Below, one piece after another: positions 1 through 64,000 of a DNA stretch of 64,000 nucleotides. The stretch is from positions 1 through 64,000 of the IMG/VR virus record IMGVR_UViG_3300044612_002737; one strand, 5' to 3'. Below the pieces are notes generated by a model. The model was given only the letters and a program-made list of their open reading frames with translations. It ran no database searches and had not been told where the DNA came from. Numbering within the stretch: position 1 is the stretch's first letter; each line of letters begins with the position of its first letter. This stretch comes from a virus. A program made the translations under genes and the position numbers.

Positions 1-521
1 TACGTCAGTCTCGCGCATCGCTCGCTCTCCCGGGCCGTGGGGTGTAGCGTCGACGGGCGGCCCTCTCCCGTTGACGCGTCAATGCTTGCCGTGGCGGTTG
101 CCGTCGAGGGGCTGGGCGCTAAAGGCCCGCCGCGCCTCGCTTATCGGCTAACCCCTTGAAGTTTAACGGGTAACGGGCGCGCCCACCGGGGATGCGCGCC
201 ACGCCGACGTTGTCGGGGCGTTACGCGTTACGCGGCCGTCACGTAGAGTTACATGCGAGGGCCCGTATGTATATCGGATATTGCGTAAACGGGTGAACAT
301 AGAGCGTATGTATAGTGTGTGTAACGTGTAACGCTCTATGTTGTACGTTTGCATGTTGCCGTAAGCACAGGGGAAAGGCGTTATAGGGCGCTACCCGTCA
401 ACCGTTTGGTTAAGACACCGTGGTATAGGCGCGCCCGTTCGTGGGCCTAGCCCCGCATCCGTGCAGCGGGGTACGTCGGCGTTGCCGATGCGGCGGCCTA
501 GGCGGGGGCCGCCTTCCCGGG
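1..521. other. Non-coding left end with AT-richer island
   Basis: I see no convincing gene here. The stretch has AscI-type palindromes (GGCGCGCC), several GTAACG repeats, and a locally AT-rich island at about 240-350 in otherwise very GC-rich DNA. A 63-codon minus-strand frame (163-354) exists but would cover the inverted repeat and has no good ribosome site. The content would suit a control or replication region, but this is inference from composition only. Confidence 0.5.
296..342. repeat. 12-bp perfect inverted repeat in AT-rich island
   Basis: AACATAGAGCGT at 296-307 is matched by its exact reverse complement at 331-342, with a 23-nt loop. The 10-bp direct repeat CGTATGTATA occurs at 264-273 and again at 305-314, the second copy overlapping the left arm. 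Such clustering is typical of protein-binding or origin sites, but no function is proven. Confidence 0.6.
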
Positions 522-1388
522 CTAGCGGGCAGCCTCGCGAGCCGCTCGCATGCGGTCGACCATCGCCGTGGCCGCGGGACATGCCGCGTCCGCACGCTTG
601 CGGGCGGCGGAGCCGAGCAAGCCGTGCATGGCGAGGTAGTAGCCGCGACGCTTCGCGCCCTTCGCGGTGCCATTGCAGCCGCCGCAATGCTCGCACGACA
701 CGTCGGCCGCCTCTGACAGGCAGAGCCGAAGGCCGGCCGCCGCGTAGGCGGCATCGTCGGCCTTGCTGCGGGACGCCACGAACGGACGCCAGCCGCGCGC
801 CTCAGCCTCTGCCACGTCAGCGGGGCTGCCGCACGACGCCATGAACAGGGCCGCCCACTCCGCGGGCAGGTTGCGCCACTCCGCGGTGTAGCCGGTGTGA
901 GACTTCGTGCCGATTAGCACGGTCTGCCAGACATGGAACGGGACCGCGGATGGGTCCCCTTCCATGCCGATACGGACCTTCGCCCCCGCGAAGAGCCCTA
1001 CCGGGATGCCGACGATACCGTCGGCCGCCCGTCGTGCCGCCGAAGCGTGCGCTTCCGTGAGGCGTGCCTTATTGACGTAGCAGGTCCCCGCGCCGCCACG
1101 AATGACGGACCGGTGCGGGCACGCTTCGGGGCAGACGGCGCCGTCGGCGCCCGCCTTCCATGCGTCCATCGGCGACATATCGGCGCGCATTATGCTCACT
1201 TGCACCATGTCGCCCGTCTTCCGGTTGTCGGACGCGTCCGCGACGCAGTGCGCCGTGACCATGATCGGCGTCCCGTCCAGCCGGCTAGCGCCGGTCCAGA
1301 GGACGACGGTAGACGGGAGCGGTCCCCGTCCGAGGATGCTGCGAGCGGCGCGCTTCCATGCGGGCCGCCACTGCAAGAGACTTGACAT
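522..1388 (-). CDS. Conserved phage protein of unknown function, cysteine-containing
   Basis: A 288-aa protein starting at an ATG preceded by GGTAGGAAGCA. It resembles a family common in phages and plasmids whose N-terminal half reads like WTGASRLDGTPIMV, then an asparagine-lysine-threonine-glycine segment (near residues 55-60), then a cluster of cysteines (VCPEACPH and a later TCYVN). A second cysteine cluster, CEHCGGC, lies near residue 235 and could bind a metal. The family has no assigned function that I know. It is the only gene on the left 1.8 kb, and its 5' side is the hairpin-rich region at 1407-1780, which could therefore be its leader. The call as a real gene is firm; the role is open. 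Confidence 0.75.
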   Translation of the reverse strand: MSSLLQWRPAWKRAARSILGRGPLPSTVVLWTGASRLDGTPIMVTAHCVADASDNRKTGDMVQVSIMRADMSPMDAWKAGADGAVCPEACPHRSVIRGGAGTCYVNKARLTEAHASAARRAADGIVGIPVGLFAGAKVRIGMEGDPSAVPFHVWQTVLIGTKSHTGYTAEWRNLPAEWAALFMASCGSPADVAEAEARGWRPFVASRSKADDAAYAAAGLRLCLSEAADVSCEHCGGCNGTAKGAKRRGYYLAMHGLLGSAARKRADAACPAATAMVDRMRAAREAAR

Positions 1389-1406
1389 TGCTTCCTACCT
1401 TCACCC

Positions 1407-1780
1407 CTAGCCGGCGGCCGGCGGTATTGTCGGCAGCCGCTAGACGGTCCGAAGGGTCGACGGTGTCGGCGCTTCGGACCGGCTAGCCGCTTGTCAGGCG
1501 GCTAGGGTGTCGGTCACTCCCACGCTACGGGCGATGCACGCTACCGGTAGCCGTGCTATCGCTTTCCATGCACCGCAGGCTCGCCCCTTTCGGGGGTCGT
1601 CGCCGCTCAGCCTGCACGGGCTAGCGTGGGAGTCTCCGCTACGTGGGAGCATTGGACGGCCGCGCGGGGGCGGCTAGCATTGCGAAAGAACGGGCCGACA
1701 CGCTACGGGCGCGACCCCCTACCGATAGCGGGGTGGGCGCTTTCGGCCTTGCGGCCGGCTAGCGTCTCGGGTTGATGCTT
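1407..1780. ncRNA. Multi-hairpin, CTAG-rich structured region
   Basis: This gene-free stretch contains at least six strong inverted repeats: CGGTCCGAAG (1445-1454) with its complement at 1472-1481; CTAGCCGC (1483-1490) with 1498-1505 around a 7-nt loop; a 12-bp stem 1516-1527/1622-1633 that encloses two further hairpins (1531-1562 and 1575-1615); and weaker ones at 1709-1740 and 1737-1764. The tetranucleotide CTAG, normally rare, recurs many times. The nested layout looks like a branched RNA or a structured origin. Which strand is transcribed is unknown; it could be the leader of the leftward gene at 522-1388. Confidence 0.45.
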
Positions 1781-1915
1781 ACCCTTTATGCCGCTACGGT
1801 ATGGCTGTCAAGCCTTTATCGTCGCGGACCGGATTTGCCGGGATCGGGAGCATCGGGGGGTGTGAAGCCGTGGCGGCCGGGCCGCTCGGCGTCGGAACGT
1901 TACCGTTCCCACACT

Positions 1916-2170
1916 CTTTATGTATCATGCGTGCGCAGGTTGTCCACACTCTAGACGCGACGCGCCGACGGTCCGGCCGGCCGCCCACGCGACGCGCGCC
2001 CGCGCGCCGGCGCGCCCGCTCCCCGCCGGCGACGGCGGGCCAAACGCCGCCGCCCCCTGCCCACTCCACCCCCCGGCACACAACCACCCCCCGGCACCTA
2101 CTCGGTCCCTGGCGGGACCTACAACCACCCCCCGGCATCCATACGCCCCTACGGGGCGGGTACGGGCATA
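1916..2170. promoter_or_regulatory. Control box plus C-rich leader, copy 1
   Basis: At about 1918-1952 the sequence contains CATGCGTG, followed after 9 nt by TGTCCAC, in an AT-richer setting. The same arrangement occurs at about 3995-4026. Both copies are followed by roughly 200 nt that are extremely C-rich and T-poor on the plus strand. Open frames crossing this segment have the amino-acid make-up of random GC-rich DNA, so I read it as non-coding. A shared promoter or operator is the likely explanation. Confidence 0.4.
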
Positions 2171-2185
2171 GCCGAAACACGCACG

Positions 2186-2268
2186 GAAACGGCCCTAGAA
2201 TCGTCGAGGAGAGGTGGGGTGCTATCTCACCCTACCTTCAGTCTCCTCTTCGATTCTAGGGCCGTTTC
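2186..2268. repeat. 18-bp perfect inverted repeat with folded interior
   Basis: GAAACGGCCCTAGAATCG at 2186-2203 is perfectly complementary to 2251-2268. The interior also pairs: GAGGAGA (2206-2212) with 2242-2248, and GGTGGGGTG with CACCCTACC inside that. Nearly the whole 83 nt would form one rod. There is no T-tract. It lies beyond the last gene of the leftward cluster (2323-3887), so it may end or process that transcript, or be a DNA cruciform site. Confidence 0.7.
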
Positions 2269-2287
2269 AGAGCGTCCCTGAGGGAGT

Positions 2288-2314
2288 GGCCCCCGAGGGT
2301 GGTCCTCGGGGGCC
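2288..2314 (-). terminator. Strong hairpin downstream of leftward cluster
   Basis: An 11-bp perfect GC stem (2288-2298 with 2304-2314) and a 5-nt loop directly follow the stop codon of the 2323-2553 gene. No T-run follows, so termination may rely on the hairpin alone or on processing. Confidence 0.55.
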
Positions 2315-2322
2315 GGGTCGGT

Positions 2323-2553
2323 CTAGCTGATGTAGCGGGCGACCACGATGCGGGTTCCGTCCGCACGGTGGAGGACCAGGCGCTTCTTGTAGCCGTTGCC
2401 CGTGTTGATGCACCGGTAGTAGGTGACCGCGTGCGCCGGGCTGTGCGAGCAGAGGCGCAGCCGGTAGGCGCTGCGGTAGCGGCCGTGCTCGATCTCCCAA
2501 GTGTCCTCGGACCCGTAGGTGTAGTTCTTGTTGTCGATGGTCACGTTGAACAT
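2323..2553 (-). CDS. Small basic protein, unknown
   Basis: A 76-aa protein rich in Tyr, Arg and aromatic residues (for example ITTDNKNYTY-like start and YKKRLVLHRADG near the end). The ATG is preceded by TGGAGAAAGC, a box shared by all five genes of this leftward cluster. It has the same small, Tyr/Arg-rich character as the neighbouring 2605-2799 product. No known domain is recognised. A hairpin at 2288-2314 closes the cluster. The shared leader box is the main argument that it is a real gene. Confidence 0.6.
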   Translation of the reverse strand: MFNVTIDNKNYTYGSEDTWEIEHGRYRSAYRLRLCSHSPAHAVTYYRCINTGNGYKKRLVLHRADGTRIVVARYIS

Positions 2554-2571
2554 GCTTTCTCCAGTGTGAGA

Positions 2572-2596
2572 GGGCGGCCCCGAAGGCGGGCCGCCC
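2572..2596 (-). terminator. Intergenic hairpin in leftward cluster
   Basis: GGGCGGCCC (2572-2580) pairs perfectly with 2588-2596 around the 7-nt loop CGAAGGC. It sits between two small minus-strand genes. The same loop occurs in the hairpin at 3231-3253. Confidence 0.5.
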
Positions 2597-2604
2597 GTTT
2601 GGTG

Positions 2605-2799
2605 TCAGATCCAGTACGGCTTGCCGTTCACGACGACGTAGGGCGTGCCGCTGTTGCTCCAGCACACGACGTAGACACGGCGCCAGCGCCCGTGCCACTT
2701 GATCATGTAGCGGGTCGGGATCTTGGAGCCGTAGCCGTGGGCGTTGCGCCCGTAGCGCGGCTCAGGAGTGACCTTGTGGTCGTAGTCGTTGATGTTCAC
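2605..2799 (-). CDS. Small Tyr/Trp-rich protein, unknown
   Basis: A 64-aa product if translation starts at the GTG at 2799, which is preceded by CTGGAGAAAGC, matching the ribosome-site box of its neighbours. The open frame runs further upstream but that part overlaps an intergenic hairpin and looks non-coding. The protein ends in a compact aromatic region (VVVNGKPYWI) and contains MIKWHGRWRRVYVV, a basic aromatic strand. Function is unknown. It could be a small early host-interaction protein, a guess based only on size and position. Confidence 0.55.
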   Translation of the reverse strand: MNINDYDHKVTPEPRYGRNAHGYGSKIPTRYMIKWHGRWRRVYVVCWSNSGTPYVVVNGKPYWI

Positions 2800-2861
2800 G
2801 CTTTCTCCAGAATGGGGAGCGACCCCGTTGTGAGGCACTTCAGCACGGGAGCGACCCGTAG

Positions 2862-2884
2862 ACACGGGGGGTCGGACCCCGTGT
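2862..2884 (-). terminator. Intergenic hairpin in leftward cluster
   Basis: ACACGGGG (2862-2869) pairs perfectly with 2877-2884 around a 7-nt loop. It lies just after the stop of the 2892-3164 gene. Confidence 0.45.
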
Positions 2885-2891
2885 TTCGCCG

Positions 2892-3164
2892 TTACTTGTT
2901 GGCGATCTTGTAGGCGGCGCGGGCCACCTTGAACGCGTTGCGCCCAATGAGGCGCGCGAGGAACGGGGTAGCGTCGTCGACGGTGAGCACGATAACGACG
3001 CACCCGCACAGGATCAGCGTCCAGCCTGCGACGAGGTCGAGGGCCTCGCGGAAGGTGGGCGGCGCGAAGACGGCCACCGCTGCGGACAAGACGACGACAA
3101 GGGCCGTCACGATCATGCGGGGGACGGCGTTCGGGTGCGCCGGGCGGTTCAGGTAGCTGAGCAT
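2892..3164 (-). CDS. Small membrane protein, two transmembrane segments
   Basis: A 90-aa protein with two clear hydrophobic segments: about residues 17-35 (MIVTALVVVLSAAVAVF) and about 45-65 (LVAGWTLILCGCVVIVLTV). A short basic tail (RNAFKVARAAYKIANK) follows. The ATG is preceded by TGGAGTAAGCA. Topology would place the basic tail inside the cell. It could be a small early inner-membrane protein or, less likely given its position far from the endolysin, a holin. No family is recognised. Confidence 0.65.
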   Translation of the reverse strand: MLSYLNRPAHPNAVPRMIVTALVVVLSAAVAVFAPPTFREALDLVAGWTLILCGCVVIVLTVDDATPFLARLIGRNAFKVARAAYKIANK

Positions 3165-3191
3165 TGCTTACTCCACAGGTGGGGGAAGTGT

Positions 3192-3253
3192 CCCACCCGT
3201 AAACCTACGCAAGCGAGGGCTTACGGGTGGGTACGGCCCGAAGGCGGCCGTAC
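3192..3253 (-). repeat. Twin-hairpin unit, copy 1
   Basis: Two adjacent stems: CCCACCCGTAA (3192-3202) with 3221-3231, then GTACGGCC (3231-3238) with 3246-3253. The second stem and the lead-in GGGGGAAGTGTCCC are repeated almost exactly at 3502-3578. It lies between two minus-strand genes. Confidence 0.7.
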
Positions 3254-3261
3254 CCCTTGCG

Positions 3262-3486
3262 TCACGCTTCGACGATCACGTCCTCGCCGTCGACGCGGTA
3301 GTCGCCACGCAGGATGGCTTCGACCGCGGTGTCGGGCAGGGTAGGCCACGACGCCTTGAGGAAGTGGACACGCGCGGCCTTGTCGGTGCGCGCGCCTTTC
3401 ACGTTGCCGCGCCGAAGCGCGAGGATCCACAGGATAAGGCCGGGCACGTAGAACATAGGGGTAGACGAAAGGCGATACTGCGTCAC
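3262..3486 (-). CDS. Small protein with N-terminal hydrophobic segment
   Basis: A 74-aa product starting at GTG 3486, preceded by ATGGAGTAAGCA. Residues about 9-25 (PMFYVPGLILWILALRR) form a single hydrophobic segment with a positive flank, so the protein may be membrane anchored. The C-terminal part, AVEAILRGDYRVDGEDV, has a loose likeness to the AIERGEHRRE motif of the small proteins at 54780-56009. Flanked on both sides by twin-hairpin units. Function unknown. Confidence 0.55.
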   Translation of the reverse strand: MTQYRLSSTPMFYVPGLILWILALRRGNVKGARTDKAARVHFLKASWPTLPDTAVEAILRGDYRVDGEDVIVEA

Positions 3487-3513
3487 TGCTTACTCCATTG
3501 ACGGGGGAAGTGT

Positions 3514-3578
3514 CCCGTCCCGATAACAGCGGCCGGGCCGTTGGCATTGGGACGGGTACGGCCCGCGGGCGGCCGTAC
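3514..3578 (-). repeat. Twin-hairpin unit, copy 2
   Basis: CCCGTCCC (3514-3521) pairs with 3549-3556, and GTACGGCC (3556-3563) pairs with 3571-3578. The first stem differs in sequence from copy 1 but keeps pairing, which suggests that the structure rather than the sequence is conserved. Confidence 0.7.
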
Positions 3579-3587
3579 CCCTTGACG

Positions 3588-3887
3588 CTAGACGTGCGCG
3601 CCGAGACTGAACGCGAGTTCACGCACACGTTCTACGACGTCGACCGACGTGGCCAACGTGTCAAGCGTGCGGCGCGAGTAACGCGCGCCGGGCGCGACGT
3701 GCCCGCTGAAGCCACTGTAGGCGACGACGGTGTGCATGACCACACCGTCACCGTAGACCTTCACCTCAACGGGCACGACGGTGAGGCGGTACGCCTTCCG
3801 TTCCTTGTCGTGCGAAAGCCACGCCTTCACGATGCGGTTGTCCGTGTCCGTGCGGAACGTGGCGACGTCTACCTTACGGTTGTCCAT
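3588..3887 (-). CDS. Small protein, unknown; first gene of leftward cluster
   Basis: A 99-aa protein starting at ATG 3887 after ATGGAGAAAGC. The middle (YRLTVVPVEVKVYGDGVVMHTVVAY) looks like beta strands and the end (TLATSVDVVERVRELAFSLG) like a helix. No known domain is recognised. It is the most upstream gene of the five-gene leftward cluster, so the cluster promoter should lie between 3888 and about 4030. Confidence 0.6.
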   Translation of the reverse strand: MDNRKVDVATFRTDTDNRIVKAWLSHDKERKAYRLTVVPVEVKVYGDGVVMHTVVAYSGFSGHVAPGARYSRRTLDTLATSVDVVERVRELAFSLGAHV

Positions 3888-4365
3888 GCTTTCTCCATTG
3901 CGCGGCCAACGGGCGCCGCGCGATTCTTATGGGGGCTGAGAAACCGGGCGGCCCGGGGCCGTCGGCGTCGTTAGCGTTTCCGCTTCCGACATTTTCAACA
4001 TAGCATGCGTGTGCGTATCGTCCACTATCTGGAACGGATACCCGCACACGCCCAGTCACCCGCGGGCGCGACGCCCGACCGCCCCGACCGCCCGACCGCC
4101 CACGCCCCGACGCACCCGGCCACCCCGGCGACGCCCGGCCCCTCGGCAGACGCCACAAGCTACCCCCCACCATCCCACTCGAGACCCCTCGGGGACCCCA
4201 TCCCCCCACGCCTTTCCCCGGCCGAGCCAAAATCACCAAACACCATACCGCTGCGGTTTAGGCTCGCAGGCCGACCTACTGCGCAGGCCCGCCCGCAAGA
4301 CTACACATGGGCCTTCACGTCTTGCCGCTGCGGTGTTACGACGGCTCGAACCCCCTAGAGGCGCC
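3888..4365. promoter_or_regulatory. Divergent control region with C-rich leader, copy 2
   Basis: This 478-bp gap separates the leftward cluster from the rightward gene at 4366. It has a GC hairpin (GCGCGGC near 3901 with GCCGCGC), then an AT-richer patch at about 3985-4003 (ACATTTTCAACATAGCATG) followed by the box CATGCGTG and GTCCAC also found near 1926. About 200 nt of C-rich, T-poor DNA follow, then two copies of CCGCTGCGGT (about 4248 and 4325). Frames read through it but the composition is not coding. Confidence 0.45.
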
Positions 4366-5301
4366 ATGAACATCCAAGACCTGCCGCTCCCGCTCCGTCT
4401 CCGCAACGCCTTGTTGAAAGCCGGTTTCAAGACCGACGACGATCTGCGTGAGTGGCTCGCCGTAGGCCCCATCACCGGTGAGCCCGGCGAAACCATCCCA
4501 GGCGTCGGCGCCACCGGCATGAAGCAGCTCGAAGCCTGGGCCGCCAGCGAGGGAACCGTCGCCACGGTCCTCGAAGAGGCGTCCACGCCCGAAGAAGACA
4601 TCGCCAGGGGCGCGAAGCGCCACGAAGTCGCCCAGATGGTCGACGCGGCCATGCGCGGCGGCCTCGATCAGCTCGGTCGACGCGGCCACGACGCCGCGAT
4701 GAGCCGCGCCGTCGCCGAGGTCAAGCCCTGGACCACCACCATGAGCGGGCCGACGGCACGGAATACGCTGATCCTTCAGCTCGAGGCGGACATTCAAGCA
4801 CGGATCACCGCGCTTATACCCACTATCAAGGCGCTCCCGCATGTCAAGGAGCTGGGCGTCGAAGTTTCGGCGGAAACGGTGGGCCGAATGGCGCTGATTC
4901 GGGGTCTCGACGCGCTGGAACGCGCTCACAAGGGCGGAAATCAGGCCAAAACCGGCGAAAATCGCGCAGAACAGCCCGAAAATCGCGAAGATTCGCCGGT
5001 TCTGGCGCCTCCTGACGACGCCGAGGTGCTCGACACGCCCGAAGGATGGACGAAAGTCGGCCAGAACGAGGCGATTCCGGTCCCCGAGGCGGTTCTCCAC
5101 GACTACTACACCCAAAACGGGTGGAATCGGTACTGGGGACGGGTCGACGACCAGGTGATCTACTTCTACTGGAGCCCCGAGAAGCGTCTCCAGGACCTCA
5201 AGCCCTTCCCGGGGACCGACAAGAGCGGTCGACGCGTGGCCGAACAGGCCACTCCGTGGGGTCCTGGCCACGTCGTCCCCACGAAGTGGGCCAACAGCTA
5301 G
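4366..5301 (+). CDS. DNA-binding protein with RpoA C-terminal-domain-like helix-hairpin-helix
   Basis: A 311-aa protein. Residues about 5-60 read as LRNALLKAGFKTDDDLREW, then IPGVGATGMKQLEAW. This matches the layout of the RNA polymerase alpha C-terminal domain: a helix, a short hairpin, then an I-x-G-x-G-x-x-x-L helix-hairpin-helix end. Residues 70-220 are helical, and about 205-225 are a short Gln/Asn/Glu-rich linker. The C-terminus is aromatic (YYTQNGWNRYWGRVDDQVIYFYW). The frame is open upstream of 4366, but the ATG at 4366 follows AGAGGCGCC and begins the recognisable domain. It could bind DNA or bend host transcription; this is inference. An alternative is a general phage HhH protein. 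Confidence 0.65.
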   Translation: MNIQDLPLPLRLRNALLKAGFKTDDDLREWLAVGPITGEPGETIPGVGATGMKQLEAWAASEGTVATVLEEASTPEEDIARGAKRHEVAQMVDAAMRGGLDQLGRRGHDAAMSRAVAEVKPWTTTMSGPTARNTLILQLEADIQARITALIPTIKALPHVKELGVEVSAETVGRMALIRGLDALERAHKGGNQAKTGENRAEQPENREDSPVLAPPDDAEVLDTPEGWTKVGQNEAIPVPEAVLHDYYTQNGWNRYWGRVDDQVIYFYWSPEKRLQDLKPFPGTDKSGRRVAEQATPWGPGHVVPTKWANS

Positions 5302-5330
5302 GTGAATGGGGGCTGGGCTAGATGCAGAAA

Positions 5331-5360
5331 GCCCCGGAGAACCTCTCAGCGCTCCGGGGC
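5331..5360 (-). terminator. Terminator between convergent genes
   Basis: GCCCCGGAG (5331-5339) pairs perfectly with 5352-5360. Read on the minus strand the stem is followed by TTTCTGC, so it fits a terminator for the 5380-5892 gene and may also stop the 4366-5301 transcript. Confidence 0.65.
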
Positions 5361-5379
5361 CCCGGCCTGTCAGCCTAGA

Positions 5380-5892
5380 TCAGTCGGCGCGCACGAAGTA
5401 CAGGAAGACCTGCGTCGCGGCGCTGTCGGTGCCCGTGGCCTTCGTCACGGTGAAGCGGAGGCTCTCCACGTCGGTCGCGAACGGGTCGACGGTGTCCGCG
5501 GTTTGGACGTGGGTCGACACGAGCTTCGGCGTGTTGAGCGTCGAGGCCGAGACCGCGAAGGTCTGGATCGACGTCGCCACCGCAGCGGCGCTGATCTTGC
5601 CGACGGCGTAAGTCACGTTGCCCGACGTGGTGCCCGTGCCGGCCGGGACGATCTGCGTGCCGGGCAGGATGCGGATCTTGTAGGGCAGCGAGAACGTGAA
5701 CGTCACCGCAGACGTCGTGGACCCGCCGTCAGGCAGCGAGATCTCGGCGCACACGACACCGGAGGCGTCGTAGGACTTGAACGCGACGGTCGCGTTGGCC
5801 GTCGCGGCCTGGGCCTGATGGCCGTTGAAGTGCTCGGGGATGACCTCCCCGTAGCGGATGAACTTCCGAACGATGTACCCGTATGCAGCCAT
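5380..5892 (-). CDS. Beta-rich probable virion protein
   Basis: A 170-aa protein rich in Thr, Ser, Ala and Val with alternating hydrophobic residues (SAVTFTFSLPYKIRIL, TYAVGKISAAAV), typical of small jelly-roll decoration or fibre proteins. The ATG follows a strong AAGGAGGTAGGTC. It lies on the same strand as the head operon (6793-12334), separated from it by the small plus-strand genes. It resembles in style the small virion proteins at 38000-39808. Role inferred, not shown. Confidence 0.55.
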   Translation of the reverse strand: MAAYGYIVRKFIRYGEVIPEHFNGHQAQAATANATVAFKSYDASGVVCAEISLPDGGSTTSAVTFTFSLPYKIRILPGTQIVPAGTGTTSGNVTYAVGKISAAAVATSIQTFAVSASTLNTPKLVSTHVQTADTVDPFATDVESLRFTVTKATGTDSAATQVFLYFVRAD

Positions 5893-5927
5893 GACCTACC
5901 TCCTTGTGTCCGCCGATCCGAGCGGTA

Positions 5928-5956
5928 TTGCCCGAACCTCATGGCAGTGGTAGCAT
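5928..5956 (+). promoter_or_regulatory. Sigma-70-like promoter
   Basis: TTGCCC (5928-5933), a 17-bp spacer, and TAGCAT (5951-5956) stand 19 bp before the ATG at 5975. Confidence 0.5.
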
Positions 5957-5974
5957 ACACCAAACGGAGTCCCC

Positions 5975-6370
5975 ATGCACGGCAGCATCCTCGTTCTCGC
6001 CAAGAAGAAGGCCGCTGGGCCGGGTGGCTACTTCGACCCGATGCAGGAGTCCGCGCCGATGGCGATGGGTCCGATGGTCTTCCAGGTCTCCGAGGGGGCC
6101 GAGATGCCTGAGGGCGAGGACGAGGACGAGAAGGGCGAGTACGACGTCCCCACGGCCGACAAGGCGAAGGGGTCCCCGTCGATGGACCTCAAGTCCATCA
6201 TCGCCGACCTGAAGGCCGCCGCGATGAAGCTCGACCAGCTCGCCATGACCGGCGAGCTCGGCACCGAGGACGAGCCGACCGGCGAGGAGCCGATGCCCGA
6301 GGCGGCCCCGGCGCCGAAGGCCAAGAAGCCCGTCCCGTCCTTCCTCCAGAAGAAGGAGATGAAGTACTGA
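5975..6370 (+). CDS. Acidic low-complexity protein, unknown
   Basis: A 131-aa protein with a Met/Pro/Glu-rich centre (EGAEMPEGEDEDEKGEYD) and an Ala/Pro/Lys tail. It has one predicted helix (SIIADLKAAAMKLDQLAM, residues about 75-92). Composition resembles small phage internal or scaffold-accessory proteins, but no family is recognised. It is translationally coupled to the next gene (TGATG at 6368-6372) and driven by the promoter at 5928-5956. A hairpin at 6585-6612 ends the unit. Confidence 0.6.
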   Translation: MHGSILVLAKKKAAGPGGYFDPMQESAPMAMGPMVFQVSEGAEMPEGEDEDEKGEYDVPTADKAKGSPSMDLKSIIADLKAAAMKLDQLAMTGELGTEDEPTGEEPMPEAAPAPKAKKPVPSFLQKKEMKY

Positions 6371-6546
6371 TGCCCACCTACCGCAGCGGCTACTACAGCC
6401 ACCTCGACGCGATGAAGAAGAAGGCCGCGATGGAAGACGCCGAGGCCCGCGGCGAGAAGCTCGAGAAGGGCTTCAAGGTCTTCGACCCGTCCAAGCTCGA
6501 GCAGAAGCCGGTCGTGAAGGTCGCCGTCAAGATCGGCAAACACTAG
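6370..6546 (+). CDS. Small basic protein, unknown
   Basis: A 58-aa product reading MPTYRSGYYSHLDAMKKKAA at its start and a Lys-rich end (VVKVAVKIGKH). It overlaps the stop of the upstream gene by one base (TGATG), a coupling used throughout this genome, and is followed by a terminator hairpin. It is Lys-rich and helical in its middle (EDAEARGEKLEKGFKVF). No family recognised. The coupling and the clean codon choice support a real gene. Confidence 0.6.
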   Translation: MPTYRSGYYSHLDAMKKKAAMEDAEARGEKLEKGFKVFDPSKLEQKPVVKVAVKIGKH

Positions 6547-6584
6547 CGGGTCTGAGCAACCCGCGAGACCGCGAGAGCGGTCGG

Positions 6585-6612
6585 CGCCCCGTAGAAGCGA
6601 CGCTACGGGGCG
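6585..6612 (+). terminator. Terminator hairpin
   Basis: CGCCCCGTAG (6585-6594) pairs perfectly with 6603-6612 around an 8-nt loop, followed by TCTTCATG. It lies 39 bp after the stop of the 6370-6546 gene. Confidence 0.65.
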
Positions 6613-6618
6613 TCTTCA

Positions 6619-6792
6619 TGTACGTGGAAACCGCCGGGAGAGTCACCCCTCCCGGCGGCCACCACACGTACAGCAGGAGAACCAGCAACATGCACGTCGG
6701 CGTTAGCGACCCACCTGATGACTCTCTAACGCACTACCCGCGCATGGTGGGTGTATCCGCTCTAGGCTATTCGTCGAGCGGAATCTTTACAT
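6619..6792. other. Hairpin-rich gap between convergent operons
   Basis: Four inverted repeats are visible: TGTACGTG (6619-6626) with 6665-6672, enclosing CCGCCGGGAG (6631-6640) with 6649-6658; GCGTTAG (6700-6706) with 6726-6732; and CCGCTC (6757-6762) with 6776-6781, after which the plus strand is T-rich. No convincing gene lies here. The region probably ends the minus-strand head operon but could also hold a small RNA. Confidence 0.45.
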
Positions 6793-7659
6793 TTACTTGT
6801 AGAACTTCGACTCGTCGGCCTGGGCCGACCTGCGCATCGAGTCCATGATCTCCTTGTAGGAGCGGTTGTCCGTCTGCGTCGTCGAGGCGCTGCGGCTCGG
6901 GCCCATGTTCATCAGGTTCATGGCGTCGGGCACCGCCTCAGCCTTCGGCGGCTCGGGCGGCGCGTGGACCGCACGCACCATCCGCACGGCCGTCTCGGGG
7001 TCCTTGCCCCCGGTCACCAGCACGCAGAAGTCGTAGAACGCCTCGTCGTTGTTGTAGACGTCGTCGGCCTCGCTCTTCAGCCAGTCCTCGACCTCGGTGA
7101 CCGCCGCCTCGATCTGGCGCTCCTCGGCCTGCTTCGCCTCGTACTCGAACGCCTCGAGGCGCTGACGGAGCTCGTCGCGCTCGCGCTCCGCGGTGCCGTA
7201 CTTACCGGTCCACTCCTCAGCCGCCTTGCGGACGGACTGGTCGTACTCGTCGCGCAGCGTCTGGAACGCTGCGTCGTGGGCTGCCTTCAGGCGGTCGATC
7301 TCCGCCTGCTTCTCAGCCATCGGGTCGGCGTCACCAGTGAGCCACTTCTGGATCTTCAGCTCCTGCTCGCGCAGGGCCGCCTCGCGGCGCTCGATGTCCT
7401 TGCGCTTCGAGGCGGTGTCCTGAAACGACTTCGTGTACCCGCGCTCGAAGTTGCGGTACTTGGTCTCGAACCCACGCGACAGGGTGTTGCGCGTGGGCTC
7501 GTCCAACCGGTTGTACCAGTCGGCCTTGGTCAACGAGTCGAGCTCGCCGTTCCAGTCGAAGACGCTCGGGGGCGCATCCTCGGCTGGCTCGGACGAAGGC
7601 TGGACCTCGGTCTCCTGCGTCTCTGCCTGGGCGTTCTCGATCTCGGACTCGTCGATCAT
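6793..7659 (-). CDS. Probable scaffolding protein
   Basis: A 288-aa, highly charged protein. The N-terminus is Glu/Pro-rich (to about residue 35), residues about 85-195 form a long coiled coil (for example ERREAALREQELKIQKWL), and a short helix-rich tail ends RRSAQADESKFYK. This arrangement, with a position in the same operon as portal and terminase, fits a podovirus scaffold that guides capsid assembly and leaves the head. The ATG follows GAGGAGGCCAC. Assignment is by architecture and location, not by a specific motif. It is the last gene of the leftward head operon. Confidence 0.6.
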   Translation of the reverse strand: MIDESEIENAQAETQETEVQPSSEPAEDAPPSVFDWNGELDSLTKADWYNRLDEPTRNTLSRGFETKYRNFERGYTKSFQDTASKRKDIERREAALREQELKIQKWLTGDADPMAEKQAEIDRLKAAHDAAFQTLRDEYDQSVRKAAEEWTGKYGTAERERDELRQRLEAFEYEAKQAEERQIEAAVTEVEDWLKSEADDVYNNDEAFYDFCVLVTGGKDPETAVRMVRAVHAPPEPPKAEAVPDAMNLMNMGPSRSASTTQTDNRSYKEIMDSMRRSAQADESKFYK

Positions 7660-7674
7660 GTGGCCTCCTCGTGG

Positions 7675-8148
7675 CTACTTCTTCTCGGGCGTGGACGGCT
7701 CCATCGGCGGGGGTGCCGACTGGGCCTTGCTCATCGACTCGCGGGCCTTCATGTCCTCGCCCGCGCCGATGTTCTTCTCGACCTGCATCCGCAGGTTCAT
7801 GTCGCTGGCGAGCATCTGGCCGATCTCCTCGGGGCTCTTGCCCGCCATCGCGGGCATCGCCATCGCGGCGTCGAGGAGCTGCTGCGCCTTCTCGAGGGAC
7901 ACGCCGAGCATCTCGGCGACCGCCGCAGCGCCGCCGCCCATCGCGGGCTCGGCCGCCATGCCGCCGGTGCCGGGCATCGCGCCGCTCTCGCCCTGCGTAC
8001 CGGGGCTCACGCCGCCTTCCTGCTTCGCGATCATCGCGTCGATCTCCGCCATGAGCGGCTTCATGTCGCGCTCCACGGACACGCCGTCAGGGGGCGTGCC
8101 GGCGGCGGGCTTCGGGGGCATACCGCCCTGCTTCATCATCTCGGCCAT
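7675..8148 (-). CDS. Met/Ala/Gly-rich head-operon protein, unknown
   Basis: A 157-aa protein. The start at 8148 is chosen because GGAGGTCAC precedes it; an in-frame ATG at 8163 has no ribosome site. The sequence is rich in Met, Gly and Ala, with a helical segment AAAVAEMLGVSLEKAQQLLDA near residues 75-95 and another at 105-120. It sits between the scaffold and the small protein at 8209, and may be an accessory assembly protein. No family is recognised. Confidence 0.55.
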   Translation of the reverse strand: MAEMMKQGGMPPKPAAGTPPDGVSVERDMKPLMAEIDAMIAKQEGGVSPGTQGESGAMPGTGGMAAEPAMGGGAAAVAEMLGVSLEKAQQLLDAAMAMPAMAGKSPEEIGQMLASDMNLRMQVEKNIGAGEDMKARESMSKAQSAPPPMEPSTPEKK

Positions 8149-8208
8149 GTGACCTCCTATCATGGTTGAATGAAACCGGAAAGGTAGAGGAAGAACAGCG
8201 CCGGTCCG

Positions 8209-8451
8209 CTACTCGTCCTGGGGAGCGTCGTGCTGGTCCTCGAAACCCGGACCAGCGGGAACCATCTCGAAGGCGACACCGTAGTCGTTGCCCGCCATGA
8301 GCATGTACTTCTTCGGCACCTTGCGCCGCTCGCCGGTCGCGCGGTTCTCGAGGACGACGACGTCGTAGCCAGGCAGATCGCCGACGTGCCGGATGGCGCG
8401 GCTGTGCTTGCGGGCCGCGTGCTGCGCGGCCTTGACGTCGATGGGCTTCAT
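8209..8451 (-). CDS. Small head-operon protein, unknown
   Basis: An 80-aa protein overlapping the upstream zinc-ribbon gene by an ATGA. It contains a likely beta hairpin (YDVVVLENRATGERRKVPKK) after a basic helix (AAQHAARKHSRAIRHV), and an acidic tail. Its location between portal and scaffold implies a part in head assembly, but no family is recognised. Confidence 0.55.
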   Translation of the reverse strand: MKPIDVKAAQHAARKHSRAIRHVGDLPGYDVVVLENRATGERRKVPKKYMLMAGNDYGVAFEMVPAGPGFEDQHDAPQDE

Positions 8452-8933
8452 ACCGGGGTCCCCGGCGTGCGGACGTGTTCCTTGGGCGGCGCGACGTTCT
8501 GGCGCGCGGACCGCTGCATCACCTCGGCCTTCTTGGCCTTCTGCTCCGCGGCCGCCTCCTTGAGGACCTTCTCGTCGTTGCCGGTCGCCTTGCGCTTCTC
8601 GAAGCTGCGCTGGCGCACCGTGTCGAGGCGCGCCTGCTTCTGCGCCTTGCTCTCGCTCTCGAGCTCGATGCGGTGGCCGGGGAAGCGCTTCTCGATGACG
8701 CCCTTCATGCGGTCGAAGTCTTCCTTCGTCTCCGCCTTGCCGAGGACGCCCATGTCCACGGGGGTGAAGCTGCCGGGGCCGTGGCCGTGGACCGCGGGCG
8801 CGAGGCCGTGGCTCCAGTCGACGCGGCGGGCCGCTCCGCAGTCGGGACAGGCGGGGAAGCCCTCCGACATGCGGTAGTAGACGTTCTCGGTGGTGACCTC
8901 ACAGACGGGGCACCGTAGGTCCTGAAGGGGCAT
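8448..8933 (-). CDS. Zinc-ribbon head-operon protein
   Basis: A 161-aa protein with two CxxC pairs, CPVC at residues 9-12 and CPDC near residue 29-32, which make a classic short zinc ribbon like those of FmdB-type regulatory and phage zinc-finger proteins. The remainder is Lys/Glu/Ala-rich and helical (KAQKQARLDTVRQRSFEKRK). AGGAGACCACC precedes the ATG. It lies directly after the portal and overlaps the next gene by ATGA. Role is unknown; a nucleic-acid or assembly function is inferred. Confidence 0.6.
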   Translation of the reverse strand: MPLQDLRCPVCEVTTENVYYRMSEGFPACPDCGAARRVDWSHGLAPAVHGHGPGSFTPVDMGVLGKAETKEDFDRMKGVIEKRFPGHRIELESESKAQKQARLDTVRQRSFEKRKATGNDEKVLKEAAAEQKAKKAEVMQRSARQNVAPPKEHVRTPGTPV

Positions 8934-8942
8934 GGTGGTCTC

Positions 8943-10685
8943 CTATTGACGAAGGGGCGACGGGCCGCCACCGGCGAGGCTCGCCTCGGGGGGCGCCTCG
9001 CCACCGGCAACGGCGGTCTCGTTGGCGGGAAGCTCCGGCGGTGCGCCACCGGCGAGAGCCGCGAGCTCGGGAGGGATGCCAGGGGGCAGGCCCGCGGGGG
9101 CCCCGCCGCCCTGAGCGGCTTCCATCTGGGCCTGCATCATCATGGCGGCCTGCTGCTCCTGCGCCTCGATCTCTTCCTTGGGCACGAGCAGGTTCGTGGA
9201 GAGGCCGACGCTGTTGACCAGCTCCTCGATGAGGCGGCGCTTGTCGATGTTCGGGTCCTGCATGAGGACCGGGAACAGCTTGAGCAGCGTCTCGGACATG
9301 ACCGACGGGTTCTGGCGGATGGGGTTGTAGGACACCATCTGGAAGTTCACGTCGACATCGCGGATGTCGGCGAGACCGACTTCCTGCCAGCCCTCGTGCC
9401 CGCTGACCTTCACGAGCTTCTCTTCCTGCATGTACTTCTTGCTGAGGAAGAAGCACTTCTCGGCGACGTCCTCGAGGGCGCTGTTGATGTGGCCCTCGCG
9501 CGTCGCGAGGCGGGTCCGCATCTGCGCGTCGATGATCGCCATCTCCGTCGCAGTGCGGGCGCCGGCCACCTGACCGCGGGCCGCCTCGGCGAGGGCCGAG
9601 ATGAACGCTGCGTCGCCTTCCTGACGGGCGATGAAGTTCTCGACGCCGACCGGGACCTGCGGGATGGGCATCTCGTAGAACAGCGTGCTGAGCGTGCGCA
9701 GCCCCTCAGCGTTCGTCGGGCTGATGGGCACGAAGCTGCCCGTCGCCGACTCAACCGCCTTGTTGAGGTCTTCCTCGGTGATGAGCTCGCTGTTGAACAG
9801 GATACGCGGGATCATCAGGTAGACGATCTGCTTCATGTGCGTGAGCAGGTCGTTGATGGTCTCCTGCTGGTTCAGAACGAGCTGGACCTCGGAGAGACCG
9901 AGGCAGTCCACCGCGCTCTGGTTCAGCGTGAACATCGAGTACGGGATGTACTCGAGCTCCTGCTCGAACACGATGGCGTCGGCCTGCCGCACGTAGTGGA
10001 TGACCTTGTTGCTCTCGCGGTCGTAGTACTCCCACACCGTGACCCACTCGAACGCGTCGCGGAGCTGCGCCGCGTCGTTCGCCTTGTAGGTGTCGGTGAT
10101 CCACTTCGGGTAGCGGTCGGGCGTGACGTCCGCGAGCTTCGGGCTCTTGTACGCACCGCTCTGCACCCGACGCTGAAACTCGGTCCACGGGATCACCGCG
10201 GCCTCGAGCCAGTAGCGGATGTCGTCAACGTCACGCACCGTCTGGTCGAAGAAGATGGCGCCCGGCTCGAGGACCCGCACGATGGGGCGGTCCGCCGCCT
10301 TGTCCCAGCCGACCTTGAACACGCCGCGCTTGCAGAGCACAGCGTCGATGAGCGCGGTCGCCGCGCGCCGGCGCATGTTGTTCACGTCGAAGACGTACTC
10401 CATCAGCCCGTTCACCAGGGGCAGCGCGTCCTGGCTCTCACGGTTGCGGGGGTTCGCCGCGACCTTCGGGTTCGGCCCGAGCAACGCGCTCACCGCCGTG
10501 TCGGCGATGGCGTAGATCATGTTCTTCGAGCAGAGGAACGAGGGGATCGCGCCGTCGGCCAGGTTGATGTCGTTGCGAGACGTGTAGAAGTCGCCGCGGT
10601 AGTACCGACGCGCCTTGTCGAAGTTCTTCTTCTCGGAGCGCTCGTAGTAGCGCTTGTGGCGGTCGATCAGGTTGGCGAGGTTCAT
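8943..10685 (-). CDS. Portal protein
   Basis: A 580-aa protein that forms the dodecameric ring through which DNA enters and leaves the head. The N-terminus (LIDRHKRYYERSEKKNFDKARRYY) and the sequence GVFKVGWD, LEPGAIFFD and the later long helix LVLNQQETINDLLTHMKQIV are typical of P22/podovirus-type portals. The C-terminus is a Gln/Met then Gly/Ala/Pro-rich tail, a common disordered end. ATG 10685 overlaps the terminase stop by ATGA; a GTG two codons upstream is an alternative. It follows the large terminase, the usual order. Confidence 0.85.
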   Translation of the reverse strand: MNLANLIDRHKRYYERSEKKNFDKARRYYRGDFYTSRNDINLADGAIPSFLCSKNMIYAIADTAVSALLGPNPKVAANPRNRESQDALPLVNGLMEYVFDVNNMRRRAATALIDAVLCKRGVFKVGWDKAADRPIVRVLEPGAIFFDQTVRDVDDIRYWLEAAVIPWTEFQRRVQSGAYKSPKLADVTPDRYPKWITDTYKANDAAQLRDAFEWVTVWEYYDRESNKVIHYVRQADAIVFEQELEYIPYSMFTLNQSAVDCLGLSEVQLVLNQQETINDLLTHMKQIVYLMIPRILFNSELITEEDLNKAVESATGSFVPISPTNAEGLRTLSTLFYEMPIPQVPVGVENFIARQEGDAAFISALAEAARGQVAGARTATEMAIIDAQMRTRLATREGHINSALEDVAEKCFFLSKKYMQEEKLVKVSGHEGWQEVGLADIRDVDVNFQMVSYNPIRQNPSVMSETLLKLFPVLMQDPNIDKRRLIEELVNSVGLSTNLLVPKEEIEAQEQQAAMMMQAQMEAAQGGGAPAGLPPGIPPELAALAGGAPPELPANETAVAGGEAPPEASLAGGGPSPLRQ

Positions 10686-12334
10686 GACCACTCCCGTGCG
10701 ATGGGCTTGAAGATGCTGCGCGACGATGCGCGCTCATGGTGCTTGAAACGGTCGAGGTCCGCAATGGTAACGCGGGGTCCATCGCCCTGCGGCGCGTAGT
10801 CGCGGGTCTGCGCGGGCTCCTCGTCGCTCGTGAAGCGACGACGGCTCAGGATGTCGGCGGCCATGACCGCGGTGCGCGCGAGGTCGAAGTGGTGCGTCGT
10901 GCCGTCGCTGTTGCTGCTGCGCTTGGTCCGGTCGCCGTCGTAGTTGATGAGCTGGTGGAGCAGCGGCTTGCTGCACAGCGTGAGCTCGTTGTCGCGAAGC
11001 ATGCGGACGAGGCGGGCCTCGCCTTCTTGCACGCGCTTCTCGGTGGCGTACCAGCCGGGGTGGTTTCGGTCGGTCCACAGCAGGTTCTTCGCGCCCTTGT
11101 CCTTGAGCATCGCGATGCACGCCGCGGCGTTGCTTTCGACGGCCAGCAGGGCGCCGTTGAAGAAGCGCTGGAGGTTCAGCAGGCGCTCGGCGAAGCGACC
11201 CGGATCCTCGCGGCCTTCCCACACCGCCACCTCGCGACGCTCGACCGCGTCCCACACCGTCACGGCGCTGTTGTCGCCGACGGCGCCGAAGCCAGCCGGG
11301 TCGGCGCACACGAGGTAGGACCGGCCGCGTACCGGGCGCTCGAGCAGGCTCGCGCCCTTGGGCACAGGCTCGGGCGGCACGACCGCGTTGAGCAGGCACG
11401 CCTTCAGCACGTCGATGGGCATGACGGGAGAGCCGCTGCCCAGCCAGCCGTCGTAGGGGTCCGACGGGTACTTCGACGTGAACAGACGCTCGTCGTTGCC
11501 CATCTCCGTTTGGAGCGACAGCCGGCGAAACGCCAGGTTGTGCAGGTCCATGCCGGGGTGCCGGGCCATGTACTCGAGCTCGACGTCCGTCGGCTTCAGG
11601 CCGTGCGGATCGGAGCGGCAGCTCGGGTCGAGCCACCACTCGAGGAACACGGGGTGGAAGCGTCCCTTGCCCTCGAGGGCGTTGTGCCACATCGTCTCGT
11701 GGTGGCTGCCCGCGGTGCCAGGCGTCGACTCGAGGATGACGCGCGCGTTGATACGCTTGTTGACGGCGGGGAAGATGTTCGCTGCCGCCTTCCGCTGCCA
11801 CTGCGCTTCACCGAACTCGGTGAGCAGCAGACGGTCGATGGAGCGACCGACCGCCGGGGATCGACCGCCGGCCGTCAGCACCTTGATGCCCCCACCGTGG
11901 ACGAAGTGGATCTGAGTCGTGCCCGGCTTGCGCCCCGCCTCGACCGGCACGCGCACGTCGTCGGGCAGATGCTTGTAGGCGAAGAGGATGCGCTCGAAGA
12001 TGTCCTCGGCGGTGTCCTGGCGCTCGGCGATCAGCACGCCCTTCACGCCCTCGAGGTACATGCAGTCGCGGAGCAGGAGCATGACGGCCGGCGTCGTGAT
12101 CTTCGCCTGACGGAACTTGTCGGTCAGCACCCAGCGGTGGTCCGCGCACGCCTGCAAGAACTTCATCTGGATGTTCGTCGGCTCGAGGTAGCCGATGGAC
12201 TCGTCCTCTCGGACGATCTGGCACATCGAGACGAAGGCCCACGGCGTGCTGAACATCGCCTGTACCTTGCCCATGTGAAGGCCCGGGATCTGCGCGATCT
12301 TCGCGCCACCCGGTAGACTTGACGGAGCGCTCAC
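10682..12334 (-). CDS. Terminase large subunit
   Basis: A 550-aa packaging motor. The start is taken as GTG 12334 because GGGGAG lies six bases upstream; the frame is open further but overlaps the divergent gene at 12384. The N-terminal ATPase half contains ITTPAVMLLLRDCMYL and LLLTEFGEAQW, the latter fitting a Walker B acid pair with a TEFGEA context. The nuclease half starts with YLVCADPAGFG, where the Asp is the first metal ligand, and continues to AVESNAAAC and a late Asp/His segment (HHFDLARTAVMAADI). A classic Walker A is not obvious; the loop near residues 105-120 (ERQDTAEDIFERI) is more like the R-loop of related terminases. It heads the leftward head operon. Confidence 0.85.
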   Translation of the reverse strand: MSAPSSLPGGAKIAQIPGLHMGKVQAMFSTPWAFVSMCQIVREDESIGYLEPTNIQMKFLQACADHRWVLTDKFRQAKITTPAVMLLLRDCMYLEGVKGVLIAERQDTAEDIFERILFAYKHLPDDVRVPVEAGRKPGTTQIHFVHGGGIKVLTAGGRSPAVGRSIDRLLLTEFGEAQWQRKAAANIFPAVNKRINARVILESTPGTAGSHHETMWHNALEGKGRFHPVFLEWWLDPSCRSDPHGLKPTDVELEYMARHPGMDLHNLAFRRLSLQTEMGNDERLFTSKYPSDPYDGWLGSGSPVMPIDVLKACLLNAVVPPEPVPKGASLLERPVRGRSYLVCADPAGFGAVGDNSAVTVWDAVERREVAVWEGREDPGRFAERLLNLQRFFNGALLAVESNAAACIAMLKDKGAKNLLWTDRNHPGWYATEKRVQEGEARLVRMLRDNELTLCSKPLLHQLINYDGDRTKRSSNSDGTTHHFDLARTAVMAADILSRRRFTSDEEPAQTRDYAPQGDGPRVTIADLDRFKHHERASSRSIFKPIAREWS

Positions 12335-12383
12335 GATAGACTCCCCATATCCCATGCTAACACGGTATGGCGCGGAGGTCGAC

Positions 12384-12599
12384 ATGGCTGAGAAGTGGAT
12401 CCAGGGGGCGATCAAGAACCCCGGCGCCCTTCGCGAGAAGATGGGCGTCAAGGAAGGCGAGAACATCTCCAAGGAGAAGATCTCGTCCAAGATCTCCCAG
12501 CTCGAGAAGGAAGGCGCCGGCGACAAGAAGCTCTCCGCCGCCAAGCGCACCATGCTCAAGCAGCTCGTGCTCGCGCGCACGCTCGGGAAGATGAAGTGA
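12384..12599 (+). CDS. Small conserved phage protein
   Basis: A 71-aa Lys-rich protein starting MAEKWIQGAIKNPGALREK, a start seen in several phage small proteins of unknown function. GGAGG lies five bases before the ATG at 12384; an in-frame ATG at 12354 would overlap the divergent terminase leader. It is helical and basic in its second half. It begins a four-gene plus-strand unit coupled by GTGA and TGATG overlaps. The intergenic space to the terminase is only 49 bp, so the promoters of both must be nested there. Confidence 0.6.
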   Translation: MAEKWIQGAIKNPGALREKMGVKEGENISKEKISSKISQLEKEGAGDKKLSAAKRTMLKQLVLARTLGKMK

Positions 12600-12742
12600 T
12601 CGGCCCCGACGTGCAGAACACCACCCGCCCCGACCTGAAGGGCGGCGCGAAGAACCCCCTGAAGGGCAACCCGATGGAGAAGGACTTCCGGCGCCAGATG
12701 CTCCGGCAGATCCTCGCCGACCGGATGAAGAAGGAGGGGTGA
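12596..12742 (+). CDS. Small basic protein, unknown
   Basis: A 48-aa product starting at the GTG that overlaps the stop of the previous gene (GTGA) and ending in the TGATG that starts the next. It reads through a Gly/Asn/Pro-rich start (GGAKNPLKGNPMEKDF) to a basic helix (RRQMLRQILADRMKKEG). No family recognised. The perfect chaining to both neighbours is the main evidence that it is translated. Confidence 0.5.
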   Translation: MIGPDVQNTTRPDLKGGAKNPLKGNPMEKDFRRQMLRQILADRMKKEG

Positions 12743-13128
12743 TGGCAGACGGGAAGTACGGCCACATCAACTTCAAGCCACCCGCGTCGGTCTCGGCCGC
12801 TGCGGTGCGCGGTCTCATGCTGCGTCGCGACCAGTCGAAGTCCCAGAAGGCGGGCCTCGATGCGAAGCAGGCGTCGGCGCAGGGCATCGGCTCCGGCGTC
12901 CAGCGGGCCGCGAACCTGAAGAACCGCTCCACGATGGACCCGTCCACCGTGAAGCGGATGAAGGCGTACTTCGACCGCCACGCCAGCAACTACCAGCTCG
13001 ACGCCGGCAAGAGCCCCAAGGAAGACAAGGGCTACGTCGCCGGTCTGCTGTGGGGCGGTGAAGCCGGGAAGTCGTGGGCCAACAAGGTCGTCCGCCAGAT
13101 GGAGGCGGCCGACCAGCGGGGGAAGTGA
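12742..13128 (+). CDS. Conserved phage protein with LLWGG motif
   Basis: A 128-aa protein. Its C-terminal half carries a pattern I recognise from many phage genomes: STVKRMKAYFDRHASN, then a short loop, then GYVAGLLWGGEAGKSWANKV with a final QMEAAD helix. The first half has the repeated-Arg/Ala helix (AAAVRGLMLRRDQ) that usually goes with it. The family is generally found with head morphogenesis genes but has no proven function. ATG overlaps the previous stop (TGATG). Confidence 0.65.
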   Translation: MADGKYGHINFKPPASVSAAAVRGLMLRRDQSKSQKAGLDAKQASAQGIGSGVQRAANLKNRSTMDPSTVKRMKAYFDRHASNYQLDAGKSPKEDKGYVAGLLWGGEAGKSWANKVVRQMEAADQRGK

Positions 13129-13550
13129 TGGACCGTCGTGCGGCGCTGAAGCAGGTCTACTCGAACCCCGAGCTCCGTGAGCGGATCAAGTCACGCATCA
13201 TGGCTGGCAGCAAGGGCGGCAAGCCCGGCCAGTGGTCTGCGCGGAAGGCGCAGATGGTGGCGCAGGAGTACAAGAAGGCCGGCGGCAAGTACAAGAGCGG
13301 CCCGTCCGGTGCGCAGAAGAGCCTGAAGCGCTGGACGAAGCAGGAGTGGCGCACGCCCTCGGGCAAGCCTAGCGTCCAGGGACCGAAGGCGACCGGCGAG
13401 GTCTACGCGCCGAAGAAGGCCATCGAGAAGCTCCGCTCCACCCCAGGCGGCATGGCGAAGCTCGCCGCCGCTACGCGTGAGAAGCGCGAGGCCGGGAAGA
13501 AGGGCGAGCAGTTCGCCCGCCACGGCCTGCACAAGGGCGCCGACCGCTAG
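13128..13550 (+). CDS. DUF5872-like basic protein
   Basis: A 140-aa strongly basic protein. Segment QWSARKAQMVAQEYKKAGG followed by KSLKRWTKQEWRTPSGK and then YAPKKAIEKL resembles the DUF5872 family of phages and large viruses; this assignment is from memory and is not certain. The upstream YSNPELRERIKSRIMAGSKG segment is a helix. High Lys/Arg suggests nucleic-acid contact. It ends the four-gene unit; a 15-bp hairpin starts at its stop codon. Confidence 0.6.
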   Translation: MDRRAALKQVYSNPELRERIKSRIMAGSKGGKPGQWSARKAQMVAQEYKKAGGKYKSGPSGAQKSLKRWTKQEWRTPSGKPSVQGPKATGEVYAPKKAIEKLRSTPGGMAKLAAATREKREAGKKGEQFARHGLHKGADR

Positions 13551-13726
13551 CAAGAACTGTCTACTGACGGCTCCGCGGTAGACACTTCTTGCGCTCGCCC
13601 ATCGACCTGCCGCAGCCGCCTTCGGGCGAGCCGGCGGGTCTTCTGCTTGTCCGCGAGCTCGACGCAGCACGGGCAAGTCTGCCCACCCTTGCGCCACCCC
13701 GTGATGTGTCTCTTAAACTCATCCAT
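13547..13726 (-). CDS. Small CPCC protein
   Basis: A 59-aa protein beginning MDEFKRHITGWRKGGQTCPC. The CPCC group is a possible metal or redox site; the rest is Arg-rich (KQKTRRLARRRLRQV). ATG 13726 follows GAGGGTCCGCGT. A minus-strand promoter-like pair, TTGCAT with 16 bp to TATGGG, lies upstream in the AT-rich patch at about 13750-13778. The end overlaps a hairpin. It is a single convergent gene between the small-gene unit and the capsid gene; function unknown. Confidence 0.5.
   Translation of the reverse strand: MDEFKRHITGWRKGGQTCPCCVELADKQKTRRLARRRLRQVDGRAQEVSTAEPSVDSSC
13550..13592. terminator. Bidirectional hairpin between convergent genes
   Basis: Positions 13550-13564 pair with 13578-13592 at 14 of 15 bases around a 13-nt loop. 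It covers the stop of the plus-strand unit and the last codons of the minus-strand gene at 13547-13726. No strong T-run follows on either side. Confidence 0.5.
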
Positions 13727-13780
13727 ACGCGGACCCTCGCACCCCGCTCCCATAACGTGAAATAAATCTTATGCAACCCC

Positions 13781-13809
13781 TTGCGCGATAATACCCACAG
13801 CGGTATTCT
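13781..13809 (+). promoter_or_regulatory. Capsid-gene sigma-70-like promoter
   Basis: TTGCGC (13781-13786), exactly 17 bp, then TATTCT (13804-13809). It lies in the most AT-rich patch of this region and leaves a 5' leader of about 140 nt before the capsid ATG, containing small hairpins such as CGACC/GGTCG. This is one of the best promoter matches in the window. Confidence 0.65.
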
Positions 13810-13956
13810 CCTCGTGCACCCCTCAGAAGGTTTCGGGTAGCCCGTAAGGGTCCGGGGCGAGACGAGCGGGCAGGCGCAGCCCCCGAACTTCAACGTTCCT
13901 TCGACCTGGCCGGTCGGAGCCGCTAGCGCGTCTGCCCCCGGCCCACGGAGTCCAAG

Positions 13957-15012
13957 ATGGCGATCTCTACCGAAATCCTCAACACCACGTTCGCGGACCT
14001 CCGCGGGCCGCTCATCAACTCCTTCGTTCGCTCGAACGAGCTGCTCGACGCGCTCATGAGCAAGGCCCGCATGCCCTCCGAGGGCGGCAGCCTGATCGAG
14101 CGTTCCTTCGCCGGTGGCGCCCCCGCCCGCGGCGTGGGTGTGTTCGTCGGTGACGAGCTCCTCAACATGACGCGCCGTCAGCAGACCAAGCGCTTCCAGG
14201 TTGAGCCGCACCGTATCGTCGCGGCGATCAACATCCCGAAGAAGGAGCTCCTCTTCAACAGCGGCAAGCTCGCTGTGATCCGGCTCATCGAGGAGTACCC
14301 CCAGACCACCCTCGAGGGTGCGAAGGCCGACCTCAACAAGTTCCTGCTCACCGGCGTGAGCCGCGGCCTCGTCTTCCAGACGGCGGACCTCGCGGGCTTC
14401 CTCAGCCTGAACGGCAGCTTCGCGGCGGGCTCCGGCACCGGCGTGACGAACGGCCTCCTCGACTTCGTGGCTCCGGGCTCGCAGATCGACGTGGTCCAGA
14501 ACGTGGCGAAGAGCACCAGCTACAGCCACTTCAACCAGTTCAACAACATCACGAGCTGGGCCACGGACGGTCTCCCCACCCTCCGCAAGACCTACCGCCA
14601 GTGCGCCCACTACGCGGGTGGCATGGGCAAGGGTCCCGACCTCGTGGTGATGGACGACGACACCTACACCAACTTCGAGGACAGCCGCCTGTCCCTCGTG
14701 CGCGTGACGCTCGTCGAGGACAAGACCGAGAAGAGCAACACCCTCGGCCTCGACCTCGGCGTGGCGAAGGTGTACAGCTCCATCGACCTCAACCGCGCGG
14801 ACATGGGCGCGGGCTCTGCGGCCCTCAATGGCGCGACCTACATCCTGAACACGGACTACATGGAGATGCCCCTCATGGAGGCCCCGTCCATCACGCCGTT
14901 CACCGAGCGCGTGGGCGATCAGGACGTCGTCACGGCCATCTTCTCGATGCAGGGCAACCTCATCTGCACGAAGACCCCGGCCCAGGGCTGCGTCTCCGGC
15001 GGCGCTACCTGA
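13957..15012 (+). CDS. Major capsid protein
   Basis: A 351-aa HK97-fold-type coat protein that forms the shell. The N-terminus, STEILNTTFADLRGPLINSF, with SNELLDALMSK, is characteristic of a large class of podovirus and siphovirus capsid proteins, as is the C-terminal order of VVMDDDTYTNFEDS, VAKVYSSIDLNRADM and TYILNTDYMEM. GGAG precedes the ATG by six bases. It has its own promoter and long leader, fitting high late expression. It stands apart from the scaffold gene, which is in the opposite operon. Confidence 0.9.
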   Translation: MAISTEILNTTFADLRGPLINSFVRSNELLDALMSKARMPSEGGSLIERSFAGGAPARGVGVFVGDELLNMTRRQQTKRFQVEPHRIVAAINIPKKELLFNSGKLAVIRLIEEYPQTTLEGAKADLNKFLLTGVSRGLVFQTADLAGFLSLNGSFAAGSGTGVTNGLLDFVAPGSQIDVVQNVAKSTSYSHFNQFNNITSWATDGLPTLRKTYRQCAHYAGGMGKGPDLVVMDDDTYTNFEDSRLSLVRVTLVEDKTEKSNTLGLDLGVAKVYSSIDLNRADMGAGSAALNGATYILNTDYMEMPLMEAPSITPFTERVGDQDVVTAIFSMQGNLICTKTPAQGCVSGGAT

Positions 15013-15054
15013 TCGCCGTAGGCTTCAACCCCATCTTCATCTAGGAGGTTTCTC

Positions 15055-15531
15055 ATGTCCTTCGCAAACAACCAGGTCTTCGGTGATGACGTCACCGCCG
15101 TTTACGCTACCGAGGTTTACCCCCTCGGCACCGAGCGCCTCGTCCTCGGCTCCCAGACGGGTGTCGGCGACCAGGTCTGGATCTTCGTCAAGACCGACGG
15201 CGATCTGGTGGCCGGTGACGTGCTCCAGCGCAAGCTCACCTCGACCAACGGCAACGTCTCCCCGTCCGTGGGCACCGGTGCGCAGAACGCCGCGACCTTC
15301 GCGGGCGTGGCGGGCGGCACGGTGACCGCGGCGACGGCTCCGTACTGCTGGATCATCAAGCGCGGTGTGGTGTCGGCCAAGTCGGCCGCGGCCACGGCGG
15401 ACAACTTCCTCGTCGTCGGCGTCACGGCGAAGTCGGTCACCACGACCAGCTCCGCCACCACGGCTTCGTTCGGGTACGCGTTCGCCGCCAACTCGGGCGG
15501 GTTCGTCTCCTGCTACATCAGCGCTCTCTGA
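15055..15531 (+). CDS. Capsid decoration-like protein
   Basis: A 158-aa Ala/Thr/Gly-rich beta protein directly after the capsid gene, with a strong TAGGAGG site. Phrases like LGTERLVLGSQTGVGDQVWI and GDVLQRKLTSTNGNVS fit a short jelly-roll or barrel such as a capsid cement protein (DUF2190-like in style). The position immediately downstream of the coat protein supports a head-surface role. The name is inferred. Confidence 0.6.
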   Translation: MSFANNQVFGDDVTAVYATEVYPLGTERLVLGSQTGVGDQVWIFVKTDGDLVAGDVLQRKLTSTNGNVSPSVGTGAQNAATFAGVAGGTVTAATAPYCWIIKRGVVSAKSAAATADNFLVVGVTAKSVTTTSSATTASFGYAFAANSGGFVSCYISAL

Positions 15532-15574
15532 GCACTGATGTGGTAGGCTAGGCCAGAACAGTTAGGAGGCGGGC

Positions 15575-17089
15575 ATGGACACTTCGCTTGGAGCGCTTCG
15601 CGCCCGCCTCTTCAACTTCCGGGCCTGGGACAGCACGGGCACGACCCTCGACAACCGGATCCGAGAGGCGATGAACACCGCCCTCGACCGGATCTCGGGG
15701 GACGTGCCCGAAGCTGTTATTCCCGACGACGAACACGTCGTCCTTCTCCCCGACGCCATCGGGGAAGATGCCGCGGTGCAAGCGCGGCTCGCTACGACCT
15801 CGGACACTCGTGTCCTCGAGTTCGTCACCACTTCTGGCGCTCCCCTCTCAGGGTCGAGCCCCTGGCTGCCCACCGTCGACGGGACGTGGGACGGCATCAT
15901 GCACTTCGAGCTCAAGGACTCGAGCGGCCAGCGCCATCGGCGCCAGAGCCGCGAGTTCTGGATCCAGAAGCCCGGCGGTGGGTCACCCGACCGCTACTAC
16001 GTGACCATCGACCGGCCGTGGACGTCGGGCGTCGAGACGGGCATGCCGTTCCGCATGTACCAGCCCGAGTTCTTCGTCACCGACGACGTGACGCGGGTCC
16101 TCGAGCCGGCGCGCATCTACGACGAGACCCGGCAGCAGGTTTGGGCCATCGACACGGGTGGGGCCTACCGTCAGGACATGACGGACTTCCTCGGCGAGGA
16201 CAAGGGCCGCCCCTACCGGTTCTGGCGCGGTCGCCACTTCCAGCTCCCCGCTCCGACGACTGCGCCGACGGCGGACGCCGGCACCCAGGGCGTCAACCCC
16301 TGGCTCGGCCCGGAGTGGGAAGGCACGTTCCGCTTCGTCTACACCTACGTCTGGGGTCGCAAGGACCCGGAGTGGCAGACGTCGCCCGGTACGAGCACGT
16401 CGTCGAACGGCATCTTCGACCCGCAGTGGGAGAGCGCCCCGTCGCCGGTCAGCGCGTCCTACGTGCAGACGGGCGCGACGGCGGCCCTCGCCATCAAGAT
16501 CACCGGCTCGAACATCGACGCCATGATGGACTTCGGCGACAGCACGACGCTCCGCTACAGCCGTAGCGGGATGCGCCTGCGCATCTACGTGGCGCGTGAC
16601 GCGGTGGCGACGACGAACACCTACGGCACCGGCTTCAACCGGGTCGAGACGAACGGCAAGTTCTACCTCCTCGCTGAGGTCGAGCCGACGTCTGGAACCT
16701 ACACATGGACCGGCGAGCGCGTCCCCGACTACGAGCGCGAGCTTCGGCACAGCACCGGCTACTACTCGTACAGCGTCTTCCCGCATCAGGACGACCGCTA
16801 CGAGCTCGACTTTCGCGTGCAGCGCCTGCCGAAGGCCCTGAAGAACGACCAGGACACCGTGCCGATCCAGCGCGACGCCGTGATGCCGTACATCGAGCTC
16901 TCGCTGTACTATATGTGCCTGCTCGACGGCGTCGACCAGACCGGCGCGCAGGTCCACCTCTCTCGCTACAACGAGCTGTGCCGGCACTTCCGAAAGCGGT
17001 ACGCCAACCCCGGAGGCGCGGTCGACCCCGTCCCGCTCACCGGCTACCAGTCTCGTTTCCGCTTCGGTAGATATTCGAACACTAGCTGA
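15575..17089 (+). CDS. Head-tail adaptor (connector) protein
   Basis: A 504-aa protein. The N-terminus, LRARLFNFRAWDSTGTTLDN then IREAMNTALDRISGDVPEAV, is the helical entrance typical of podovirus adaptors (P22 gp4 or T7 tubular-A type). Near the end, YNELCRHFRKRYANPGGAVD and a short aromatic tail repeat the usual adaptor ending. About 350 residues of beta-rich sequence (residues about 70-420) are inserted, more than in standard adaptors. TAGGAGG precedes the ATG. It should join the portal to the tail nozzle. Confidence 0.7.
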   Translation: MDTSLGALRARLFNFRAWDSTGTTLDNRIREAMNTALDRISGDVPEAVIPDDEHVVLLPDAIGEDAAVQARLATTSDTRVLEFVTTSGAPLSGSSPWLPTVDGTWDGIMHFELKDSSGQRHRRQSREFWIQKPGGGSPDRYYVTIDRPWTSGVETGMPFRMYQPEFFVTDDVTRVLEPARIYDETRQQVWAIDTGGAYRQDMTDFLGEDKGRPYRFWRGRHFQLPAPTTAPTADAGTQGVNPWLGPEWEGTFRFVYTYVWGRKDPEWQTSPGTSTSSNGIFDPQWESAPSPVSASYVQTGATAALAIKITGSNIDAMMDFGDSTTLRYSRSGMRLRIYVARDAVATTNTYGTGFNRVETNGKFYLLAEVEPTSGTYTWTGERVPDYERELRHSTGYYSYSVFPHQDDRYELDFRVQRLPKALKNDQDTVPIQRDAVMPYIELSLYYMCLLDGVDQTGAQVHLSRYNELCRHFRKRYANPGGAVDPVPLTGYQSRFRFGRYSNTS

Positions 17090-17130
17090 CGCCTCGTGTT
17101 ATACCGTACAGGCAACCCGAGGAGTCCCTC

Positions 17131-17550
17131 ATGCCCCAGACCACCAAGTTCTCGCGTCCCGATCTCGGCGACGTCTTCGTTCGGCGCAACCTCAACGGCA
17201 ACGACGAGGAGGCCATGATCCTCTGCGTCCAGACGAAGCCCAACGGGCAGCTCTGGCAGGCGGTCATGTCGACGAAGAACGGCACCGAGTTCGTCACCGG
17301 CGACGCCGAGTTCCGCAACATCCACGACTGGCGCCCCAAGGGCTGGCTCTACGACGAGACCACCGGTGCGTGGTTCTCGCCCGCGGACAAGGCGAAGCTC
17401 GACACCGAGCGCGCCGCGGCGGCGGCCACCAAGGAGCCGGAGACCAAGGACGAGTTCATCGTCGCTGATGCGTCCGAGATCACCAACGCGGTCACCAAGA
17501 AGCGCAGCACCATCCCGCTGCCGAAGGTGAGCGCACCGCCCCAGGTGTAG
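17131..17550 (+). CDS. Small virion-associated protein, unknown
   Basis: A 139-aa protein between adaptor and nozzle-like genes. The first 80 residues look beta-rich (EEAMILCVQTKPNGQLWQAV) with aromatic residues (DWRPKGWLYDE), followed by an Ala-rich helix and acidic tail. GAGGAG precedes the ATG. No family recognised; location suggests a head-tail joining or chaperone role. Confidence 0.55.
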   Translation: MPQTTKFSRPDLGDVFVRRNLNGNDEEAMILCVQTKPNGQLWQAVMSTKNGTEFVTGDAEFRNIHDWRPKGWLYDETTGAWFSPADKAKLDTERAAAAATKEPETKDEFIVADASEITNAVTKKRSTIPLPKVSAPPQV

Positions 17551-17553
17551 TAC

Positions 17554-19647
17554 ATGGCCGGTCCCGACAACCAGCGCAGCGCCAACTTCGTCATTCCGGC
17601 GGGTGAGAGCTCGCTCAACTACACGGCGAAGGCGCTCACCCAGAAGATCGTCAACTTCGAGTTCACGATCAAGCGCACGCTGGCGACGACTGTCGGGCCG
17701 ACCATCTACGAGCCAGACCGGCCGACCACGCCTGACCCGGCGCTCGTGTTTGGGGAGATGCACGGCATCTTCCACACGACGCTGCTGGGCGGGCAGATGG
17801 ACCTGCTGCTGGTTCGCAGCGGGACCAAGCTCTTCCGCCACGCCGGCTGGCAGCGTGGCTGGGAGGAGCTCTACACGGGCCTCACCTCGGACACTCGAGG
17901 TGGGGCGTTCCCCGACCAGTTTGTCGTGGTGAGCGACAAGGTCGTTTGGACGAACGGCATCGACGAGCCGCTCATCATCGACGCGCACGGCAACGCGACC
18001 CCTCTGGGGTTCAACATCGCGCCGTCCCCGCCCTCGGTCTACGGCCCGGGCCAGTTCGCCGCCACCAGCTTCTTCTACCCGAACGCCAGCGGCTACTCGT
18101 GGAAGGGCGACATCGGCACGCCAGGTGACGTGCTGAGCGGGACGCAGGGCGCTGTGCTCGATGGCGCTTGGTACTACTACGCCCAGTTCGAGGACATCTA
18201 CGGCAACATGAGCCCGCCGTCGCCGATCTCGAACGCGGCGTGGATCCGCACGGTTCAGGCCGACCCGTACAGCCCGAAGGCTGGTGGCGAGACAACCGGT
18301 GCGACCATCGACGACCTGACCCGGCAGTTCTTCATCCGGCTCACGTCGACCGGGCCGGAGCACACGGCCGCGACGCACATCTTCCGCACCCCGGACACGC
18401 GCCGCGCATCCACGAAGCCGCGGCAGCTCGTTCGTCTGGCGGGCCGCGAGCCGTCCATCTTCGGTGACCGCCGCGCGGACAGCGATCTCGGCGACGAAAT
18501 GGAGATGACCGTTGCGGTGCCGACGTTCCGCACGATGTGCGTTCACGAGGGGCGTCTCGTCATCGCGAACACGCCGGCCGACCCAGGCATCGTCCGCATC
18601 TCCGAGCCGGGGTTCGCGGGCACGTTCCTCGCCGACAACTTCAGCTACCCCGACGTCCACGGAGCTGACGTGATCGCGGTGGCATCCCACATGGGGATGC
18701 TCCTCGCCTTCACCGAGGGCGCGGTCTACGACATCACGCCAGACCCGCAGACTGGAACCCTCACCACGGGCCGCACGCTCATCCAGGGCATCGGCTGCAC
18801 GGCGCCACGCAGCATCTCGGCGCTCTACAACGGCTTCCTCATCTTCCTCGGGCGCGACGGTTTCTACTCCTGCGACGCGCGCGGGAGCATCAAGCTGATC
18901 AGCGACGACATCCACAAGGTCCTCAACTACGACATGAACACGTCGAAGTTCAGGAAGGCCGTGTCCGTCGTTGACCCGGTGAGCCGCGAGTACCACTGCG
19001 CCGTGCCCATCGCCGGCACGCCGGAGAACCGCATCACGTTCTGCTACGACGGGCAGAACTGGCGGCGCCACGACTTCGAGAGCCTGTCCATCGACGACAT
19101 CACGATCACCGAGGACTACCGCCAGCTCGTCCTGTTCGTGGGCAAGACCATCGGCTCCGTGAACCCGGCGTGGAACGTCTTCGTTAAGGACCGTGAAACG
19201 TCCAACTACGAGGTCCCGAGCCGCAAGGCGTACTACCGCTCGGGCTGGTTCTTCGGGGACGACACGGGCAGCACCTTCCTGCACGTTCGCACGCTCTACC
19301 TCGGCATGCTCGACTCGTGGAACGACAAGTTCACGATCCGATTCTTCCGCAACAACTCGTGGAAGCCGGTCATCGAGATGACGGACGTGCTCGCCATCGG
19401 CGTCGACGACGACAGCGACATGGTTCGCGACGTGGCCGGCTCGGCGATCATCGGACAGGCCCGCGTCCACGAGCCTCGTCTCTTCTGGCGCATGGTGCCG
19501 GTCGGCCTCGAGAACGCCTACTCGTGGGCCTTCGAGATCGAGGCGACCTACCCGACGCGCCTCAACCTGGCATCTGTCGCCTACGACGTCAGCGCGGCGT
19601 CTGGCGGCAACAACCGCGGCCGCGTGCCGCTGCGAGCCGACGTATGA
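17554..19647 (+). CDS. Tail nozzle-like beta protein
   Basis: A 697-aa protein made mostly of beta strands. Repeated blocks such as GGQMDLLLVRSGTKLF, FVVVSDKVVWTNGIDEPLII, MLLAFTEGAVYDITPD and FLIFLGRDGFYSCD look like blades of a propeller. Together with its place after the adaptor, this fits the tail tubular-B or nozzle class of podoviruses (T7 gp12, P22 gp10 role). The length is near that of T7 gp12. The N-terminus (AGESSLNYTAKAL) is a common phage start. Its stop overlaps the next ATG. Confidence 0.6.
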   Translation: MAGPDNQRSANFVIPAGESSLNYTAKALTQKIVNFEFTIKRTLATTVGPTIYEPDRPTTPDPALVFGEMHGIFHTTLLGGQMDLLLVRSGTKLFRHAGWQRGWEELYTGLTSDTRGGAFPDQFVVVSDKVVWTNGIDEPLIIDAHGNATPLGFNIAPSPPSVYGPGQFAATSFFYPNASGYSWKGDIGTPGDVLSGTQGAVLDGAWYYYAQFEDIYGNMSPPSPISNAAWIRTVQADPYSPKAGGETTGATIDDLTRQFFIRLTSTGPEHTAATHIFRTPDTRRASTKPRQLVRLAGREPSIFGDRRADSDLGDEMEMTVAVPTFRTMCVHEGRLVIANTPADPGIVRISEPGFAGTFLADNFSYPDVHGADVIAVASHMGMLLAFTEGAVYDITPDPQTGTLTTGRTLIQGIGCTAPRSISALYNGFLIFLGRDGFYSCDARGSIKLISDDIHKVLNYDMNTSKFRKAVSVVDPVSREYHCAVPIAGTPENRITFCYDGQNWRRHDFESLSIDDITITEDYRQLVLFVGKTIGSVNPAWNVFVKDRETSNYEVPSRKAYYRSGWFFGDDTGSTFLHVRTLYLGMLDSWNDKFTIRFFRNNSWKPVIEMTDVLAIGVDDDSDMVRDVAGSAIIGQARVHEPRLFWRMVPVGLENAYSWAFEIEATYPTRLNLASVAYDVSAASGGNNRGRVPLRADV

Positions 19648-21314
19648 GCTACATCTTCCCGCGGCGCGTCCTTCGGGCGCAGGACGTGCTCGACCCCATC
19701 GAGCTCACGCTCGACATCTCGCCGGCGGCCGAGCGGCTGTCGGGGCGGCTCAACGCGCACAACTTCAACCAGAACATCGCCGCCTCGGTGCCCGTCCAGG
19801 CCAACACGTTCTACTCGATGGGCCACTACGAGTTCGCCGTTCCATTCATCTGGACGGGCGCGAGCCCCAACTGGGGCTACCCGGACGCAGCGTTCGCGCC
19901 GGGCTTCGCCTACCAGGTCCAGAACAACTTCGAGTGGAACACCATCACGCAGACCGCGGGCGGCACGCCGGCGTCGTTCACGATCAACACGGGCAACAGC
20001 GTCCTATGGATCAACGCCTACGCGCAGTACCTCTGGTACGGGTTTGACCGCACGTCGGCGTTCTGGACCGGCTGGGGCGCGCGTGAGCAGCACCGCCACG
20101 ACGCTCAGTTCGAGCCCGCGAACATGCAGTTTGCCATCCGGGTGGACGGTAACATCATCCCCGAGACCATCACGGGCATCGACGACCTGACCTACCGCCC
20201 CTCGGTGCCGCTGAAGCCGAAAACCCAGCGCTCGGCCTCGTCGATCCTGCCCGGCCCTGCGGACATCCGCGGCGAGCAGACGGTGGCGCTCGGGCCGCCC
20301 TGCCTTCCGGTGCGCCTCGGCGCGCTGGTGCCCGTTCAGGCGGGCGCCCACACCATCGACATCGTCGTGCGCCGCGCCCCCCTGATCAACGCCAACAACA
20401 TCAAGACCTACAAGAGCAGCGACAAGGTCTACGTCTTCAGCCGCCAGCTCAACGTCATCGACCTCAAGAGCTTCCCGACCGACAGCGTCGGCGGCTCCGA
20501 GGTCTCGGCCCCGGCGTGGGACGAGGAAGAGCTCATCACGACGACGGAGATCTACACCGACCGCATGCAGCGCATCATCACGCGCAGCAACGCGATCCAG
20601 GAGGGCAACCTCTCTCGCGGCGCGCTGATGCACTACCACCTTCCGTCGCCGTTGCTCGGAGCCTACACGACCGAGGTCCACTACCCGACGGGTGAGGTCT
20701 TCAACAACGTCATGCCGGGGCAGAGCTCTGACACGGTGACGCTGACCCACTACGCCGGCCTGCCGCCGTCGGGCTGGGCGCTCGTGACGGACTTCGGTGC
20801 CGCTCCGGGTGGTCCGCTCTACCTCTCTGCCATCCCGACCCTCACGGCGAAGAAGCTGCTCGTGCTCGCGAACGTGCAGGTCCGCAACATCCAAGGTGAC
20901 ACCGTCTCGGATCGGAGCAGCTTCGTCGCGGCGGACATCGCGGCCTTTGCGCTCTTCCGCATCATGTGGCAGTCCACGACAGAGGCACCGACGACCTGGC
21001 ACTCCGGCACGGCGCCCGGCGACCCGCCGACGGCCGTCAGCGATGGCATGGTCAACAACTTCGTCTGGTGGCCGAGCGACCCGACGAGTGGCGCCGACCC
21101 AGCCAACCCGCTGAAGCGCCTGCCGCTCAAGGCCTACGGCCTCGAGCAGGTCGAGGTTCCGCTGATGATGCTGCTTGATCTCTCGACGGTCAGCCCGGCG
21201 ATCCCCGCGGTCAACATCGGCGTGTTCTGCGGGACGAGTGGCGGCTACGTCGGCGCCGACGTGCAGTTCGAGATTCGCTTCGGAAGCATCATCGCGCTTG
21301 CGCTGCGCGCGTAG
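19644..21314 (+). CDS. Virion protein, unknown (pairs with 21323-22132)
   Basis: A 556-aa beta-rich protein coupled by ATGA to the nozzle-like gene. It has a recurrent phage virion pattern of LNAHNFNQNIAASVPVQANT at the front and VPVQAGAHTIDIVVRRAPLI in the middle, also seen in weaker form in the next gene. Residues about 300-460 contain strand-turn repeats. It probably forms part of the tail hub or a spike, based on location between nozzle and ejection genes. Confidence 0.55.
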   Translation: MSYIFPRRVLRAQDVLDPIELTLDISPAAERLSGRLNAHNFNQNIAASVPVQANTFYSMGHYEFAVPFIWTGASPNWGYPDAAFAPGFAYQVQNNFEWNTITQTAGGTPASFTINTGNSVLWINAYAQYLWYGFDRTSAFWTGWGAREQHRHDAQFEPANMQFAIRVDGNIIPETITGIDDLTYRPSVPLKPKTQRSASSILPGPADIRGEQTVALGPPCLPVRLGALVPVQAGAHTIDIVVRRAPLINANNIKTYKSSDKVYVFSRQLNVIDLKSFPTDSVGGSEVSAPAWDEEELITTTEIYTDRMQRIITRSNAIQEGNLSRGALMHYHLPSPLLGAYTTEVHYPTGEVFNNVMPGQSSDTVTLTHYAGLPPSGWALVTDFGAAPGGPLYLSAIPTLTAKKLLVLANVQVRNIQGDTVSDRSSFVAADIAAFALFRIMWQSTTEAPTTWHSGTAPGDPPTAVSDGMVNNFVWWPSDPTSGADPANPLKRLPLKAYGLEQVEVPLMMLLDLSTVSPAIPAVNIGVFCGTSGGYVGADVQFEIRFGSIIALALRA

Positions 21315-21322
21315 GAGACGAC

Positions 21323-22132
21323 ATGGCGACCATCACCCCGGCGACCACCTACCCCGCCGGCGCGCTCAACATCGCGGGCCACAACGCCAACGTCTTCTCG
21401 ACGACCGCGGGCCAGGGCGTCATGTCCGAGCCGAACGGTGGCCTCGAGATCGCCAACCTCGACCCGTCGTTCGTCGTGCGCGACGAGCACGTCATGTCGG
21501 AAGAGGCCGTGATGGCGAAGGCCGAGGGCCTGACGATGCCGATGGACGTCTACAACAACGCCTTCGCCATGCGCGAAGAGGACGACCCCGTGTTCGTCCC
21601 CATCGGCGGCCTGTGCCAGCGGGTCTACATCCCGTACAACGTGTCGGCTGTCGTCTGGCAGTGGTCGTTCTACGTCGCGGTGTGGCGCCCGTTCATGGTG
21701 CGGACGTTCGAGGACCAGCTTCTCGGAGCGGACATCCCACAGGTCTCGGTGCGCCTGTTCATCGATGGCACCGAGTACCAGGCGTTCCGTCGTCCGCTGC
21801 CCGTGTCGGCAGACCTGTTCCTGTCGAGTGTGGCGGGAGTGGGCGCCAGTGGATCGGCGGACGCGCAGATCAACTACGAGAACGTCTCGGCGGTCTGGTA
21901 CGACATCAGCAAGCTCCAGACCGCGGTCACCGCGGGCTACCACGAGCTCAGCATCAAGCTCTACATGCCGCGCGTCCACTTCAACAACGACGAAGACGAG
22001 ACGCAGACCCAGGTCGGCGTGACGCGCTTTGCGACCACGCCAGTCAACGACGGCGACATCACCGTGCTCTCGACCGTACACACGCGCGTCACCCTCGGCA
22101 GCCGCAGCGTCCGATTCGTCATGTTCAAGTAG
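21323..22132 (+). CDS. Virion protein, unknown; smaller relative of 19644-21314
   Basis: A 269-aa protein. It shares with its neighbour an early HNANVFSTT segment and the TAGYHELSIKLYMPRV strand that parallels AGAHTIDIVVRR. It is beta-rich with several aromatic residues (VVWQWSFYVAVWRPFM). TAGGAGACGAC precedes the ATG. It may be a second component of the same structure. The relation is by eye; an alignment would settle it. Confidence 0.55.
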   Translation: MATITPATTYPAGALNIAGHNANVFSTTAGQGVMSEPNGGLEIANLDPSFVVRDEHVMSEEAVMAKAEGLTMPMDVYNNAFAMREEDDPVFVPIGGLCQRVYIPYNVSAVVWQWSFYVAVWRPFMVRTFEDQLLGADIPQVSVRLFIDGTEYQAFRRPLPVSADLFLSSVAGVGASGSADAQINYENVSAVWYDISKLQTAVTAGYHELSIKLYMPRVHFNNDEDETQTQVGVTRFATTPVNDGDITVLSTVHTRVTLGSRSVRFVMFK

Positions 22133-22159
22133 CCCGTCGCGCGCAGCAGCGCAACACGA

Positions 22160-22165
22160 TATACT
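22160..22165 (+). promoter_or_regulatory. Possible -10 element
   Basis: TATACT lies 18 bp before the ATG at 22183, but the -35 position holds TCGCGC, a poor match. It is listed because similar TATACT elements precede other genes in this genome. Confidence 0.25.
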
Positions 22166-22182
22166 CGGCGACGAGGTGAAAG

Positions 22183-22860
22183 ATGGCGGCTCTCCCTACC
22201 GCAACCAGTCCAGGGCCCGGAGCGGCTGTCGGCCTCGGTAGCAAGGTGGCCGGGCAAACGCTCGGCGGCTTCTTCGGCGGCTCGGTTGGCAGCACCCTCG
22301 GCGGCATGGTCGGTCAGGCGGCTGCCGACTACTTCAGCCCCCAGGCCCGCGCCCTACGCCAGCAGAGCGCGAAGGATGTCGCGGCGCTGAAGGAAGGGAA
22401 GCTTGGCTTCTCCGAGGCGGAGAAGAGCGGCATGCTGGCGCGCACCCTGCGCGGTCTCCAAGCAGGCGCGAAGGGCGCCGAGGACTATCTGCGGCGGCAG
22501 GCTGCGGCGGCCGGTGGCTTCGGTCGCAGCGGCGCGCAGACTCGCGCCCTCGGTCAGCTTGCGTCGGAGCGGGGTGAGCAGCTCGCGCAGCGCGCGGGCC
22601 AGATCGACGCGCTGTCCCAGGAGACGGCGCAGGAGCGCTTCAAGGACATCATGGGTCGCCTCAGCAAGAAGCGCGAAGAGCAGATGGAGCGTCTCGGTGG
22701 CGCAGCGCAGGCGCTGGCCAAGACGCCAGCTGCGTACGGTGTCGCGAGTCAGGCGGTCCAGAAGGCCGAAGAGGAACGCCTCAAGAAGTTCGCCGCCGAC
22801 AAGGAAAAAGAGCAAAGCGCCGCCGCAGCGGCGCAAGCCGGCCGCGTGGCAGGGGAGTAG
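22183..22860 (+). CDS. Probable internal (ejection) protein with glycine zipper
   Basis: A 225-aa protein. Residues about 15-45 have a glycine-zipper pattern (GGFFGGSVGSTLGGMVGQAA), able to insert in a membrane. The rest is an Ala/Arg/Gln/Lys-rich helical body. This resembles the smallest ejection proteins of podoviruses (T7 gp14, P22 gp7) that form a channel through the cell envelope. It begins the run of three alanine-rich proteins and the giant. GAGGTG precedes the ATG. Confidence 0.6.
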   Translation: MAALPTATSPGPGAAVGLGSKVAGQTLGGFFGGSVGSTLGGMVGQAAADYFSPQARALRQQSAKDVAALKEGKLGFSEAEKSGMLARTLRGLQAGAKGAEDYLRRQAAAAGGFGRSGAQTRALGQLASERGEQLAQRAGQIDALSQETAQERFKDIMGRLSKKREEQMERLGGAAQALAKTPAAYGVASQAVQKAEEERLKKFAADKEKEQSAAAAAQAGRVAGE

Positions 22861-22863
22861 AGC

Positions 22864-25800
22864 ATGGCATCACCGGTTTCCATCGGCGACCTCTACCTCG
22901 CAGGTCTTGCGGAAGAGTACGGCGACACTCCGTCTCTCGACCCCAAGCTCGTGGCTCAGCACGCCGCGCTGCTGAAGGTCTACGCCGATTTGGCGAAGGG
23001 CCTCGACGCGACGCAGGCGAAGCGCGCCCTCGCGCAGCTCTCCGAGCAGCAGAAGGCGTTCGCCACCGTCACGAAGGCTCGCGCGTCTGTGGCTGAAACG
23101 CGCGCTAAGAGCAGTCGCGTCACGGCTCAAAACTTTCAGGACGCCATCGAGGCTGCGGAAAAAGTCGACGCCGCGCTGACGCTGAAGGCGAACGTCACCA
23201 CGCCGCAGTACGAGGCGGCGGCGCGTTCCTTCACGCGGGCCAACGGTGGCGAAGCCGGAGCCGTCGCGGCAGCCCAGACGCTCACTTCATGGTTCGACGA
23301 CTTCACCAACCAGCCGTTGGGGCCGAGCCATCCGAACATCGACGTCATCATGAACCGCACGGCGGAGAAGCTGATCGGCGAACCGCTCACCGCCGAGTCG
23401 GCTCCGAGGCTCATCGCCGCGCTCGGGCAGGGTGGGTCTCAGCAGGTCCGGGACCGCTGGACCGAGCTCGTCAACGCAGGCGCCCTGCGCCGCGATGAGA
23501 CGATGGCGCTTCAGGCCCAGAACCGCGCAGAGCTCGACAGCATCAAGGACGCGGCGGGCAAGTACGCGCGCATCCAGGCGGGGTCTCCAGGCGCAGTGTC
23601 CATCGAGGCGCAGCTCGACAAGTTCACCAGCGACCTCGGCCCTCGACTGATGAAGGCGCTCGGGCGCGACGCCGCGGACATCGCAGCCGAGCAGGAGCTC
23701 GTCGTCACGCAGAACGCCCAGCTCGAGAAGATCAAGGGCGAGGCGGACCGCCTCGGCGAGATCATCTACGGCGGCCAGAAGGCGGACCCCATCGCGCGTC
23801 TGGTCGCGAGCCCGCAGTTCCGTGAGTGGGCCGAGGCCAACGGGATGCAGCTCGGTCAGGCGTCCGTCGACCCGACGACTGGCGAGACCACCTACACCCC
23901 AGGTGCCCAAGACGCGAAGGCCATTGCGCTGTACAAGTGGCAGTCCGAGCACCCGGGGCGCTACAGCCCGATCCGGCGCAACAAGTCGACCGGAGCGTTC
24001 GTGCGCGTGACCGTCGAGGACCCGGCCGTCAGGGAGCGGGTCATCGCGAAGTATCGCGCCGCGAGCGGCAAGTTCTACATGGACACCAACGGCAACCTCG
24101 TGCCGCCCCAGGCCGCGGCCGAGGCGCTCGAGAAGGGCGGCTACGCGCCTTCCGTGGAGATGGCGACTGTGGGCGGGAAGGCGTACCTTCGCAAGGCGGA
24201 CGGGACCGTGCTCGACGCGTCCACGGGTCAGCCTGCGACGGCACCGGAGGGTGCGAAGTTCGTCCCGGCGCTCTACTACGGAGCTGACGGGTCGACGCGC
24301 TACCTGACGAACGACGACATCAGCACGCCCGACAAGGTGGCCGCGCTGTTCTCCGCATCCGAAGGGGCCGCGGGCTTCGGCGTGTTGGAGCCGAGCGACG
24401 CTGAGGCGCTCCAGAAGCACGCGCGCATGGCACCCCTCGCCGAGCGCACCGAAGACCAGATGCGCAGCACCTGGACGAACACGGTCTCTGGCTACCTCGA
24501 CGCCAAGCACGCCGCGGACTACTCCGACCCCAACTTCGGGGGCGACACCATCTCACTGGATGGCGGCGCGATCCGCATCCCCGGTGGCGTACCCGCGACC
24601 ATCGAGATCCTCGAGACGAAGGACCGCTTCTCTCTCGGCGACGTTGCGAAGGGTTGGCGCCGTCGCATGAGCGAGGCGCACGCCGAGAAGCTCGCGGCGC
24701 AGGGCGTCCCGCAAGCAGACACGGCGTACCTCACCGGGCTCGCGCAGGAAGCTCGCGCAGAGTTCCTGGAGCGCCCGCCCGAGGCGGTTGCGCCTCCGAC
24801 CACGGTCAAGATCCCAACGACGACCGCGGGCGGCGTCGAGACAGGCGTTACGGTGCCCATCGCGTCTCCGGCTGCTGCGGCAGCTCGGGCTATGGGCAAG
24901 ACCGCGCCTTCGACGGCTACGGCGCAGATCCTTCAGGCCCCCGACGGGAAGCGCTACCGGTACGATACGGTGGCCCAAACGGTCACGCTGCTCGATCCGA
25001 AGGCGGGCGAGAAGAGCTCATGGACAATGGCCGACGTCGGAGAAATCAGCGCCGACTTGGCGCGCGCAGAGGTAGTCGACTTCGAGGGTCCGACCGGTGA
25101 CGTGTCCCCCGAAGCGGCGACGCCCGAAGCGGCGCCGACCGCAGCCGCCCCAGCGACGCCTCCCGCCCCTGCGGCTCCTGCCGCACCGCCGGCTCCGCCG
25201 GTGTTCCCAGAGGCGGCGCGTCGTCCCGAGGCGCCCTCTCCCCGTGTGACGCTCGTGCCGCCCGCGGCGCAGGCCATCGTAGACCGCACCGGCGAGCGCA
25301 CCTCCGTCGGTCAGCGCATCGGCGCTGCGGCAGCGGAGCTGTTCATCCCAGGCCGCCGCGGCGAGAGCGACGAGGCGGCTGCCGCGGGTGGTGGTGGTGG
25401 TGGGGCAGCGGCCCCGGGCGGCACCGCGCCCACGACCGGCCCGGCCGCGCCGCAGCGTGGTGAGGCTGGAGCCGCGCGCCGCCGTCCGATCCGCGACCTC
25501 ATCGAGCGCCTGCGCGGCCGCGGACCCGATGAGGGGATGCGCGCCGCGGACAAGAAGTTTGCCGAGGACGAGAAGAAGGCGGCGGAGCGCACCAAGGAGC
25601 GTGAGCGCCTCGGAGCCATCGGCGAGATGCCGGTGGCGCGCACGGATGTACTCACCGAGGCTCCCGACGTGACCGGAGCCAAGACGACGTCGACGCGAGA
25701 GGGCGCTCGCCCATCGGCGGCTCGCTTCGGCGCTGAGGGTACGCCCGAGAGTGAGGCGATCATGCGCGGCCGCGACGAGGCGCTCATGGGCCTCATTGGT

Positions 25801-26358
25801 CGGCGCACCAGCGAGGCTGGCCGCGGACAGGGGGGCTACGTGCCGCAGTTCGGCGACCTCGCGCGGCAGTACAAGGATCTCCAGGGGCTGAAGCAGTTCA
25901 ACCCGTCGCTGTATGCGCAGGAGACCCGCAAGCTCGCCGACGAGGCGCGAGAGCGGCTCCGCACTCCACGCAGCATCGAGGGCAAGGGTGCACTGCCGGC
26001 GGGCGGGCGCGTCTTCGGCAAGGGCTCCGTGATCGAGGGCGAGACCCCGGTCGTGCGGCTGCCCAGCTCTGAGACCGAGCTCGCGACGTCGCCGTTCCTG
26101 GCCCGGATCTTCGAAGGTCGCCAGGCGAGGGAAGCGGTTGGCGCCGCCCCCATCACGACCGCGGAAAGGCCGGAGCCCCGCGAAGCCGCGCCTCAGCAGG
26201 TCGACCGCGCGTCGCTCGACGCCCTGACGAAGAAGACCGCAGGCGACATCGCCACCATGAAGACACGAGAGGAGCGTGCGGCCGGGTCGAAGAAGAAGCT
26301 CGCGACGTTCCAGCAGCTTCAGGAAGAGGCCCGCAAGGAACGCATGGGAGGTATGTGA
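22864..26358 (+). CDS. Large internal virion (ejection) protein
   Basis: A 1164-aa protein, three bases after the preceding stop. Residues 1-330 are helical and Ala/Gln-rich, 330-740 are mixed with several compact segments, about 740-800 is an Ala/Pro linker, and a Gly/Ala run lies near 840-855. The last part is Arg/Glu/Ala-rich helix. Length and composition suit a T7 gp15 or gp16 type ejection protein. No transglycosylase motif is visible. The TGATG at the end couples it to the next gene. Confidence 0.6.
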   Translation: MASPVSIGDLYLAGLAEEYGDTPSLDPKLVAQHAALLKVYADLAKGLDATQAKRALAQLSEQQKAFATVTKARASVAETRAKSSRVTAQNFQDAIEAAEKVDAALTLKANVTTPQYEAAARSFTRANGGEAGAVAAAQTLTSWFDDFTNQPLGPSHPNIDVIMNRTAEKLIGEPLTAESAPRLIAALGQGGSQQVRDRWTELVNAGALRRDETMALQAQNRAELDSIKDAAGKYARIQAGSPGAVSIEAQLDKFTSDLGPRLMKALGRDAADIAAEQELVVTQNAQLEKIKGEADRLGEIIYGGQKADPIARLVASPQFREWAEANGMQLGQASVDPTTGETTYTPGAQDAKAIALYKWQSEHPGRYSPIRRNKSTGAFVRVTVEDPAVRERVIAKYRAASGKFYMDTNGNLVPPQAAAEALEKGGYAPSVEMATVGGKAYLRKADGTVLDASTGQPATAPEGAKFVPALYYGADGSTRYLTNDDISTPDKVAALFSASEGAAGFGVLEPSDAEALQKHARMAPLAERTEDQMRSTWTNTVSGYLDAKHAADYSDPNFGGDTISLDGGAIRIPGGVPATIEILETKDRFSLGDVAKGWRRRMSEAHAEKLAAQGVPQADTAYLTGLAQEARAEFLERPPEAVAPPTTVKIPTTTAGGVETGVTVPIASPAAAAARAMGKTAPSTATAQILQAPDGKRYRYDTVAQTVTLLDPKAGEKSSWTMADVGEISADLARAEVVDFEGPTGDVSPEAATPEAAPTAAAPATPPAPAAPAAPPAPPVFPEAARRPEAPSPRVTLVPPAAQAIVDRTGERTSVGQRIGAAAAELFIPGRRGESDEAAAAGGGGGGAAAPGGTAPTTGPAAPQRGEAGAARRRPIRDLIERLRGRGPDEGMRAADKKFAEDEKKAAERTKERERLGAIGEMPVARTDVLTEAPDVTGAKTTSTREGARPSAARFGAEGTPESEAIMRGRDEALMGLIGRRTSEAGRGQGGYVPQFGDLARQYKDLQGLKQFNPSLYAQETRKLADEARERLRTPRSIEGKGALPAGGRVFGKGSVIEGETPVVRLPSSETELATSPFLARIFEGRQAREAVGAAPITTAERPEPREAAPQQVDRASLDALTKKTAGDIATMKTREERAAGSKKKLATFQQLQEEARKERMGGM

Positions 26359-27158
26359 TGGGTCGCGTCAACACCAGCAACAAGCCCACCGCCACGCCGG
26401 CCCCCCAAGTAGCCGCCGCGCCGAAGCTCGCACCAGCCCCAGAGGCCAAGACCGCGGCGCCTGCGCCGAAGCCGCCGAAGAAGGCGGCACCAGCGCCGGC
26501 ACCAGCGCCGGCGCCCGCACCGGCGGTCGAGCCTGTGGCCTCGGCGCCGAGGCCCATCGTAAGGATGGGGATGACGTTCGGCCCAACCGAAACCGCCCCC
26601 ATGAACCCACAGGACGACTTCTACACCCGCAAGATGCGCGAGGTCGAGGCTCTTCGCGAGCGACGTGCTTTGGGCCCTAAAGAGATGACGCTACCGCTGG
26701 TACCTGGCTACCGCAGCGCCGCGGCCTATGGAGGAACGGGGTCTACGGGCGGGACCGTGACCCTCCCAGCCGCCGGAGATTACAGCCTGAAGATGGAGCC
26801 GCAGCCGGGGTTGCCGCGCACATTCTCCGCGCGCGCCACACCTGAAGCCATGACCGTTACGACCAGCAACCAAGAAGAGTTTGTTCGTCGCGGCGAAAGG
26901 CTTGGAGAGCGCTACGCGTCTCTTCGGCGGACCCTGCTGGACCTGGCCGACACGCGACGGGAGCTCGAGGCGCTCAAGCGTACTGGAGCACCGGCGGCCA
27001 CCGAAACCGCGCTGTACGGGGGCACGACCGACGAGCGCCTGAAGAGTCTGGCGAGCCGCACTCAGCGCGTCAACCAGGACTTGGTGCAAACACTGGCCGA
27101 CCTTCGAGAGTTCGGTATCAACGAGCGCGAAGCCAAGGAGCAATACGGGAACCGATAG
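26358..27158 (+). CDS. Pro/Ala-rich virion-associated protein
   Basis: A 266-aa protein, started at ATG 26358 in a TGATG overlap. The first 60 residues are a Pro/Ala/Lys linker (APKLAPAPEAKTAAPAPK and a long AP repeat), then a Gly/Ser/Thr-rich middle, and a helical end (LLDLADTRRELEALKRTG). Its linker is like those in the giant protein that follows. It may tether or space other virion parts. No family recognised. Confidence 0.5.
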   Translation: MGRVNTSNKPTATPAPQVAAAPKLAPAPEAKTAAPAPKPPKKAAPAPAPAPAPAPAVEPVASAPRPIVRMGMTFGPTETAPMNPQDDFYTRKMREVEALRERRALGPKEMTLPLVPGYRSAAAYGGTGSTGGTVTLPAAGDYSLKMEPQPGLPRTFSARATPEAMTVTTSNQEEFVRRGERLGERYASLRRTLLDLADTRRELEALKRTGAPAATETALYGGTTDERLKSLASRTQRVNQDLVQTLADLREFGINEREAKEQYGNR

Positions 27159-27214
27159 CCCACACGCTACATGAGTCACCTCGACAGCATCGCTGCCGGG
27201 GGTTCGTGTTGCCC

Positions 27215-27243
27215 TTACCAAGCGCGTCGCGTTGCGTTATACT
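27215..27243 (+). promoter_or_regulatory. Sigma-70-like promoter for the giant gene
   Basis: TTACCA (27215-27220), 17 bp, TATACT (27238-27243), 16 bp before the ATG at 27260. The 100-bp gap before the giant gene is otherwise empty. Confidence 0.5.
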
Positions 27244-27259
27244 CGCCTGACCCGAGGGC

Positions 27260-30200
27260 ATGATGGCGAACCCGCAGCTCGACAAGTTCCTCAAGGAAGC
27301 CGCAGCCCAGAAGGCGGCGACCCAGGCTCCTGCCGCGGTCAAGCCCGTCGCCGCGGCGCCCAAGCCCCCGGTGCTCGCCGTTTCGCCTACCGCTCCAGTC
27401 AAGGCCGCAGCGGCTGTAGAGCGTAGCGCCCCCAGTGCTGAACCTGTAACCCCCTCGGCCGAGGACGTCAAGAAGGCCGAGAAGATGCGCGCAGATCTTC
27501 TCGAGGAGCTGCCGCTCGAGGACTTCTACAAAGAAGCGGCACGGGTTCCTCTCACGGACATCGCCGTCGAATCCTACGCGCGCAAGACCAAGCTCCCGGT
27601 AGATCGGTTCACGTCGCTCGCAGGCGCTCAGGGCATCGACGTCGAGGACATGGCGCAGAAGGCGCGCGAGGGCGTTCCGTTCGCCGAGTACCGCCGCACC
27701 CGTGACGGCGTCATCGGGTTCAAGCCGGCGGCCGAGCGCTTCACCGAGCTGGATCGTGTCGCATCGGACTACCAGACCGCCGAGCGTGGCGAGGCGCCCC
27801 AGCGCACCATCGGTATCCAGAAGGCCCAGGAGACGACCACCAGCCTTCCCGTGTTCGGCGAGGGCTACGAGGTCGGCGGCACCACCCCTGATGAGATCAT
27901 CGAGACGACGAAGCCCGGCGAGCACCAGTACAGCATCGCCGCGCAGTTCATCGACTCGTTCGAGAAGGCGAACCCGGATGTCGTCAGCCTGACCGATATG
28001 TACGGTCAGAACGCCGGCCCCGGCAACACGCAGAAGTGGATCGAGAAGTACGTCAAGATGCAGGTCCGAAACCGCGGTCTGACGGCGGCGTCGGAGGACA
28101 TCGACGAGCAGATGGGCAAACTGCGTCGCGACGCGGTCTACTACATCCTCTCCAAGAAGACCATTGGGCAGTGGACGCCCGGCGTCTTCGTCAAGGACGT
28201 GCAGATCACGGACGCTGAGCGGGCGAAGCCGCTCGGCACCGGAGAGGGATTCGGCGCGGGCGTGCGCGACACCTTTGCCGCTATGGCCCCGAACGTCGAG
28301 ATCGTCGGCTTCAACAACAAGGGCCAGGCCGTCGTCCGTCAGGAGAGCCCGGCCGGTACGGCGCTGCGCCTGCTCGACGTCCTCGGCGTGTCGCCCGTCG
28401 GCAAGGTCAAGGGTGTGCCGGTCGTGATCCCCGGCCAGTCTGCGATCTCGGGCCTCATCACCAAGGACAAGGACGAAGGTTACCTCGAGGCCGCGCTGCG
28501 CGGCGTGCAGACCGGCGCGACGTTCATCGACGCGGCGCTGGACGAGACGAAGGGTCGGTCCACGCCTGTGCGTGCGGCCGCGGGCCTCGCGGCGCTCGTG
28601 CCGACGGTCCTCTACCCCGACGTCACCGGAGCCGCGGAAGGCGCGTACACGGCGGCGAAGGCGTACCGTCGAGTTCTTCAGGATCGCAAGATCGCGAAGG
28701 CTGCGGCACCGCTGCTTGACGAGCTGGTCGCCGCGCTGAAGGCCGGCGACTACGAGAAGGCCACCAAGGTTGAGTCGGCCATCCGGTCGCACCCCGAGCT
28801 GAGCAAGGGCAACCACGGGGTCATGCAAGCGCAGATGAGCATGGACGCGCAGGTCGTCGAGAAGCTCAAGGCGATGAACCCCGAGCTCGCCAGTCTGACC
28901 CCGACGCTCGGGGACGAGCTCATCACGGTCGGCGTGAACCAGAGCCCTGAGCTGGCCGAGGCCATCTACGGCGAGGCGGTCAAGGGCTACCCGTTCCTGC
29001 ACTTCTCCAAGAAGGCCCCGGAGCTGGCGGCCCGGTCAGAGAAGGAAGGCATCGGGCCGACGCTCGAGGCTTACGTCAACTCCGGCGACTTCGGCCGCCA
29101 CTTCCAGCGCATCGAGCGCGCCAAGGCGGCGTTCCTCAAGGCTGCGCCGAAGAACTCGGCCGAGGCCATCGACCAGGCAGTCAGCGGTCTCGCGGCCAAC
29201 CTTCGTGCCAAGAGCGCCGACGTGCTGCGCCTTGGCGGAGCGCCGGCGGCGGACGCTCCGCGATACGACCGACTGGCGAAGCTGCTCGAAGACAACAAGG
29301 CGGCCATCATCGCTGACCCGAAGGCCGCTTTCGGGAAGGACGGTGTGCTCCGCCAAGCGATCAAGGCCGACCCTGTTGTGGGCGCAGACGACGCCCGTGA
29401 GTTCCGCGCTGCGTTCTACCCGCAGGCCGCGCGTCTGTCGGGCCGCATCGAGGCGCTGAAGACGGTCGACTTCAACACCCTGTACCAGAACGACCTCAAG
29501 GTGTTCGACCGTGCGCGCGAGGCCGTCGAGGCCAACATCAAGAGCCGCATGATGGCGGCGGAGCTCCTCAAGCGTGAGCTCGGGACGCGCGCCAAGATCA
29601 ACGTCGTGCCCACCGAGATCCTCGATGATCTGATGGAGCCGGGGACGGAGCGCCTGTCGGCCTTCGCCACGGCGAAGTTCATTCAGACCATGCAGCAGCT
29701 TCCGAAGGCCGCCGACCGCAAGGCGTGGCTCGCGGCGTTCCAGACCATGGACAAGATGCTCCGTGGTGCGGCGGAGCTCCGTGGCGTGCCGGTCGACACG
29801 TACTGGCGCTCCATCGACATCCGCGTGGTCGACGGCAAGCCCGTGTTCGTGAAGGGTGAAGACGTTGTGTCGGCCCCCAAGGGTCCGGGGCCGTTGGACG
29901 GCTTCGTCGACGTGGCGGACGTCCAGACGGCTGTCGCCCGTCTGCGGGGCGCCCTGGCCGGCACTGACCCGTCGTACCGACTCAAGTCGCTGCTCCGCGC
30001 TGACGGTAGCCAGGCAGGCGGCGAGGTCGCCGTCGGCGATGTGGTCGTGCGCGCCATCCGAAGCCCGCAGCCGGGCGCTCCCTACCGTGTCGAGGTGTTC
30101 GTCGGGGCGCAGCAGAAGGCTGCGTTCACGAGCACGGGCAAGCTCGAGGATGCCATCAACGAGGGTATCGACGAGGCGCAGAACGCGATGACAGGTCGCG

Positions 30201-33200
30201 TCGCAGCCGGCGAGCCGGCCATGCGCGAGGTCGTGGTTCCGAAGCCCCCGAAGACCGCGGCCCAGGCAGCGGCGCAGACCAGCCCAGCGGATGCGGCGGA
30301 AGAGGCCGCGGCGGTCGACAGTGTGGCGGCGACGCCCTCGGCGGCCCCGCTCCACCCCAAGACCGAAACGGTGGTCGGTGGTCTCGACCCCGCGCTGAAG
30401 GCGGACCCCGATGTGGTGTCGCGCATCCTTGCGGCGGTCGACAAGCTGAAGGCCGGGTCGAAGCTTCCCCCGCCGCCGAAGGGCGCGAACAAGGTGCTCA
30501 TGGGCGCCGTGCGCGAGGAGCTGCTCAAGAGCGGCGTGCTCGTGAAGCTCGACGACGGCTCGGTCGTGAAGGCCGGCACGCTGCCGGAAGACGTGAAGGT
30601 GGCGCCGACGGCCGCCCCTCCCGCGCCTGCGCCGACGGCCGCCCCGACGGCTCCGCCCGTGGCGCCTACGCCCGCCGCGACGGTCTCGGTTGAAACAACC
30701 ATCGCGCGTCTCGTGGGGGCCTCCGCTCCGGGGGCGAAGGCCGAAGTCCCCGCGGCGCTCGACCGCGCCGCGGCGGACTGGGGCGCGAAGCATTCCGGCA
30801 AGGACTGGGTAATCGACCCCAAGAGCGGTGTCCCCTTCCCTAACACTCCCGCATCTATGTGGGCGAGCGGGGCGGAAGACCCGGCTTCTATCCGCGCGTT
30901 CGGTGCGGTCGAGCCCGGCATCCTCGGGCACGGAATGGGAAGGCCCAGCTCGCTACGTACCGCAGTAGCCGACCTACTCGGCATGTTCCAGAACGGGCTC
31001 ACTCCGGGGGTGGGCCTTGGGGCCAGGTACGGAGAGCCGGCGCTGTACACCGGCGAGATCAACGTCCGCGCAGACATGGGGCAAGCGCTAGACACAGGGT
31101 CAGCGGCGTACCGCCAAGTGCCCTTCATCTTGGTGGGGCGTCCAAATACAACGATGTTTACGGGAAAGCTGCCTGAAGTTGGCGCGGTTCTCGTCAACCC
31201 TGCGCACCCCGAGATCGTTGACGAACTGCGCGCGGCTGTCCAGCGCGTCCGCCCCGACGTTCAGGTGGGCCTGTTCAGTGAAGCTGATAGAGTTGTCGCG
31301 CGCATGAAGCAGGCCGCCCCGACGGCTCCGCCCGTGGCGCCCGCGCCTGCGCCGGTTGCGTCGGCCTTCCCCGTCAAGGCCGTCGAGCCCGCGCCCGCGA
31401 CGAAGATCGACGCCGACGCGCCTGCGGCGGACCGCACGGTGCGCGTGGCGCCGGCTTTGGCGGACGAAGCCTCGCTACAGGCGTACAACCAGTCGATCCG
31501 GGCGCAAGACACCGGTGCCGGCATCAGCCTCGACCGCGACACTCTCGCCGCGGGCGACAACATCATGTATCGCCCCGACCGCGCGTACCGGTTTATCGGA
31601 GACGCCGGGTTCAAGGACTTTGAAGCCACAGGGTTGGTGCGCGCCAAGCAGGACACCAAGGCCGGGTACGAAGTCCCATACTTCATGACAGGCAAGACCT
31701 CGGGACGCTACGCGGCGCGTAGGGGCCGCCCCGAGTACGTGGTCGAGATGCCGATCACGTCCGAGTGGCGCGGTGGCGGCGACTATGTCCACCCGCCCGC
31801 CGACCCGAAGCGGACGGACGGTATTCGTGTGTTCAAGCGAGAGGCTGACGGTTCGTACACGGTCATTCTGGACAACATCGGCGATCAGGCGCTACTCACC
31901 CAGAAGACCGCCGCCGAAGCCGAGGCTCCGGTCTTCCAGCGCGTCGCAGAGGAAGTCGCGCCGCCACCCGAGGAGACGCTCGAGGAGCTGACGGCGCGCC
32001 TATCTCGTGACGCCGAGGACCTGCGCGCGGCAGAGATCCGCGCAGAAGAGGAGTTCGCCGCGGCACAGGCAGAGCGTGAGCGCGCACTGGCCGGGCGTAT
32101 CGCGGAAGACCGCCGCGCTGCCCGTGCCCGTGAAGCCGCGCCCCCCGCCGAAGAGGCAGCCGCGGAGCCAGTGATTCAGCGCGCTCCCGCCGCCGAGGAG
32201 CCGCTGCCCGCCGTCCGCAAGGCAGAGGGCTTCCGCGACAAGAACAGCGTCAACGCCGGCGTGTACGAGGTCGACATCGGCGGCAAGACGCGCCGGTTCT
32301 TCCGCGATAGCAAGGAGGGGTTCTACCCGCGCAGCTTCGTCGAGGACGTGCCGACGAGCGCCGATACGCCGGTGTTGCCGTTCCTTGGCGACACCATCGA
32401 AGACGCGGTCAAGGCGCTTCAGCGCATGCACGGCGCGGAGGAAGCGCCGGCTGCCGCCCGTGCCGCCGAAGAGGTGGTGGCGGAAGCCGCCCCTGCGGTC
32501 GAGCGCGCTGTTGAGGAAGCGCCCGCCGCAGCCAAGGCCGAGGAAGCAGGCACCCGCACCCGTATCCAAGAGCTGGAAGCCGAGGTCGAGCGGCTCGAGC
32601 CGTTCACCACGGCGACACCCAAGCGCACCAACGTCAAGAAGGACAGCTTCACTGTCGAGATCGCAGGGAAGAAGATCCGCCTCGAGAACGACGGTGATAG
32701 CTGGCTCGACGTTGCTACGGGGAGCGAGCTGGGGGAGACCGCAGACGGAGCGGTTGGGCTGCTTCGCGAACGGCTTGTCGACTACCCGTATGCGCGGGCG
32801 CAGCGCGAGTTGAGCAGCCTCCGGCGCACTGAGCGCGCAGCGGCTGAGACAAAGGCGGCCGAGGAAGCAGTAAGCGCAGCCCCCACTCAGCCCTCCGGTA
32901 TCACGACGGTGGCCGAAGCGCCCGTTGTTCGCGAAGAAATCGTCGCTCCGCCCGCGCCGCCGGTGAAGGCCGAGCCCACGGTCGACGAGCTCCAGGCCAC
33001 GGTTGCGCGGCTCGAGCCGTTGCGTGACGCAAAGATCAAGCGGACTGAGGTCTCGAAGGCGGGCTTCACGGCCGAGGTAGCGGGACAGCAGGTCCGCGTC
33101 GAGAAGCGCGGCGACAACTGGGTCAACGCCGCGACGGGACGCAACCTCGGGGACAACGTCACCGAGGCGACGGAGTCTCTGCGCACGGAGTTCGTGCTCA

Positions 33201-36200
33201 AGCCCTACACGCAGGCCCAGGACGCGCTGCGCAAGCTCGGGCAGGTCCAGTCGACCGCAGCAACCGTGTCGTCTCTCGAGGACGCGCTCTCCGGGGTGAA
33301 GAAGATCAAGACCCAGAAGGACGCGCTGCGTTTCTTCGACGTCGCCGAGCAGCTCGCCCTCGACGCGAACGAGAAGGCCCAGATCTACGAAAGCCTCGCG
33401 CAGAAGCTCGAGATCATGGCCGGTCAGGCCAAGAGCGAGCGTGCGGCTGGGGAGCTCGAGACCCTTTCCATCCGTGCGCGCGACGAGGTGACCGCGATTC
33501 GGCCGGCGGCGGAGACCGCGCCATCGGCGGTAGCGGCGGCGGCTGACGCGCTCACCGAGGCGCAGCGCCACGTACAGGCCGTCACGAACATGCGCTCTTT
33601 GACCCACCGCGCTCAGGTTGAGCGGCCTGACGGCACGTTCCTCATGTTCGGCACGGCGCAGAACGGCGTGTTCACCCCGGCGTTCGCGTTCCGCGCGTTC
33701 GAGGGCGTCAAGCCCTCCGAGATCCTCGAGGTCGTGTACGACCAGATGCGCGTGTCGCCCGACACTATGGTCGCCGCGCGCCGCGAGGCCGAGGCACTGC
33801 TGGAAGGCCAGACGCCCATCGTTCGCGAGTTCCCCGCGAACAAGTACGCCAACGACGCAGACCTGAAGTTTGGCCCGGGCCTGCGCCAAGTCCGTCCCGC
33901 CCAGGCGGGCGGTCCGCAGGTCGTTACCGGCGCGTTCAAGCCCGGCGGTGGCAGCGGTCTGGCTGGCACGCAGTCGATCATCGAGCTGGCTGCGAAGACG
34001 GCTGACCCGACCACGTTGCTGCACGAGGGCGCGCACTTCATCCGCAAGTCGATCCTCGACACCGAGGACATGGACAACGTCACGGCGTGGCTCAACAGCA
34101 TGGGCGTGAAGGTCAACCACGAGTTCGGCGAGTTCGTCGGCTCGGCGGATGACATCGAGCTGGCCGAGGAGATGTTCGCGACGGCGTTCGAGAAGTACGT
34201 CGTCACGGGCAAGGCACCGACGCCTGCGCTCGAGCGCGCGTTCGAGCTGGTCAAGAACGCGTTCGCCGGTGCGTACCGCTGGATGAAGTCGGACGCTGCG
34301 AAGGAGCTCTACGGAGAGGACGCGCTGTCTCCGCAGGTCACGGCAGTGTTCAACCGGTACTTCACGGCGGTGCCGCAGAAGCCCATCGAGTCGACGTTCG
34401 ACATCATCGTCCGCGAGACGCGCGGCGCGAAGACCTCTGACGCCGAGGGCGCGCTCGACGTGCTGGCCCGCGAAGCGACGCGAAAGGGCATGCCGAAGAC
34501 CGCTCGCGAAGACCTCGTGAAGAAGATCGCGGCCCTCAAGCTCTCCGACGATGTCCCGAGCGAAACGGTGTTGCTCGAGTTTCCGGCTCCTGTGCTCGGC
34601 AAGACGGAGTGGACGAAGGGAGACATCATCGAGCTTCAGGCCGAGGTGGTGCGCCGGCGCAGCCAGATGGCGGTCGTGCCGGTGCGGCAGGCGCTCTTCG
34701 GTCAGCCCGAGGAAGAGAAGGTCACTGAGAACATCTACGCCGCGCTCGCGGAGCGCGAAGAGGGTGGGCTCGCCGCGGGAGCACGCGGCATCGCTCGCGG
34801 AATGGCGAAGCTCGTCCTGGGTGGCGACATTGTCGACGAGCGCGGGACCCGTGCGCTGCCCGAGGTGTTGCGCCGCGATCTCGACACTCCTGCACGCATC
34901 ATCGAGACCACCATCGGTGACTCCGTGTCGGTCCTGACGCAGTCGACGCGCGACAACGACCCGTCGTTCATGTTCCGCTTCTTGGCGGGCGAGAACCTTC
35001 GGTTCAAGTCGGGTCGCCGTGTCCTGTCGTCGGGCCATGAGCACATCACAGGCTTCTTCGACCTGTACCGCAACCAGTACGCGTCCATGACGCGTGAGGA
35101 GCAGGCGCTGCTCCAGGAGTGGGCGCAGCTCCTGAACACGACGCCGAATCCTGAGAACCTGCGCAACCCGCAGACGATCTCCGAAGCGCTCGCGAGCGGG
35201 GCGTTCCCGCAGAACCTGATGAACGTGCGCAACTTCGCCGATCTCGAGGCCCAACGCAAGGCCAAGGCCAACGCGATGGTCGCAGCGCTCGAGAAGTTCA
35301 TCGACCTGGGCGGCAGCGGCGAGGGCAACATCGGTGGCCAGCTTCGCAAGGCCATCAAGGACGCGGCGGGTGAAGGTTCCCAGATCGCCTTCAACGAGTA
35401 CCGCTTCGCTGAAGTGCTGCTCTTCCTGTCGGGGTCGACGTCTCGCCGTGGCGTTCGGTTCCTTCCGGTCGACAAGACGTTCACGAAGGACCAGCTCGTC
35501 GAGCAGGCGAGGGTTCTCCTCACTGACGCTCAGCGTATCTACGGCGGCGAAGACGACCCGCTCTTCTCGCGCCGTCTGTCTATTCTCGTTGCGGCTTACG
35601 GCTCCAGCCGGCGAGCCAAGGCCGAGCTCGCGGCGCTGGGCGCCGTGCTGACCGCAGAAGAAGCGCACGCGTTCAAGGGTTGGACGCTCGGCTACGACAT
35701 CTCGCCGGAGATGTCGGCGCAGCTCGAGCTGGTGAAGAACAAGTTCGGGTTGAACGCGAAGTTCATCAACGAGACGATCCTCGGCGACAACGTGTACGTG
35801 CCTGCGCAGGCCCGTGCACGCATGGCTGACGCGCTCGCCAAGGCGCAGTTCAACAACGCGAAGCTCACCCCGACGGGCGACCTGTACCAGAAGGTCTGGA
35901 CGTACATGAAGAAGCGCATGACCCGCGGTGCGTTCGCGCTCCGTCAGCGCTACTTCTTCGTGAACACCATCGACCACTTCAACCAGATGTACCTGCTGGT
36001 GGGCTTCGCGCCGGCCGCAGCGTCGTCGGCCCGCCTGCTGCTTCAGGGCCTACCAGTCAACGTCTTTGGTCAGGGGTACGAGACTTTCATCCGTCTCGCC
36101 AACCGTGCGGGGATGGGCGACCGTGCGGCCATGGAGCGTTTCCGCGACCTGCTCAGCCGCGGCGGCGACGAGCTGGCGGCACGTATCGGCAGCGCGCTCT

Positions 36201-37990
36201 CGGTCTCCAAGTACCGCATCGACGTGAACGACATCCTCGAGGGTCGCGACAAGCTCTTGCTGGTCGGCGGCAATGTCTACACGGCGCGCCAGCTCCGCGA
36301 TACGTTCGTGGCTGAGGGGATCTTCTCGAGCTTCGACACTCGGCGTCTGGCTGATGGCGTCCGCATGGACGGCAACATCTTCGCGCGTGAGCTGGCGCAG
36401 ATCTCGGGCAGCCCCAAGAGCAGCGGTACGTTCGTTGACGCGGCCTCGCGCCTGATGGATGGCGTGCAGGACGTCACGGTCGACGTCGTCGACGACCTTT
36501 CCGACGCGTGGGCGGAGCGCGAGCGTGTCGGCGCGGTCATCACGCTGATGGAGACTGGAGTGGACGCACGCGCTGCGTGCCGCGTCACCGTCGACGCGCT
36601 GTACGACTACAGCCAGTCCATGACGAAGAGGGATCGCTCCTTCCTCGTCGGCACGGTGCTCCCGTTCTGGGCCTTCCAGAAGAACGCGAACCAGCAGTTC
36701 ATCAACGTGATGTTCAGCCCCTACGGCGCCTACCGCATGATGGCGCTCCAGCGCCTGCGCGAGGGGTCGGTGACGCTCGCGTCCGAGCTGTACTACGGCT
36801 ACATCGGCGGCGAGCTTGGCCTCGACGTCGACAACATGCCGCAGGACATGCAGGACCTCTACTACGCCATCATGACGAGGGCGCACGAGATCTACGGCGA
36901 CGACCTGCCCGACAACGTGCGCATCGGTCTGCGCATCGCGCTGACGGGTCGCGTCGGTGAGGTGGTCGACGGCAAGTACTACGAGCTCGACACGCGCCTC
37001 ATCGAGATGATGCGTTCGGGGGGTCTCGCCCCTGGCGGCAAGTTTGGTGGCGCCGGCATGGCCGACTACATGCTCGCCGCGCCGAACAAGTCCGGGCTGC
37101 CGTCCTACGTTCGCGACCGGTTCGGAATGGTCGCGCCGCAGCGCCGCAACGCGCTGGTGCGCCACTACACCGCGCTCATGGGCGGTGCGAACGAGGACTA
37201 CTTCTACTTCATGCTGCCGGAGTCCAGCGTCGAGACCGCGTACAAGCACACCGCCACGCTGCTCGGCGGCGCGTTCCTCACCGCCGGCGCGCTCAGCCCC
37301 GAGTGGGTGGGCATCCCCGGGGTGGACATCCTCGCCGGCGGCGCGGACGCCATCGGCCTCGGCGACATCGGCCGCGCGCTCCAGCCGGTTGTTGACCTCG
37401 AGCGCTCTCCGGTGATGGGCCTCGCGCTCGGCATGTACTCGGAGCGTGGCTACCCGCAGCGTCTCCACCCCAAGGTGGCGGCGGCACTTCAGCGCATGAC
37501 GAACATCCCCATCCTGCGCGTTCCCGCGAAGATGGACCCGTTCATGGGCGGCACGCTGCCGGACACGGACGAGGCGTTCCGGGCGCGCCTCGAGGCGGCA
37601 AACGCCGTGCAGGATGGTATCGTCGGCGGAACGGACGAGGCAGGCAACCCGACGGACCTCGTTCAGATCCTCGGCGAGGACTACGTGCGCATGGTGCAGG
37701 AGCTCAACAGCAAGGACCTGCCGGCTGACGTCATGGCGGTCGCGAAGGAGGAGCGGTTCTACCTTCCGCCCGGCTTCATGTCGCTGAGCTTCGAGAACAG
37801 CCCGCTCGGCGAGTTCAACCGCGAAGCCCTGCGCTGGGACCAGACGTCGAAGGAAGGGGCGGACCCTGCGGGGCAGGCCGCGTACTTCACGCGCGTGCTT
37901 CTCGGCACCGACGTCGTTCAAGTCGCCCCCTCGCGCACGGCTCAGCAGGAGGAGCCGGTGCGTTATACCAAGACCCGCGAGCCCATCTAG
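27260..37990 (+). CDS. Giant modular virion protein (3576 aa) with zincin-like site
   Basis: The product takes 17 percent of the window. The start is an ATGATG pair after a GAGGG site. Order seen: Ala/Pro linker (residues about 10-70), helical body, then Pro/Ala linkers framing a compact module (about 1170-1350); a second module (about 1400-1530, MYRPDRAYRFIGDAGF at 1436); Glu/Arg/Ala coiled segments; three copies of a small beta module (about 1657-1720, 1772-1855, 1910-1993); an HEGAH site (2255-2259) with a later EEMFATAFEKYV, the layout of zincin-like peptidases in phage polyvalent proteins; and a long helical C-terminus with GTVLPFWAFQKNANQQF near 3122-3150, a pattern of large phage ejection proteins. 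It likely enters the cell with DNA. Enzyme activity is inferred. Confidence 0.75.
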   Translation: MMANPQLDKFLKEAAAQKAATQAPAAVKPVAAAPKPPVLAVSPTAPVKAAAAVERSAPSAEPVTPSAEDVKKAEKMRADLLEELPLEDFYKEAARVPLTDIAVESYARKTKLPVDRFTSLAGAQGIDVEDMAQKAREGVPFAEYRRTRDGVIGFKPAAERFTELDRVASDYQTAERGEAPQRTIGIQKAQETTTSLPVFGEGYEVGGTTPDEIIETTKPGEHQYSIAAQFIDSFEKANPDVVSLTDMYGQNAGPGNTQKWIEKYVKMQVRNRGLTAASEDIDEQMGKLRRDAVYYILSKKTIGQWTPGVFVKDVQITDAERAKPLGTGEGFGAGVRDTFAAMAPNVEIVGFNNKGQAVVRQESPAGTALRLLDVLGVSPVGKVKGVPVVIPGQSAISGLITKDKDEGYLEAALRGVQTGATFIDAALDETKGRSTPVRAAAGLAALVPTVLYPDVTGAAEGAYTAAKAYRRVLQDRKIAKAAAPLLDELVAALKAGDYEKATKVESAIRSHPELSKGNHGVMQAQMSMDAQVVEKLKAMNPELASLTPTLGDELITVGVNQSPELAEAIYGEAVKGYPFLHFSKKAPELAARSEKEGIGPTLEAYVNSGDFGRHFQRIERAKAAFLKAAPKNSAEAIDQAVSGLAANLRAKSADVLRLGGAPAADAPRYDRLAKLLEDNKAAIIADPKAAFGKDGVLRQAIKADPVVGADDAREFRAAFYPQAARLSGRIEALKTVDFNTLYQNDLKVFDRAREAVEANIKSRMMAAELLKRELGTRAKINVVPTEILDDLMEPGTERLSAFATAKFIQTMQQLPKAADRKAWLAAFQTMDKMLRGAAELRGVPVDTYWRSIDIRVVDGKPVFVKGEDVVSAPKGPGPLDGFVDVADVQTAVARLRGALAGTDPSYRLKSLLRADGSQAGGEVAVGDVVVRAIRSPQPGAPYRVEVFVGAQQKAAFTSTGKLEDAINEGIDEAQNAMTGRVAAGEPAMREVVVPKPPKTAAQAAAQTSPADAAEEAAAVDSVAATPSAAPLHPKTETVVGGLDPALKADPDVVSRILAAVDKLKAGSKLPPPPKGANKVLMGAVREELLKSGVLVKLDDGSVVKAGTLPEDVKVAPTAAPPAPAPTAAPTAPPVAPTPAATVSVETTIARLVGASAPGAKAEVPAALDRAAADWGAKHSGKDWVIDPKSGVPFPNTPASMWASGAEDPASIRAFGAVEPGILGHGMGRPSSLRTAVADLLGMFQNGLTPGVGLGARYGEPALYTGEINVRADMGQALDTGSAAYRQVPFILVGRPNTTMFTGKLPEVGAVLVNPAHPEIVDELRAAVQRVRPDVQVGLFSEADRVVARMKQAAPTAPPVAPAPAPVASAFPVKAVEPAPATKIDADAPAADRTVRVAPALADEASLQAYNQSIRAQDTGAGISLDRDTLAAGDNIMYRPDRAYRFIGDAGFKDFEATGLVRAKQDTKAGYEVPYFMTGKTSGRYAARRGRPEYVVEMPITSEWRGGGDYVHPPADPKRTDGIRVFKREADGSYTVILDNIGDQALLTQKTAAEAEAPVFQRVAEEVAPPPEETLEELTARLSRDAEDLRAAEIRAEEEFAAAQAERERALAGRIAEDRRAARAREAAPPAEEAAAEPVIQRAPAAEEPLPAVRKAEGFRDKNSVNAGVYEVDIGGKTRRFFRDSKEGFYPRSFVEDVPTSADTPVLPFLGDTIEDAVKALQRMHGAEEAPAAARAAEEVVAEAAPAVERAVEEAPAAAKAEEAGTRTRIQELEAEVERLEPFTTATPKRTNVKKDSFTVEIAGKKIRLENDGDSWLDVATGSELGETADGAVGLLRERLVDYPYARAQRELSSLRRTERAAAETKAAEEAVSAAPTQPSGITTVAEAPVVREEIVAPPAPPVKAEPTVDELQATVARLEPLRDAKIKRTEVSKAGFTAEVAGQQVRVEKRGDNWVNAATGRNLGDNVTEATESLRTEFVLKPYTQAQDALRKLGQVQSTAATVSSLEDALSGVKKIKTQKDALRFFDVAEQLALDANEKAQIYESLAQKLEIMAGQAKSERAAGELETLSIRARDEVTAIRPAAETAPSAVAAAADALTEAQRHVQAVTNMRSLTHRAQVERPDGTFLMFGTAQNGVFTPAFAFRAFEGVKPSEILEVVYDQMRVSPDTMVAARREAEALLEGQTPIVREFPANKYANDADLKFGPGLRQVRPAQAGGPQVVTGAFKPGGGSGLAGTQSIIELAAKTADPTTLLHEGAHFIRKSILDTEDMDNVTAWLNSMGVKVNHEFGEFVGSADDIELAEEMFATAFEKYVVTGKAPTPALERAFELVKNAFAGAYRWMKSDAAKELYGEDALSPQVTAVFNRYFTAVPQKPIESTFDIIVRETRGAKTSDAEGALDVLAREATRKGMPKTAREDLVKKIAALKLSDDVPSETVLLEFPAPVLGKTEWTKGDIIELQAEVVRRRSQMAVVPVRQALFGQPEEEKVTENIYAALAEREEGGLAAGARGIARGMAKLVLGGDIVDERGTRALPEVLRRDLDTPARIIETTIGDSVSVLTQSTRDNDPSFMFRFLAGENLRFKSGRRVLSSGHEHITGFFDLYRNQYASMTREEQALLQEWAQLLNTTPNPENLRNPQTISEALASGAFPQNLMNVRNFADLEAQRKAKANAMVAALEKFIDLGGSGEGNIGGQLRKAIKDAAGEGSQIAFNEYRFAEVLLFLSGSTSRRGVRFLPVDKTFTKDQLVEQARVLLTDAQRIYGGEDDPLFSRRLSILVAAYGSSRRAKAELAALGAVLTAEEAHAFKGWTLGYDISPEMSAQLELVKNKFGLNAKFINETILGDNVYVPAQARARMADALAKAQFNNAKLTPTGDLYQKVWTYMKKRMTRGAFALRQRYFFVNTIDHFNQMYLLVGFAPAAASSARLLLQGLPVNVFGQGYETFIRLANRAGMGDRAAMERFRDLLSRGGDELAARIGSALSVSKYRIDVNDILEGRDKLLLVGGNVYTARQLRDTFVAEGIFSSFDTRRLADGVRMDGNIFARELAQISGSPKSSGTFVDAASRLMDGVQDVTVDVVDDLSDAWAERERVGAVITLMETGVDARAACRVTVDALYDYSQSMTKRDRSFLVGTVLPFWAFQKNANQQFINVMFSPYGAYRMMALQRLREGSVTLASELYYGYIGGELGLDVDNMPQDMQDLYYAIMTRAHEIYGDDLPDNVRIGLRIALTGRVGEVVDGKYYELDTRLIEMMRSGGLAPGGKFGGAGMADYMLAAPNKSGLPSYVRDRFGMVAPQRRNALVRHYTALMGGANEDYFYFMLPESSVETAYKHTATLLGGAFLTAGALSPEWVGIPGVDILAGGADAIGLGDIGRALQPVVDLERSPVMGLALGMYSERGYPQRLHPKVAAALQRMTNIPILRVPAKMDPFMGGTLPDTDEAFRARLEAANAVQDGIVGGTDEAGNPTDLVQILGEDYVRMVQELNSKDLPADVMAVAKEERFYLPPGFMSLSFENSPLGEFNREALRWDQTSKEGADPAGQAAYFTRVLLGTDVVQVAPSRTAQQEEPVRYTKTREPI
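30637..30666 (+). repeat. 30-bp direct repeat, left copy
   Basis: A perfect 30-bp repeat of 31312-31341, encoding Pro/Ala linker residues (PTAPPVAP). The two copies are 675 bp apart in the same frame and bound the first inserted module of the giant protein. Confidence 0.8.
31312..31341 (+). repeat. 30-bp direct repeat, right copy
   Basis: Exact match to 30637-30666. The DNA between them has a lower GC third-position bias than its surroundings (for example CTA, ACA, AAT and GGA codons near 31085-31170), consistent with an acquired segment. Confidence 0.8.
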
Positions 37991-37999
37991 GAGGACATC

Positions 38000-38434
38000 A
38001 TGGCATCTGACCCCCGCTACGGCGGCTTCAACCACGCCGGCATCAGCTACAAGCACCAGGCCGCGCTCACGACGGCCTACCAGGTGTTCCTGCTGAAGGC
38101 CGACCCGACCAACAGCCCGCGCACGGCGGACGTCCCGCCGTTCGCCGTGCTGAAGAACATCAACTTCGAGCTCGACACCATCGCAGGCGGCGCGTCCCAG
38201 GTGACGTTCTACCTCGCGCGCGACCTCGCGGGCGACATCCCCGTGACGGGCGCGCAGACGGCCACCGTCGTCTTCGGCCTCACGACGGCCACGAAGGGTA
38301 CTGCACTCGCGTGCATCGACCTCGACTACCACTACCAGGGTCTGGCGGCGGAAGTCCTCGGGACTCTGTTTCTCGTCGTGAAACTTAACGCGGGGACCGC
38401 GAACGGCAACGTCCGCCAGCACTGGCGCGGCTGA
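38000..38434 (+). CDS. Small beta-rich virion protein
   Basis: A 144-aa protein after the giant gene, with a strong CTAGGAGGACATC site. It is a compact beta protein (FAVLKNINFELDTIAGGASQ, ATVVFGLTTATKGTAL) of the decoration or fibre class. Together with 38507 and 39407 it makes a series of similar small proteins, which may form parts of one appendage. No specific family recognised. Confidence 0.55.
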   Translation: MASDPRYGGFNHAGISYKHQAALTTAYQVFLLKADPTNSPRTADVPPFAVLKNINFELDTIAGGASQVTFYLARDLAGDIPVTGAQTATVVFGLTTATKGTALACIDLDYHYQGLAAEVLGTLFLVVKLNAGTANGNVRQHWRG

Positions 38435-38462
38435 TCGTTTCGTCTGCACCGATGCTCTAGCA

Positions 38463-38499
38463 CCCTCTCCTGCGCTGTGATAGCGTAGCCGGGAGAGGG
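38463..38499. terminator. Hairpin between small virion genes
   Basis: CCCTCTCC (38463-38470) pairs perfectly with 38492-38499, with an inner GCGCT/AGCG pairing. It lies just before the ATG at 38507, so it could be a terminator for the giant-gene unit or a control on the next gene. Confidence 0.4.
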
Positions 38500-38506
38500 C
38501 GCAAAC

Positions 38507-39091
38507 ATGGCTAACTCGGTCACTCAGTTCAGCGGCGGATGGTACGCGGCGCCCTCGTCTACGGCGTCTGGAACAGTCGCCTACACGGACGGGGTGCTGA
38601 TCCCCAGCAAGACGATCAACAAGAGCGTCTCGCAGATCACGACCACGATCAGCAGCATCGACACGAACGCGTCGGGCGACAAGTTCTCCCTCCTCTACAG
38701 TCTTCGTTGTGCGTACAACGTCTCGTTCGCGGGCCAGCTCCGTGCGCGCGTCAAGTGGGCGACGACGACGGGAGCCGGTGGCGCCGCCACGGGCCGCATC
38801 TTCGTCGAGGTTCGTCGCAAAGACACGAGCGGGAACGTATCGGCCATCCCCGGCCTGGTGCGAGGCTACGGCAACACGCGCGCCATCTCGGGCATCGTCA
38901 ACTACACCGAGAACCAGATCACGGTGAGCATCCCGGCGCAGACCTTCGCCCCCGGCGAAAGCATCGTCGTGGTGGTGGGGCTCGAGGTCATCGCGACGAA
39001 CGCCGCGGCGACGCTAGTCGTAGTGGTGTCGACCAACCCTGCCACGTCTGGTGACGAGCTCATCATCGAGCTCGACTCCGGCACGCCGTAA
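38507..39091 (+). CDS. Small beta-rich virion protein
   Basis: A 194-aa Thr/Ser/Val-rich protein. Strand-like runs such as AGQLRARVKWATTTG and IFVEVRRKDTSGNVSAI resemble jelly-roll head or fibre proteins, as does the similar product at 39407. No ribosome site is strong upstream; the hairpin at 38463-38499 ends nine bases before the ATG. Function inferred from context only. Confidence 0.55.
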   Translation: MANSVTQFSGGWYAAPSSTASGTVAYTDGVLIPSKTINKSVSQITTTISSIDTNASGDKFSLLYSLRCAYNVSFAGQLRARVKWATTTGAGGAATGRIFVEVRRKDTSGNVSAIPGLVRGYGNTRAISGIVNYTENQITVSIPAQTFAPGESIVVVVGLEVIATNAAATLVVVVSTNPATSGDELIIELDSGTP

Positions 39092-39103
39092 GGAGGCCCC
39101 AGG

Positions 39104-39403
39104 ATGTCCACGACGCACACACAGACCATCGAGTCTGGCATCAACGCGAACAAGCCGGTGCAGCTCCCCGCGTGGGTTCTGCTCGCCATGTTGGGCGGCG
39201 GTGGTGGGTGGCTCACCTACCACGAGTACAAGGCCCAGGAGCCACCTGCCGCACCAGCTCCGATTCACCACAACTGCGCCGAGGATCTCCGGGCGGACAT
39301 GGCGACCATGAAGGCTGAGGTCTCAGGGTTGAAGGTCCAGGTCCAGCAAATGGACGCTCGGCTAGCCCGCATCGAAGAAGCCCTCATCAACGGGAAGAGG
39401 TAG
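39104..39403 (+). CDS. Membrane-anchored coiled-coil protein
   Basis: A 99-aa protein with a single hydrophobic segment (residues about 21-40, LPAWVLLAMLGGGGGWLTYH), then a Pro/Ala stretch and a coiled coil (MATMKAEVSGLKVQVQQMDARL). This is the shape of an inner-membrane spanin or of a virion anchor. It is 5 kb from the endolysin with fibre genes between, so a spanin role is uncertain. AAGGAGGCCCC precedes the ATG. Confidence 0.55.
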   Translation: MSTTHTQTIESGINANKPVQLPAWVLLAMLGGGGGWLTYHEYKAQEPPAAPAPIHHNCAEDLRADMATMKAEVSGLKVQVQQMDARLARIEEALINGKR

Positions 39404-39406
39404 ACC

Positions 39407-39808
39407 ATGTCCTGCTCCGGCTCTGGCGGCGGCGCCGCTTCCTGTACCTCCATCGGCAACGTCTTCGTAGTGACCGGTTCGGTCACCAACTTCGCGGCCA
39501 CGACGGACGTCATCATCGACACGGGCGGCGGTCTCGCGACCGTGAACGTCCTGCGCGTGAAGGTGAAGTGGACCGCGGGCACCGCGACGACGTTCACGCC
39601 TCGCCTCTACAACCTCGCGGCTGCGGCGTCCGGCAGCATCAACATGCAGTTCGAGGGGAGCTCGACCGCGGTCGCGTCGCTCTTCGATGTGGCAGCCAGC
39701 GGCTGTGTGTTCCAGACGGACACCTCGGGCCAGTTCTTCCTCGAGCCCGGCCCGAACGCTGGCGCTGACAACAGCTTCACCTACGAGATCTCCTACGAGG
39801 TGGTGTGA
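39407..39808 (+). CDS. Small beta-rich virion protein
   Basis: A 133-aa protein, Ala/Thr/Ser-rich. Strands such as VNVLRVKVKWTAGTATTFTP and NMQFEGSSTAVASLF match the style of 38507-39091, and SGQFFLEPGPNAGADNSFTY closes it. Probably a fibre or decoration component. Stop overlaps the next ATG (TGATG). Confidence 0.55.
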   Translation: MSCSGSGGGAASCTSIGNVFVVTGSVTNFAATTDVIIDTGGGLATVNVLRVKVKWTAGTATTFTPRLYNLAAAASGSINMQFEGSSTAVASLFDVAASGCVFQTDTSGQFFLEPGPNAGADNSFTYEISYEVV

Positions 39809-40494
39809 TGGCAGGCACTCAGGTCCTTCCGACTCCCCCTGCGGGCGGTGGGGGCGGCGGTGGCGGCACTCCCGCAACGTCCGTCGTCAGCGAAACGAGT
39901 CCGGGACAAAGCCCGGCCGTCGGGACTTCGACCGACTACGCGCGTGCGGACCACACGCACGGAACGCCCGCTGCGGGTGCCCCTGTGGGTGCGCAGTACG
40001 TCACGCTGGCGACCGACGCGACGCTGACCAACGAGCGCGTGCTGGCGGTGACCAGCGGCGACCTCACGCAGACGGACGGCGGTGCCGGCGGCAACGTCAC
40101 GCTGGGCCTCGCCACGGTCGGCACTGTCACCCCCGGCGCCTACACCAACGCGAACGTGACGGTGGACGCGAAGGGCCGCGTGACGGCGGCGGCGAACGGC
40201 ACGGCGCCGGTCACGTCGCACCCAGCGCTTACGACGCTGGGCTGGAGCGCCTCGGGCCACACGGGGACGACGAACAGCGTGGCGTGCTTCAGCAACACCG
40301 GAGCCGCGCTCACGGCGCAGGCGACGGTTGACGGGACCGTCCTCTCCTTCACGGGGGGAACGCTCCAGTTCGTCGCGATGACCGCGGCGGTGGCGCTCGT
40401 CAGCTCGCGAAGCATCAGCGTCGAGTATCTTCCGCTCGGCGCAGACGTTGTCTCACCAGCAACGGCGGTAGCCGTCGCGGGAACGGTGGTTTAA
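39808..40494 (+). CDS. Tail-fibre-type protein with DHTHG repeat
   Basis: A 228-aa protein with a Gly-run near the start and the common phage-fibre phrase GTSTDYARADHTHGTP, found where fibre repeats bind metal through histidines. Later LGWSASGHTGTTNSVACFSN is another fibre-type phrase. It probably joins or forms a fibre. ATG is in a TGATG overlap; the upstream GTG is an alternative start. Confidence 0.7.
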   Translation: MAGTQVLPTPPAGGGGGGGGTPATSVVSETSPGQSPAVGTSTDYARADHTHGTPAAGAPVGAQYVTLATDATLTNERVLAVTSGDLTQTDGGAGGNVTLGLATVGTVTPGAYTNANVTVDAKGRVTAAANGTAPVTSHPALTTLGWSASGHTGTTNSVACFSNTGAALTAQATVDGTVLSFTGGTLQFVAMTAAVALVSSRSISVEYLPLGADVVSPATAVAVAGTVV

Positions 40495-41535
40495 ATGCCT
40501 CTACCTACGCTCCACTGGCGCATGCTTCCCCCCGTCTTCCTGCCGCTCGGAACCGCAGCCGAGTTAATGGACGCCATCTACACGATGGGCACGTCCACGG
40601 TCTACGCAGACGGCTCGGCACGTAGCCCCGGCACGTTCGCGTCCCCCGGCACCGCGAGCCTCCCGGCGAGCGTCGGGACGGGCTCGGCGTGGACGTGGAA
40701 CTTCGACAACACGACGTTCTCGACGGGCGCGAAGACGTGCTGCTACGCGTACCCGCCGACGACGACGGCCATCAACCAGACCGTCATCGTAGGATGCACG
40801 TCGTCCGTCACGGGCGCAACGTGGCTCCAGAATCAACTGGACACTCGCGCCGTGAACCAGGTTCTCGTCGGATGTGCGAAGGGAACGGGCGTCTACACGA
40901 CGTGGAACACCGCGGGCACACCGTTCACGTCGGGCAACTTCACCGGCTTCTCTACGGTTGGTGCGTCAGGTCTCGTCTTCTCGCAGGTCTTTATGCTGGA
41001 GAGCGAAGAGGCAGTGCTGATCATCCTGGCGCGGTCGGGTGGCGGAACGCACATGGGCTGCATGGGCGCGTTTGTCGATCCTCTCTCGGCGTCTACGACG
41101 AACGCCGAAACAGACGGTCGGCTCTACGGTACTGCGAATACTGGGTCCAGCAGCGGAACGGCAGCAAGCACGGCGTCTGCGTGGTTGTCGCTTACAACCA
41201 CGTCGACCGACGCGGTGCCGTTCTACAACAGCACCACGGCCAATGCGCAGCACTTCACCCTGTTTACGCCGGGAGCTGGAACGCTGATGCTGTCGCAGCG
41301 ATTCGGGACGTTCAGTCCGACGTTCAACACGCAGTCACGCAACGGCGACAACCCCAGCATCCCGTTTCAGGTGACGACAACCGCAGGCGCCTATCTCGGG
41401 CAGCTTCGTCAGATCTCCATCTGTCGAGAGTTCGCCGCTGCGGGGCAAGCTCTCGCATCTACTGCGGGGGTCAAGGGATACACCTACTCAGCATCGACGA
41501 ACAGCGTTAGCGACACGTTGTTCCTGGCGTACTGA
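40495..41535 (+). CDS. Virion protein, tandem pair member 1 (possible receptor-binding)
   Basis: A 346-aa protein beginning MPLPTLHWRMLPPVFLPLGT. It is Ser/Thr/Gly-rich with aromatic strands (NGTYG-like loops, GAGTLMLSQRFGTF). The next gene is a clear relative: it shares MPLPTLNWRRLAPV, LMDAIYT, a following TYANGS-type segment, and TETDGRLYG. Location among fibre genes suggests a tail tip or receptor-binding role, with two copies of differing sequence. Start codon directly follows the previous stop. Confidence 0.6.
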   Translation: MPLPTLHWRMLPPVFLPLGTAAELMDAIYTMGTSTVYADGSARSPGTFASPGTASLPASVGTGSAWTWNFDNTTFSTGAKTCCYAYPPTTTAINQTVIVGCTSSVTGATWLQNQLDTRAVNQVLVGCAKGTGVYTTWNTAGTPFTSGNFTGFSTVGASGLVFSQVFMLESEEAVLIILARSGGGTHMGCMGAFVDPLSASTTNAETDGRLYGTANTGSSSGTAASTASAWLSLTTTSTDAVPFYNSTTANAQHFTLFTPGAGTLMLSQRFGTFSPTFNTQSRNGDNPSIPFQVTTTAGAYLGQLRQISICREFAAAGQALASTAGVKGYTYSASTNSVSDTLFLAY

Positions 41536-41538
41536 ACC

Positions 41539-42552
41539 ATGCCGCTCCCCACCCTCAACTGGCGGCGCCTCGCTCCCGTGAATCTCGCGGCGAGCACCGT
41601 GAACGACATGCTGGACGCCATCTACACGGCGGGGACGGCGGTTACCTACGCGAACGGAAGCACGCGCACGCCGGGTGTAGACTGCGCATGGACGTGGAGC
41701 CGCGACACGGCGAACGCGCTTCAGCCGGGGGCGACGACAGCTGCGTGGGGTACTCCACCTACGTCGTTCCCTGGTGTGACGAACCCCGGTACGGTGATCC
41801 CACAGACGGTCATCTGGTCGGGCAGTACGGCGGCGCCCACTGCCACCCTGCAATACACCTCGACCACGTCGGACGCTCGCTTGGCGAACCTGATCTACGT
41901 AGGTCAGTGCAAGAACCCCGGCGCGTACTCTAACTGGAACAGCGCAACGCCCTTCACGACGGGCCAGTTCACGGGCTTCGCGACGGCGGCAGCGCTTCCG
42001 TCAGCGGCTGTGTGGGGTCAGATGCAGATGTACGAGTCGCAGGAAGCCGTCGTCGTGCTGTTCTGGCGCGGCGCGGCAAACGTGCAGACCTCGTCGTCCA
42101 TCGCTGGGGCGTTCATCGATCCAGGCTCAGCGTCTTCATCCGTAAGCGAGACCGATGGTCGGCTCTACGGGCTAGCGTCCAGCGGTTCGAACAACTACAA
42201 CTCCGCGACGTTCCTTTCGGCGACGTCCGACGCCCTGTTCCACGAAGCGAGCGTGTCGACCAACTCCCGTTGTGGGTTCTGCGCCCCAGGCACTGCGACC
42301 ATCAACGGGCTGCGTCGGTTTGGCAGCTTCACTCCAGGCGCGGGTACGCTGCTGACGAACGGAGAGATTCCGTTGCTGCCGTGCTACGCGGCGTCCATCT
42401 CGACTTTCACCGTCTCGCGGCTGCGTGAGATCTTCATCGTGCGCGACCTTCTCGCCTCTCAGCGCATTCAGGTTGGAGGCGTTGACTACGCCTACATCCT
42501 CGGCGCCAACTGGCAGACCACGGCGGCAGACGCCCTCGCCCTCAAGGTGTGA
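41539..42552 (+). CDS. Virion protein, tandem pair member 2
   Basis: A 337-aa paralogue of 40495-41535. Shared features are the N-terminal LPTLNWRRLAP, MLDAIYTAGTAVTYANGS, the late SETDGRLYGLASSGSNN, and IEGTLLxNG-like ending. The middle diverges most, as expected for a target-contacting part. The gene follows after three bases. Two homologues side by side could give alternative binding or a heteromer. Confidence 0.6.
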   Translation: MPLPTLNWRRLAPVNLAASTVNDMLDAIYTAGTAVTYANGSTRTPGVDCAWTWSRDTANALQPGATTAAWGTPPTSFPGVTNPGTVIPQTVIWSGSTAAPTATLQYTSTTSDARLANLIYVGQCKNPGAYSNWNSATPFTTGQFTGFATAAALPSAAVWGQMQMYESQEAVVVLFWRGAANVQTSSSIAGAFIDPGSASSSVSETDGRLYGLASSGSNNYNSATFLSATSDALFHEASVSTNSRCGFCAPGTATINGLRRFGSFTPGAGTLLTNGEIPLLPCYAASISTFTVSRLREIFIVRDLLASQRIQVGGVDYAYILGANWQTTAADALALKV

Positions 42553-42554
42553 CC

Positions 42555-42773
42555 ATGACTCCGTTCAAGATCCAGTGCTGGGACGCATACAACGCTGCGC
42601 CGGGTACGGCGAGCATGACCGTCTACGCCGACTACGCGCACTACCTCAACGAGCCGTGCGTCAACGACCCCGGCCCGCTCCCGGTGCCGTGGACGACGGT
42701 GCCCGATGCGGTCATCGGGTGCTGGGCCGCGGACGGGTCGAACCTTCTCCTCACCACGGTACAGGGAGTCTGA
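42555..42773 (+). CDS. Small protein after fibre pair
   Basis: A 72-aa product with Tyr, Trp and Pro (CWDAYNAAPGTASMTVYADY). The ATG at 42555 is two codons after a GTG (42549) that overlaps the previous stop, which may be the actual start. No domain recognised. It could be an accessory of the fibre pair or a chaperone. Confidence 0.45.
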   Translation: MTPFKIQCWDAYNAAPGTASMTVYADYAHYLNEPCVNDPGPLPVPWTTVPDAVIGCWAADGSNLLLTTVQGV

Positions 42774-42774
42774 C

Positions 42775-42963
42775 ATGCCCATCACCCAAGACGAGATGAT
42801 CGACATCGGCACCGACGCCTACGAGCTCGCGCTCTTCCTCCAGAAGTCGCTGAAGGTCGACCCCGACGGGAAGAAGCGGCTCGACAAGGAGGAGATGAAG
42901 GTGCTGCTCCGCGCGCACCTCGTCCCTCTCGTCGCGAAGCTCACTCGCGACCTGATCGACTAA
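42775..42963 (+). CDS. Small helical protein, unknown
   Basis: A 62-aa acidic-basic helical protein (MPITQDEMIDIGTDAYELAL and RLDKEEMKVLLRAHLVPLVA). It lacks a membrane segment, so it is not a holin. Start ATG follows the previous stop by one base. Unknown role. Confidence 0.5.
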   Translation: MPITQDEMIDIGTDAYELALFLQKSLKVDPDGKKRLDKEEMKVLLRAHLVPLVAKLTRDLID

Positions 42964-42966
42964 CCC

Positions 42967-43455
42967 ATGTCTATTCAGGTCTACCCTTCTCGTAGGCACG
43001 CTCTCGCCTACGGTTCGTACTCTGACAGCACGAGCCAGCCGCTTACGGCGAGTACGGTAACCTACGTCAAGTTCAACACCGTTGAGGCGCAGCAGTTCGT
43101 GTCTGTGCAGAACGACGGTTCTGGATTCCCGACCAAGATCGTCGTCGGCACTTCTGGAGTCTTCTCGTTCACCGTCTCTCCGCAGCTCTTGCACGGAGGT
43201 GGTGGTTCGGCGGTCGTTGACTTCTGGGCCGTGGTAAACGGTACGACAGTGCCAAGGTCTGCATCTAGGGTGCGTCTGCCCAACAACACGGAAACGCTTC
43301 CGTTCTTCGAGATCATCCTCACAATGACCGTAGGCGATGCCTTTCAGTGGGCGTTTTACAGCACTAGTTCTACCGTATCCATCTATGCTACGGCAGCATC
43401 TCCACCTATTCCAGCCGCACCTAGCGTAATCGCTGGCGTGAAGCAGATCGAGTAG
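42967..43455 (+). CDS. Jelly-roll-type virion protein
   Basis: A 162-aa protein with C1q/TNF-like strand spacing (SVQNDGSGFPTKIVVG, VFSFTVSPQLLHGGGG, DAFQWAFYSTSSTVSI). Such small trimeric domains often cap phage fibres. The DNA is more AT-rich than its neighbours (for example TCTGGAGTCTTCTCG and GTTTTACAGC), a sign of recent transfer. Start follows the previous stop by four bases. Confidence 0.55.
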   Translation: MSIQVYPSRRHALAYGSYSDSTSQPLTASTVTYVKFNTVEAQQFVSVQNDGSGFPTKIVVGTSGVFSFTVSPQLLHGGGGSAVVDFWAVVNGTTVPRSASRVRLPNNTETLPFFEIILTMTVGDAFQWAFYSTSSTVSIYATAASPPIPAAPSVIAGVKQIE

Positions 43456-43459
43456 TCGC

Positions 43460-44110
43460 ATGGACACGGCGGACACCGGCCTTGCGGGCTGCGGCTTGTG
43501 GGCCGGTGTTCGCCTGCTTCTGACCGGAGAAACGGCGGAGCAGCTCAAGGGATGCTACATCCCTGTCGGCACGACCTTCTACTTCACCTACGAGGAGGAC
43601 TCCGGCATGGACCCTACCGTTGCACCGACCCCAGAGCCCGCGTTCACCGGCCCACCGGCCGCGCTTCCCGCCGAGCCGGTTGCTCCTCAAAGCGCACCCG
43701 CCCCACAGCCCTCCGGTAACACGGTCGTGGCCGAAACGCCCGTGCCCACCGCAGATAATCTCGGCGATCTGGCGCAGAAGGTCGACGACCCTGTTCTGGT
43801 TGTGACGCTCGCCATCATCGCGCTGCTCGGTGTGGGCCTCTGGAAGCACCTCGGCAAGGTGGCCGACCAGAAGTCCGCGCTCGAGATGAAGAAGCTCGAG
43901 ATCGAAGCCGACAGCGTGAAGCGCACACCCAAGGCGCAACCACCCCCGTGCCAGGCCGCGAACACCGCGCTCGAGGCGAAGATCTCCGCGCTTGAGGCAC
44001 GACTGGGAAAGGTGGAAAGTTCCTCGCTCGCACTTCCCGCCGGCTTCGACGCCGAAGAGCTGGACGAGCGTGTGCGCAAGCTCGAGCTCGAGCGCATCAA
44101 GAAAGACTAG
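43460..44110 (+). CDS. Membrane protein with cytoplasmic coiled coil; two possible starts
   Basis: A 216-aa product from ATG 43460, or 167 aa from ATG 43607. The second has a strong GAGGAGG eight bases upstream while the first has none, so the shorter form may be the main one. It has a Pro/Ala-rich N-part, one transmembrane segment near residues 115-133 of the long form (LVVTLAIIALLGVGLWKH), and a coiled coil to the end (LEAKISALEARLGKV, DERVRKLELERIKKD). It lies directly upstream of the endolysin, the usual place of a holin or spanin. The 49-residue long-form extension has an odd leader (CGLWAGVRLLLTG). Confidence 0.55.
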   Translation: MDTADTGLAGCGLWAGVRLLLTGETAEQLKGCYIPVGTTFYFTYEEDSGMDPTVAPTPEPAFTGPPAALPAEPVAPQSAPAPQPSGNTVVAETPVPTADNLGDLAQKVDDPVLVVTLAIIALLGVGLWKHLGKVADQKSALEMKKLEIEADSVKRTPKAQPPPCQAANTALEAKISALEARLGKVESSSLALPAGFDAEELDERVRKLELERIKKD

Positions 44111-44118
44111 GAGACACC

Positions 44119-44829
44119 ATGAGCATCACCCCCGCCCAGAAGCACGCCATCGACTGCATCGTCTCGATCTTCGAGACGGGGCGCATCCCCACGGCCGCGG
44201 CCTACGCGACCTGCACGATCCTGCCCGACGGCGCCGGCATCAGCTACGGCAAGCACCAGTCGACCGACCGGGCCGGTAGCCTGGACAAGGTCGTGCAGCG
44301 CTACATCGAGCTCGGCGGCCAGCACGCGGCGGCGTTCCGCCCGATGCTGCCGTACTTCGCCTCGAACAAGAGCGCGACGGAGCCCCCGAAGGGGCCGTGG
44401 AGCGCCGAGACCACCGCGGCGGTGAACCTGCTGAAGCAGGCCGCGGCGGACCCCATCATGCACAAGGCGCAGGACGAGGTGTTCGACACCAACTACTGGC
44501 TCCCTGCGGTCAACATCTGCAAGGACGCGAAGATGGTCACGCCGCTCGCGCATGCGGTGGTCTACGACGGGCTCATCCACGGCGGCTTCCAGGTCGTGCG
44601 CAACCGCTTCGCCGCAGTGCCGCCGGCGAAGGGCGGTGACGAGAAGACGTGGGTGAAGGAGTACCTGAAGGCGCGGCGAGCGTGGCTCATGGCGAGCGCC
44701 AACGAGCTGCTGCGCCGCACCGTGTACCGGCAGGACGTGTTCGAGGCGATCATCGCCACGGGCAACTGGAACCTGACGCTGCCCCTCACGGTGCGCAGCG
44801 TCGTGATCCCAGCTCTCCCGAACGCCTAG
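44119..44829 (+). CDS. GH46 chitosanase-like endolysin
   Basis: A 236-aa protein that should cut the glycan of the cell wall at lysis. It matches the chitosanase (GH46) family: SIFETG near residues 13-18, where the Glu is the usual catalytic acid, and GISYGKHQSTDRAGSLDKVV near residues 36-55, the conserved substrate loop. Length is normal for a single catalytic domain. There is no signal peptide, so export would need the upstream membrane protein (43460-44110). GH46 enzymes are known as chitosanases but phage members act on cell walls; activity here is inferred. Confidence 0.75.
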   Translation: MSITPAQKHAIDCIVSIFETGRIPTAAAYATCTILPDGAGISYGKHQSTDRAGSLDKVVQRYIELGGQHAAAFRPMLPYFASNKSATEPPKGPWSAETTAAVNLLKQAAADPIMHKAQDEVFDTNYWLPAVNICKDAKMVTPLAHAVVYDGLIHGGFQVVRNRFAAVPPAKGGDEKTWVKEYLKARRAWLMASANELLRRTVYRQDVFEAIIATGNWNLTLPLTVRSVVIPALPNA

Positions 44830-45104
44830 ACGTAGACCGGCGTGTTCGGCCCGAGGTAGGCACAGAACGTGTTGAACTCGTGCCACTCGAGCGCCGTGTC
44901 GTAGTCCATCCCCTCGTGGAAGACCGCCTGCTCAACGACGAGCTCGCGGTCGTACACGAGGAACATCTGGCCCTGCCGACTGCCGACGCCGATGGCGAAG
45001 GCGATGACGGCGGGGTCGTAGACGTCCGCGGGGTCCATGCGCAGCACCTCGCCGTGCGTGTCGGCGAGGGCGTCGATCTCGGGGTTGCGGCGCTTCTCAG
45101 CCAT
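44826..45104 (-). CDS. Small early-region protein, unknown
   Basis: A 92-aa protein from ATG 45104 after a GAGGTG site; the frame runs further but overlaps the repressor stop. It contains strand-like GQMFLVYDRELVVEQAVF and EWHEFNTFCAYLGPN. It is in the same transcript as the repressor and overlaps it, so it may modulate it. The gene is convergent with the endolysin, stop to stop, overlapping by four bases. No family recognised. Confidence 0.5.
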   Translation of the reverse strand: MAEKRRNPEIDALADTHGEVLRMDPADVYDPAVIAFAIGVGSRQGQMFLVYDRELVVEQAVFHEGMDYDTALEWHEFNTFCAYLGPNTPVYV

Positions 45105-45420
45105 CGGACACCTCGTTCTTGGTGCGGACACCGAGGCGGGCGCCTTCGGCCAGGTCCACGAGGTGCGCGACCCACTCCGAGGGCGTGGTCGGCTCGCCGG
45201 GCAGCCCCGAGGGCGTCGTGGCGAACGCCGTACCGAAGCCGCGGACGTGGCGCAGGGTCGGCATGCGGATGCCGTGGATCACGCGCGAGACCTCGGGCTG
45301 CGTGAGCCCGCCGCGGCGAGCGAGCTCGGCGAAGGACCAGTGGCGCGCCTTGCGGTGGCGTTCGACGAGTAGGATGAAGGGGTCACTCTCGGGTGAGATG
45401 ACGGACTTGATTTCGGACAC
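45097..45420 (-). CDS. Cro/CI-type (HTH_XRE) repressor
   Basis: A 107-aa DNA-binding protein. Residues about 15-50 form the helix-turn-helix, with SFAELARRGGLTQPEVSRVI as its core. It is divergent from the early operon beginning at 45527. Its promoter (TTGACG 45465-45470 with TAGGCT 45442-45447, reverse strand) abuts the early promoter, so it likely controls both. No integrase or lysogeny cassette was seen, so a role in early/late timing is as likely as lysogeny. Confidence 0.75.
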   Translation of the reverse strand: MSEIKSVISPESDPFILLVERHRKARHWSFAELARRGGLTQPEVSRVIHGIRMPTLRHVRGFGTAFATTPSGLPGEPTTPSEWVAHLVDLAEGARLGVRTKNEVSDG

Positions 45421-45441
45421 GGGAGCCTCCTTGGCTGTTGG

Positions 45442-45505
45442 AGCCTACCCTACCCGAACCGGAGCGTCAACTTTCCTTGACAGGGTGGTTGAGGGCCGAT
45501 ACCTC
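45442..45505. promoter_or_regulatory. Back-to-back sigma-70-like promoters of repressor and early operon
   Basis: Minus strand: TTGACG (45465-45470), 17 bp, TAGGCT (45442-45447). Plus strand: TTGACA (45477-45482), 17 bp, TACCTC (45500-45505). The two -35 boxes are six bases apart (CTTTCC), so a repressor bound there could block both. Each spacer contains GGTT. Confidence 0.7.
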
Positions 45506-45526
45506 TGGAGCACCACCGAGAGGACC

Positions 45527-47458
45527 ATGAGCATCAGCAGCATGTGGGACCAGCCCCACTACACCTACAGAGTCGCCCCCGACTACGCCCAGCACGCCGC
45601 TGCCGTAGAGACGCACTGTCCCGGCACACTCGCATGGGCGGTGCGCGGTCGTCGTCGCTATCGCCTCACTCGTAACGAGTGGCCCGACGATGGGCTACCC
45701 TCGCACGTCGAGATCTACGCACCTGTGCACGCGGCGTTCGTCGTCGAGCACTTCCTCAACGGCTGGGGCGTCTCGTTCGCCGCAGAGGAGCGGATGGGCG
45801 CGGCGGCGGTTCTGCCGTGGCCCACGACCCCGGAAGCACTGGACCGCTGCGCTCGCCAAGGGGCGGACCTCATCGCGCAAGAAGTGAAGCTGGGAGAGCT
45901 CAAGCCTCACGTCGCCGACATGGCGACGCCGTACCAGAAGCGCAGCGCAGCCTGGGCCGCGAGCCGTCCGTGGGTCATGAACGTGTGGCCCTGCGGCAGC
46001 GGCAAGACCGTGGGCGCGCTCATCGACGCGCTGACGCGCGAGGGCACCGTCCTCGTCATCTGCCCGGCCAAAGCCCGCCACGTCTGGTGGACGCAGGTCC
46101 AGCAGTACACGAACATCCTGCCGTGGCGCCTCATCCCTGAGAGCGAGCGGCGCAAGAAGGACATGACGTGGCAGCAGTACGAGGCGCACTGCGCCGAGAC
46201 GCGCCAGCGCCGGTTCATCATCGTCGGGGCCGAGAGCCTCAACGACAACGCCGAGTTCGTGATGAACCTCAGCCCCGAGGTCCTCATCCTCGACGAGCTG
46301 CACATCCACGGGCAGAGCAAGCGCTGGAAGGCCGTGCAGGAGAAGGACGGCAAGGTCGGCTTCACCCGCCGCCAGACCGCCAGCGGCGACAAGGACGCGT
46401 GGTCGGTCGCCATCATGGACATCAGCCGGCTGCCGAGCCTGAGCCTGCGTGTGGGCCTCACCGCCACGCCGCTCGACGACGGGCGCCCCAAGCGCCTCTG
46501 GGCGCAGCTCGACCTGCTCACCCCGGGCGGCTTCGCGCACAGCTACCGGCGCTTCGCGGAGCGCTACTGCGACGCGGTGCCGAACCCCTACGGCGGCATC
46601 GACGACAAGGGCAGCAGCAACATCGAGGAGCTCCGCGCCCGCTGCTCGTTCTTCACGCACGAGGTGCCCTACACCGAGAGCCACTCGAGCCTGCCCCCGA
46701 CGCGCATCCAGGTCGTCTACCTGCCGGTCTCCGCGCAGGACAAGCCGGAGCGCTACGATGACGCACAGACCTTCGATCAAGCCATCAAACAGCTTGCGCG
46801 ACAGGCCCGAGGTGAGTATGAAGATGTGCCGGCGCGGGAACGTCTCATTGAGGCGCGTCTCGCGGAGGCGAGCAGTCGGAAGCGCAGCTACGTCGTCGCC
46901 GAGGTCCTTGAAGGGCTGAAGGGCGGGGGCAAGGTCATCGTGTTCACTGCACGCCGCCGGGAAGCCGAGCGCTGGGGCGACGCGATCCGCAAGGTCGTGA
47001 GCGCCAGCGACGAGGTGAAGAACGCGACGGTCTGGGTTGGGCACGGCGGCGTAAGCGAGCCGGAGCGCAACGATATGATCGACGGGTTCCGAAGCAGCGC
47101 CGGTCCCTGCTGTTTGGTGGGGACCGGCCAAGCCTTCGGGATCGCAGTGGACGGGATGCAGACCGCCGACCTCGCGATCTTCGCCATGCTTCCGTGGAAG
47201 CCCGGTGACTTCCTTCAGTGGCGTGGCCGGTTCGACCGGCATGGCGGACGGGCCACGCTGCTGAAGGTTGTCGTCGCGTCTGCGACCTACGACGAGCGCG
47301 TCGTCGAGATCCTCACCGACAAGTTCGGTCCCATCGAGCAGTTCCTCGAGGCGGACGAGCTCGACGGCATGGGCGAGAAGCTGCTCGGCATGGAAGACCG
47401 CGAGTCCCTCGTGGACGACGTGGTCGGCAAGCTGTTCGTCATGGACGAGGAGGACTAG
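45527..47458 (+). CDS. SF2 (SNF2-like) DNA helicase
   Basis: A 643-aa ATP-driven DNA translocase or helicase. Residues 156-161 are CGSGKT (Walker A), DELH at 256-259 is motif II, TATP follows as motif III, and QWRGRFDRHG (about 563-573) is motif VI. About 130 residues precede the Walker A, a family-specific N-terminus. It is the first gene of the early operon and is followed at once by a nuclease gene, so it probably acts in phage recombination and replication. AGAGGACC precedes the ATG at 45527; the frame is open further upstream, but that part overlaps the promoters. Confidence 0.85.
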   Translation: MSISSMWDQPHYTYRVAPDYAQHAAAVETHCPGTLAWAVRGRRRYRLTRNEWPDDGLPSHVEIYAPVHAAFVVEHFLNGWGVSFAAEERMGAAAVLPWPTTPEALDRCARQGADLIAQEVKLGELKPHVADMATPYQKRSAAWAASRPWVMNVWPCGSGKTVGALIDALTREGTVLVICPAKARHVWWTQVQQYTNILPWRLIPESERRKKDMTWQQYEAHCAETRQRRFIIVGAESLNDNAEFVMNLSPEVLILDELHIHGQSKRWKAVQEKDGKVGFTRRQTASGDKDAWSVAIMDISRLPSLSLRVGLTATPLDDGRPKRLWAQLDLLTPGGFAHSYRRFAERYCDAVPNPYGGIDDKGSSNIEELRARCSFFTHEVPYTESHSSLPPTRIQVVYLPVSAQDKPERYDDAQTFDQAIKQLARQARGEYEDVPARERLIEARLAEASSRKRSYVVAEVLEGLKGGGKVIVFTARRREAERWGDAIRKVVSASDEVKNATVWVGHGGVSEPERNDMIDGFRSSAGPCCLVGTGQAFGIAVDGMQTADLAIFAMLPWKPGDFLQWRGRFDRHGGRATLLKVVVASATYDERVVEILTDKFGPIEQFLEADELDGMGEKLLGMEDRESLVDDVVGKLFVMDEED

Positions 47459-47461
47459 GCC

Positions 47462-47653
47462 ATGCTGACATTGTGTGCTGACCCTCGCTGCACGGCGGCC
47501 GGCAAGTGCTGGCGCGCGCAGTACGAGCGATACGGCAACGCGCCCGGCCTGAACTACGGGCCGCGCTGCACTCCCGCTGTCGCCGACGCCTACCGTGCCG
47601 TCATCCGCAACTTGCATGTGGGCCTGGGCCTCACCAAGAAGGAGAAGCCATGA
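47462..47653 (+). CDS. Small Cys-rich protein
   Basis: A 63-aa protein with CADPRCTAAGKCW and later GPRCTP; four Cys residues could bind zinc or join an iron-sulfur cluster of its neighbours. Between helicase and nuclease, with an ATGA overlap to the latter. No family recognised; possibly an accessory of the recombination machine. Confidence 0.55.
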   Translation: MLTLCADPRCTAAGKCWRAQYERYGNAPGLNYGPRCTPAVADAYRAVIRNLHVGLGLTKKEKP

Positions 47654-48609
47654 AGATGCTCATCGACGCCGGCAAGTCGAGCCGCGGCTGGAGCCGCATC
47701 GGCAACTTCGCGAAGTGCCCCCAGCTCTTCGCCTACCTCTACCGCATCGACGGCACGAACCTCGCGCCGCCCATCGAGGCGCTCGCCAAGGGGTCCATCG
47801 GGCACACGCTCCAGGCGCATCTGCACGCCATCTGGGGCGCAGGGCAGCCCCAGGGCGTGATGGTCGACGAGACCATGTACCACGACCCCAGCGTGTTCAT
47901 GGACCCCGAGGACGCGGCGCAGGCGTGGTGCGACAAGTACGGCAGCCACGAGCTGCTGCCGCAGATGTTCAAGGTGTTCCGCGCCTACCTCGCGAAGTTC
48001 CCCGAGAGCCCCGGCGACGTCATCGCTGTCGAGGCCCCGGTCACCGCGGTGCTAGGCACCCTGCGCGGGCAGTGGGGTCTGTGGGTCGGGGAAGAGAGGG
48101 GCGGCGAGTGGCGGAGCCTTGATGGTGCCTGCATCGAGGTGACGCCGCTGCACATGCCCGACCACCGAGAACATGGGCGTCCGATCACGCTCACTCGCCG
48201 CATTGACCTCGTAACACGCGACAAGTCCGGTCGCTACTACATCTGGGACCACAAGCACCAGGCCAGCGTGAACGGCAAGAGCAGCGCCGAAGCCTACGCC
48301 ATCGACGGCGGCTTCGCGGCGTTCCGCATCATGGGCAAGCAGCTCTACGGCGAGGCGTTCGGCGGCGTCTCGCTCAACCTCATCAGCTCGACCCAGCCCG
48401 GCAAGGTCGTGCGTGAGCAGGTCCCCTCGACGCCCCACCGCGACGCCGGCTACGCGAAGTGGCTGTGGTGGGCGGAGCACCAGATCGCGCAGCTCGACCT
48501 CACGACCGATCCGTGGGAGTGGCCGAAGGCCCAGAACGAGCTCTCGTGTTATGGACGGTACGGAGCCTGTGCCGGGCTCAACCTCTGCTCCCTCGGCCCT
48601 CGGGCTTGA
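47650..48609 (+). CDS. Cas4/RecB-type PD-(D/E)XK nuclease
   Basis: A 319-aa nuclease. The catalytic core is seen as RIDLV (D186) followed by IWDHKH (D200, K202). One Cys near the N-terminus (NFAKCPQLF) and three at the C-terminus, spaced C-x6-C-x5-C (SCYGRYGACAGLNLCS), resemble the iron-sulfur cluster of Cas4 and AddB type nucleases. Together with the helicase, the ATPase and the DUF669-like protein it forms a typical phage recombination set. Starts at the ATGA overlap. Confidence 0.8.
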   Translation: MKMLIDAGKSSRGWSRIGNFAKCPQLFAYLYRIDGTNLAPPIEALAKGSIGHTLQAHLHAIWGAGQPQGVMVDETMYHDPSVFMDPEDAAQAWCDKYGSHELLPQMFKVFRAYLAKFPESPGDVIAVEAPVTAVLGTLRGQWGLWVGEERGGEWRSLDGACIEVTPLHMPDHREHGRPITLTRRIDLVTRDKSGRYYIWDHKHQASVNGKSSAEAYAIDGGFAAFRIMGKQLYGEAFGGVSLNLISSTQPGKVVREQVPSTPHRDAGYAKWLWWAEHQIAQLDLTTDPWEWPKAQNELSCYGRYGACAGLNLCSLGPRA

Positions 48610-48670
48610 GGGTGCGCCTCGTCGTCTGTGGCCCTACGACGGGGTGGATCAACGGGCCGGAGACCACCAC

Positions 48671-49663
48671 ATGAGCGAAACGCAGCACCCGTCGGTGATG
48701 ATCACCGTGTACGGGAAACCCAAGAAGAAGAAGACCAGCGACGTGCTGGCCGCGTTCCCGACCGCGCTCTGCATCGGTGTGCCGAGCGCCATTGCGCTCG
48801 TCGCCGAGAACGAGCTGGGGTTCACCCCCGCCATCCACCCCGAGCCGCCGCAGACCCTGCCGGAGCTCGTGGGGCTCCTCGACTACCTGTCGCGCAGTGG
48901 GATGGCGAAGCAGTACGGCGCCGTGTTCATCGACGACGCGAGCCACATCTGCGACCGCAGCCTCGCCGTCTGGCACGAGGAAGCGCCGCTCGGCAAGAGC
49001 GGGAAGAAGGACAAGTTCTACGCCTACCAGCAGCTCAACAAGTACCTGCTGGCGATGTCGGGCCTCGCCCGCCACATGGGCGTGCACCTCATCTTCACGT
49101 TCCACGAGCGCCCCCCGGGGACGGACAGCGACGGCTTCTTCCAGCCGGGCGGCCCGAGCCTGGGCTCGAGGAAGCAGACCGAGATCCTCCCGTCGTGGTG
49201 CGACATCAACGTGCGCGCGATGGTCGACCCGACTTACCCGGACCCCTGGTTTCCGGGCACCTACTTCTGCGACCCCACGAACCCCGAGTGGGTGACGGGC
49301 GACCGGACGGGCGTGTGCTGGGCGAAGACCCCGGGCAACCTGCGCGAGATCCTGCGTGCGTCGGCGGGCGGCTACGTCCCGGCTCGCGTGCCCGGGCTCG
49401 AGTGGCAGGACGACGTGGCCGAAGAGCTGGCTCAGAAGATTTTTGAGACCGGCGATGTGCGCGGTAGCATCGAGAAGATCGCGGCCACGCACCCCCGCTT
49501 CAGCGACGGGACTTCGCAGATTCATCTCCGTTGGGCTTGCCAAGACGGTATTGCCCGGGCTACCTTCATGAAGCGCAAGGCGAGGAACCTCTTCGACCTC
49601 GCGCCCAAGGAAGAGGCCAAGAAGGGTGGAGGCGTGCCAGTGCCGCCCCCTTCCGCAACCTGA
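48671..49663 (+). CDS. Sak4-like recombination ATPase with degenerate P-loop
   Basis: A 330-aa protein. Order and context (helicase, Cas4-like nuclease, then DUF669-like protein) and the start VMITVYGKPKKKKTSD match the Sak4/AAA_24-type RecA-fold ATPases of phages. The Walker A has G15 and then K-P-K-K-K-K-T, so the second Gly of GxxxxGK is replaced by Lys. Walker B is seen as AVFIDDASH with D88/D89. A sensor-like HLIFTFHERPPG follows. It may load on single strands with altered ATP binding, or be a structural paralogue. Ending residues are Pro-rich. Confidence 0.7.
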   Translation: MSETQHPSVMITVYGKPKKKKTSDVLAAFPTALCIGVPSAIALVAENELGFTPAIHPEPPQTLPELVGLLDYLSRSGMAKQYGAVFIDDASHICDRSLAVWHEEAPLGKSGKKDKFYAYQQLNKYLLAMSGLARHMGVHLIFTFHERPPGTDSDGFFQPGGPSLGSRKQTEILPSWCDINVRAMVDPTYPDPWFPGTYFCDPTNPEWVTGDRTGVCWAKTPGNLREILRASAGGYVPARVPGLEWQDDVAEELAQKIFETGDVRGSIEKIAATHPRFSDGTSQIHLRWACQDGIARATFMKRKARNLFDLAPKEEAKKGGGVPVPPPSAT

Positions 49664-49709
49664 TCCTCTGGCATCATCAACGTCAAGACCACCGTCAGTG
49701 AGGTACAGC

Positions 49710-50312
49710 ATGTCCTTCAGCATCAACGGCGCCAGCTTCAAGGGCGTCTCCACCCTCGGTTCTTCCCAGCCCGAGGCCGGCTACTACGAGGTCTCCGGCC
49801 TCCAGATCGAGCAGAAGGCCGGCGACAAGGCGGACGCCCGTCGCTTCCACGTCGAGTTCCCGAACGGCTTCAAGATGTTCGAGTTCCTCCACCTCCCGGT
49901 CGAGGGCCTCGAGAAGAAGTCCTTCAACGGCCGCCTCGCCGCCATGAAGACCATCCTCTCGAGCTTCGGCTTCACGGCCGAGGAGATCGAGAACAACGAG
50001 ATCTCCGACGCGTGGTTCGTGTCCGAGAGCAACGGCGGCCGCAAGGCGTTCGTCGAGTTCGTGCCCGGCCAGCAGGGCGTGCAGGGCTCCTACGCCCGCA
50101 TCAACAAGTTCCTCACGAAGGAGCAGTACGAGAAGGCGGTTGCCTCGGGCTCCAAGCCCGTGTCCCGTGACGCCGGCACCCGTCCGTCCGTCCCGGGCGC
50201 CATCCCCGCGGCTCCCTCCGCCGCGGCCGGCACGCCGGTCAGCACCGTGGCCCCGGCTCCCGCCGGCGGTCTGCGCCTGCCGCCGCCCCCCGCGGTCGGC
50301 GTCGTTCGCTGA
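49710..50312 (+). CDS. DUF669-like single-strand DNA-binding protein
   Basis: A 200-aa protein that follows the Sak4-like ATPase, the usual DUF669 place. Residues 1-115 contain strands with aromatic residues (EAGYYEVSGLQIEQKAG, FVEFVPGQQGVQGSYARINK), consistent with an OB-like fold; the rest is Pro/Ala/Gly-rich and disordered. It probably coats single-stranded DNA and assists annealing by its neighbours. The frame is open upstream; ATG 49710 begins the compact domain. A terminator follows at 50385. Confidence 0.65.
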   Translation: MSFSINGASFKGVSTLGSSQPEAGYYEVSGLQIEQKAGDKADARRFHVEFPNGFKMFEFLHLPVEGLEKKSFNGRLAAMKTILSSFGFTAEEIENNEISDAWFVSESNGGRKAFVEFVPGQQGVQGSYARINKFLTKEQYEKAVASGSKPVSRDAGTRPSVPGAIPAAPSAAAGTPVSTVAPAPAGGLRLPPPPAVGVVR

Positions 50313-50384
50313 TCAGCCCCTGACGAGGGGATCGTAGACCCAGCCCCCGGCAACGGGTTCAGTGCTGGCGAGAACGTAAGCTCG

Positions 50385-50405
50385 GCCCCGCCCTCGTGGC
50401 GGGGC
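50385..50405 (+). terminator. Terminator hairpin
   Basis: GCCCCGCC (50385-50392) pairs perfectly with 50398-50405 around CTCGT, followed by GTCTTCGTTT. It ends the helicase-nuclease-ATPase-SSB unit. Confidence 0.6.
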
Positions 50406-50423
50406 GTCTTCGTTTGTGGTAAC

Positions 50424-50444
50424 GTCGACCGTCTGGAGGTCGAC
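50424..50444 (+). promoter_or_regulatory. Hairpin covering the ribosome site of 50445
   Basis: GTCGACC (50424-50430) pairs exactly with GGTCGAC (50438-50444). The start codon GTG follows at 50445, and the right arm plus loop contain the GGAGG ribosome site. Opening the stem would be needed for good initiation. Confidence 0.6.
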
Positions 50445-50888
50445 GTGGCGGAGGACTACTACTCGCAGATGGCGGAGATGAAGCGCGGCGCCCGTGAGGC
50501 AGACGCGAGCGCCGCGAAGGCGGGCGAGTCCTGCCCCATCGCCACGCAGGACATCAAGACCAACCTCAAGAATCGGCAGAAGGCCATCGACAACGCGATG
50601 TACGGGCCGCCGAACCCGGGAGAGCCGAACGACGAGTTCTGGCAGAAGCTCGCGGACACCTGGGGCACGAGCCTCGAGCAGGCGCGGACGATGCTGTGCG
50701 GCAACTGCGCGGTGTTCGTCGTGACGCCCGCGATGAAGGAGTGCATCCGGGTCGGGCTCAGCCAGGGCGAGGCGGACGGCTACGACGCCGAGGTGCAGAC
50801 CGAGCTCGGCTACTGCAAGATGTTCGACTTCAAGTGCGCCGCGAGCCGAACCTGCCGCGCATGGGTCGCAGGCGGCCCGATTCAGTGA
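50445..50888 (+). CDS. Iron-sulfur-type cysteine protein
   Basis: A 147-aa protein from GTG 50445. Seven or more Cys residues lie in the order C(30), LCGNCAVF, MKECIRV, GYCKMFDFKC, RTCRAW; this last block resembles the high-potential iron-sulfur protein pattern and a phage family of unknown function. An electron-carrier or cluster role is likely but not shown. It is flanked by a ferritin-like gene, and its translation start is in a hairpin. Confidence 0.65.
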   Translation: MAEDYYSQMAEMKRGAREADASAAKAGESCPIATQDIKTNLKNRQKAIDNAMYGPPNPGEPNDEFWQKLADTWGTSLEQARTMLCGNCAVFVVTPAMKECIRVGLSQGEADGYDAEVQTELGYCKMFDFKCAASRTCRAWVAGGPIQ

Positions 50889-50914
50889 TACCATCGGCAG
50901 GACAGAGGCACACG

Positions 50915-51346
50915 ATGCTGCTCTCCACGCTGCTGAACCTGTGGGCCGACCTTCGGGCCGCGCACCACCTCTACTGGACCCTGCACTGGCAGGCCCGTGG
51001 TCCGTCGTTCTACGGCGACCACAGCCTGTTCGCGGGCCTGTACCAGGAGAAGGCGGGGCAGATCGACGCGCTCGCGGAGATCATCGCGGCGCACTACGGC
51101 AGCGACAAGCTCGACCCCGTGAAGGCGTGGGCCGCTGCGGCGCCGAAGGTCGAGCAGCTCACCGCGGGCCAGAGCGCGGTCGCCATCGCCGAGTACGTCA
51201 TCCAGTGCTGCGAGAGCACCAACGAGCTCATCCTCGAGAGCGGCGAGTGCCCCTACCCGGCGGGCCTCAGCAACTTCGTGAGCGACCTGTCCACGAAGAA
51301 CATCAAGGACCTGTACATGCTGAAGCAGCGCTTCGGCTCGAAGTAG
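50915..51346 (+). CDS. Ferritin/Dps-like protein
   Basis: A 143-aa four-helix-type protein. LRAAHHLYWTLHWQARGPSF then FAGLYQEKAGQIDALAEII is the Dps/ferritin-like N-terminal pattern (H..H W . . . GP F, then iron-site Asp/Glu). Similar proteins occur in T4-like phages (DUF5856-type). It may bind iron or DNA. The start ATG at 50915 begins the domain; the open frame before it overlaps the previous gene. Confidence 0.65.
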   Translation: MLLSTLLNLWADLRAAHHLYWTLHWQARGPSFYGDHSLFAGLYQEKAGQIDALAEIIAAHYGSDKLDPVKAWAAAAPKVEQLTAGQSAVAIAEYVIQCCESTNELILESGECPYPAGLSNFVSDLSTKNIKDLYMLKQRFGSK

Positions 51347-51350
51347 TCTC

Positions 51351-51379
51351 TTGCCATGACGCTCCGGTAAGGATACCGG
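51351..51379 (+). promoter_or_regulatory. Promoter-like region before Dam gene
   Basis: TTGCCA (51351-51356), 17 bp, TACCGG (51374-51379). The spacer contains GACGCTCCGGTAAGG, nearly the sequence found after the -35 box at 54651. Confidence 0.45.
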
Positions 51380-51385
51380 GGCTCC

Positions 51386-51823
51386 ATGAACACCGACCTC
51401 ATGTTCTCCTCGGCCACGGACCAGTGGGCGACGCCTCAGGCGTTCTTCGACCAGTGGAACGAGATCTTCCGGTTCACGCTTGACGTGTGCGCGGACGCCG
51501 ACAACGCGAAGTGCGCTCGGTACTTCACGCGCGAAGACAACGGGCTGGCGCAAGACTGGGGCCAGGACGTGTGCTGGATGAACCCACCCTACGGCCGAGA
51601 GATCGGGCGCTGGGTGGCGAAGGCGTATCGGGAGAGCCGGGCCGGCGCGACCGTCGTCTGCCTGCTTCCTGCGCGCACGGACACGGCGTGGTGGCACGAC
51701 TACATCATCCCGATGGCGAAGGTGACGTTCATCCGCGGTCGGCTGAAGTTCGGGGACGCCACGAGCGGTGCGCCGTTCCCGTCTGCGGTCGCCGTCTTCT
51801 ACCCACCGAAGGTGGTCCCGTGA
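51386..51823 (+). CDS. Dam-type DNA N6-adenine methyltransferase
   Basis: A 145-aa phage Dam-family enzyme that methylates adenine in DNA with S-adenosylmethionine. The active-site motif NPPYG is near residues 68-72 and the preceding WATPQAFFDQW is the family's start. Length is short, as in phage Dam proteins of this group. It overlaps the polymerase start (GTGA), so the two are translated together. It could protect phage DNA or mark new strands. Confidence 0.85.
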   Translation: MNTDLMFSSATDQWATPQAFFDQWNEIFRFTLDVCADADNAKCARYFTREDNGLAQDWGQDVCWMNPPYGREIGRWVAKAYRESRAGATVVCLLPARTDTAWWHDYIIPMAKVTFIRGRLKFGDATSGAPFPSAVAVFYPPKVVP

Positions 51824-54654
51824 GCTACGACCCACGAACCTGCGGCGCCCGTTGCAACGAGTGCCCGCTGGGGCCGAACGGCACGTTCCGTTCAGGCCAC
51901 TGGCAGCCTGTTGCACCTGAGTTGCATGACGGCGCGACGGTCATCGCCGTCGCCGAGATGCCGAGCCACGACGAGGTCGGCTTCGGCCGTCCTCTGTCCG
52001 GGCGCAGCGGGGGCGAGTGGAACCTCGCGCTGCTCGCCGCCGGGAAGAAGCGCTCCGACGTCGACCTGACGCACGTCGTCGCGTGCTCGGCCGGCACGGA
52101 CAAGAACGCGTGGGAGAAGCTGACCAAGGCTCTCGACAAGGAGAACCGTCGGCGTCTCGCACAAGCGCAACCCCTCATCCCCGATCCTATCTCGTGCTGC
52201 CGACCCAGGCTCCTCGAAGAGACAAGTCGTTACGAGAACATCATCACGCTGGGCCGTGCCGCGGCCAACGCCCTGACGGCGAAAGCGCAGTCGGTGTTCG
52301 CGCTGCGCGGTGGTCCGGTGTGGGTGGACGAGCACTATCAGGCCCTCATGCAGACGCCGCTGGCGGGCGAGCAGAAGCCCGACGGAGCGGTACGCAAGGT
52401 GTTCCCCACCCTGCACCCCGGCTTCGTCCAGAAGAGCCCAGGCTGGCGTGCCACGATGGTGGCGGACCTCTCGAAGGCGCTGCGCTGGTTCGCGGGTCAG
52501 CTCCGGTGGACCGAGCCGGTGCGCTACTTCAACCCGACGCCAGACGAGCTGCGCCGCTTCCTCTCGAACATCAGCGCGCCGTTCTGGGCCTACGACCTCG
52601 AGACGGACGGCATCGAGGCGCTGACGTGTCAGGTGCGGTCCATCGCCATCGCACACCCCGACCTCAACTACGAGGGGCGGGCACTGCGCGAGGGCCAGAT
52701 CGAGGCGCTGCGCTGCGGTGTGGTGGGGCTCAACATCCTGTCGGGCGACGGGTTCACGCGCTTCTACTCGGCCGAGGACGAGGCCGAGATCCACGACATC
52801 CTGCGCGAGTTCTTCCTCGACCCGACGAAGGTCAAGGTGGGGCACAACGCCGGCTACTACGACCGGCAGGTCGTCGAGCAGTGGCTCGGCGTGACGCCGA
52901 AGCCCATCATCGACACGCTGTTCGCGGCGCGCTTCCGGGCGCCTGACCTGCCCAAGGGACTGAAGACGGTGGGCTCGGTGCTCACCGACGTGGACCGCTG
53001 GGAGACCACGGAGAAGGGCGAGAGCCTCGCGCACGGCAAGGTCGACGACTGGGACCGCCTCGCCTACAACTGCACCGACAGCAGCGTGAACGCGCGCATC
53101 GTCGTGCCGCTGCTCGACGCCGCGGAAGAGGCCGGCGCGTTCCGCGACCTGAACGAGGAGCTCCGGCCGCCGGGCTGGGAGAGCCGGCGCTGGGACCTGC
53201 ACGAGGTCGACCATGCCACGCAGGAGATGTGCGTGAGCCTCCACAAGATCGGCGTCTACGTCGACCAGGAGGCGCGCTTCAAGATGGAGATCGAGACGCG
53301 GGCCAGCGTCGAGAAGCGTGAGAAGAACCTCACGACGCTCGCGCAGGCAGTCGGTGTCGCGCGGCTCGACATGAAGAGCGCGGGCGCCAGCGACGACGCG
53401 GACGTCGAGGGCATCCGGCCCGGCAGCGCTGACCAGATCCGCGACCTGCTCTACGAGAACTGGAAGCTGGGCATCCCACCGAACATGGAGGCGCGCGACT
53501 TCTACACCGAGTCCGGCATGCCGGGCACCGGCGACAAGGTGCTGCGCGGCCATCTCGCGGGCGGCCGGCTGACGAAGCCGCAGGAAGACTTCATCCGCGA
53601 GCTGCGCCTGTACCGGCGCGAGAAGAACAAGATCCTCGGCACCGTGCTCCTGCCGCTGAACCTCACGGCGCACGACCCGAAGAAGGGGATCATCTGGCAC
53701 CACGACGGGCGCGTGCGCTCGACGTGGAACGCCCACGTCACGGCGCCTGGGCGGCTCTCGAGCAGCGGGCCCAACCTCCAGAACATCGGCAGCCGGAAGG
53801 GGCAGGGCAAGCTCAAGACCCTGTTCGCGGCGCAGCCCGGCCACCTTCTCGTCGGCGCGGACCTCGACCAAGCGCACCTCCGCATCACGGCGAGCTACTG
53901 GAAGATCCCGCTCCTGCTCGAGTGCTTCAGCGAGGGGAAGGACCCGCACAACACGCTGGCGTACCAGGTCTTCGGGGACAAGTTCAAGGCGGCGGACGGC
54001 TGGGGACCCGAGGGCTACAGCCTCTACCGCAAGCCGCCGGGCGGCATGGCGAAGGCGATGCGCGACGTCATGAAGACGTTCCGCTACGCCTCGATCTACT
54101 GGGCCGACCCGATGACGGTCTGGCAGGTGCTGACCTCGACCGAGGCCGACAACGGCGAGATGCCGTACCTGCACATGACCTCGAAGGAGGTCCGCCACTT
54201 CCACGAGACGTGGCTCAAGACCGAGCCCGAGTGGATGCAGGCGTGGGACGCGATGCTCTCCATCTACCGCCACCAGGGCTACATGGAGGAGCCGGTCTTC
54301 GGTCGGCGCTCCGGCAACCTCACGGACGGGAAGAAGAACGAGGTGGTCAACTTCCCCATCCTCGCCGCGGAGACGAGCATCATGCGCGTCGCCGAGCAGC
54401 ACATCATCCACGCCTTCCCGTGGGACCTCGACCGCCGGCTCGGCCTCATCCACCAGTGCCACGACTCCGTCGCCATCGAGGTCGAGGCGCCGCCGGGCCT
54501 CGAGAAGTGGAAGCCGACGAAGGGCGAGCCGCTGCCGCCGGAGCTCGAGCGGATGCGCAAGACCCTCGAGGAGTGCATGACCGTGAGGGTTCCCGGCTGG
54601 GAAGTGCCGTGCACCGCCGAGGCATCCGTCGGCAGAAACCTCAAAGAGGCTTGA
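51820..54654 (+). CDS. Uracil-DNA glycosylase / DNA polymerase I fusion
   Basis: A 944-aa protein starting at GTG 51820. Residues about 1-225 are a family-4/5-like uracil-DNA glycosylase: EMPSHDEVGFGRPLSGRSG (47-64) corresponds to the motif GEAPGxxED..GRPFVGRAG, and LHPGFVQKSPGWR (199-211) is the second motif; C12, C15, C89 and C126/127 could hold a 4Fe-4S cluster. A 3'-5' exonuclease begins with YDLETDG at 258. The polymerase has motif A ADLDQAHLRI (D681), motif B RDVMKTFRYASIYW (748) and motif C HDS (881-883). It would copy the phage genome, and the extra domain may remove uracil from it. Confidence 0.85.
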   Translation: MSYDPRTCGARCNECPLGPNGTFRSGHWQPVAPELHDGATVIAVAEMPSHDEVGFGRPLSGRSGGEWNLALLAAGKKRSDVDLTHVVACSAGTDKNAWEKLTKALDKENRRRLAQAQPLIPDPISCCRPRLLEETSRYENIITLGRAAANALTAKAQSVFALRGGPVWVDEHYQALMQTPLAGEQKPDGAVRKVFPTLHPGFVQKSPGWRATMVADLSKALRWFAGQLRWTEPVRYFNPTPDELRRFLSNISAPFWAYDLETDGIEALTCQVRSIAIAHPDLNYEGRALREGQIEALRCGVVGLNILSGDGFTRFYSAEDEAEIHDILREFFLDPTKVKVGHNAGYYDRQVVEQWLGVTPKPIIDTLFAARFRAPDLPKGLKTVGSVLTDVDRWETTEKGESLAHGKVDDWDRLAYNCTDSSVNARIVVPLLDAAEEAGAFRDLNEELRPPGWESRRWDLHEVDHATQEMCVSLHKIGVYVDQEARFKMEIETRASVEKREKNLTTLAQAVGVARLDMKSAGASDDADVEGIRPGSADQIRDLLYENWKLGIPPNMEARDFYTESGMPGTGDKVLRGHLAGGRLTKPQEDFIRELRLYRREKNKILGTVLLPLNLTAHDPKKGIIWHHDGRVRSTWNAHVTAPGRLSSSGPNLQNIGSRKGQGKLKTLFAAQPGHLLVGADLDQAHLRITASYWKIPLLLECFSEGKDPHNTLAYQVFGDKFKAADGWGPEGYSLYRKPPGGMAKAMRDVMKTFRYASIYWADPMTVWQVLTSTEADNGEMPYLHMTSKEVRHFHETWLKTEPEWMQAWDAMLSIYRHQGYMEEPVFGRRSGNLTDGKKNEVVNFPILAAETSIMRVAEQHIIHAFPWDLDRRLGLIHQCHDSVAIEVEAPPGLEKWKPTKGEPLPPELERMRKTLEECMTVRVPGWEVPCTAEASVGRNLKEA

Positions 54655-54679
54655 CGCTCCGGTAAGGTATTGATAGAGT
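54651..54679 (+). promoter_or_regulatory. Sigma-70-like promoter
   Basis: TTGACG (54651-54656), 17 bp, TAGAGT (54674-54679), overlapping the end of the polymerase gene. The spacer starts CTCCGGTAAGG. Confidence 0.65.
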
Positions 54680-54702
54680 GGGTTCACCACCAAGGAGAAC
54701 CC

Positions 54703-54783
54703 ATGAACGAAGTGCTGGACATCACGATGTGGCTACTCGACCGGCTCGCGGACCTCGCGCGCTGGTTTGGGCGGTGGCCGTGA
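54703..54783 (+). CDS. 26-residue hydrophobic peptide
   Basis: A short open frame with a strong AAGGAGAACCC site just after the promoter at 54651. The product, MNEVLDITMWLLDRLADLAR followed by WFGRWP, is an amphipathic helix. Its stop overlaps the next start (GTGA), so it may be a leader peptide or a small membrane-active protein. Confidence 0.5.
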   Translation: MNEVLDITMWLLDRLADLARWFGRWP

Positions 54784-55007
54784 CGCTGGAGGAGCGCAAC
54801 GAGGCGCTGGTCGAACAGGTCGCCGAGATGGCCCTGACGACCCGCGCCTTGAAGAAGTCGCTGGCGTTCAAGGAGCACATCATCGCGTCGCTCAAGCTCG
54901 ACCGCACGCACGAGGAGGCCGCCGTCGTGGCGTTCCTCCGTGGCGCCCGGCTCGACGAGCTGGCCGAAGCCATCCTGCGCGGCGAGCACCGTAGGGAGGA
55001 GCCATGA
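54780..55007 (+). CDS. Small paralogue with AVVAFLR/GEHRRE motif
   Basis: A 75-aa protein starting at GTG 54780. It has a helical N-part (LEERNEALVEQVAEMALTTR) and ends EEAAVVAFLRGARLDELAEA followed by ILRGEHRREEP. The same ending recurs in the products of 55004, 55515 and, weakly, 55294. Chained by GTGA and ATGA. Role unknown; the family is seen in phages of GC-rich hosts. Confidence 0.55.
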   Translation: MTLEERNEALVEQVAEMALTTRALKKSLAFKEHIIASLKLDRTHEEAAVVAFLRGARLDELAEAILRGEHRREEP

Positions 55008-55297
55008 TCATCGACCTCGACGCCCTCGAGGCAGCCGTCGCCGAGGGTGAGAAGAAGAACTTCTTCGTGGCACCCATCGTGAAGGAGCTGATCGCGGAGC
55101 TGCGCGAGCGGCGAGCACAGGTGGACGGCTACCGGATGATGATCGACGGCCTGGAGAACGCAGCCCACGAGGAGCGCGCCGCCGTGGTGGCGTGGCTTCG
55201 CTCGACGGCGACGGAACGCTTGTGGAGGCAGGAGCCAATGGACGCAGCGGCAAACGCCATCGAGCGCGGCGAGCACCGCCGCGAGGGGGAGCCGTGA
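55004..55297 (+). CDS. Small paralogue with AVVAWLR/GEHRRE motif
   Basis: A 97-aa protein. Beginning IIDLDALEAAVAEGEKKNFF, then a helical region (VAPIVKELIAELRERRAQVD), then EERAAVVAWLRSTATERLW and AANAIERGEHRRE. It shares its start (IDLDALEA) with the 55515 product (IDLDALKA), so the two are clear relatives. Start follows the preceding stop by overlap. Confidence 0.6.
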   Translation: MIIDLDALEAAVAEGEKKNFFVAPIVKELIAELRERRAQVDGYRMMIDGLENAAHEERAAVVAWLRSTATERLWRQEPMDAAANAIERGEHRREGEP

Positions 55298-55518
55298 GCG
55301 ACACTGGCTTCGGAGGGGAGGGCCTCGACTACGCGCACCAGCAGGGGCGGCTCAACGAGCGCGACGCCATCGTGCGCTGGCTCCGCGCGCCGTGCGACTC
55401 GCCGGGACATGACGAACGCTTCTGCGCGACGTGCAACGTGCGCGGCCACATCGCAGACGACATCGAACAGGGCGCACACCGGAAGCGGAAGCGGCGCCGT
55501 AAGCAGGAGGGACCGTGA
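55294..55518 (+). CDS. Small paralogue, basic tail
   Basis: A 74-aa protein from GTG 55294. The middle RDAIVRWLRAPCDSPG, then CATCNVRGHIADDIEQGAHR resembles the same family, with a pair of Cys and a Lys/Arg tail (KRKRRRKQEG). The two Cys and His may form a metal site. GTGA overlap with the previous gene. Confidence 0.5.
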   Translation: MSDTGFGGEGLDYAHQQGRLNERDAIVRWLRAPCDSPGHDERFCATCNVRGHIADDIEQGAHRKRKRRRKQEGP

Positions 55519-56009
55519 TCGACCTCGACGCCTTGAAGGCGCGTCTCCGAGAGTACGACGACGCCCTGCCCCGGTGCCCGCAGAAGGTGGCGCGGACGGT
55601 GAACCACGCCCCAGACTTCGTTGCGAAGGACGACCCGACCCGCAACGACTGGAACGTGACGACGTATGACCCTTGTTGCCGTCCGGAGGGGCACGAGGGC
55701 GAGTGCCGCAACAGCCGCCTCATCCTCGGCTGGCCGGGGTTCGTGACCGTCTCCGCTCTGATCGTGGAGGTGGAGAGGTTGCGCGCCGAGCGCGATCACT
55801 TCCGCGAGGCGTGGGCAGCGGTACAGGTTCGGCTCGACTGCGGCGTGGACGCCACGGAGGCGGTGCGGGAGGACCGCGACGCCGTCGCCGCCGAGCGCGC
55901 CGCCGTGGTGGCGTGGCTGCGCGTCGAGCCGTGGTCTCGGATGCTCACGGTCGAAGAGGCTGCGGCGTGCATCGAACGCGGCGAGCACCGCCGCGAGGAG
56001 ACGCCATGA
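55515..56009 (+). CDS. Paralogue with AVVAWLR/GEHRRE motif and Cys cluster
   Basis: A 164-aa protein from GTG 55515. It begins IDLDALKARLREYDDALPRC, contains a Cys-Pro-Glu-Gly-His group (CCRPEGHEGEC) near residue 55-65, a coiled segment (VEVERLRAERDHFREAW), and ends ERAAVVAWLRVEPWSRML with AACIERGEHRRE. It is the longest of the four-member family. Function unknown. Confidence 0.6.
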   Translation: MIDLDALKARLREYDDALPRCPQKVARTVNHAPDFVAKDDPTRNDWNVTTYDPCCRPEGHEGECRNSRLILGWPGFVTVSALIVEVERLRAERDHFREAWAAVQVRLDCGVDATEAVREDRDAVAAERAAVVAWLRVEPWSRMLTVEEAAACIERGEHRREETP

Positions 56010-56203
56010 TCCGGCGACTGTTCAAGCGAGGCGACCGCGTGTCGCTCGGCGACGACCGCACGGGCACCGTGCTCGACGAGGTCACGCACGACTGGCTCGG
56101 CGATCCGTTCCAGATCCTCGACATCCAGCTCGACGGCGTCGAGGGCATGTCGATCCGCATCTCTGACACCCGCGTCGCGTTCCTCGAGGAGACACCCGAA
56201 TGA
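56006..56203 (+). CDS. Small SH3-like-fold protein, unknown
   Basis: A 65-aa protein. KRGDRVSLGDDRTGTVLDEV and QILDIQLDGVEGMSIRISDT make a small beta barrel like those of phage SH3-type or Tudor-like proteins. Chained by ATGA on both sides. Function unknown. Confidence 0.5.
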   Translation: MIRRLFKRGDRVSLGDDRTGTVLDEVTHDWLGDPFQILDIQLDGVEGMSIRISDTRVAFLEETPE

Positions 56204-56628
56204 GCAGCATCTTTCTGGCCCACAGCAAGCAGACCCCCGACGAGACCATCAACGACTGGGTCACGCAGACCTCCGCTGCTTGGGGACACGGCGTCACCGC
56301 GGGCCGCGACGACTACATGGCCCGCAGCCGCGCCATCGGCGGCTGGAACGCCTGGGTCAAGGACGTGCCCATCGCCGAGGACTGGGGCGGTGAGCCGCTC
56401 TTCATCGGCATCGTCGTGCCGCTCGAGGACCTCAAGAGGCCCATCGTCGGGAGGGCCACGCAGGTCCTCGTCGAGGGGTTCCTCGCCGCGGGCAAGCCCG
56501 TGTGGGCGTTCTGCCCCGAGACCGGCGAGACGCGCACCGTGCAGACCATCATGAACACCGAGCTGGACAGTTGGACCGACGCTGGCTGGCTCGTCTACCA
56601 CAAGGTCGGCGAACAGGAGACACCATGA
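56200..56628 (+). CDS. Rossmann-like small protein (possible NDT or SLOG type)
   Basis: A 142-aa protein beginning SSIFLAHSKQTPDETINDWV, then a middle with LFIGIVVPLEDLKRPIVG and GKPVWAFCPETG. This resembles the nucleoside 2-deoxyribosyltransferase or SLOG class that binds nucleotides. The catalytic residues are not certain. It may act in nucleotide metabolism near the replication genes. Confidence 0.45.
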   Translation: MSSIFLAHSKQTPDETINDWVTQTSAAWGHGVTAGRDDYMARSRAIGGWNAWVKDVPIAEDWGGEPLFIGIVVPLEDLKRPIVGRATQVLVEGFLAAGKPVWAFCPETGETRTVQTIMNTELDSWTDAGWLVYHKVGEQETP

Positions 56629-57227
56629 CCGTCCGAAAGAAGCCCGCCCCGCACTGCTCCCGCTGCGCGCACAACGGCGTGACGTGGCGCGAGCTCAACG
56701 GCAAGCGCACCTGGTTCTGCGACTTGCACCTCAAGGAGGCGGAGAACGAGGCACGGGAAGCCGCGGCGAAGCGCTACGAGGCGACGCGCCTCGAGGACCT
56801 CAAGGCCGTCACGCCGCCCACGCGCGTCGTCGTGCCTCGGAGCCGTGAGGTGAAGCCCTACCGTCCGCGCAACCCGGAGCTGATGTGCGGCCACGCCAAC
56901 CGCAAGGGCGGGACCTGCCAGAACTACTACCCGTGCAGCTACCACGGCCCGTGGCGCAAGACCGAAGAAGCCGCAGCCCCCGCACACCCAGTCAGTAACA
57001 CGGCGGTCGACCATCCGCCCCACTACAACGTCGGAAAGTTCGAGGTGATCGACGTTATCGAGGACTGGCGCCTCGGCTTCAACCTGGGGAACGTGGTGAA
57101 GTACGTCGCCCGTGCGGAGCACAAGGGCAACGAGCTCGAAGACCTCGACAAGGCGGCGTGGTACATCCAGCGCGAGATCGCACGGCGGAGGGATGAGCAA
57201 GAAAGATACTTGACGGGGCGGTTATAG
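56625..57227 (+). CDS. DUF3310 protein with N-terminal zinc site
   Basis: A 200-aa protein. The C-terminal half, HYNVGKFEVIDVIEDWRLGF then NVVKYVARAEHKGNELEDLD and KAAWYIQREI, is a clear DUF3310 domain found in many phages. The N-terminal half has CSRC and CDLH, then a central CGHANRKGGTC, which may bind zinc. A promoter (57210-57238) overlaps its last codons. The family's function is unknown. Confidence 0.75.
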   Translation: MTVRKKPAPHCSRCAHNGVTWRELNGKRTWFCDLHLKEAENEAREAAAKRYEATRLEDLKAVTPPTRVVVPRSREVKPYRPRNPELMCGHANRKGGTCQNYYPCSYHGPWRKTEEAAAPAHPVSNTAVDHPPHYNVGKFEVIDVIEDWRLGFNLGNVVKYVARAEHKGNELEDLDKAAWYIQREIARRRDEQERYLTGRL

Positions 57228-57238
57228 TACACTACCTT
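57210..57238 (+). promoter_or_regulatory. Sigma-70-like promoter with leader hairpin
   Basis: TTGACG (57210-57215), 17 bp, TACCTT (57233-57238). Transcription would start near 57245. The spacer contains GGTTATAG. Confidence 0.6.
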
Positions 57239-57239
57239 G

Positions 57240-57313
57240 GGGGCATGGTCAGATCGGGTTGGGACTTCTTCTTGTTCACCCACCCCGGTCTGCACCATGC
57301 CCCTCTCGCGTAG
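57240..57313 (+). other. Leader hairpin with 22-codon frame
   Basis: GGGGCATGGT (57240-57249) pairs exactly with 57294-57303. The 22-codon frame 57245-57313 (MVRSGWDFFLFTHPGLHHAP and two more) starts in the left arm and at the predicted transcript start. It has a run of Phe/Leu codons (TTCTTCTTGTTC), unlike the surrounding codon use. The placement resembles a leader peptide that controls the ATPase gene at 57325, but this is inference. Confidence 0.4.
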
Positions 57314-57324
57314 GAGACCACCAC

Positions 57325-59145
57325 ATGGCAAAGAAGACCACCACCACCCAGCGCCCGTTCGTCGAGCGCCTCACCTCCAACCTCAAGACCGCCGACGGCC
57401 GGCCCCGCAACGTGACGCTGGGGCCGAAGACCCTCATCGTCGGGCCGAACGGCAGCGGCAAGAGCAGCATCCAGCAGAGCCTCCAGCTCGCCCTGCTCGG
57501 CAGCGCGGACGACCTCGTCGGACGTGACGAGGTCCGCGACAACGGCCTGCTGATGAGCATGGTGAGCGCCGAGCGCCTCGCCATCCACGCCAAGCTCTCG
57601 AGCGGCGAGGACTACACCTTCATCGCGAAGGACAGCGGCAAGCCCACGCACGACGCCGGCATCGAGGCGAAGCTCCCGCTCCACGAGATCCGCGAGGCCC
57701 TCGCGGCGTCCCCCGCCACGGCGCGCAAGGCGTTCCTCGGCTGGGCGGCGAAGAGCGTCACGGCAGCGGACGTCGCCGAGGCGGTGCCTGCCGTCTACAA
57801 GGCGAAGTACGCGGACATCAGCGCCAGCGTGGGCCGCGGCAAGAGCCCCGTCGATGCGCTGCTCGCCACGCTGGAGTACGTCGGCAAGCGCCAGCGTGAC
57901 GCCGCCAAGGAGGCCAGCGGGGCCGAGGCGCTGCTGATCGGCATGGCGCACGACCTCGAGACCGCGCCCACCCAGGAAGATCTCGTCGACGCGCAGGACG
58001 CACAGGCGGACGCGCAGCGCAGGGTGCTCGCGGTGAAGGGCGTTCACGCGCACCAGTCCCGTGTGCTGGGCCAGATCCAGGGCATCCGCGGCCAGCTCGC
58101 GAAGGTCGACCCGCCCGAGGCGCCCAAGGTCGAAGAGACTGACCGCCGGTTCTACGAGAGCATGGCGACGGCGTCGGGCATCGCCGTGGACAAGGGGCTC
58201 GCCTCGTGCCCGCTCTGCTCGAGCGCCGTGGGCCACGCGCACCTGAAGGCGTGCGCCACGTTCTACGAGACCGAGGCGAAGGCCATGAAGGTCCCCGACT
58301 TCGGGCCGCGGGTCAACCGGCCCTTCCTCCAGAGCCAGCTCGAGCTGCTCACCAACGAGCTGGCCGGCATCGACGCCGACCTGCTGGCGCTCGACCCGGC
58401 CGCCATCGAGGCGGAGAGCCGCGCGGCGCAGGAGGCGTACCTCAACCTGCGGAACACGGTCGACCGCTGGTCGAACCTCACCAAGGCGCGCGACACCATC
58501 GCCGAGATGACGATGGAGAGCGAGACCTACAAGGGCATGAAGAAGGAGCTCGAGGGCGTGGTCGCCGACCTGCTCAAGCGGGTGGCCGACGGCTTCACGG
58601 CGAAGGTGCAGTCGTACCTGCCGACCGGCTGGAAGTTCGGCATGCTGCTCGAGGACAACGGCAAGGAGACCTTCCGCCTCGGCCTCGTGCAGGGCAAGAA
58701 GCTGCGCTCCGCGCTCTCCGGTGCGGAGTGGGCGACGGTGACGTGCGCCCTCGCGATGGCGGTCTCGAGCGACGTGCCGGCCGACCGGCCCGTGCTGGTC
58801 ATGCCCGAGGACCGCGGCTGGGACGCGGCCACGCTCGGCAAGGTCCTCAACTCGTGGTTCGGTTTCGATGGACAGGTCGTCATCGGCACGCCGACGAAGC
58901 CGAAGAAGGTGCCGGCTGGCTGGACGGTCATCGACCTGGGGCAGGCGGAAGGCGAGGAGCCGGTCGTCGAGGAGCCGGCGCCGAGCATCGTCGAGGCTGC
59001 GACCTTCAAGGTCTACGTCCCGTCCGCGGCGATGAGCGCCATGCTGAAGGCCCTCGGCTACACCGACGCCGTGATCGCCACGCTCAACGCCGAGAAGGCC
59101 GCCCACATCGTGGCAAACGGGATCTCGATGGGGGGTGCGCAGTGA
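57325..59145 (+). CDS. SbcC/RecF-like ATPase with zinc-hook motif
   Basis: A 606-aa protein of the SMC/Rad50 ABC class. Residues 40-48 (GPNGSGKSS) are Walker A, CPLC (295-298) sits between two coiled regions as a Rad50-type zinc hook, LSGAEW is the ABC signature, and VLVMPEDRGW is the Walker B place (with Glu-Asp). Length is about half that of SbcC. No SbcD nuclease gene lies next to it. It may act in DNA-end processing or genome maintenance. The frame is open upstream but ATG 57325 follows the hairpin leader. Confidence 0.8.
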   Translation: MAKKTTTTQRPFVERLTSNLKTADGRPRNVTLGPKTLIVGPNGSGKSSIQQSLQLALLGSADDLVGRDEVRDNGLLMSMVSAERLAIHAKLSSGEDYTFIAKDSGKPTHDAGIEAKLPLHEIREALAASPATARKAFLGWAAKSVTAADVAEAVPAVYKAKYADISASVGRGKSPVDALLATLEYVGKRQRDAAKEASGAEALLIGMAHDLETAPTQEDLVDAQDAQADAQRRVLAVKGVHAHQSRVLGQIQGIRGQLAKVDPPEAPKVEETDRRFYESMATASGIAVDKGLASCPLCSSAVGHAHLKACATFYETEAKAMKVPDFGPRVNRPFLQSQLELLTNELAGIDADLLALDPAAIEAESRAAQEAYLNLRNTVDRWSNLTKARDTIAEMTMESETYKGMKKELEGVVADLLKRVADGFTAKVQSYLPTGWKFGMLLEDNGKETFRLGLVQGKKLRSALSGAEWATVTCALAMAVSSDVPADRPVLVMPEDRGWDAATLGKVLNSWFGFDGQVVIGTPTKPKKVPAGWTVIDLGQAEGEEPVVEEPAPSIVEAATFKVYVPSAAMSAMLKALGYTDAVIATLNAEKAAHIVANGISMGGAQ

Positions 59146-59639
59146 GCCGCTGGACGAACGAGGACTACCTCCGCAACGAGACGGAGAGCGAGAACTACGA
59201 GAAGACCATCGAGGTGTTCCTCACCGCCACGGACTACACGACGTGGTTCGAGGAGAAGCAGGCCGAGATCTACGCTCCGGTGCTCGCCGCGGGCATCCAG
59301 CAGACGTTGATGGCGAGCCACGAGGACCGTCGAGAGGCGGCGCGGTTCGCGCTGCGTCAGCTCTCGGCGCTCGCCGAGGAGGCGCGTGAAGAGGCGGCCA
59401 AGGGCTTCGACCCCACCGAAGAGACGGTCAAGCCACCGGGCCACACCTGTCCCGCCATCGACGGCGTGCAGCACGTCCTTCGCCAGATCATCTGGCGCAT
59501 GGACAACCCGGACAAGCAGACCCGCCAGGACGCACGGGACCTGCTCGTCGAGGGGCTCGCGCTCCTCGAGCAGGTCCGCACCGAGAACCGCCAGATGCGC
59601 GCGGCGCACGCCACCATGCAGAAGAAGGTGACGCCATGA
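59142..59639 (+). CDS. Helical acidic protein, unknown
   Basis: A 165-aa protein from GTG 59142 in a GTGA overlap. It is helical and Glu/Ala-rich (EDRREAARFALRQLSALAEE) with a HTCPAIDG element in the middle and a coiled end. It may be the partner of the ATPase with which it is translated. No family recognised. Confidence 0.5.
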   Translation: MSRWTNEDYLRNETESENYEKTIEVFLTATDYTTWFEEKQAEIYAPVLAAGIQQTLMASHEDRREAARFALRQLSALAEEAREEAAKGFDPTEETVKPPGHTCPAIDGVQHVLRQIIWRMDNPDKQTRQDARDLLVEGLALLEQVRTENRQMRAAHATMQKKVTP

Positions 59640-60403
59640 CGGGGAAGGCGTGGACGACCAAGAAGGTCGAGCGTGTGTGGAACCGGATGCGCGCGGGCAC
59701 GAGCGCGCAGACCATCGCAGCCGAGATGGGCTGCACCGTGACGAACATCCACAAGCGGCTGCGCGGCGCCGGGTACGACCCGGAGACGGGCCGGCGCGAG
59801 GACTTCAGCGGCAGCGCCAAGCTGATCCTCGAGCGACGCAAGGCCGGCGTGGAGTTCGCTGACATCGCGGTGGAGCTCGGCATGGAGCCGACGAAGCTCA
59901 ACGTGCGCCGGCTCTACATGCGGCTGGTCCGCTACTGCGAGCGGGCCGAGGTGGCGTACCCTCGGATGCCGAAGAAGCGGCGCAACGGCAAGCGGTACGG
60001 ACCCGCCACCATCGAGCCGCTGATGATCGCCGACGCCGTGGTCGCCATCAACAAGCGGATGAAGCGCGGCGAGCAGACCGACGCCCTCGACCTGACTGAC
60101 GCTACGGGCTACTCGGAGCGGACAACGAAAAGCATCATCGCCGAGATGCGCCGCCGAAAGATGCTGGCCGACGGCATCGTGCCGACCGTGGGCAAGCCGG
60201 ACCCGGACGATCTGGTAGGCTGCGAGCGCGCAGTTCTGGACGCCGTCCGGGCGGCGTGGGCCGACAAGAAGCGGTCCTGCGAAACACTGACCACCCTCTG
60301 TGAGTCGACGGGCTACGCTCGTTCGACCCTTAACCTCGCCATCGGGAAGCTCCGAGACATCGGGCTCCTCGAACCCCGCGGCTTCCTCTACCTGCGAGCA
60401 TGA
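59636..60403 (+). CDS. Helix-turn-helix DNA-binding protein
   Basis: A 255-aa protein with several HTH-like helices. The N-terminus has TSAQTIAAEMGCTVTNIHKR, a resolvase-like HTH; the middle FADIAVELGMEPTKLNVRRL is another; the end (TTLCESTGYARSTLNLAIG then IGLLEPRGF) is a winged-helix-like element. Probably a regulator or initiator for the DUF927 gene that follows with an ATGA overlap. Confidence 0.65.
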   Translation: MTGKAWTTKKVERVWNRMRAGTSAQTIAAEMGCTVTNIHKRLRGAGYDPETGRREDFSGSAKLILERRKAGVEFADIAVELGMEPTKLNVRRLYMRLVRYCERAEVAYPRMPKKRRNGKRYGPATIEPLMIADAVVAINKRMKRGEQTDALDLTDATGYSERTTKSIIAEMRRRKMLADGIVPTVGKPDPDDLVGCERAVLDAVRAAWADKKRSCETLTTLCESTGYARSTLNLAIGKLRDIGLLEPRGFLYLRA

Positions 60404-62559
60404 CCATGAACACCGAACCAGAGTACGACGAGACCGAGAAGCGAGACGCCGTCAACGACGGGCTCGACCTGCTGCGTGTCCTTCAGAACCAGCTCTCCTC
60501 GACGGAGAAGACGAACCACCTCGCAGCGTGGGCTGCCATCCAGCGACCCGAGGCGCTCAACGACATCGCGGCTGCGTGGGTGGCGGACGAGGCCCAGGTC
60601 ACCGGCATGCTCGCCGTGATCGAGATGCTGCCGGGGCAGGTCACGCGCACCCGCGCGCTCCGCAACGCGTTGAAGCGGATCGTCATCGAGAAGCGGCGTG
60701 CCGCGCTCGACCGCGTTATCGGGGTCGTGCAGGACAACACGCTCATCTCCCTCGGCATCGCCTTGGGGGCTGGCGCCCCGCCCGCATCGCTGGTCGAACC
60801 CCAGCTGCTGGACTCACTCAAGGTTCCCCGCGGCTACGCGGTGGACCCGACCGGTGTCTTCAAGCTGTCTGTCATGGCTGACGGAACGGCGGCGTCGACG
60901 CGCGTGGCTACTGCTCCTGTGTTCATCGTGGGTCGGTCTCACGACGTGCTGACCGGTGGCGCGAAGCGCGTGCTGATGTGGCGCACGCCGGCCGGGTGGA
61001 CGATGCGCCCCGTGGACCGCGGCGTCCTGATGAACAGCCAGAAGCTCATCGGCTTGGCAGACCTCGAGGTGCCCGTCACCTCGAACACCTCGGCTGCGGT
61101 GGTCGAGTGGCTCGCCGAGTTCGAGGCGGAGAACATGCACCGCTTCGGCAGCAACCAAGCGGCGAGCCGCATGGGCTGGTTGAAGCAGGGCGGGATCCAC
61201 GGGTTCCTGCTGCCCGAGACGTTCTTCACGACGGCGACCAGTGAAGAGGAGAGCTGCGTGGAGCTCGTGCCGCAGGCCGGGCTCGAGGCGCTCCTCGAGG
61301 GATGGAAGCCCAGCGGAACGTGGGAGGGGTGGCTCGACGCGATGGACACCATGCGCCCGTTCACTCCGATGTGGCTCGCGCTCTACGCCTCGTGCGCGGC
61401 GCCCATGCTCGAGATCATCGGCAGCCCGTCATTCGTGGTGGACTTCAACGGTGAGACCTCGACCGGCAAGACGACGGCGATGCGCGTGGCGGCCAGCGTG
61501 TGGGGCCGCCCGTCCGATAGCATGCCGACGGCGATGTACTCGTGGGACAGCACGAAGGTGTTCATCGAGCGCATCTGCGGGTTCCTCTGCAACCTGCCGG
61601 TGATCCTCGACGAGACGAAGCGGGCCAAGGACAAGCAGATCGTGCGCGACGTGGTGTACGACTTCGCGAACGGGCAGGGCCGCGGTCGCGGGTCGCCGGA
61701 CGGCACGCGCCAGACGGCGAGCTGGCGCAGCATCATGCTCACCTCGGGCGAGGCGGCGGCCACCAGCTTCAGCCAGGACGGCGGCACCCGTGCGCGCGTG
61801 CTCTCCATCACGGGCCGGCCGATGGGCACGAACATGAAGGCGGGCGGACCGGCCGCCGAGCTTCTCGCTGCGCAGTTGCAGGAACACTACGGTCACCTCG
61901 GCCGTCGGCTCATGCACTACCTCGTGAGCGTGGCGGACCAGCACGAGGCGCTGCGTGAGGTCTGGCGCGACACGCGCGACCAGTACGCGGCGGTCGCCAA
62001 GACCGCGGTGAGCCGGCGCCACGCCGGCAACCTCGCCACCCTGCACCTCGCCTCGACCATCGTGCACGAGAGCCTCGGCGTGCCGTACCCCGAGGAGGAC
62101 CCGATGGCGTTCGCGCTCGAGGCCGTCATGCAGATCGAGACCGAGAAGGACCGCCCGCACGCGGCGTTCATCGAGGTCATCGGCTGGTGCTCGGCGAACC
62201 AGAACCGGTTCTGGGGTCGGCACGAGGTGGACCGCGAAGGCGCGCCGCGCGTGCCGGGCCGCGGCTGGGCGGGCTCGTGGTCGGGCGAGGACGAGTGGAA
62301 GGTCATCAGCCTCATGCCGCACGTCCTGCGTGAGGTCCTCGAGCCGATGGGCTACCACGTCGACGAGATCCTCGACCGCTGGGCGGAGCGCGGGTGGATC
62401 GTGCTGTCGGAGCGCACCTCGGCAAGCAAGTCGGCGAAGAGCCGCACGACGGTCACGCGCATCAACGGGGCGCCCATGCGCGTCTACCAGTTCAGCCGGA
62501 CGTCGGTCGACAACCACGTCGCAGACGACGAGGTGATGCGTGGCAACGCCGACGTCTGA
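60400..62559 (+). CDS. DUF927-type helicase/primase-associated ATPase
   Basis: A 719-aa protein. The DUF927 region covers about residues 200-540: NSQKLIGLADLEVPV, then GETSTGKTT (351-359, Walker A), ILDET (Walker B, D404) and GGTRARVLSI. The family includes phage replicative helicase-like ATPases. An N-terminal 200 residues are of unknown type. Its C-terminus has a winged-helix-like tail. It likely opens the origin or moves DNA at the fork and replaces a hexameric helicase, which is not seen here. Confidence 0.8.
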   Translation: MTMNTEPEYDETEKRDAVNDGLDLLRVLQNQLSSTEKTNHLAAWAAIQRPEALNDIAAAWVADEAQVTGMLAVIEMLPGQVTRTRALRNALKRIVIEKRRAALDRVIGVVQDNTLISLGIALGAGAPPASLVEPQLLDSLKVPRGYAVDPTGVFKLSVMADGTAASTRVATAPVFIVGRSHDVLTGGAKRVLMWRTPAGWTMRPVDRGVLMNSQKLIGLADLEVPVTSNTSAAVVEWLAEFEAENMHRFGSNQAASRMGWLKQGGIHGFLLPETFFTTATSEEESCVELVPQAGLEALLEGWKPSGTWEGWLDAMDTMRPFTPMWLALYASCAAPMLEIIGSPSFVVDFNGETSTGKTTAMRVAASVWGRPSDSMPTAMYSWDSTKVFIERICGFLCNLPVILDETKRAKDKQIVRDVVYDFANGQGRGRGSPDGTRQTASWRSIMLTSGEAAATSFSQDGGTRARVLSITGRPMGTNMKAGGPAAELLAAQLQEHYGHLGRRLMHYLVSVADQHEALREVWRDTRDQYAAVAKTAVSRRHAGNLATLHLASTIVHESLGVPYPEEDPMAFALEAVMQIETEKDRPHAAFIEVIGWCSANQNRFWGRHEVDREGAPRVPGRGWAGSWSGEDEWKVISLMPHVLREVLEPMGYHVDEILDRWAERGWIVLSERTSASKSAKSRTTVTRINGAPMRVYQFSRTSVDNHVADDEVMRGNADV

Positions 62560-63115
62560 GCGGGGCTGGTGGCCGACGCGCCGCAGCCGGCGCGAGCCCC
62601 CGGCCGAGAAGGTCCGCCTGCCCGACAGCTTCGAGCTCGAGGTCACGGTCGACGTGAAGAACCTCTGCCTGTTCTGGCGCCGGCGCGACGACGACGCGCT
62701 CGGTATCTTCGGCAGCCGGGCAGAGGTCGGGCGCCCCGTCACCGTGGCGCATGCCTGGGCGGCGGTGGCGCTGCTGAAGGAGATCGGCGAGGCGGGGGCG
62801 CTGCGCCTCGCCAAGCGCATCGAGGTCCAGCTCTTCGAGGAACCGATGAACGTGACGTGGCACCACGACGAGCTGCCCGCCGGCGTGCGGCAGCGTGACG
62901 TGGCGAAGCCTCGGTGCAGCTACTTCATCGAGCCGCTCACCAAGCTGAAGTGCAGCTATCGGGGCGACTACTCGGTCGATGGTGCGCGCGGCTCGTTCTG
63001 CGAGCTGCACGCGCGCAGGACCGCCGTGCGCGTGGCGCAGCGACCGAACCCCGACGTCATCCGGCGCAGGGAACGAAAGAAGAAGAACGCAGGAACCCCG
63101 ACGTCTTCGACGTAA
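62540..63115 (+). CDS. Basic Trp/Cys protein, unknown
   Basis: A 191-aa protein from GTG 62540, overlapping the DUF927 gene by 20 bases. It has NLCLFWRRRDDDALGIFGSR early, then helical VAHAWAAVALLKEIGEAGAL, and KPRCSYFIEPLTKLKCSYRG with FCELHARR, a possible Cys/His metal site. The tail is strongly basic. No family recognised. Confidence 0.5.
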   Translation: MATPTSERGWWPTRRSRREPPAEKVRLPDSFELEVTVDVKNLCLFWRRRDDDALGIFGSRAEVGRPVTVAHAWAAVALLKEIGEAGALRLAKRIEVQLFEEPMNVTWHHDELPAGVRQRDVAKPRCSYFIEPLTKLKCSYRGDYSVDGARGSFCELHARRTAVRVAQRPNPDVIRRRERKKKNAGTPTSST

Positions 63116-63140
63116 CACGGGGCGCAAGGGCTGCAACGTC

Positions 63141-63159
63141 TTGACGCTACGGTTATGAT
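63141..63159 (+). promoter_or_regulatory. Promoter-like motif before possible small terminase
   Basis: TTGACG (63141-63146) followed by CTACGG and TATGAT (63154-63159). The 17-bp position holds GCGAGG, so the -10 is uncertain. The motif matches the recurrent TTGACRNNNNGGTW. Confidence 0.45.
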
Positions 63160-63174
63160 GGGCGCGAGGTGCCC

Positions 63175-63774
63175 ATGCCGAGAGGAGACAAGCCGGTGCA
63201 GCCCGGCCCCAGCATCAACGCTTCCAAGCTGCCATCGTCCGCGCGGACGGACCAGGACGTGGCTCCGTCGTTCGGTCCCGCGGCGTCGTCGAAGGCGCGC
63301 TCCGTGTCGGTGGCGCCGGCGGCGGAGAGCGAGGTCGTCGCCATGCTCGCCGAGCAGACGAAGTTCGCGAGCGAACCGGAGACCCGGGCGATGGCGATCC
63401 AGCTCCTGGGCGCCGGCTACACGGTGCGTGACGTGAGCCGGCGTCTCGCCGTCCGCGCGCACACGGTGTGGGGCTGGGCCGAAGAGCCGGCCGTGAAGAC
63501 GGCCATCGAGAAGGGCCGGATGCTGCGGAAGCAGAGCCTCGGGCAGGAGCTCGAGGACGCAGCCGAGGCGGCGCTGGGCACGCTGATCGACCTGATGCAG
63601 GACGAGGGCACGACCCCGAAGGACCGGCTCAAGGCGGCCGAGATCATCCTCGACCGCTGCGGGCTGGTCGAGCTGCCGACGAAGCAGGTCGCCCAGGTCG
63701 AGACCGCGGTGCGGGTCGACGTGGACTTCGACGAGCGCCTCGCGCGCATCGTGGCGGCGAGCCGACCGGCCTGA
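63175..63774 (+). CDS. Possible terminase small subunit
   Basis: A 199-aa protein. Residues about 60-100 have an HTH (GYTVRDVSRRLAVRAHTVWG) and 100-170 a coiled helical body (LGQELEDAAEAALGTLIDLM, GTTPKDRLKAAEIILDRCG). This matches small terminase and phage HTH proteins of the DUF1804/terminase-like class. The large subunit is 50 kb away in the window on the other strand, unless the genome is circular or the gene is another DNA-binding protein. ATG 63175 follows GAGGTG; a GTG at 63169 is an alternative. Confidence 0.5.
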   Translation: MPRGDKPVQPGPSINASKLPSSARTDQDVAPSFGPAASSKARSVSVAPAAESEVVAMLAEQTKFASEPETRAMAIQLLGAGYTVRDVSRRLAVRAHTVWGWAEEPAVKTAIEKGRMLRKQSLGQELEDAAEAALGTLIDLMQDEGTTPKDRLKAAEIILDRCGLVELPTKQVAQVETAVRVDVDFDERLARIVAASRPA

Positions 63775-63783
63775 AACGACGAA

Positions 63784-63804
63784 ACCCCGGCGCGTGGCCG
63801 GGGT
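63784..63804. terminator. Terminator hairpin between convergent genes
   Basis: ACCCCGG (63784-63790) pairs with 63798-63804. On the minus strand it is followed by TTTCGTCGTTT, a better tail than on the plus strand, so it can end both units. Confidence 0.6.
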
Positions 63805-63823
63805 CCGTTCGTTGGGGTGTGGG

Positions 63824-64000
63824 TCAGTCGTTGTCGCAGACGTCGGTGCCGGGAGCAAAGACCTGGAAGCCGAGCAGCTCCAGCGCGTCCGCTGTGCGGT
63901 CGATGCAGTCGCGGTGCCGCTCCAGCCGCTCTTCGAGGTCGCGGTTCTTCGCTTCGAGCATGTGCTGCTTCTGTGTCAGCGCCTCATTCAGAGCACGCGC
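63824..64000 (-). CDS. Partial coiled-coil protein (C-terminal end)
   Basis: The last 58 codons of a minus-strand gene that continues beyond the right edge. It reads LTQKQHMLEAKNRDLEERLE, then RHRDCIDRTADALELLGFQV and ends FAPGTDVCDND. It is helical with a Cys-containing end. No family can be given from the fragment. Confidence 0.55.
   Translation of the reverse strand, partial: ARALNEALTQKQHMLEAKNRDLEERLERHRDCIDRTADALELLGFQVFAPGTDVCDND

Follow-up and report, generated by a model that had tools for sequence, protein, structure and literature searches.

A predicted structured 5′ leader with tandem three-way junctions upstream of a DUF7227-type phage gene

The non-coding stretch upstream of gene 522-1388

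The window analysed here (the whole 64,000-nt stretch, taken from a virus record 67,205 bp long) contains, near its left end, a stretch (1407-1780) described in an earlier note as rich in CTAG and in nested hairpins. The neighbouring gene, 522-1388, is read from the minus strand, and its start lies 18 bases to the left of that stretch. The features discussed below are the following:

522-1388, minus strand: gene for a 288-aa protein of the DUF7227 / phrog_2554 group (PHROGs E 2e-51)
1389-1776, minus strand: predicted 5′ leader of this gene (~390 nt), between the predicted promoter and the start codon
1391-1398, minus strand: ribosome-binding site (RBS) GTAGGAAG, upstream of the ATG at 1388
1399-1513, minus strand: domain D, a predicted four-way junction beside the RBS
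1517-1632, minus strand: unit B, a second copy of the unit A junction, with the same fold (12-bp P1 including 1516/1633; P2 1566-1619; P3 1531-1562; J23 AAA 1563-1565; J31 CCG 1528-1530)
1657-1694, minus strand: linker block (unit C) between A and B, CCCG(U/C)UCUUUC...CUAGCCGCC..CGCGCGG
1695-1770, minus strand: unit A, a predicted three-way junction (P1 1760-1770/1695-1705; P2 1744-1757 with a GCAA loop; P3 1709-1740; J12 GC, J23 AAA, J31 CCG)
1783-1811, minus strand: predicted promoter (-35 TTGACA 1806-1811; 17-nt spacer with ATACCGTAGCGGCAT; -10 TAAAGG 1783-1788)

The 12-bp perfect stem that the earlier note reported, pairing 1516-1527 (ACTCCCACGCTA) with 1622-1633 (TAGCGTGGGAGT), is present in the sequence, as is the inner stem 1531-1562 with its GCTACCGGTAGC; the second inner stem also lies within the 12-bp stem, but it spans 1566-1619 rather than the proposed 1575-1615. 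CTAG, estimated at about six occurrences, is in fact found seven times in 1407-1780, versus 41 times in all 64 kb, and is rare elsewhere. Three of the seven form the step from P1 to J12 (CUA followed by GC) in unit A, unit B and the linker block, and the other four lie in domain D. When 255 windows of 374 nt were sampled from the genome, a perfect inverted repeat of at least 12 bp turned up in only 4, which places the stretch above chance. Two features were overlooked in that first reading: the tandem repetition of the nested hairpin, whose second copy, 74% identical over 46 nt, occupies 1695-1770, and the extension of the features to the promoter at 1783-1811.

The stretch had been described as lacking a gene, and this holds: the sole sense-strand open reading frame inside it (52 aa, 1494-1652) fails coding checks. 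It shows four synonymous and six non-synonymous codon changes, versus 37 and 5 in the real gene 522-1388, which is under purifying selection; on these changes and its missing Shine-Dalgarno (SD) sequence, it was rejected as a leader peptide. A reading of the region as tRNA or tmRNA was also rejected. An intrinsic terminator was likewise rejected: none is found inside the leader on the minus strand, which makes premature termination unlikely.

Tandem junctions, linker block and domain D

The nested hairpin of the earlier note corresponds to unit B. Both units follow a common plan, consisting of CUA, GC, P2, AAA, P3, CCG and UAG, in which P1 ends in CUA/UAG and P3 starts with GCG/CGC. The junction letters and the closing pairs are identical in the four copies that are available, i.e., A and B of the window and of a close relative (L005), and each of them caps P2, on the minus strand, with a GNRA loop (GCAA, GCAA, GAAA and GCAA), with one change between genomes from GAAA to GCAA. 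The same fold was computed independently for A and B in the two genomes, and both units fold as modules in the leader RNA that begins at the predicted start. The pair probability of P1 in unit A is 0.74-0.95, one G.G mismatch excepted. A free, span-limited fold of the whole L005 leader did not recover the unit A shape. As the units are seen in two genomes only, the identity of the junction letters could partly reflect a recent duplication, though the stems have diverged.

The structure, its duplication with compensatory changes and its position were established by computation. When the A and B copies of the two genomes are aligned (MAFFT, with the P2 tip of unit B shortened to allow alignment), 94.6% of the cells are paired and 13 of 30 pairs are changed on both sides; structures slid along the same alignment give 22-44% paired cells and 0-2 such double changes, and 500 shuffles never reached as high a value. 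Since the structure supplied to this comparison was derived from these same sequences, an independent test was run with a covariance model based on the two A copies alone. This model recovers unit B in both genomes, with 45.8 bits (E 1.8e-7 in 210 kb) for the window and E 1.5e-4 for L005. The compensatory changes expected of a structured leader are thus found both between A and B and through the independent model. By contrast, a sequence alignment of the whole leaders of the window and L005 contains 4 compensated pairs, 3 kept as wobbles and 12 broken, several of the latter being alignment shifts. Between-genome covariation, taken alone, would therefore be modest evidence and, with so few compensated pairs, the structural case rests on A versus B.

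The 38-nt linker block extends to a distant relative, L019, where it aligns within the leader in the corresponding position and with the same orientation, ahead of a homologous gene ~28% identical over the matched part. An 18-mer of this block with one free position is exact only in the window and L019 (~1.1 Mb compared) and has one mismatch in L005. In a P1 helix that we propose from our own reading of the sequences, two variable pairs differ across the three genomes and stay standard (U.G/C-G/A-U and G-C/G.U/C-G). The block is possibly a third, weaker junction, although its three-way fold is not the minimum-energy one. Domain D is predicted in both the window and L005, with few informative changes between them. 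A weak copy of its hairpin 1445-1479 (86% over 37 nt) is found at 5472-5508, inside another gene.

The distribution of the element was studied in relatives gathered via the terminase (76 loci) and via the gene family. Units A and B are seen only in the record of the window and in L005: a model (R1) that scores unit A at 86 bits rises above background, over 20 related viral records, only in these two. The refuting outcome named in the earlier note, that no related genome conserves the pairings, was looked for and did not arise, although the full element occurs in a single close relative. Most relatives with the gene have no such leader; for instance, the homologues in L004, L031, L022, L041, L104, L105 and others have short leaders or lie within operons, without the module, and a search of the relatives for CTAGC...TAG junctions gave no clear further element. 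A pattern scan of viral contigs returned the unit A type in the contig of L005 (L009) and in L010, the unit B type in L009 only, and the linker block in L009, in the contig of L019 (L122) and in L123. The L010 match lies inside a coding sequence and the L123 contig has neither a gene homologue nor a model match, so both were discarded as chance. The A-type pattern gave five matches in 84,980 genomes, with a best model score of 15 bits and none convincing.

Database searches were in line with this narrow distribution. No match in the window, L005 or L019 reached a gathering threshold in Rfam 15, the best sub-threshold scores being far below the cut-offs; a mir-341 match (22.5 bits, plus strand, in a search with E up to 10) was dismissed as fortuitous, the sequence involved being a long GC-rich hairpin. 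Among 50,697 phage records, no close DNA match extended beyond 4% of the query, and that part lies inside the gene. The literature search found no paper describing the leader element, and no paper of the library searched mentions DUF7227.

A proposed minus-strand leader and its alternatives

The predicted promoter is 13 nt outside the first helix, and transcription would start near 1776, a few bases ahead of unit A. Its -10 is a poor match and the promoter is not listed by a consensus scan, but it is near-identical in L005, and promoters with TTGAC and ACCGnnnYGG in the spacer were found six times upstream of genes in the relatives L029, L041 and L074, versus 1.7 expected. In the contig of the close relative (IMGVR_3300008113_000820, L003/L005; protein 98% identical), promoter, leader and RBS are all retained, the RBS being identical. 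The predicted promoter, branched modules, RBS and start codon are collinear on the minus strand, with no transcription stop between them, and the stems change by compensation. The region probably makes a folded RNA, and the branched RNA and the leader of 522-1388, two of the three guesses in the earlier note, are both supported and become one and the same thing. We regard it as rather probable that the region is the minus-strand, 5′ untranslated, cis-acting leader of 522-1388, composed of the tandem A and B junctions, the linker and the four-way domain.

Tandem modules with GNRA tips also resemble a self-standing folded RNA, and the gene can do without this RNA, since its family occurs widely where no such leader is present. 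This could indicate an independent small RNA of ~380 nt whose targets, in trans, would be RNAs or proteins of the host or the phage, its position between promoter and gene being incidental. We consider this unlikely, as there is no terminator separating such an RNA from the gene, the structure continues up to the RBS and a block of the leader is retained upstream of the same gene in L019.

Of the two strands, the plus strand folds better. Its folding energy is -213.7 kcal/mol versus -194.1 kcal/mol for the minus strand, an excess that comes mostly from domain D; z-scores against dinucleotide shuffles are -3.8 and -2.6, respectively, and the ranks among the 255 windows of the same genome are 2 and 74. 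As only the plus strand stands out among these windows, stability alone cannot single out the minus strand. Additionally, palindromes bearing CTAG are typical of DNA sites. The region could, consequently, encode a plus-strand antisense RNA or act as a DNA-level structure, such as extruded cruciforms or a region bound by a phage protein. However, the plus strand lacks a conserved promoter (its TTGACA at 1382-1387 has not been retained in L005), the GNRA tips exist on the minus strand only, the boundaries of the structure match the predicted minus-strand start site and the RBS, and most of the wobble-type changes counted, with two exceptions, pair on the minus strand only. From the promoter, the boundaries, the loops and these wobble changes, we infer that the sense strand is the minus strand, and we judge a plus-strand or DNA-level reading to be quite improbable.

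The remaining guess of the earlier note, a replication origin (or, equally, a partition site), would suit the abundance of inverted repeats in so long a non-coding stretch, but it is very improbable, as the locus has no skew turn and no AT-rich stretch, its repeats are two diverged branched units and not iterons, its conservation is of the RNA type (GNRA loops), the stretch is freely replaced in relatives, and another stretch, at ~149-242, is a better candidate on account of its TAACG repeats.

That other stretch (149-242, up to ~360) is intergenic, contains repeated GTTACnnGTTAC / TAACGGGTAACG words, is ~70% conserved in L019/L122 beside the same gene and is possibly an origin or a protein-binding region. 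In L122, its equivalent is followed, after ~3.7 kb, by the 63.8-59.2 kb part of the window. As this order is that expected if the ends of the record were joined, the genome is probably circular or circularly permuted.

The gene product, a possible function and known systems

Homologues of gene 522-1388 occur in 147 phage records, with no function given in the annotations seen. Of six aligned members, three match the Pfam DUF7227 family; the protein of the window itself does not. The AlphaFold model of this protein is of good quality (pLDDT 89.7), and a BFVD search with it returns DUF7227 and ‘Gene product 88’ proteins. A PDB structure search with it gave no confident match, the top rows, all weak (Z up to 4.1), being radical-SAM enzymes, viperin-like ones among them. 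The protein has seven invariant cysteines, which makes an Fe-S or zinc enzyme plausible.

Under the leader reading, transcription would begin a few bases ahead of unit A, and the RNA would fold into tandem A and B, with the invariant GC / AAA / CCG core, the GNRA-capped P2 arms and the linker between them. Most likely, the two units would then offer two copies of a binding site, either for a small ligand or for a protein such as that encoded by the gene itself. Unit A would also protect the 5′ end, and the 3′ domain D, beside the RBS, would set the ease of ribosome loading and, with it, of translation. The regulatory effect would thus be exerted on translation or mRNA stability. A sequestration of the SD sequence by the linker, proposed by RNAalifold, was not upheld in the ensemble calculation, and no SD-sequestering alternative fold or switch is predicted for the leader.

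In a more speculative version of the leader reading, which we hold to be unlikely, A and B would act as tandem aptamers and define a new class in phages, either of riboswitches or of protein-binding elements for self-regulation. They would control a DUF7227 protein that is enzyme-like and possibly of radical-SAM descent, sensing, for instance, its cofactor or product. Among riboswitches and other cis-regulatory leaders with tandem modules, the glycine riboswitch and the tandem guanidine-II hairpins are similar in having two copies of a junction module in a 5′ leader, a conserved unpaired core with variable stems and a further domain before the RBS. By contrast, the leader described here has a sequence and a junction unlike every Rfam family and is known only from one small phage lineage. 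As for a switching expression platform, neither an intrinsic terminator nor a clear SD sequestration is predicted.

Two other systems can be compared. The DUF3800 RNA motifs are also three-way-junction RNAs adjoining one phage or bacterial gene family, but the leader scores only 14.9 bits with DUF3800-IX (gathering 36.8, E 3.1), on the other strand, and the neighbouring gene is not DUF3800. In type III toxin-antitoxin systems, tandem structured RNA repeats (ToxI) likewise lie upstream of a gene, that of the toxin. In this case, however, the units are branched junctions of ~76-116 nt, no terminator lies between RNA and gene, and the best, weak resemblances of the protein model are to radical-SAM/TIM-barrel enzymes. 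The gene downstream of such an antitoxin RNA would encode a ToxN/AbiQ-fold endoribonuclease; here the protein is DUF7227-like, and the structure matches listed, all of them weak, do not include ToxN.

A phage leader whose RNA architecture is both defined and duplicated offers a good way into the study of gene regulation in phages and of new classes of RNA. The fold proposed here is precise and testable, as it comprises two modules of 76-116 nt with a fixed core, placed before a widespread phage protein family without an assigned function, and a binder of the leader, if found, would also hint at the role of the protein.

Other inverted repeats are found nearby. A 97-nt hairpin at 2179-2275 has 34-nt arms (88% complementary) and contains CCTAGAATCG..CGATTCTAGG; the segment around it has the longest perfect inverted repeat (18 bp) among the sampled windows. 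Near-identical GGGTACGGCC..GGCCGTACCC hairpins lie between small minus-strand genes at 3229-3255 and 3554-3580. Further along the window are a giant open reading frame of 3576 aa (27260-37990), without a confident Pfam match, and the gene of a family A DNA polymerase (51487-54654; 1055 aa), whose N-terminal part matches the uracil-DNA glycosylase superfamily (Pfam PF03167, E 1.4e-6).

Follow-up and report, generated by a model that had tools for sequence, protein, structure and literature searches.

A uracil-DNA glycosylase-like domain with a worn predicted uracil pocket on a phage family-A DNA polymerase

The window analysed here is the whole stretch of 64,000 nucleotides covering positions 1 to 64,000 of the virus record IMGVR_UViG_3300044612_002737. 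The following genes concern us:

45119..47458, plus strand, DNA helicase, start uncertain (phrog_62, 1.6e-46)
47506..48609, plus strand, exonuclease (phrog_1218, 1e-6)
48413..49663, plus strand, Sak4-like ATPase, start uncertain (phrog_124, 3.4e-10)
50696..51346, plus strand, DNA-binding protein (phrog_3636, 2.4e-11; Pfam differs, with Ferritin at 3.1e-6)
51386..51823, plus strand, Dam methyltransferase gene (PF05869, 1.4e-32)
51820..54654, plus strand, gene for a uracil-DNA glycosylase (UDG)-like domain fused to a 3'-5' exonuclease and a family-A DNA polymerase (944 aa, GTG start)
60400..62559, plus strand, primase/helicase (phrog_8841, 4.4e-100)

The fused polymerase gene sits within a phage replication module. 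Its frame is also open further upstream, to a GTG at 51487; we favour the start at 51820 because of the alignment with relatives and the GTGA overlap with the Dam gene. Dam adjoins the fused polymerase in only 33 of 112 locus entries (with many contigs counted twice), and 32 of these are close relatives of the window. We thus rejected Dam as a functional partner of the polymerase and regard it as a local feature outside the mechanism.

An earlier note, made from the letters of this DNA, had proposed that a glycosylase, an exonuclease and a polymerase are joined in one protein of 944 residues, with a Dam gene just upstream in a GTGA overlap. Both observations hold: the overlap is present, the frame is open, and Pfam detects the three domains on a single chain in this order:

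51844..52515, plus strand, UDG-like domain, about residues 9–232 (PF03167; model pLDDT 81.6, pTM 0.82)
52576..53139, plus strand, 3'-5' exonuclease domain (D259, E261, N343, D348, Y416, D420)
53407..54639, plus strand, polymerase domain (PF00476; D681, R748, K752, Y756, Y760, H881, D882)

The UDG match (1.1e-6) reaches 29.2 bits at a cut-off of 24.3, and the polymerase match (1.4e-29) is also above its cut-off. The match to DNA_pol_A_exo1 (1.2e-4, 22.3 bits) falls 1.3 bits under the cut-off of 23.6, with the exonuclease residues intact. Across the family alignment, E261, N343 and D348 are each found in 74/74 rows, Y416 and D420 in all 73 rows with a letter, and D259 in 73/74, where the lone K comes from a misaligned row (L015). 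The polymerase residues D681, R748, K752 and Y756 are conserved in 72/72 rows and D882 in the 68/68 with a letter. The modelled polymerase part matches PDB 4dsj with a Z of 29.5, so that the window protein has both the fold and the catalytic residues of a family-A DNA polymerase. The same fusion was found in relatives at 40 loci in one search and 79 in another, with contigs partly shared. Since the fusion recurs in independent contigs, chance or mis-assembly is ruled out as its source. On the best explanation, a group of phages uses this protein as its replicative family-A polymerase.

PDB matching of the full-length model covered residues 229–944, and the UDG-like domain was therefore folded and searched separately. 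Its model matches PDB 4zbx (Z 19.5, 177 residues, 2.6 A), UdgX (Z 19.2, tied with family 4) and 1ui1 (Z 18.7). The entry 2d3y, which we take to be a family-5 UDG, is farther (Z 14.6). The model thus predicts a UDG fold of the family-4/UdgX type; of the label family-4/5-like given in the earlier note, the family-4 part stands and the family-5 identity is rejected. The domain scores below the cut-off of both NCBIfam profiles, with 39.3 bits against 125.3 for family-4 UDG (TIGR00758) and 29.5 bits against 189.95 for UdgX (TIGR03914). The fused relative L044 passes the family-4 profile with 181.4 bits. The hallmark of UdgX is a KRRIH loop with a covalent-bond His.

Within the domain, we mapped the following residues, with counts from the aligned window family:

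51853..51864, plus strand, C12 and C15, first two cluster-cysteine candidates (73/73 each)
51949..51975, plus strand, motif 1 region, residues 44–52, with E46 (E41 of Tth UDG in the 1ui0 alignment)
51994..51996, plus strand, L59 in place of the pocket Phe (F54 of Tth UDG; F in 2/73)
52072..52074, plus strand, H85 in place of the pocket Asn (N80 of Tth UDG; N in 28/73)
52084..52086, plus strand, C89, third cluster-cysteine candidate (73/73)
52144..52161, plus strand, basic loop N109–R112, on to A114 (aligns with the KRRIH loop of a UdgX chain; UdgX His absent)
52195..52200, plus strand, C126–C127, fourth cluster-cysteine candidate(s) (C126 72/73, C127 73/73)
52414..52419, plus strand, motif 2, H199–P200 (H155 of Tth UDG; H 55, S 16, A 2 of 73)

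The family comprises 78 distinct rows including the window, with near-identical contigs and fragments counted apart. Five rows were dropped, four because the domain is absent from the aligned piece (L036, L079, L110, L125) and one for an intein-like insert and misalignment (L015). The four candidate cysteines noted beforehand are present and conserved, consistent with a putative Fe-S cluster of family-4 type, and both glycosylase motifs are present in the window (A-E-M-P-S and H-P-G). Failure of these motifs in homologues had been set in advance as a reason to abandon the glycosylase reading, and the outcome is divided: position 46 is E in 71 rows (D and N in one each) and the motif-2 His is kept in 55/73, but it is lost in 18/73. 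The window retains the motif-1 Glu and the motif-2 His of family 4 and lacks its pocket residues, F54 (which stacks) and N80 in Tth UDG. All four key residues occur together in two rows only (L115 and L117, with identical domains). Thinning to 43 representatives below 90% identity leaves F in 1, N in 15 and H in 35. At the level of sequence, then, the family-4 uracil pocket is eroded in the window family and the cluster cysteines are conserved. The basic loop is also conserved, with N109 in 73/73 rows, K or R at 110 in 73/73 and R112 in 69/73. His was found at the aligned position 114 in 0/73 rows, and a covalent trap of the UdgX type is rejected on this ground.

For comparison, we used stand-alone viral UDGs. 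From the best 80 matching loci, 37 were set aside as their frame runs on, giving 40 rows including the seed and 31 in a stricter repeat with no long extension at either end. The pocket Phe is found in 37/40 rows, the pocket Asn in 39/40 and the motif-2 His in 38/39; the stricter set gives 30/31, 30/31 and 29/30. Motif 1 is an unfair basis for comparing fused and stand-alone domains because the control scan pattern contained it. We set Fisher tests aside, since they take no account of relatedness. Wear also occurs outside fusions, as in the stand-alone UDG of phage Cantare (GDMP, FSPE); the exclusion of this UDG from the seed of the control scan makes the control lean toward intact enzymes.

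In extending the comparison to other groups, 301 rows were reduced to 269 by removing identical C-termini and to 255 by removing rows with motif gaps or fewer than 350 residues. On a FastTree polymerase tree of these 255 UDG-PolA rows, which joins distant groups, the state of the His changed at least 16 times, a count that cannot separate loss from gain; under midpoint rooting, 3 of the 16 come out as regain. Counted per group, there are 2 changes in the window family, 7 in A4, 1 in A6 and 7 in A7. Four rows scored as motif-less carry a His one column over (AH). His-Pro is retained in 58/75 rows of A4, 31/58 of A7 and 49/65 of the window-family rows in the tree, hence many fused domains may be active. 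In the actinophage-type group A6, which includes a row without a Pfam UDG match (L051), the motif-1 acid is also gone in 46/57 rows. The UDG domain of the His-less clade has a median dN/dS of 0.041, compared to 0.030 in the rest of the protein (18 usable of 20 pairs, dS < 2). These ratios indicate that the domain remains under purifying selection. Furthermore, phage PolIII-alpha proteins with a UDG tail have the motif-2 His in 0/21 rows and the motif-1 Asp in 21/21 (Pfam was run on two); the 21 remain from 25 distinct rows after removing L255, L256, L258 and L260, which are not such fusions.

When comparing the window protein to known systems, we find that the UDG-polymerase architecture itself is already known, and what is new here is the wear of the pocket across relatives. 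The earlier note called the fusion uncommon and perhaps undescribed, which is wrong: a query with the UDG domain of L044 matched 131 phage records, and among the 60 listed rows 41 carry a DNA polymerase annotation. The best-ranked named record, the Rctr197k PolA (KX853510), has CxxC, DCCRPRL and the domain order in common with the window protein at 26% overall identity. The polymerase of Thermus phage phiLo, whose structure is solved (PDB 9qhs), likewise belongs to family A and carries a UDG-like domain at its N-terminus; it is the sole polymerase among the listed matches of our domain model (Z 14.9). Its UDG domain is 21–24% identical to that of the window and retains GEAP and HPS. An SPO1-like phage polymerase (SPO1L2, L050) has UDG (8.5e-22), exonuclease and PolA as in the window, but the cluster cysteines are absent in the alignment. 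The DNA of SPO1 contains hmU. The UdgX of Mycobacterium smegmatis resembles the window domain in its fold and in the position of a basic loop, but it has the covalent-bond His. The phage PolIII alpha of the ZY21 and B1VFA type also ties a UDG-like domain to a replicase; it differs in polymerase family, in carrying the domain at the C-terminal end and in lacking the His throughout. Vaccinia D4 is a family-1 enzyme and E9 a family-B polymerase. According to published abstracts, D4 acts with E9/A20 as a polymerase processivity factor and is an active, separate subunit, whereas the window domain is fused to its polymerase. Pseudomonas phage PaBG gp205, of the 'Lupandier' jumbo phages, is described with the domain order of the window protein, and its authors report that no phage UDG beyond the PaBG group is close (PMC7412058). 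In the open-licence literature searched, PaBG was the sole UDG-PolA description recognised, and none was seen for phiLo 9qhs or the UDG-PolIII alpha type.

Our main reading, whose chances we judge to be evenly balanced, is that the domain has largely ceased to cut uracil and is a DNA-gripping or template-reading pseudo-glycosylase on the polymerase rather than a standard uracil remover. The N-terminal domain would descend from a family-4/UdgX-like uracil-DNA glycosylase and would now be a DNA-holding module that grips either the template or single-stranded DNA in front of the active site. Such a grip could raise processivity, or it could make the polymerase slow down where a base is deaminated or flipped out. 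If the domain were an active glycosylase on the template strand, it would create abasic sites ahead of its own polymerase, and this may be why replicase-tied UDGs repeatedly lost activity. More tentatively, we suggest that phages repeatedly tied a UDG to the replicase, at one end of PolA and at the other of PolIII alpha, and then repeatedly made it a pseudo-glycosylase, that is, a base-flipping template reader or clamp. Archaeal family-B polymerases have a uracil pocket; if our reading is true, the phage domain would be a viral counterpart of this pocket and of poxvirus D4. If catalysis has been lost recurrently and under selection, a widespread component of phage replicases would be misread as repair. 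It becomes testable whether a phage polymerase uses a retired repair enzyme to read or clamp the template, and polymerases pausing at uracil or tolerating it might be of use in sequencing and PCR. As E46 and H199 remain, the window domain cannot be called dead from its sequence. Moreover, motif 2 is described as helping to hold the minor groove (PMC3210769), so that a domain without the His may be less active and yet not inactive.

The retained E46 and H199 would also suit an active glycosylase with changed specificity, in which L59 and H85 adapt the pocket to a different base that the polymerase meets in the DNA of the host or of a rival, for instance a modified pyrimidine or a deaminated purine. 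At its position, H85 is the residue seen most often in the window clade (39/55 rows bearing the motif-2 His), and in six other UDG-PolA phages inspected thymidylate-synthase or hydroxymethylase genes adjoin the fusion. We nevertheless consider this explanation unlikely, since a related clade has lost H199 entirely and is still under purifying selection. Furthermore, thymidylate synthase PF00303 was matched in 0/15 large records of the window group and ThyX in 1/15; nothing therefore points to these enzymes modifying bases in the group. Together with the lack of matches to dUTPase PF00692 (0/15), this led us to reject a tie to thymidylate-synthase-type base modification there. The missing PF00692 could instead let dUTP enter phage DNA, which would favour ordinary repair coupled to synthesis, where the domain excises uracil and the polymerase fills in. 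The search for dUTPase_2 was also negative (0/15) but carries little weight, with only one match, below the cut-off, in 14 control genomes. In each of the 15 records, the single UDG match is that of the polymerase. Fold, cluster cysteines, Glu and His are all consistent with repair, and the PaBG description ascribes uracil removal to the same domain (PMC7412058). Coupled removal, as proposed in the earlier note, is weakened by the substituted Phe and Asn, the Ser or Ala in place of the His, and the low family-4 score that L044 far exceeds. In addition, AP endonuclease (PF03372 or PF01261) was matched in 0/15 records, which may be fragments, and the host may supply one. We judge ordinary repair improbable, and template reading, the other idea of the earlier note, appears to fit better. 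The earlier interpretation finds partial support, in that the fusion is real, as is the fold of family-4 type, and the coupling is weakened.

Template reading or gripping also has to be weighed against a purely structural cap, in which the domain just completes the exonuclease/polymerase fold with no DNA contact. The stretch KA.RWF...LRW.EP at the C-terminal end of the domain is among its best conserved parts, as such a cap would predict. However, the basic loop N109–R112 is conserved nearly as strongly, and in Kuura and RHph_TM39 the UDG and the polymerase lie on separate genes, which makes a cap very improbable. Lastly, a genome scan gave 19 loci; of two inspected, L127 carries the UDG domain in full and its motifs are canonical, and at L145 the frame begins inside the UDG domain.

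The source virus record has 67205 bases, of which the window covers bases 1-64000. Around the polymerase gene we find a replication module with helicase, exonuclease, Sak4-like ATPase, DNA-binding protein, Dam and polymerase, and a primase/helicase farther along.

51820-54654, + strand: polymerase gene, 944 residues, GTG start overlapping the stop of the Dam gene
27260-37990, + strand: a single 3576-aa frame elsewhere in the window

The reading frame and the Pfam order (UDG, then a weak 3'-5' exonuclease, then DNA_pol_A) bear out the earlier note, which had described the three domains in one 944-residue protein; the Dam gene that it placed just upstream, overlapping the polymerase start, was also confirmed. 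Residues 229-944 of the full-length model (pLDDT 83.1, pTM 0.75; 31 rows) match Klenow-type polymerases (Z 29.5 to 4dsj, 558 residues, 3.8 Å). When modelled alone (pLDDT 81.6; 20 rows), the UDG domain matches family-4 UDG (Z 19.5) and the mycobacterial UdgX (Z 19.2) equally, and the Thermus phage phiLo polymerase with Z 14.9.

This fusion of UDG, exonuclease and PolA is a known architecture and not a new one. The note had considered it uncommon and perhaps undescribed, which is contradicted by gp205 of Pseudomonas phage PaBG, where the same three domains are present according to its published description (PMC7412058), and by the results of a UDG query that matched 131 phage records: among the 60 matches listed, 41 are annotated as DNA polymerase, five of these as PolIII alpha. 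A Pfam scan of 20 proteins from phage records detected UDG in 19, the exception being the Gordonia phage Jamzy protein, and DNA_pol_A in the same chain in 15 (partial in two). Two further UDGs are located at the C-terminus of PolIII alpha (L148 1630-5022 and L149 1597-4965; Pseudomonas ZY21 and Rhizobium B1VFA), and two have no polymerase domain: in Kuura, a Caulobacter phage (L048 2489-5893), and RHph_TM39, a Rhizobium phage (L156 3375-6724), UDG and polymerase are encoded by separate genes. In the PDB, some UdgX chains are named 'Phage SPO1 DNA polymerase-related protein'.

In the alignment with the family-4 Tth UDG (1ui0), E46, L59, H85 and H199 occupy the positions of E41, F54, N80 and H155. 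The residue numbering derives from this alignment; F54 and N80 are pocket residues of the enzyme. Among the 73 distinct rows of the window family, Glu is found at the E46 position in 71, Phe at the F54 position in two and Asn at the N80 position in 28, whereas the candidate cluster cysteines C12, C15, C89 and C127 are each present in all 73. The motif-2 position holds His in 55, Ser in 16 and Ala in two rows, and only L115 and L117, two relatives with identical UDG domains, combine all four key residues. By comparison, stand-alone viral UDGs have Phe in 37/40, Asn in 39/40 and His in 38/39 rows with a letter (30/31, 30/31 and 29/30 when long frames are excluded). Thus, the frame is maintained while the pocket drifts. 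A basic loop is kept at the position of the UdgX loop (N109 and K/R110 in 73/73, R112 in 69/73); the UdgX His is absent. The unfused UDG of the Brevibacterium phage Cantare (L418 367-1056) is also worn, with GDMP and FSPE replacing the usual motifs; it lies outside the seed of the stand-alone control and counts against wear being restricted to fused domains.

The motif-2 His was followed on a FastTree phylogeny built from the exonuclease-polymerase portion of UDG-PolA proteins. Of its 255 rows, 149 carry His-Pro and 106 were scored without it, four of the latter having His one column over. The His state changed at least 16 times. Rooted at the midpoint, Fitch parsimony counts 13 losses and three regains, with insecure direction; the nine single-row losses were inspected by eye for misalignment. 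His-Pro is retained in 49/65 tree rows of the window family and, in the other UDG-PolA groups, in 58/75 (A4), 11/57 (the actinophage-type A6) and 31/58 (A7), so that activity may persist in many of the fused domains. In A6, the motif-1 acid is also gone in 46/57 rows. The PolIII alpha fusions retain the motif-1 Asp and have Ser (9) or Asn (12) at motif 2 (His in 0/21).

In the His-less clade, the median dN/dS is 0.041 for the UDG domain (18 usable of 20 pairs, dS<2) and 0.030 for the rest of the protein, values that are rough as many pairs are near dS saturation; the five pairs with dS<1.2 give 0.036 and 0.019. In the window clade (54 pairs), the UDG domain has 0.263 compared to 0.213 for the exonuclease and 0.190 for the polymerase. 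These ratios indicate that the worn domain is still under selection, evolving somewhat faster than the rest, yet not free.

With about an even chance of being right, we favour a UDG domain that would hold DNA or read the template for the polymerase over one that removes uracil. The main rival is a glycosylase with changed specificity, since the window protein retains both E46 and H199. According to PMC3210769, motif 2 holds the minor groove; its loss might thus weaken the enzyme and no more. Among 15 large records, which are possibly fragments, neither thymidylate synthase (PF00303), dUTPase (PF00692) nor AP endonucleases (PF03372, PF01261) were detected, and ThyX was found in one. The gene content thus speaks against a phage-encoded repair pathway and against thymine modification in the window group; repair and dUTPase could both be supplied by the host. 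UDG was matched once in each of these 15 records, always in the polymerase frame. In other phages, UDG-PolA genes are located near genes for thymidylate synthase, dCMP deaminase or hydroxymethylase (L044, L049, L151, L152, L155, L157).

The residues of the exonuclease and polymerase sites are kept throughout the window family. At residues 681-688 (DLDQAHLR; window 53860-53883), His is found at the site equivalent to Klenow E710, the steric-gate position, in 72/72 rows with a letter, whereas the consensus in A4 and A6 is Glu. Y756 places Tyr at the F762 position. The polymerases of some relatives contain intein-like insertions of ~310-370 residues at two sites, in the O-helix after KTFRYA (L013, L014, L016) and in exo motif II after VGH (L015).
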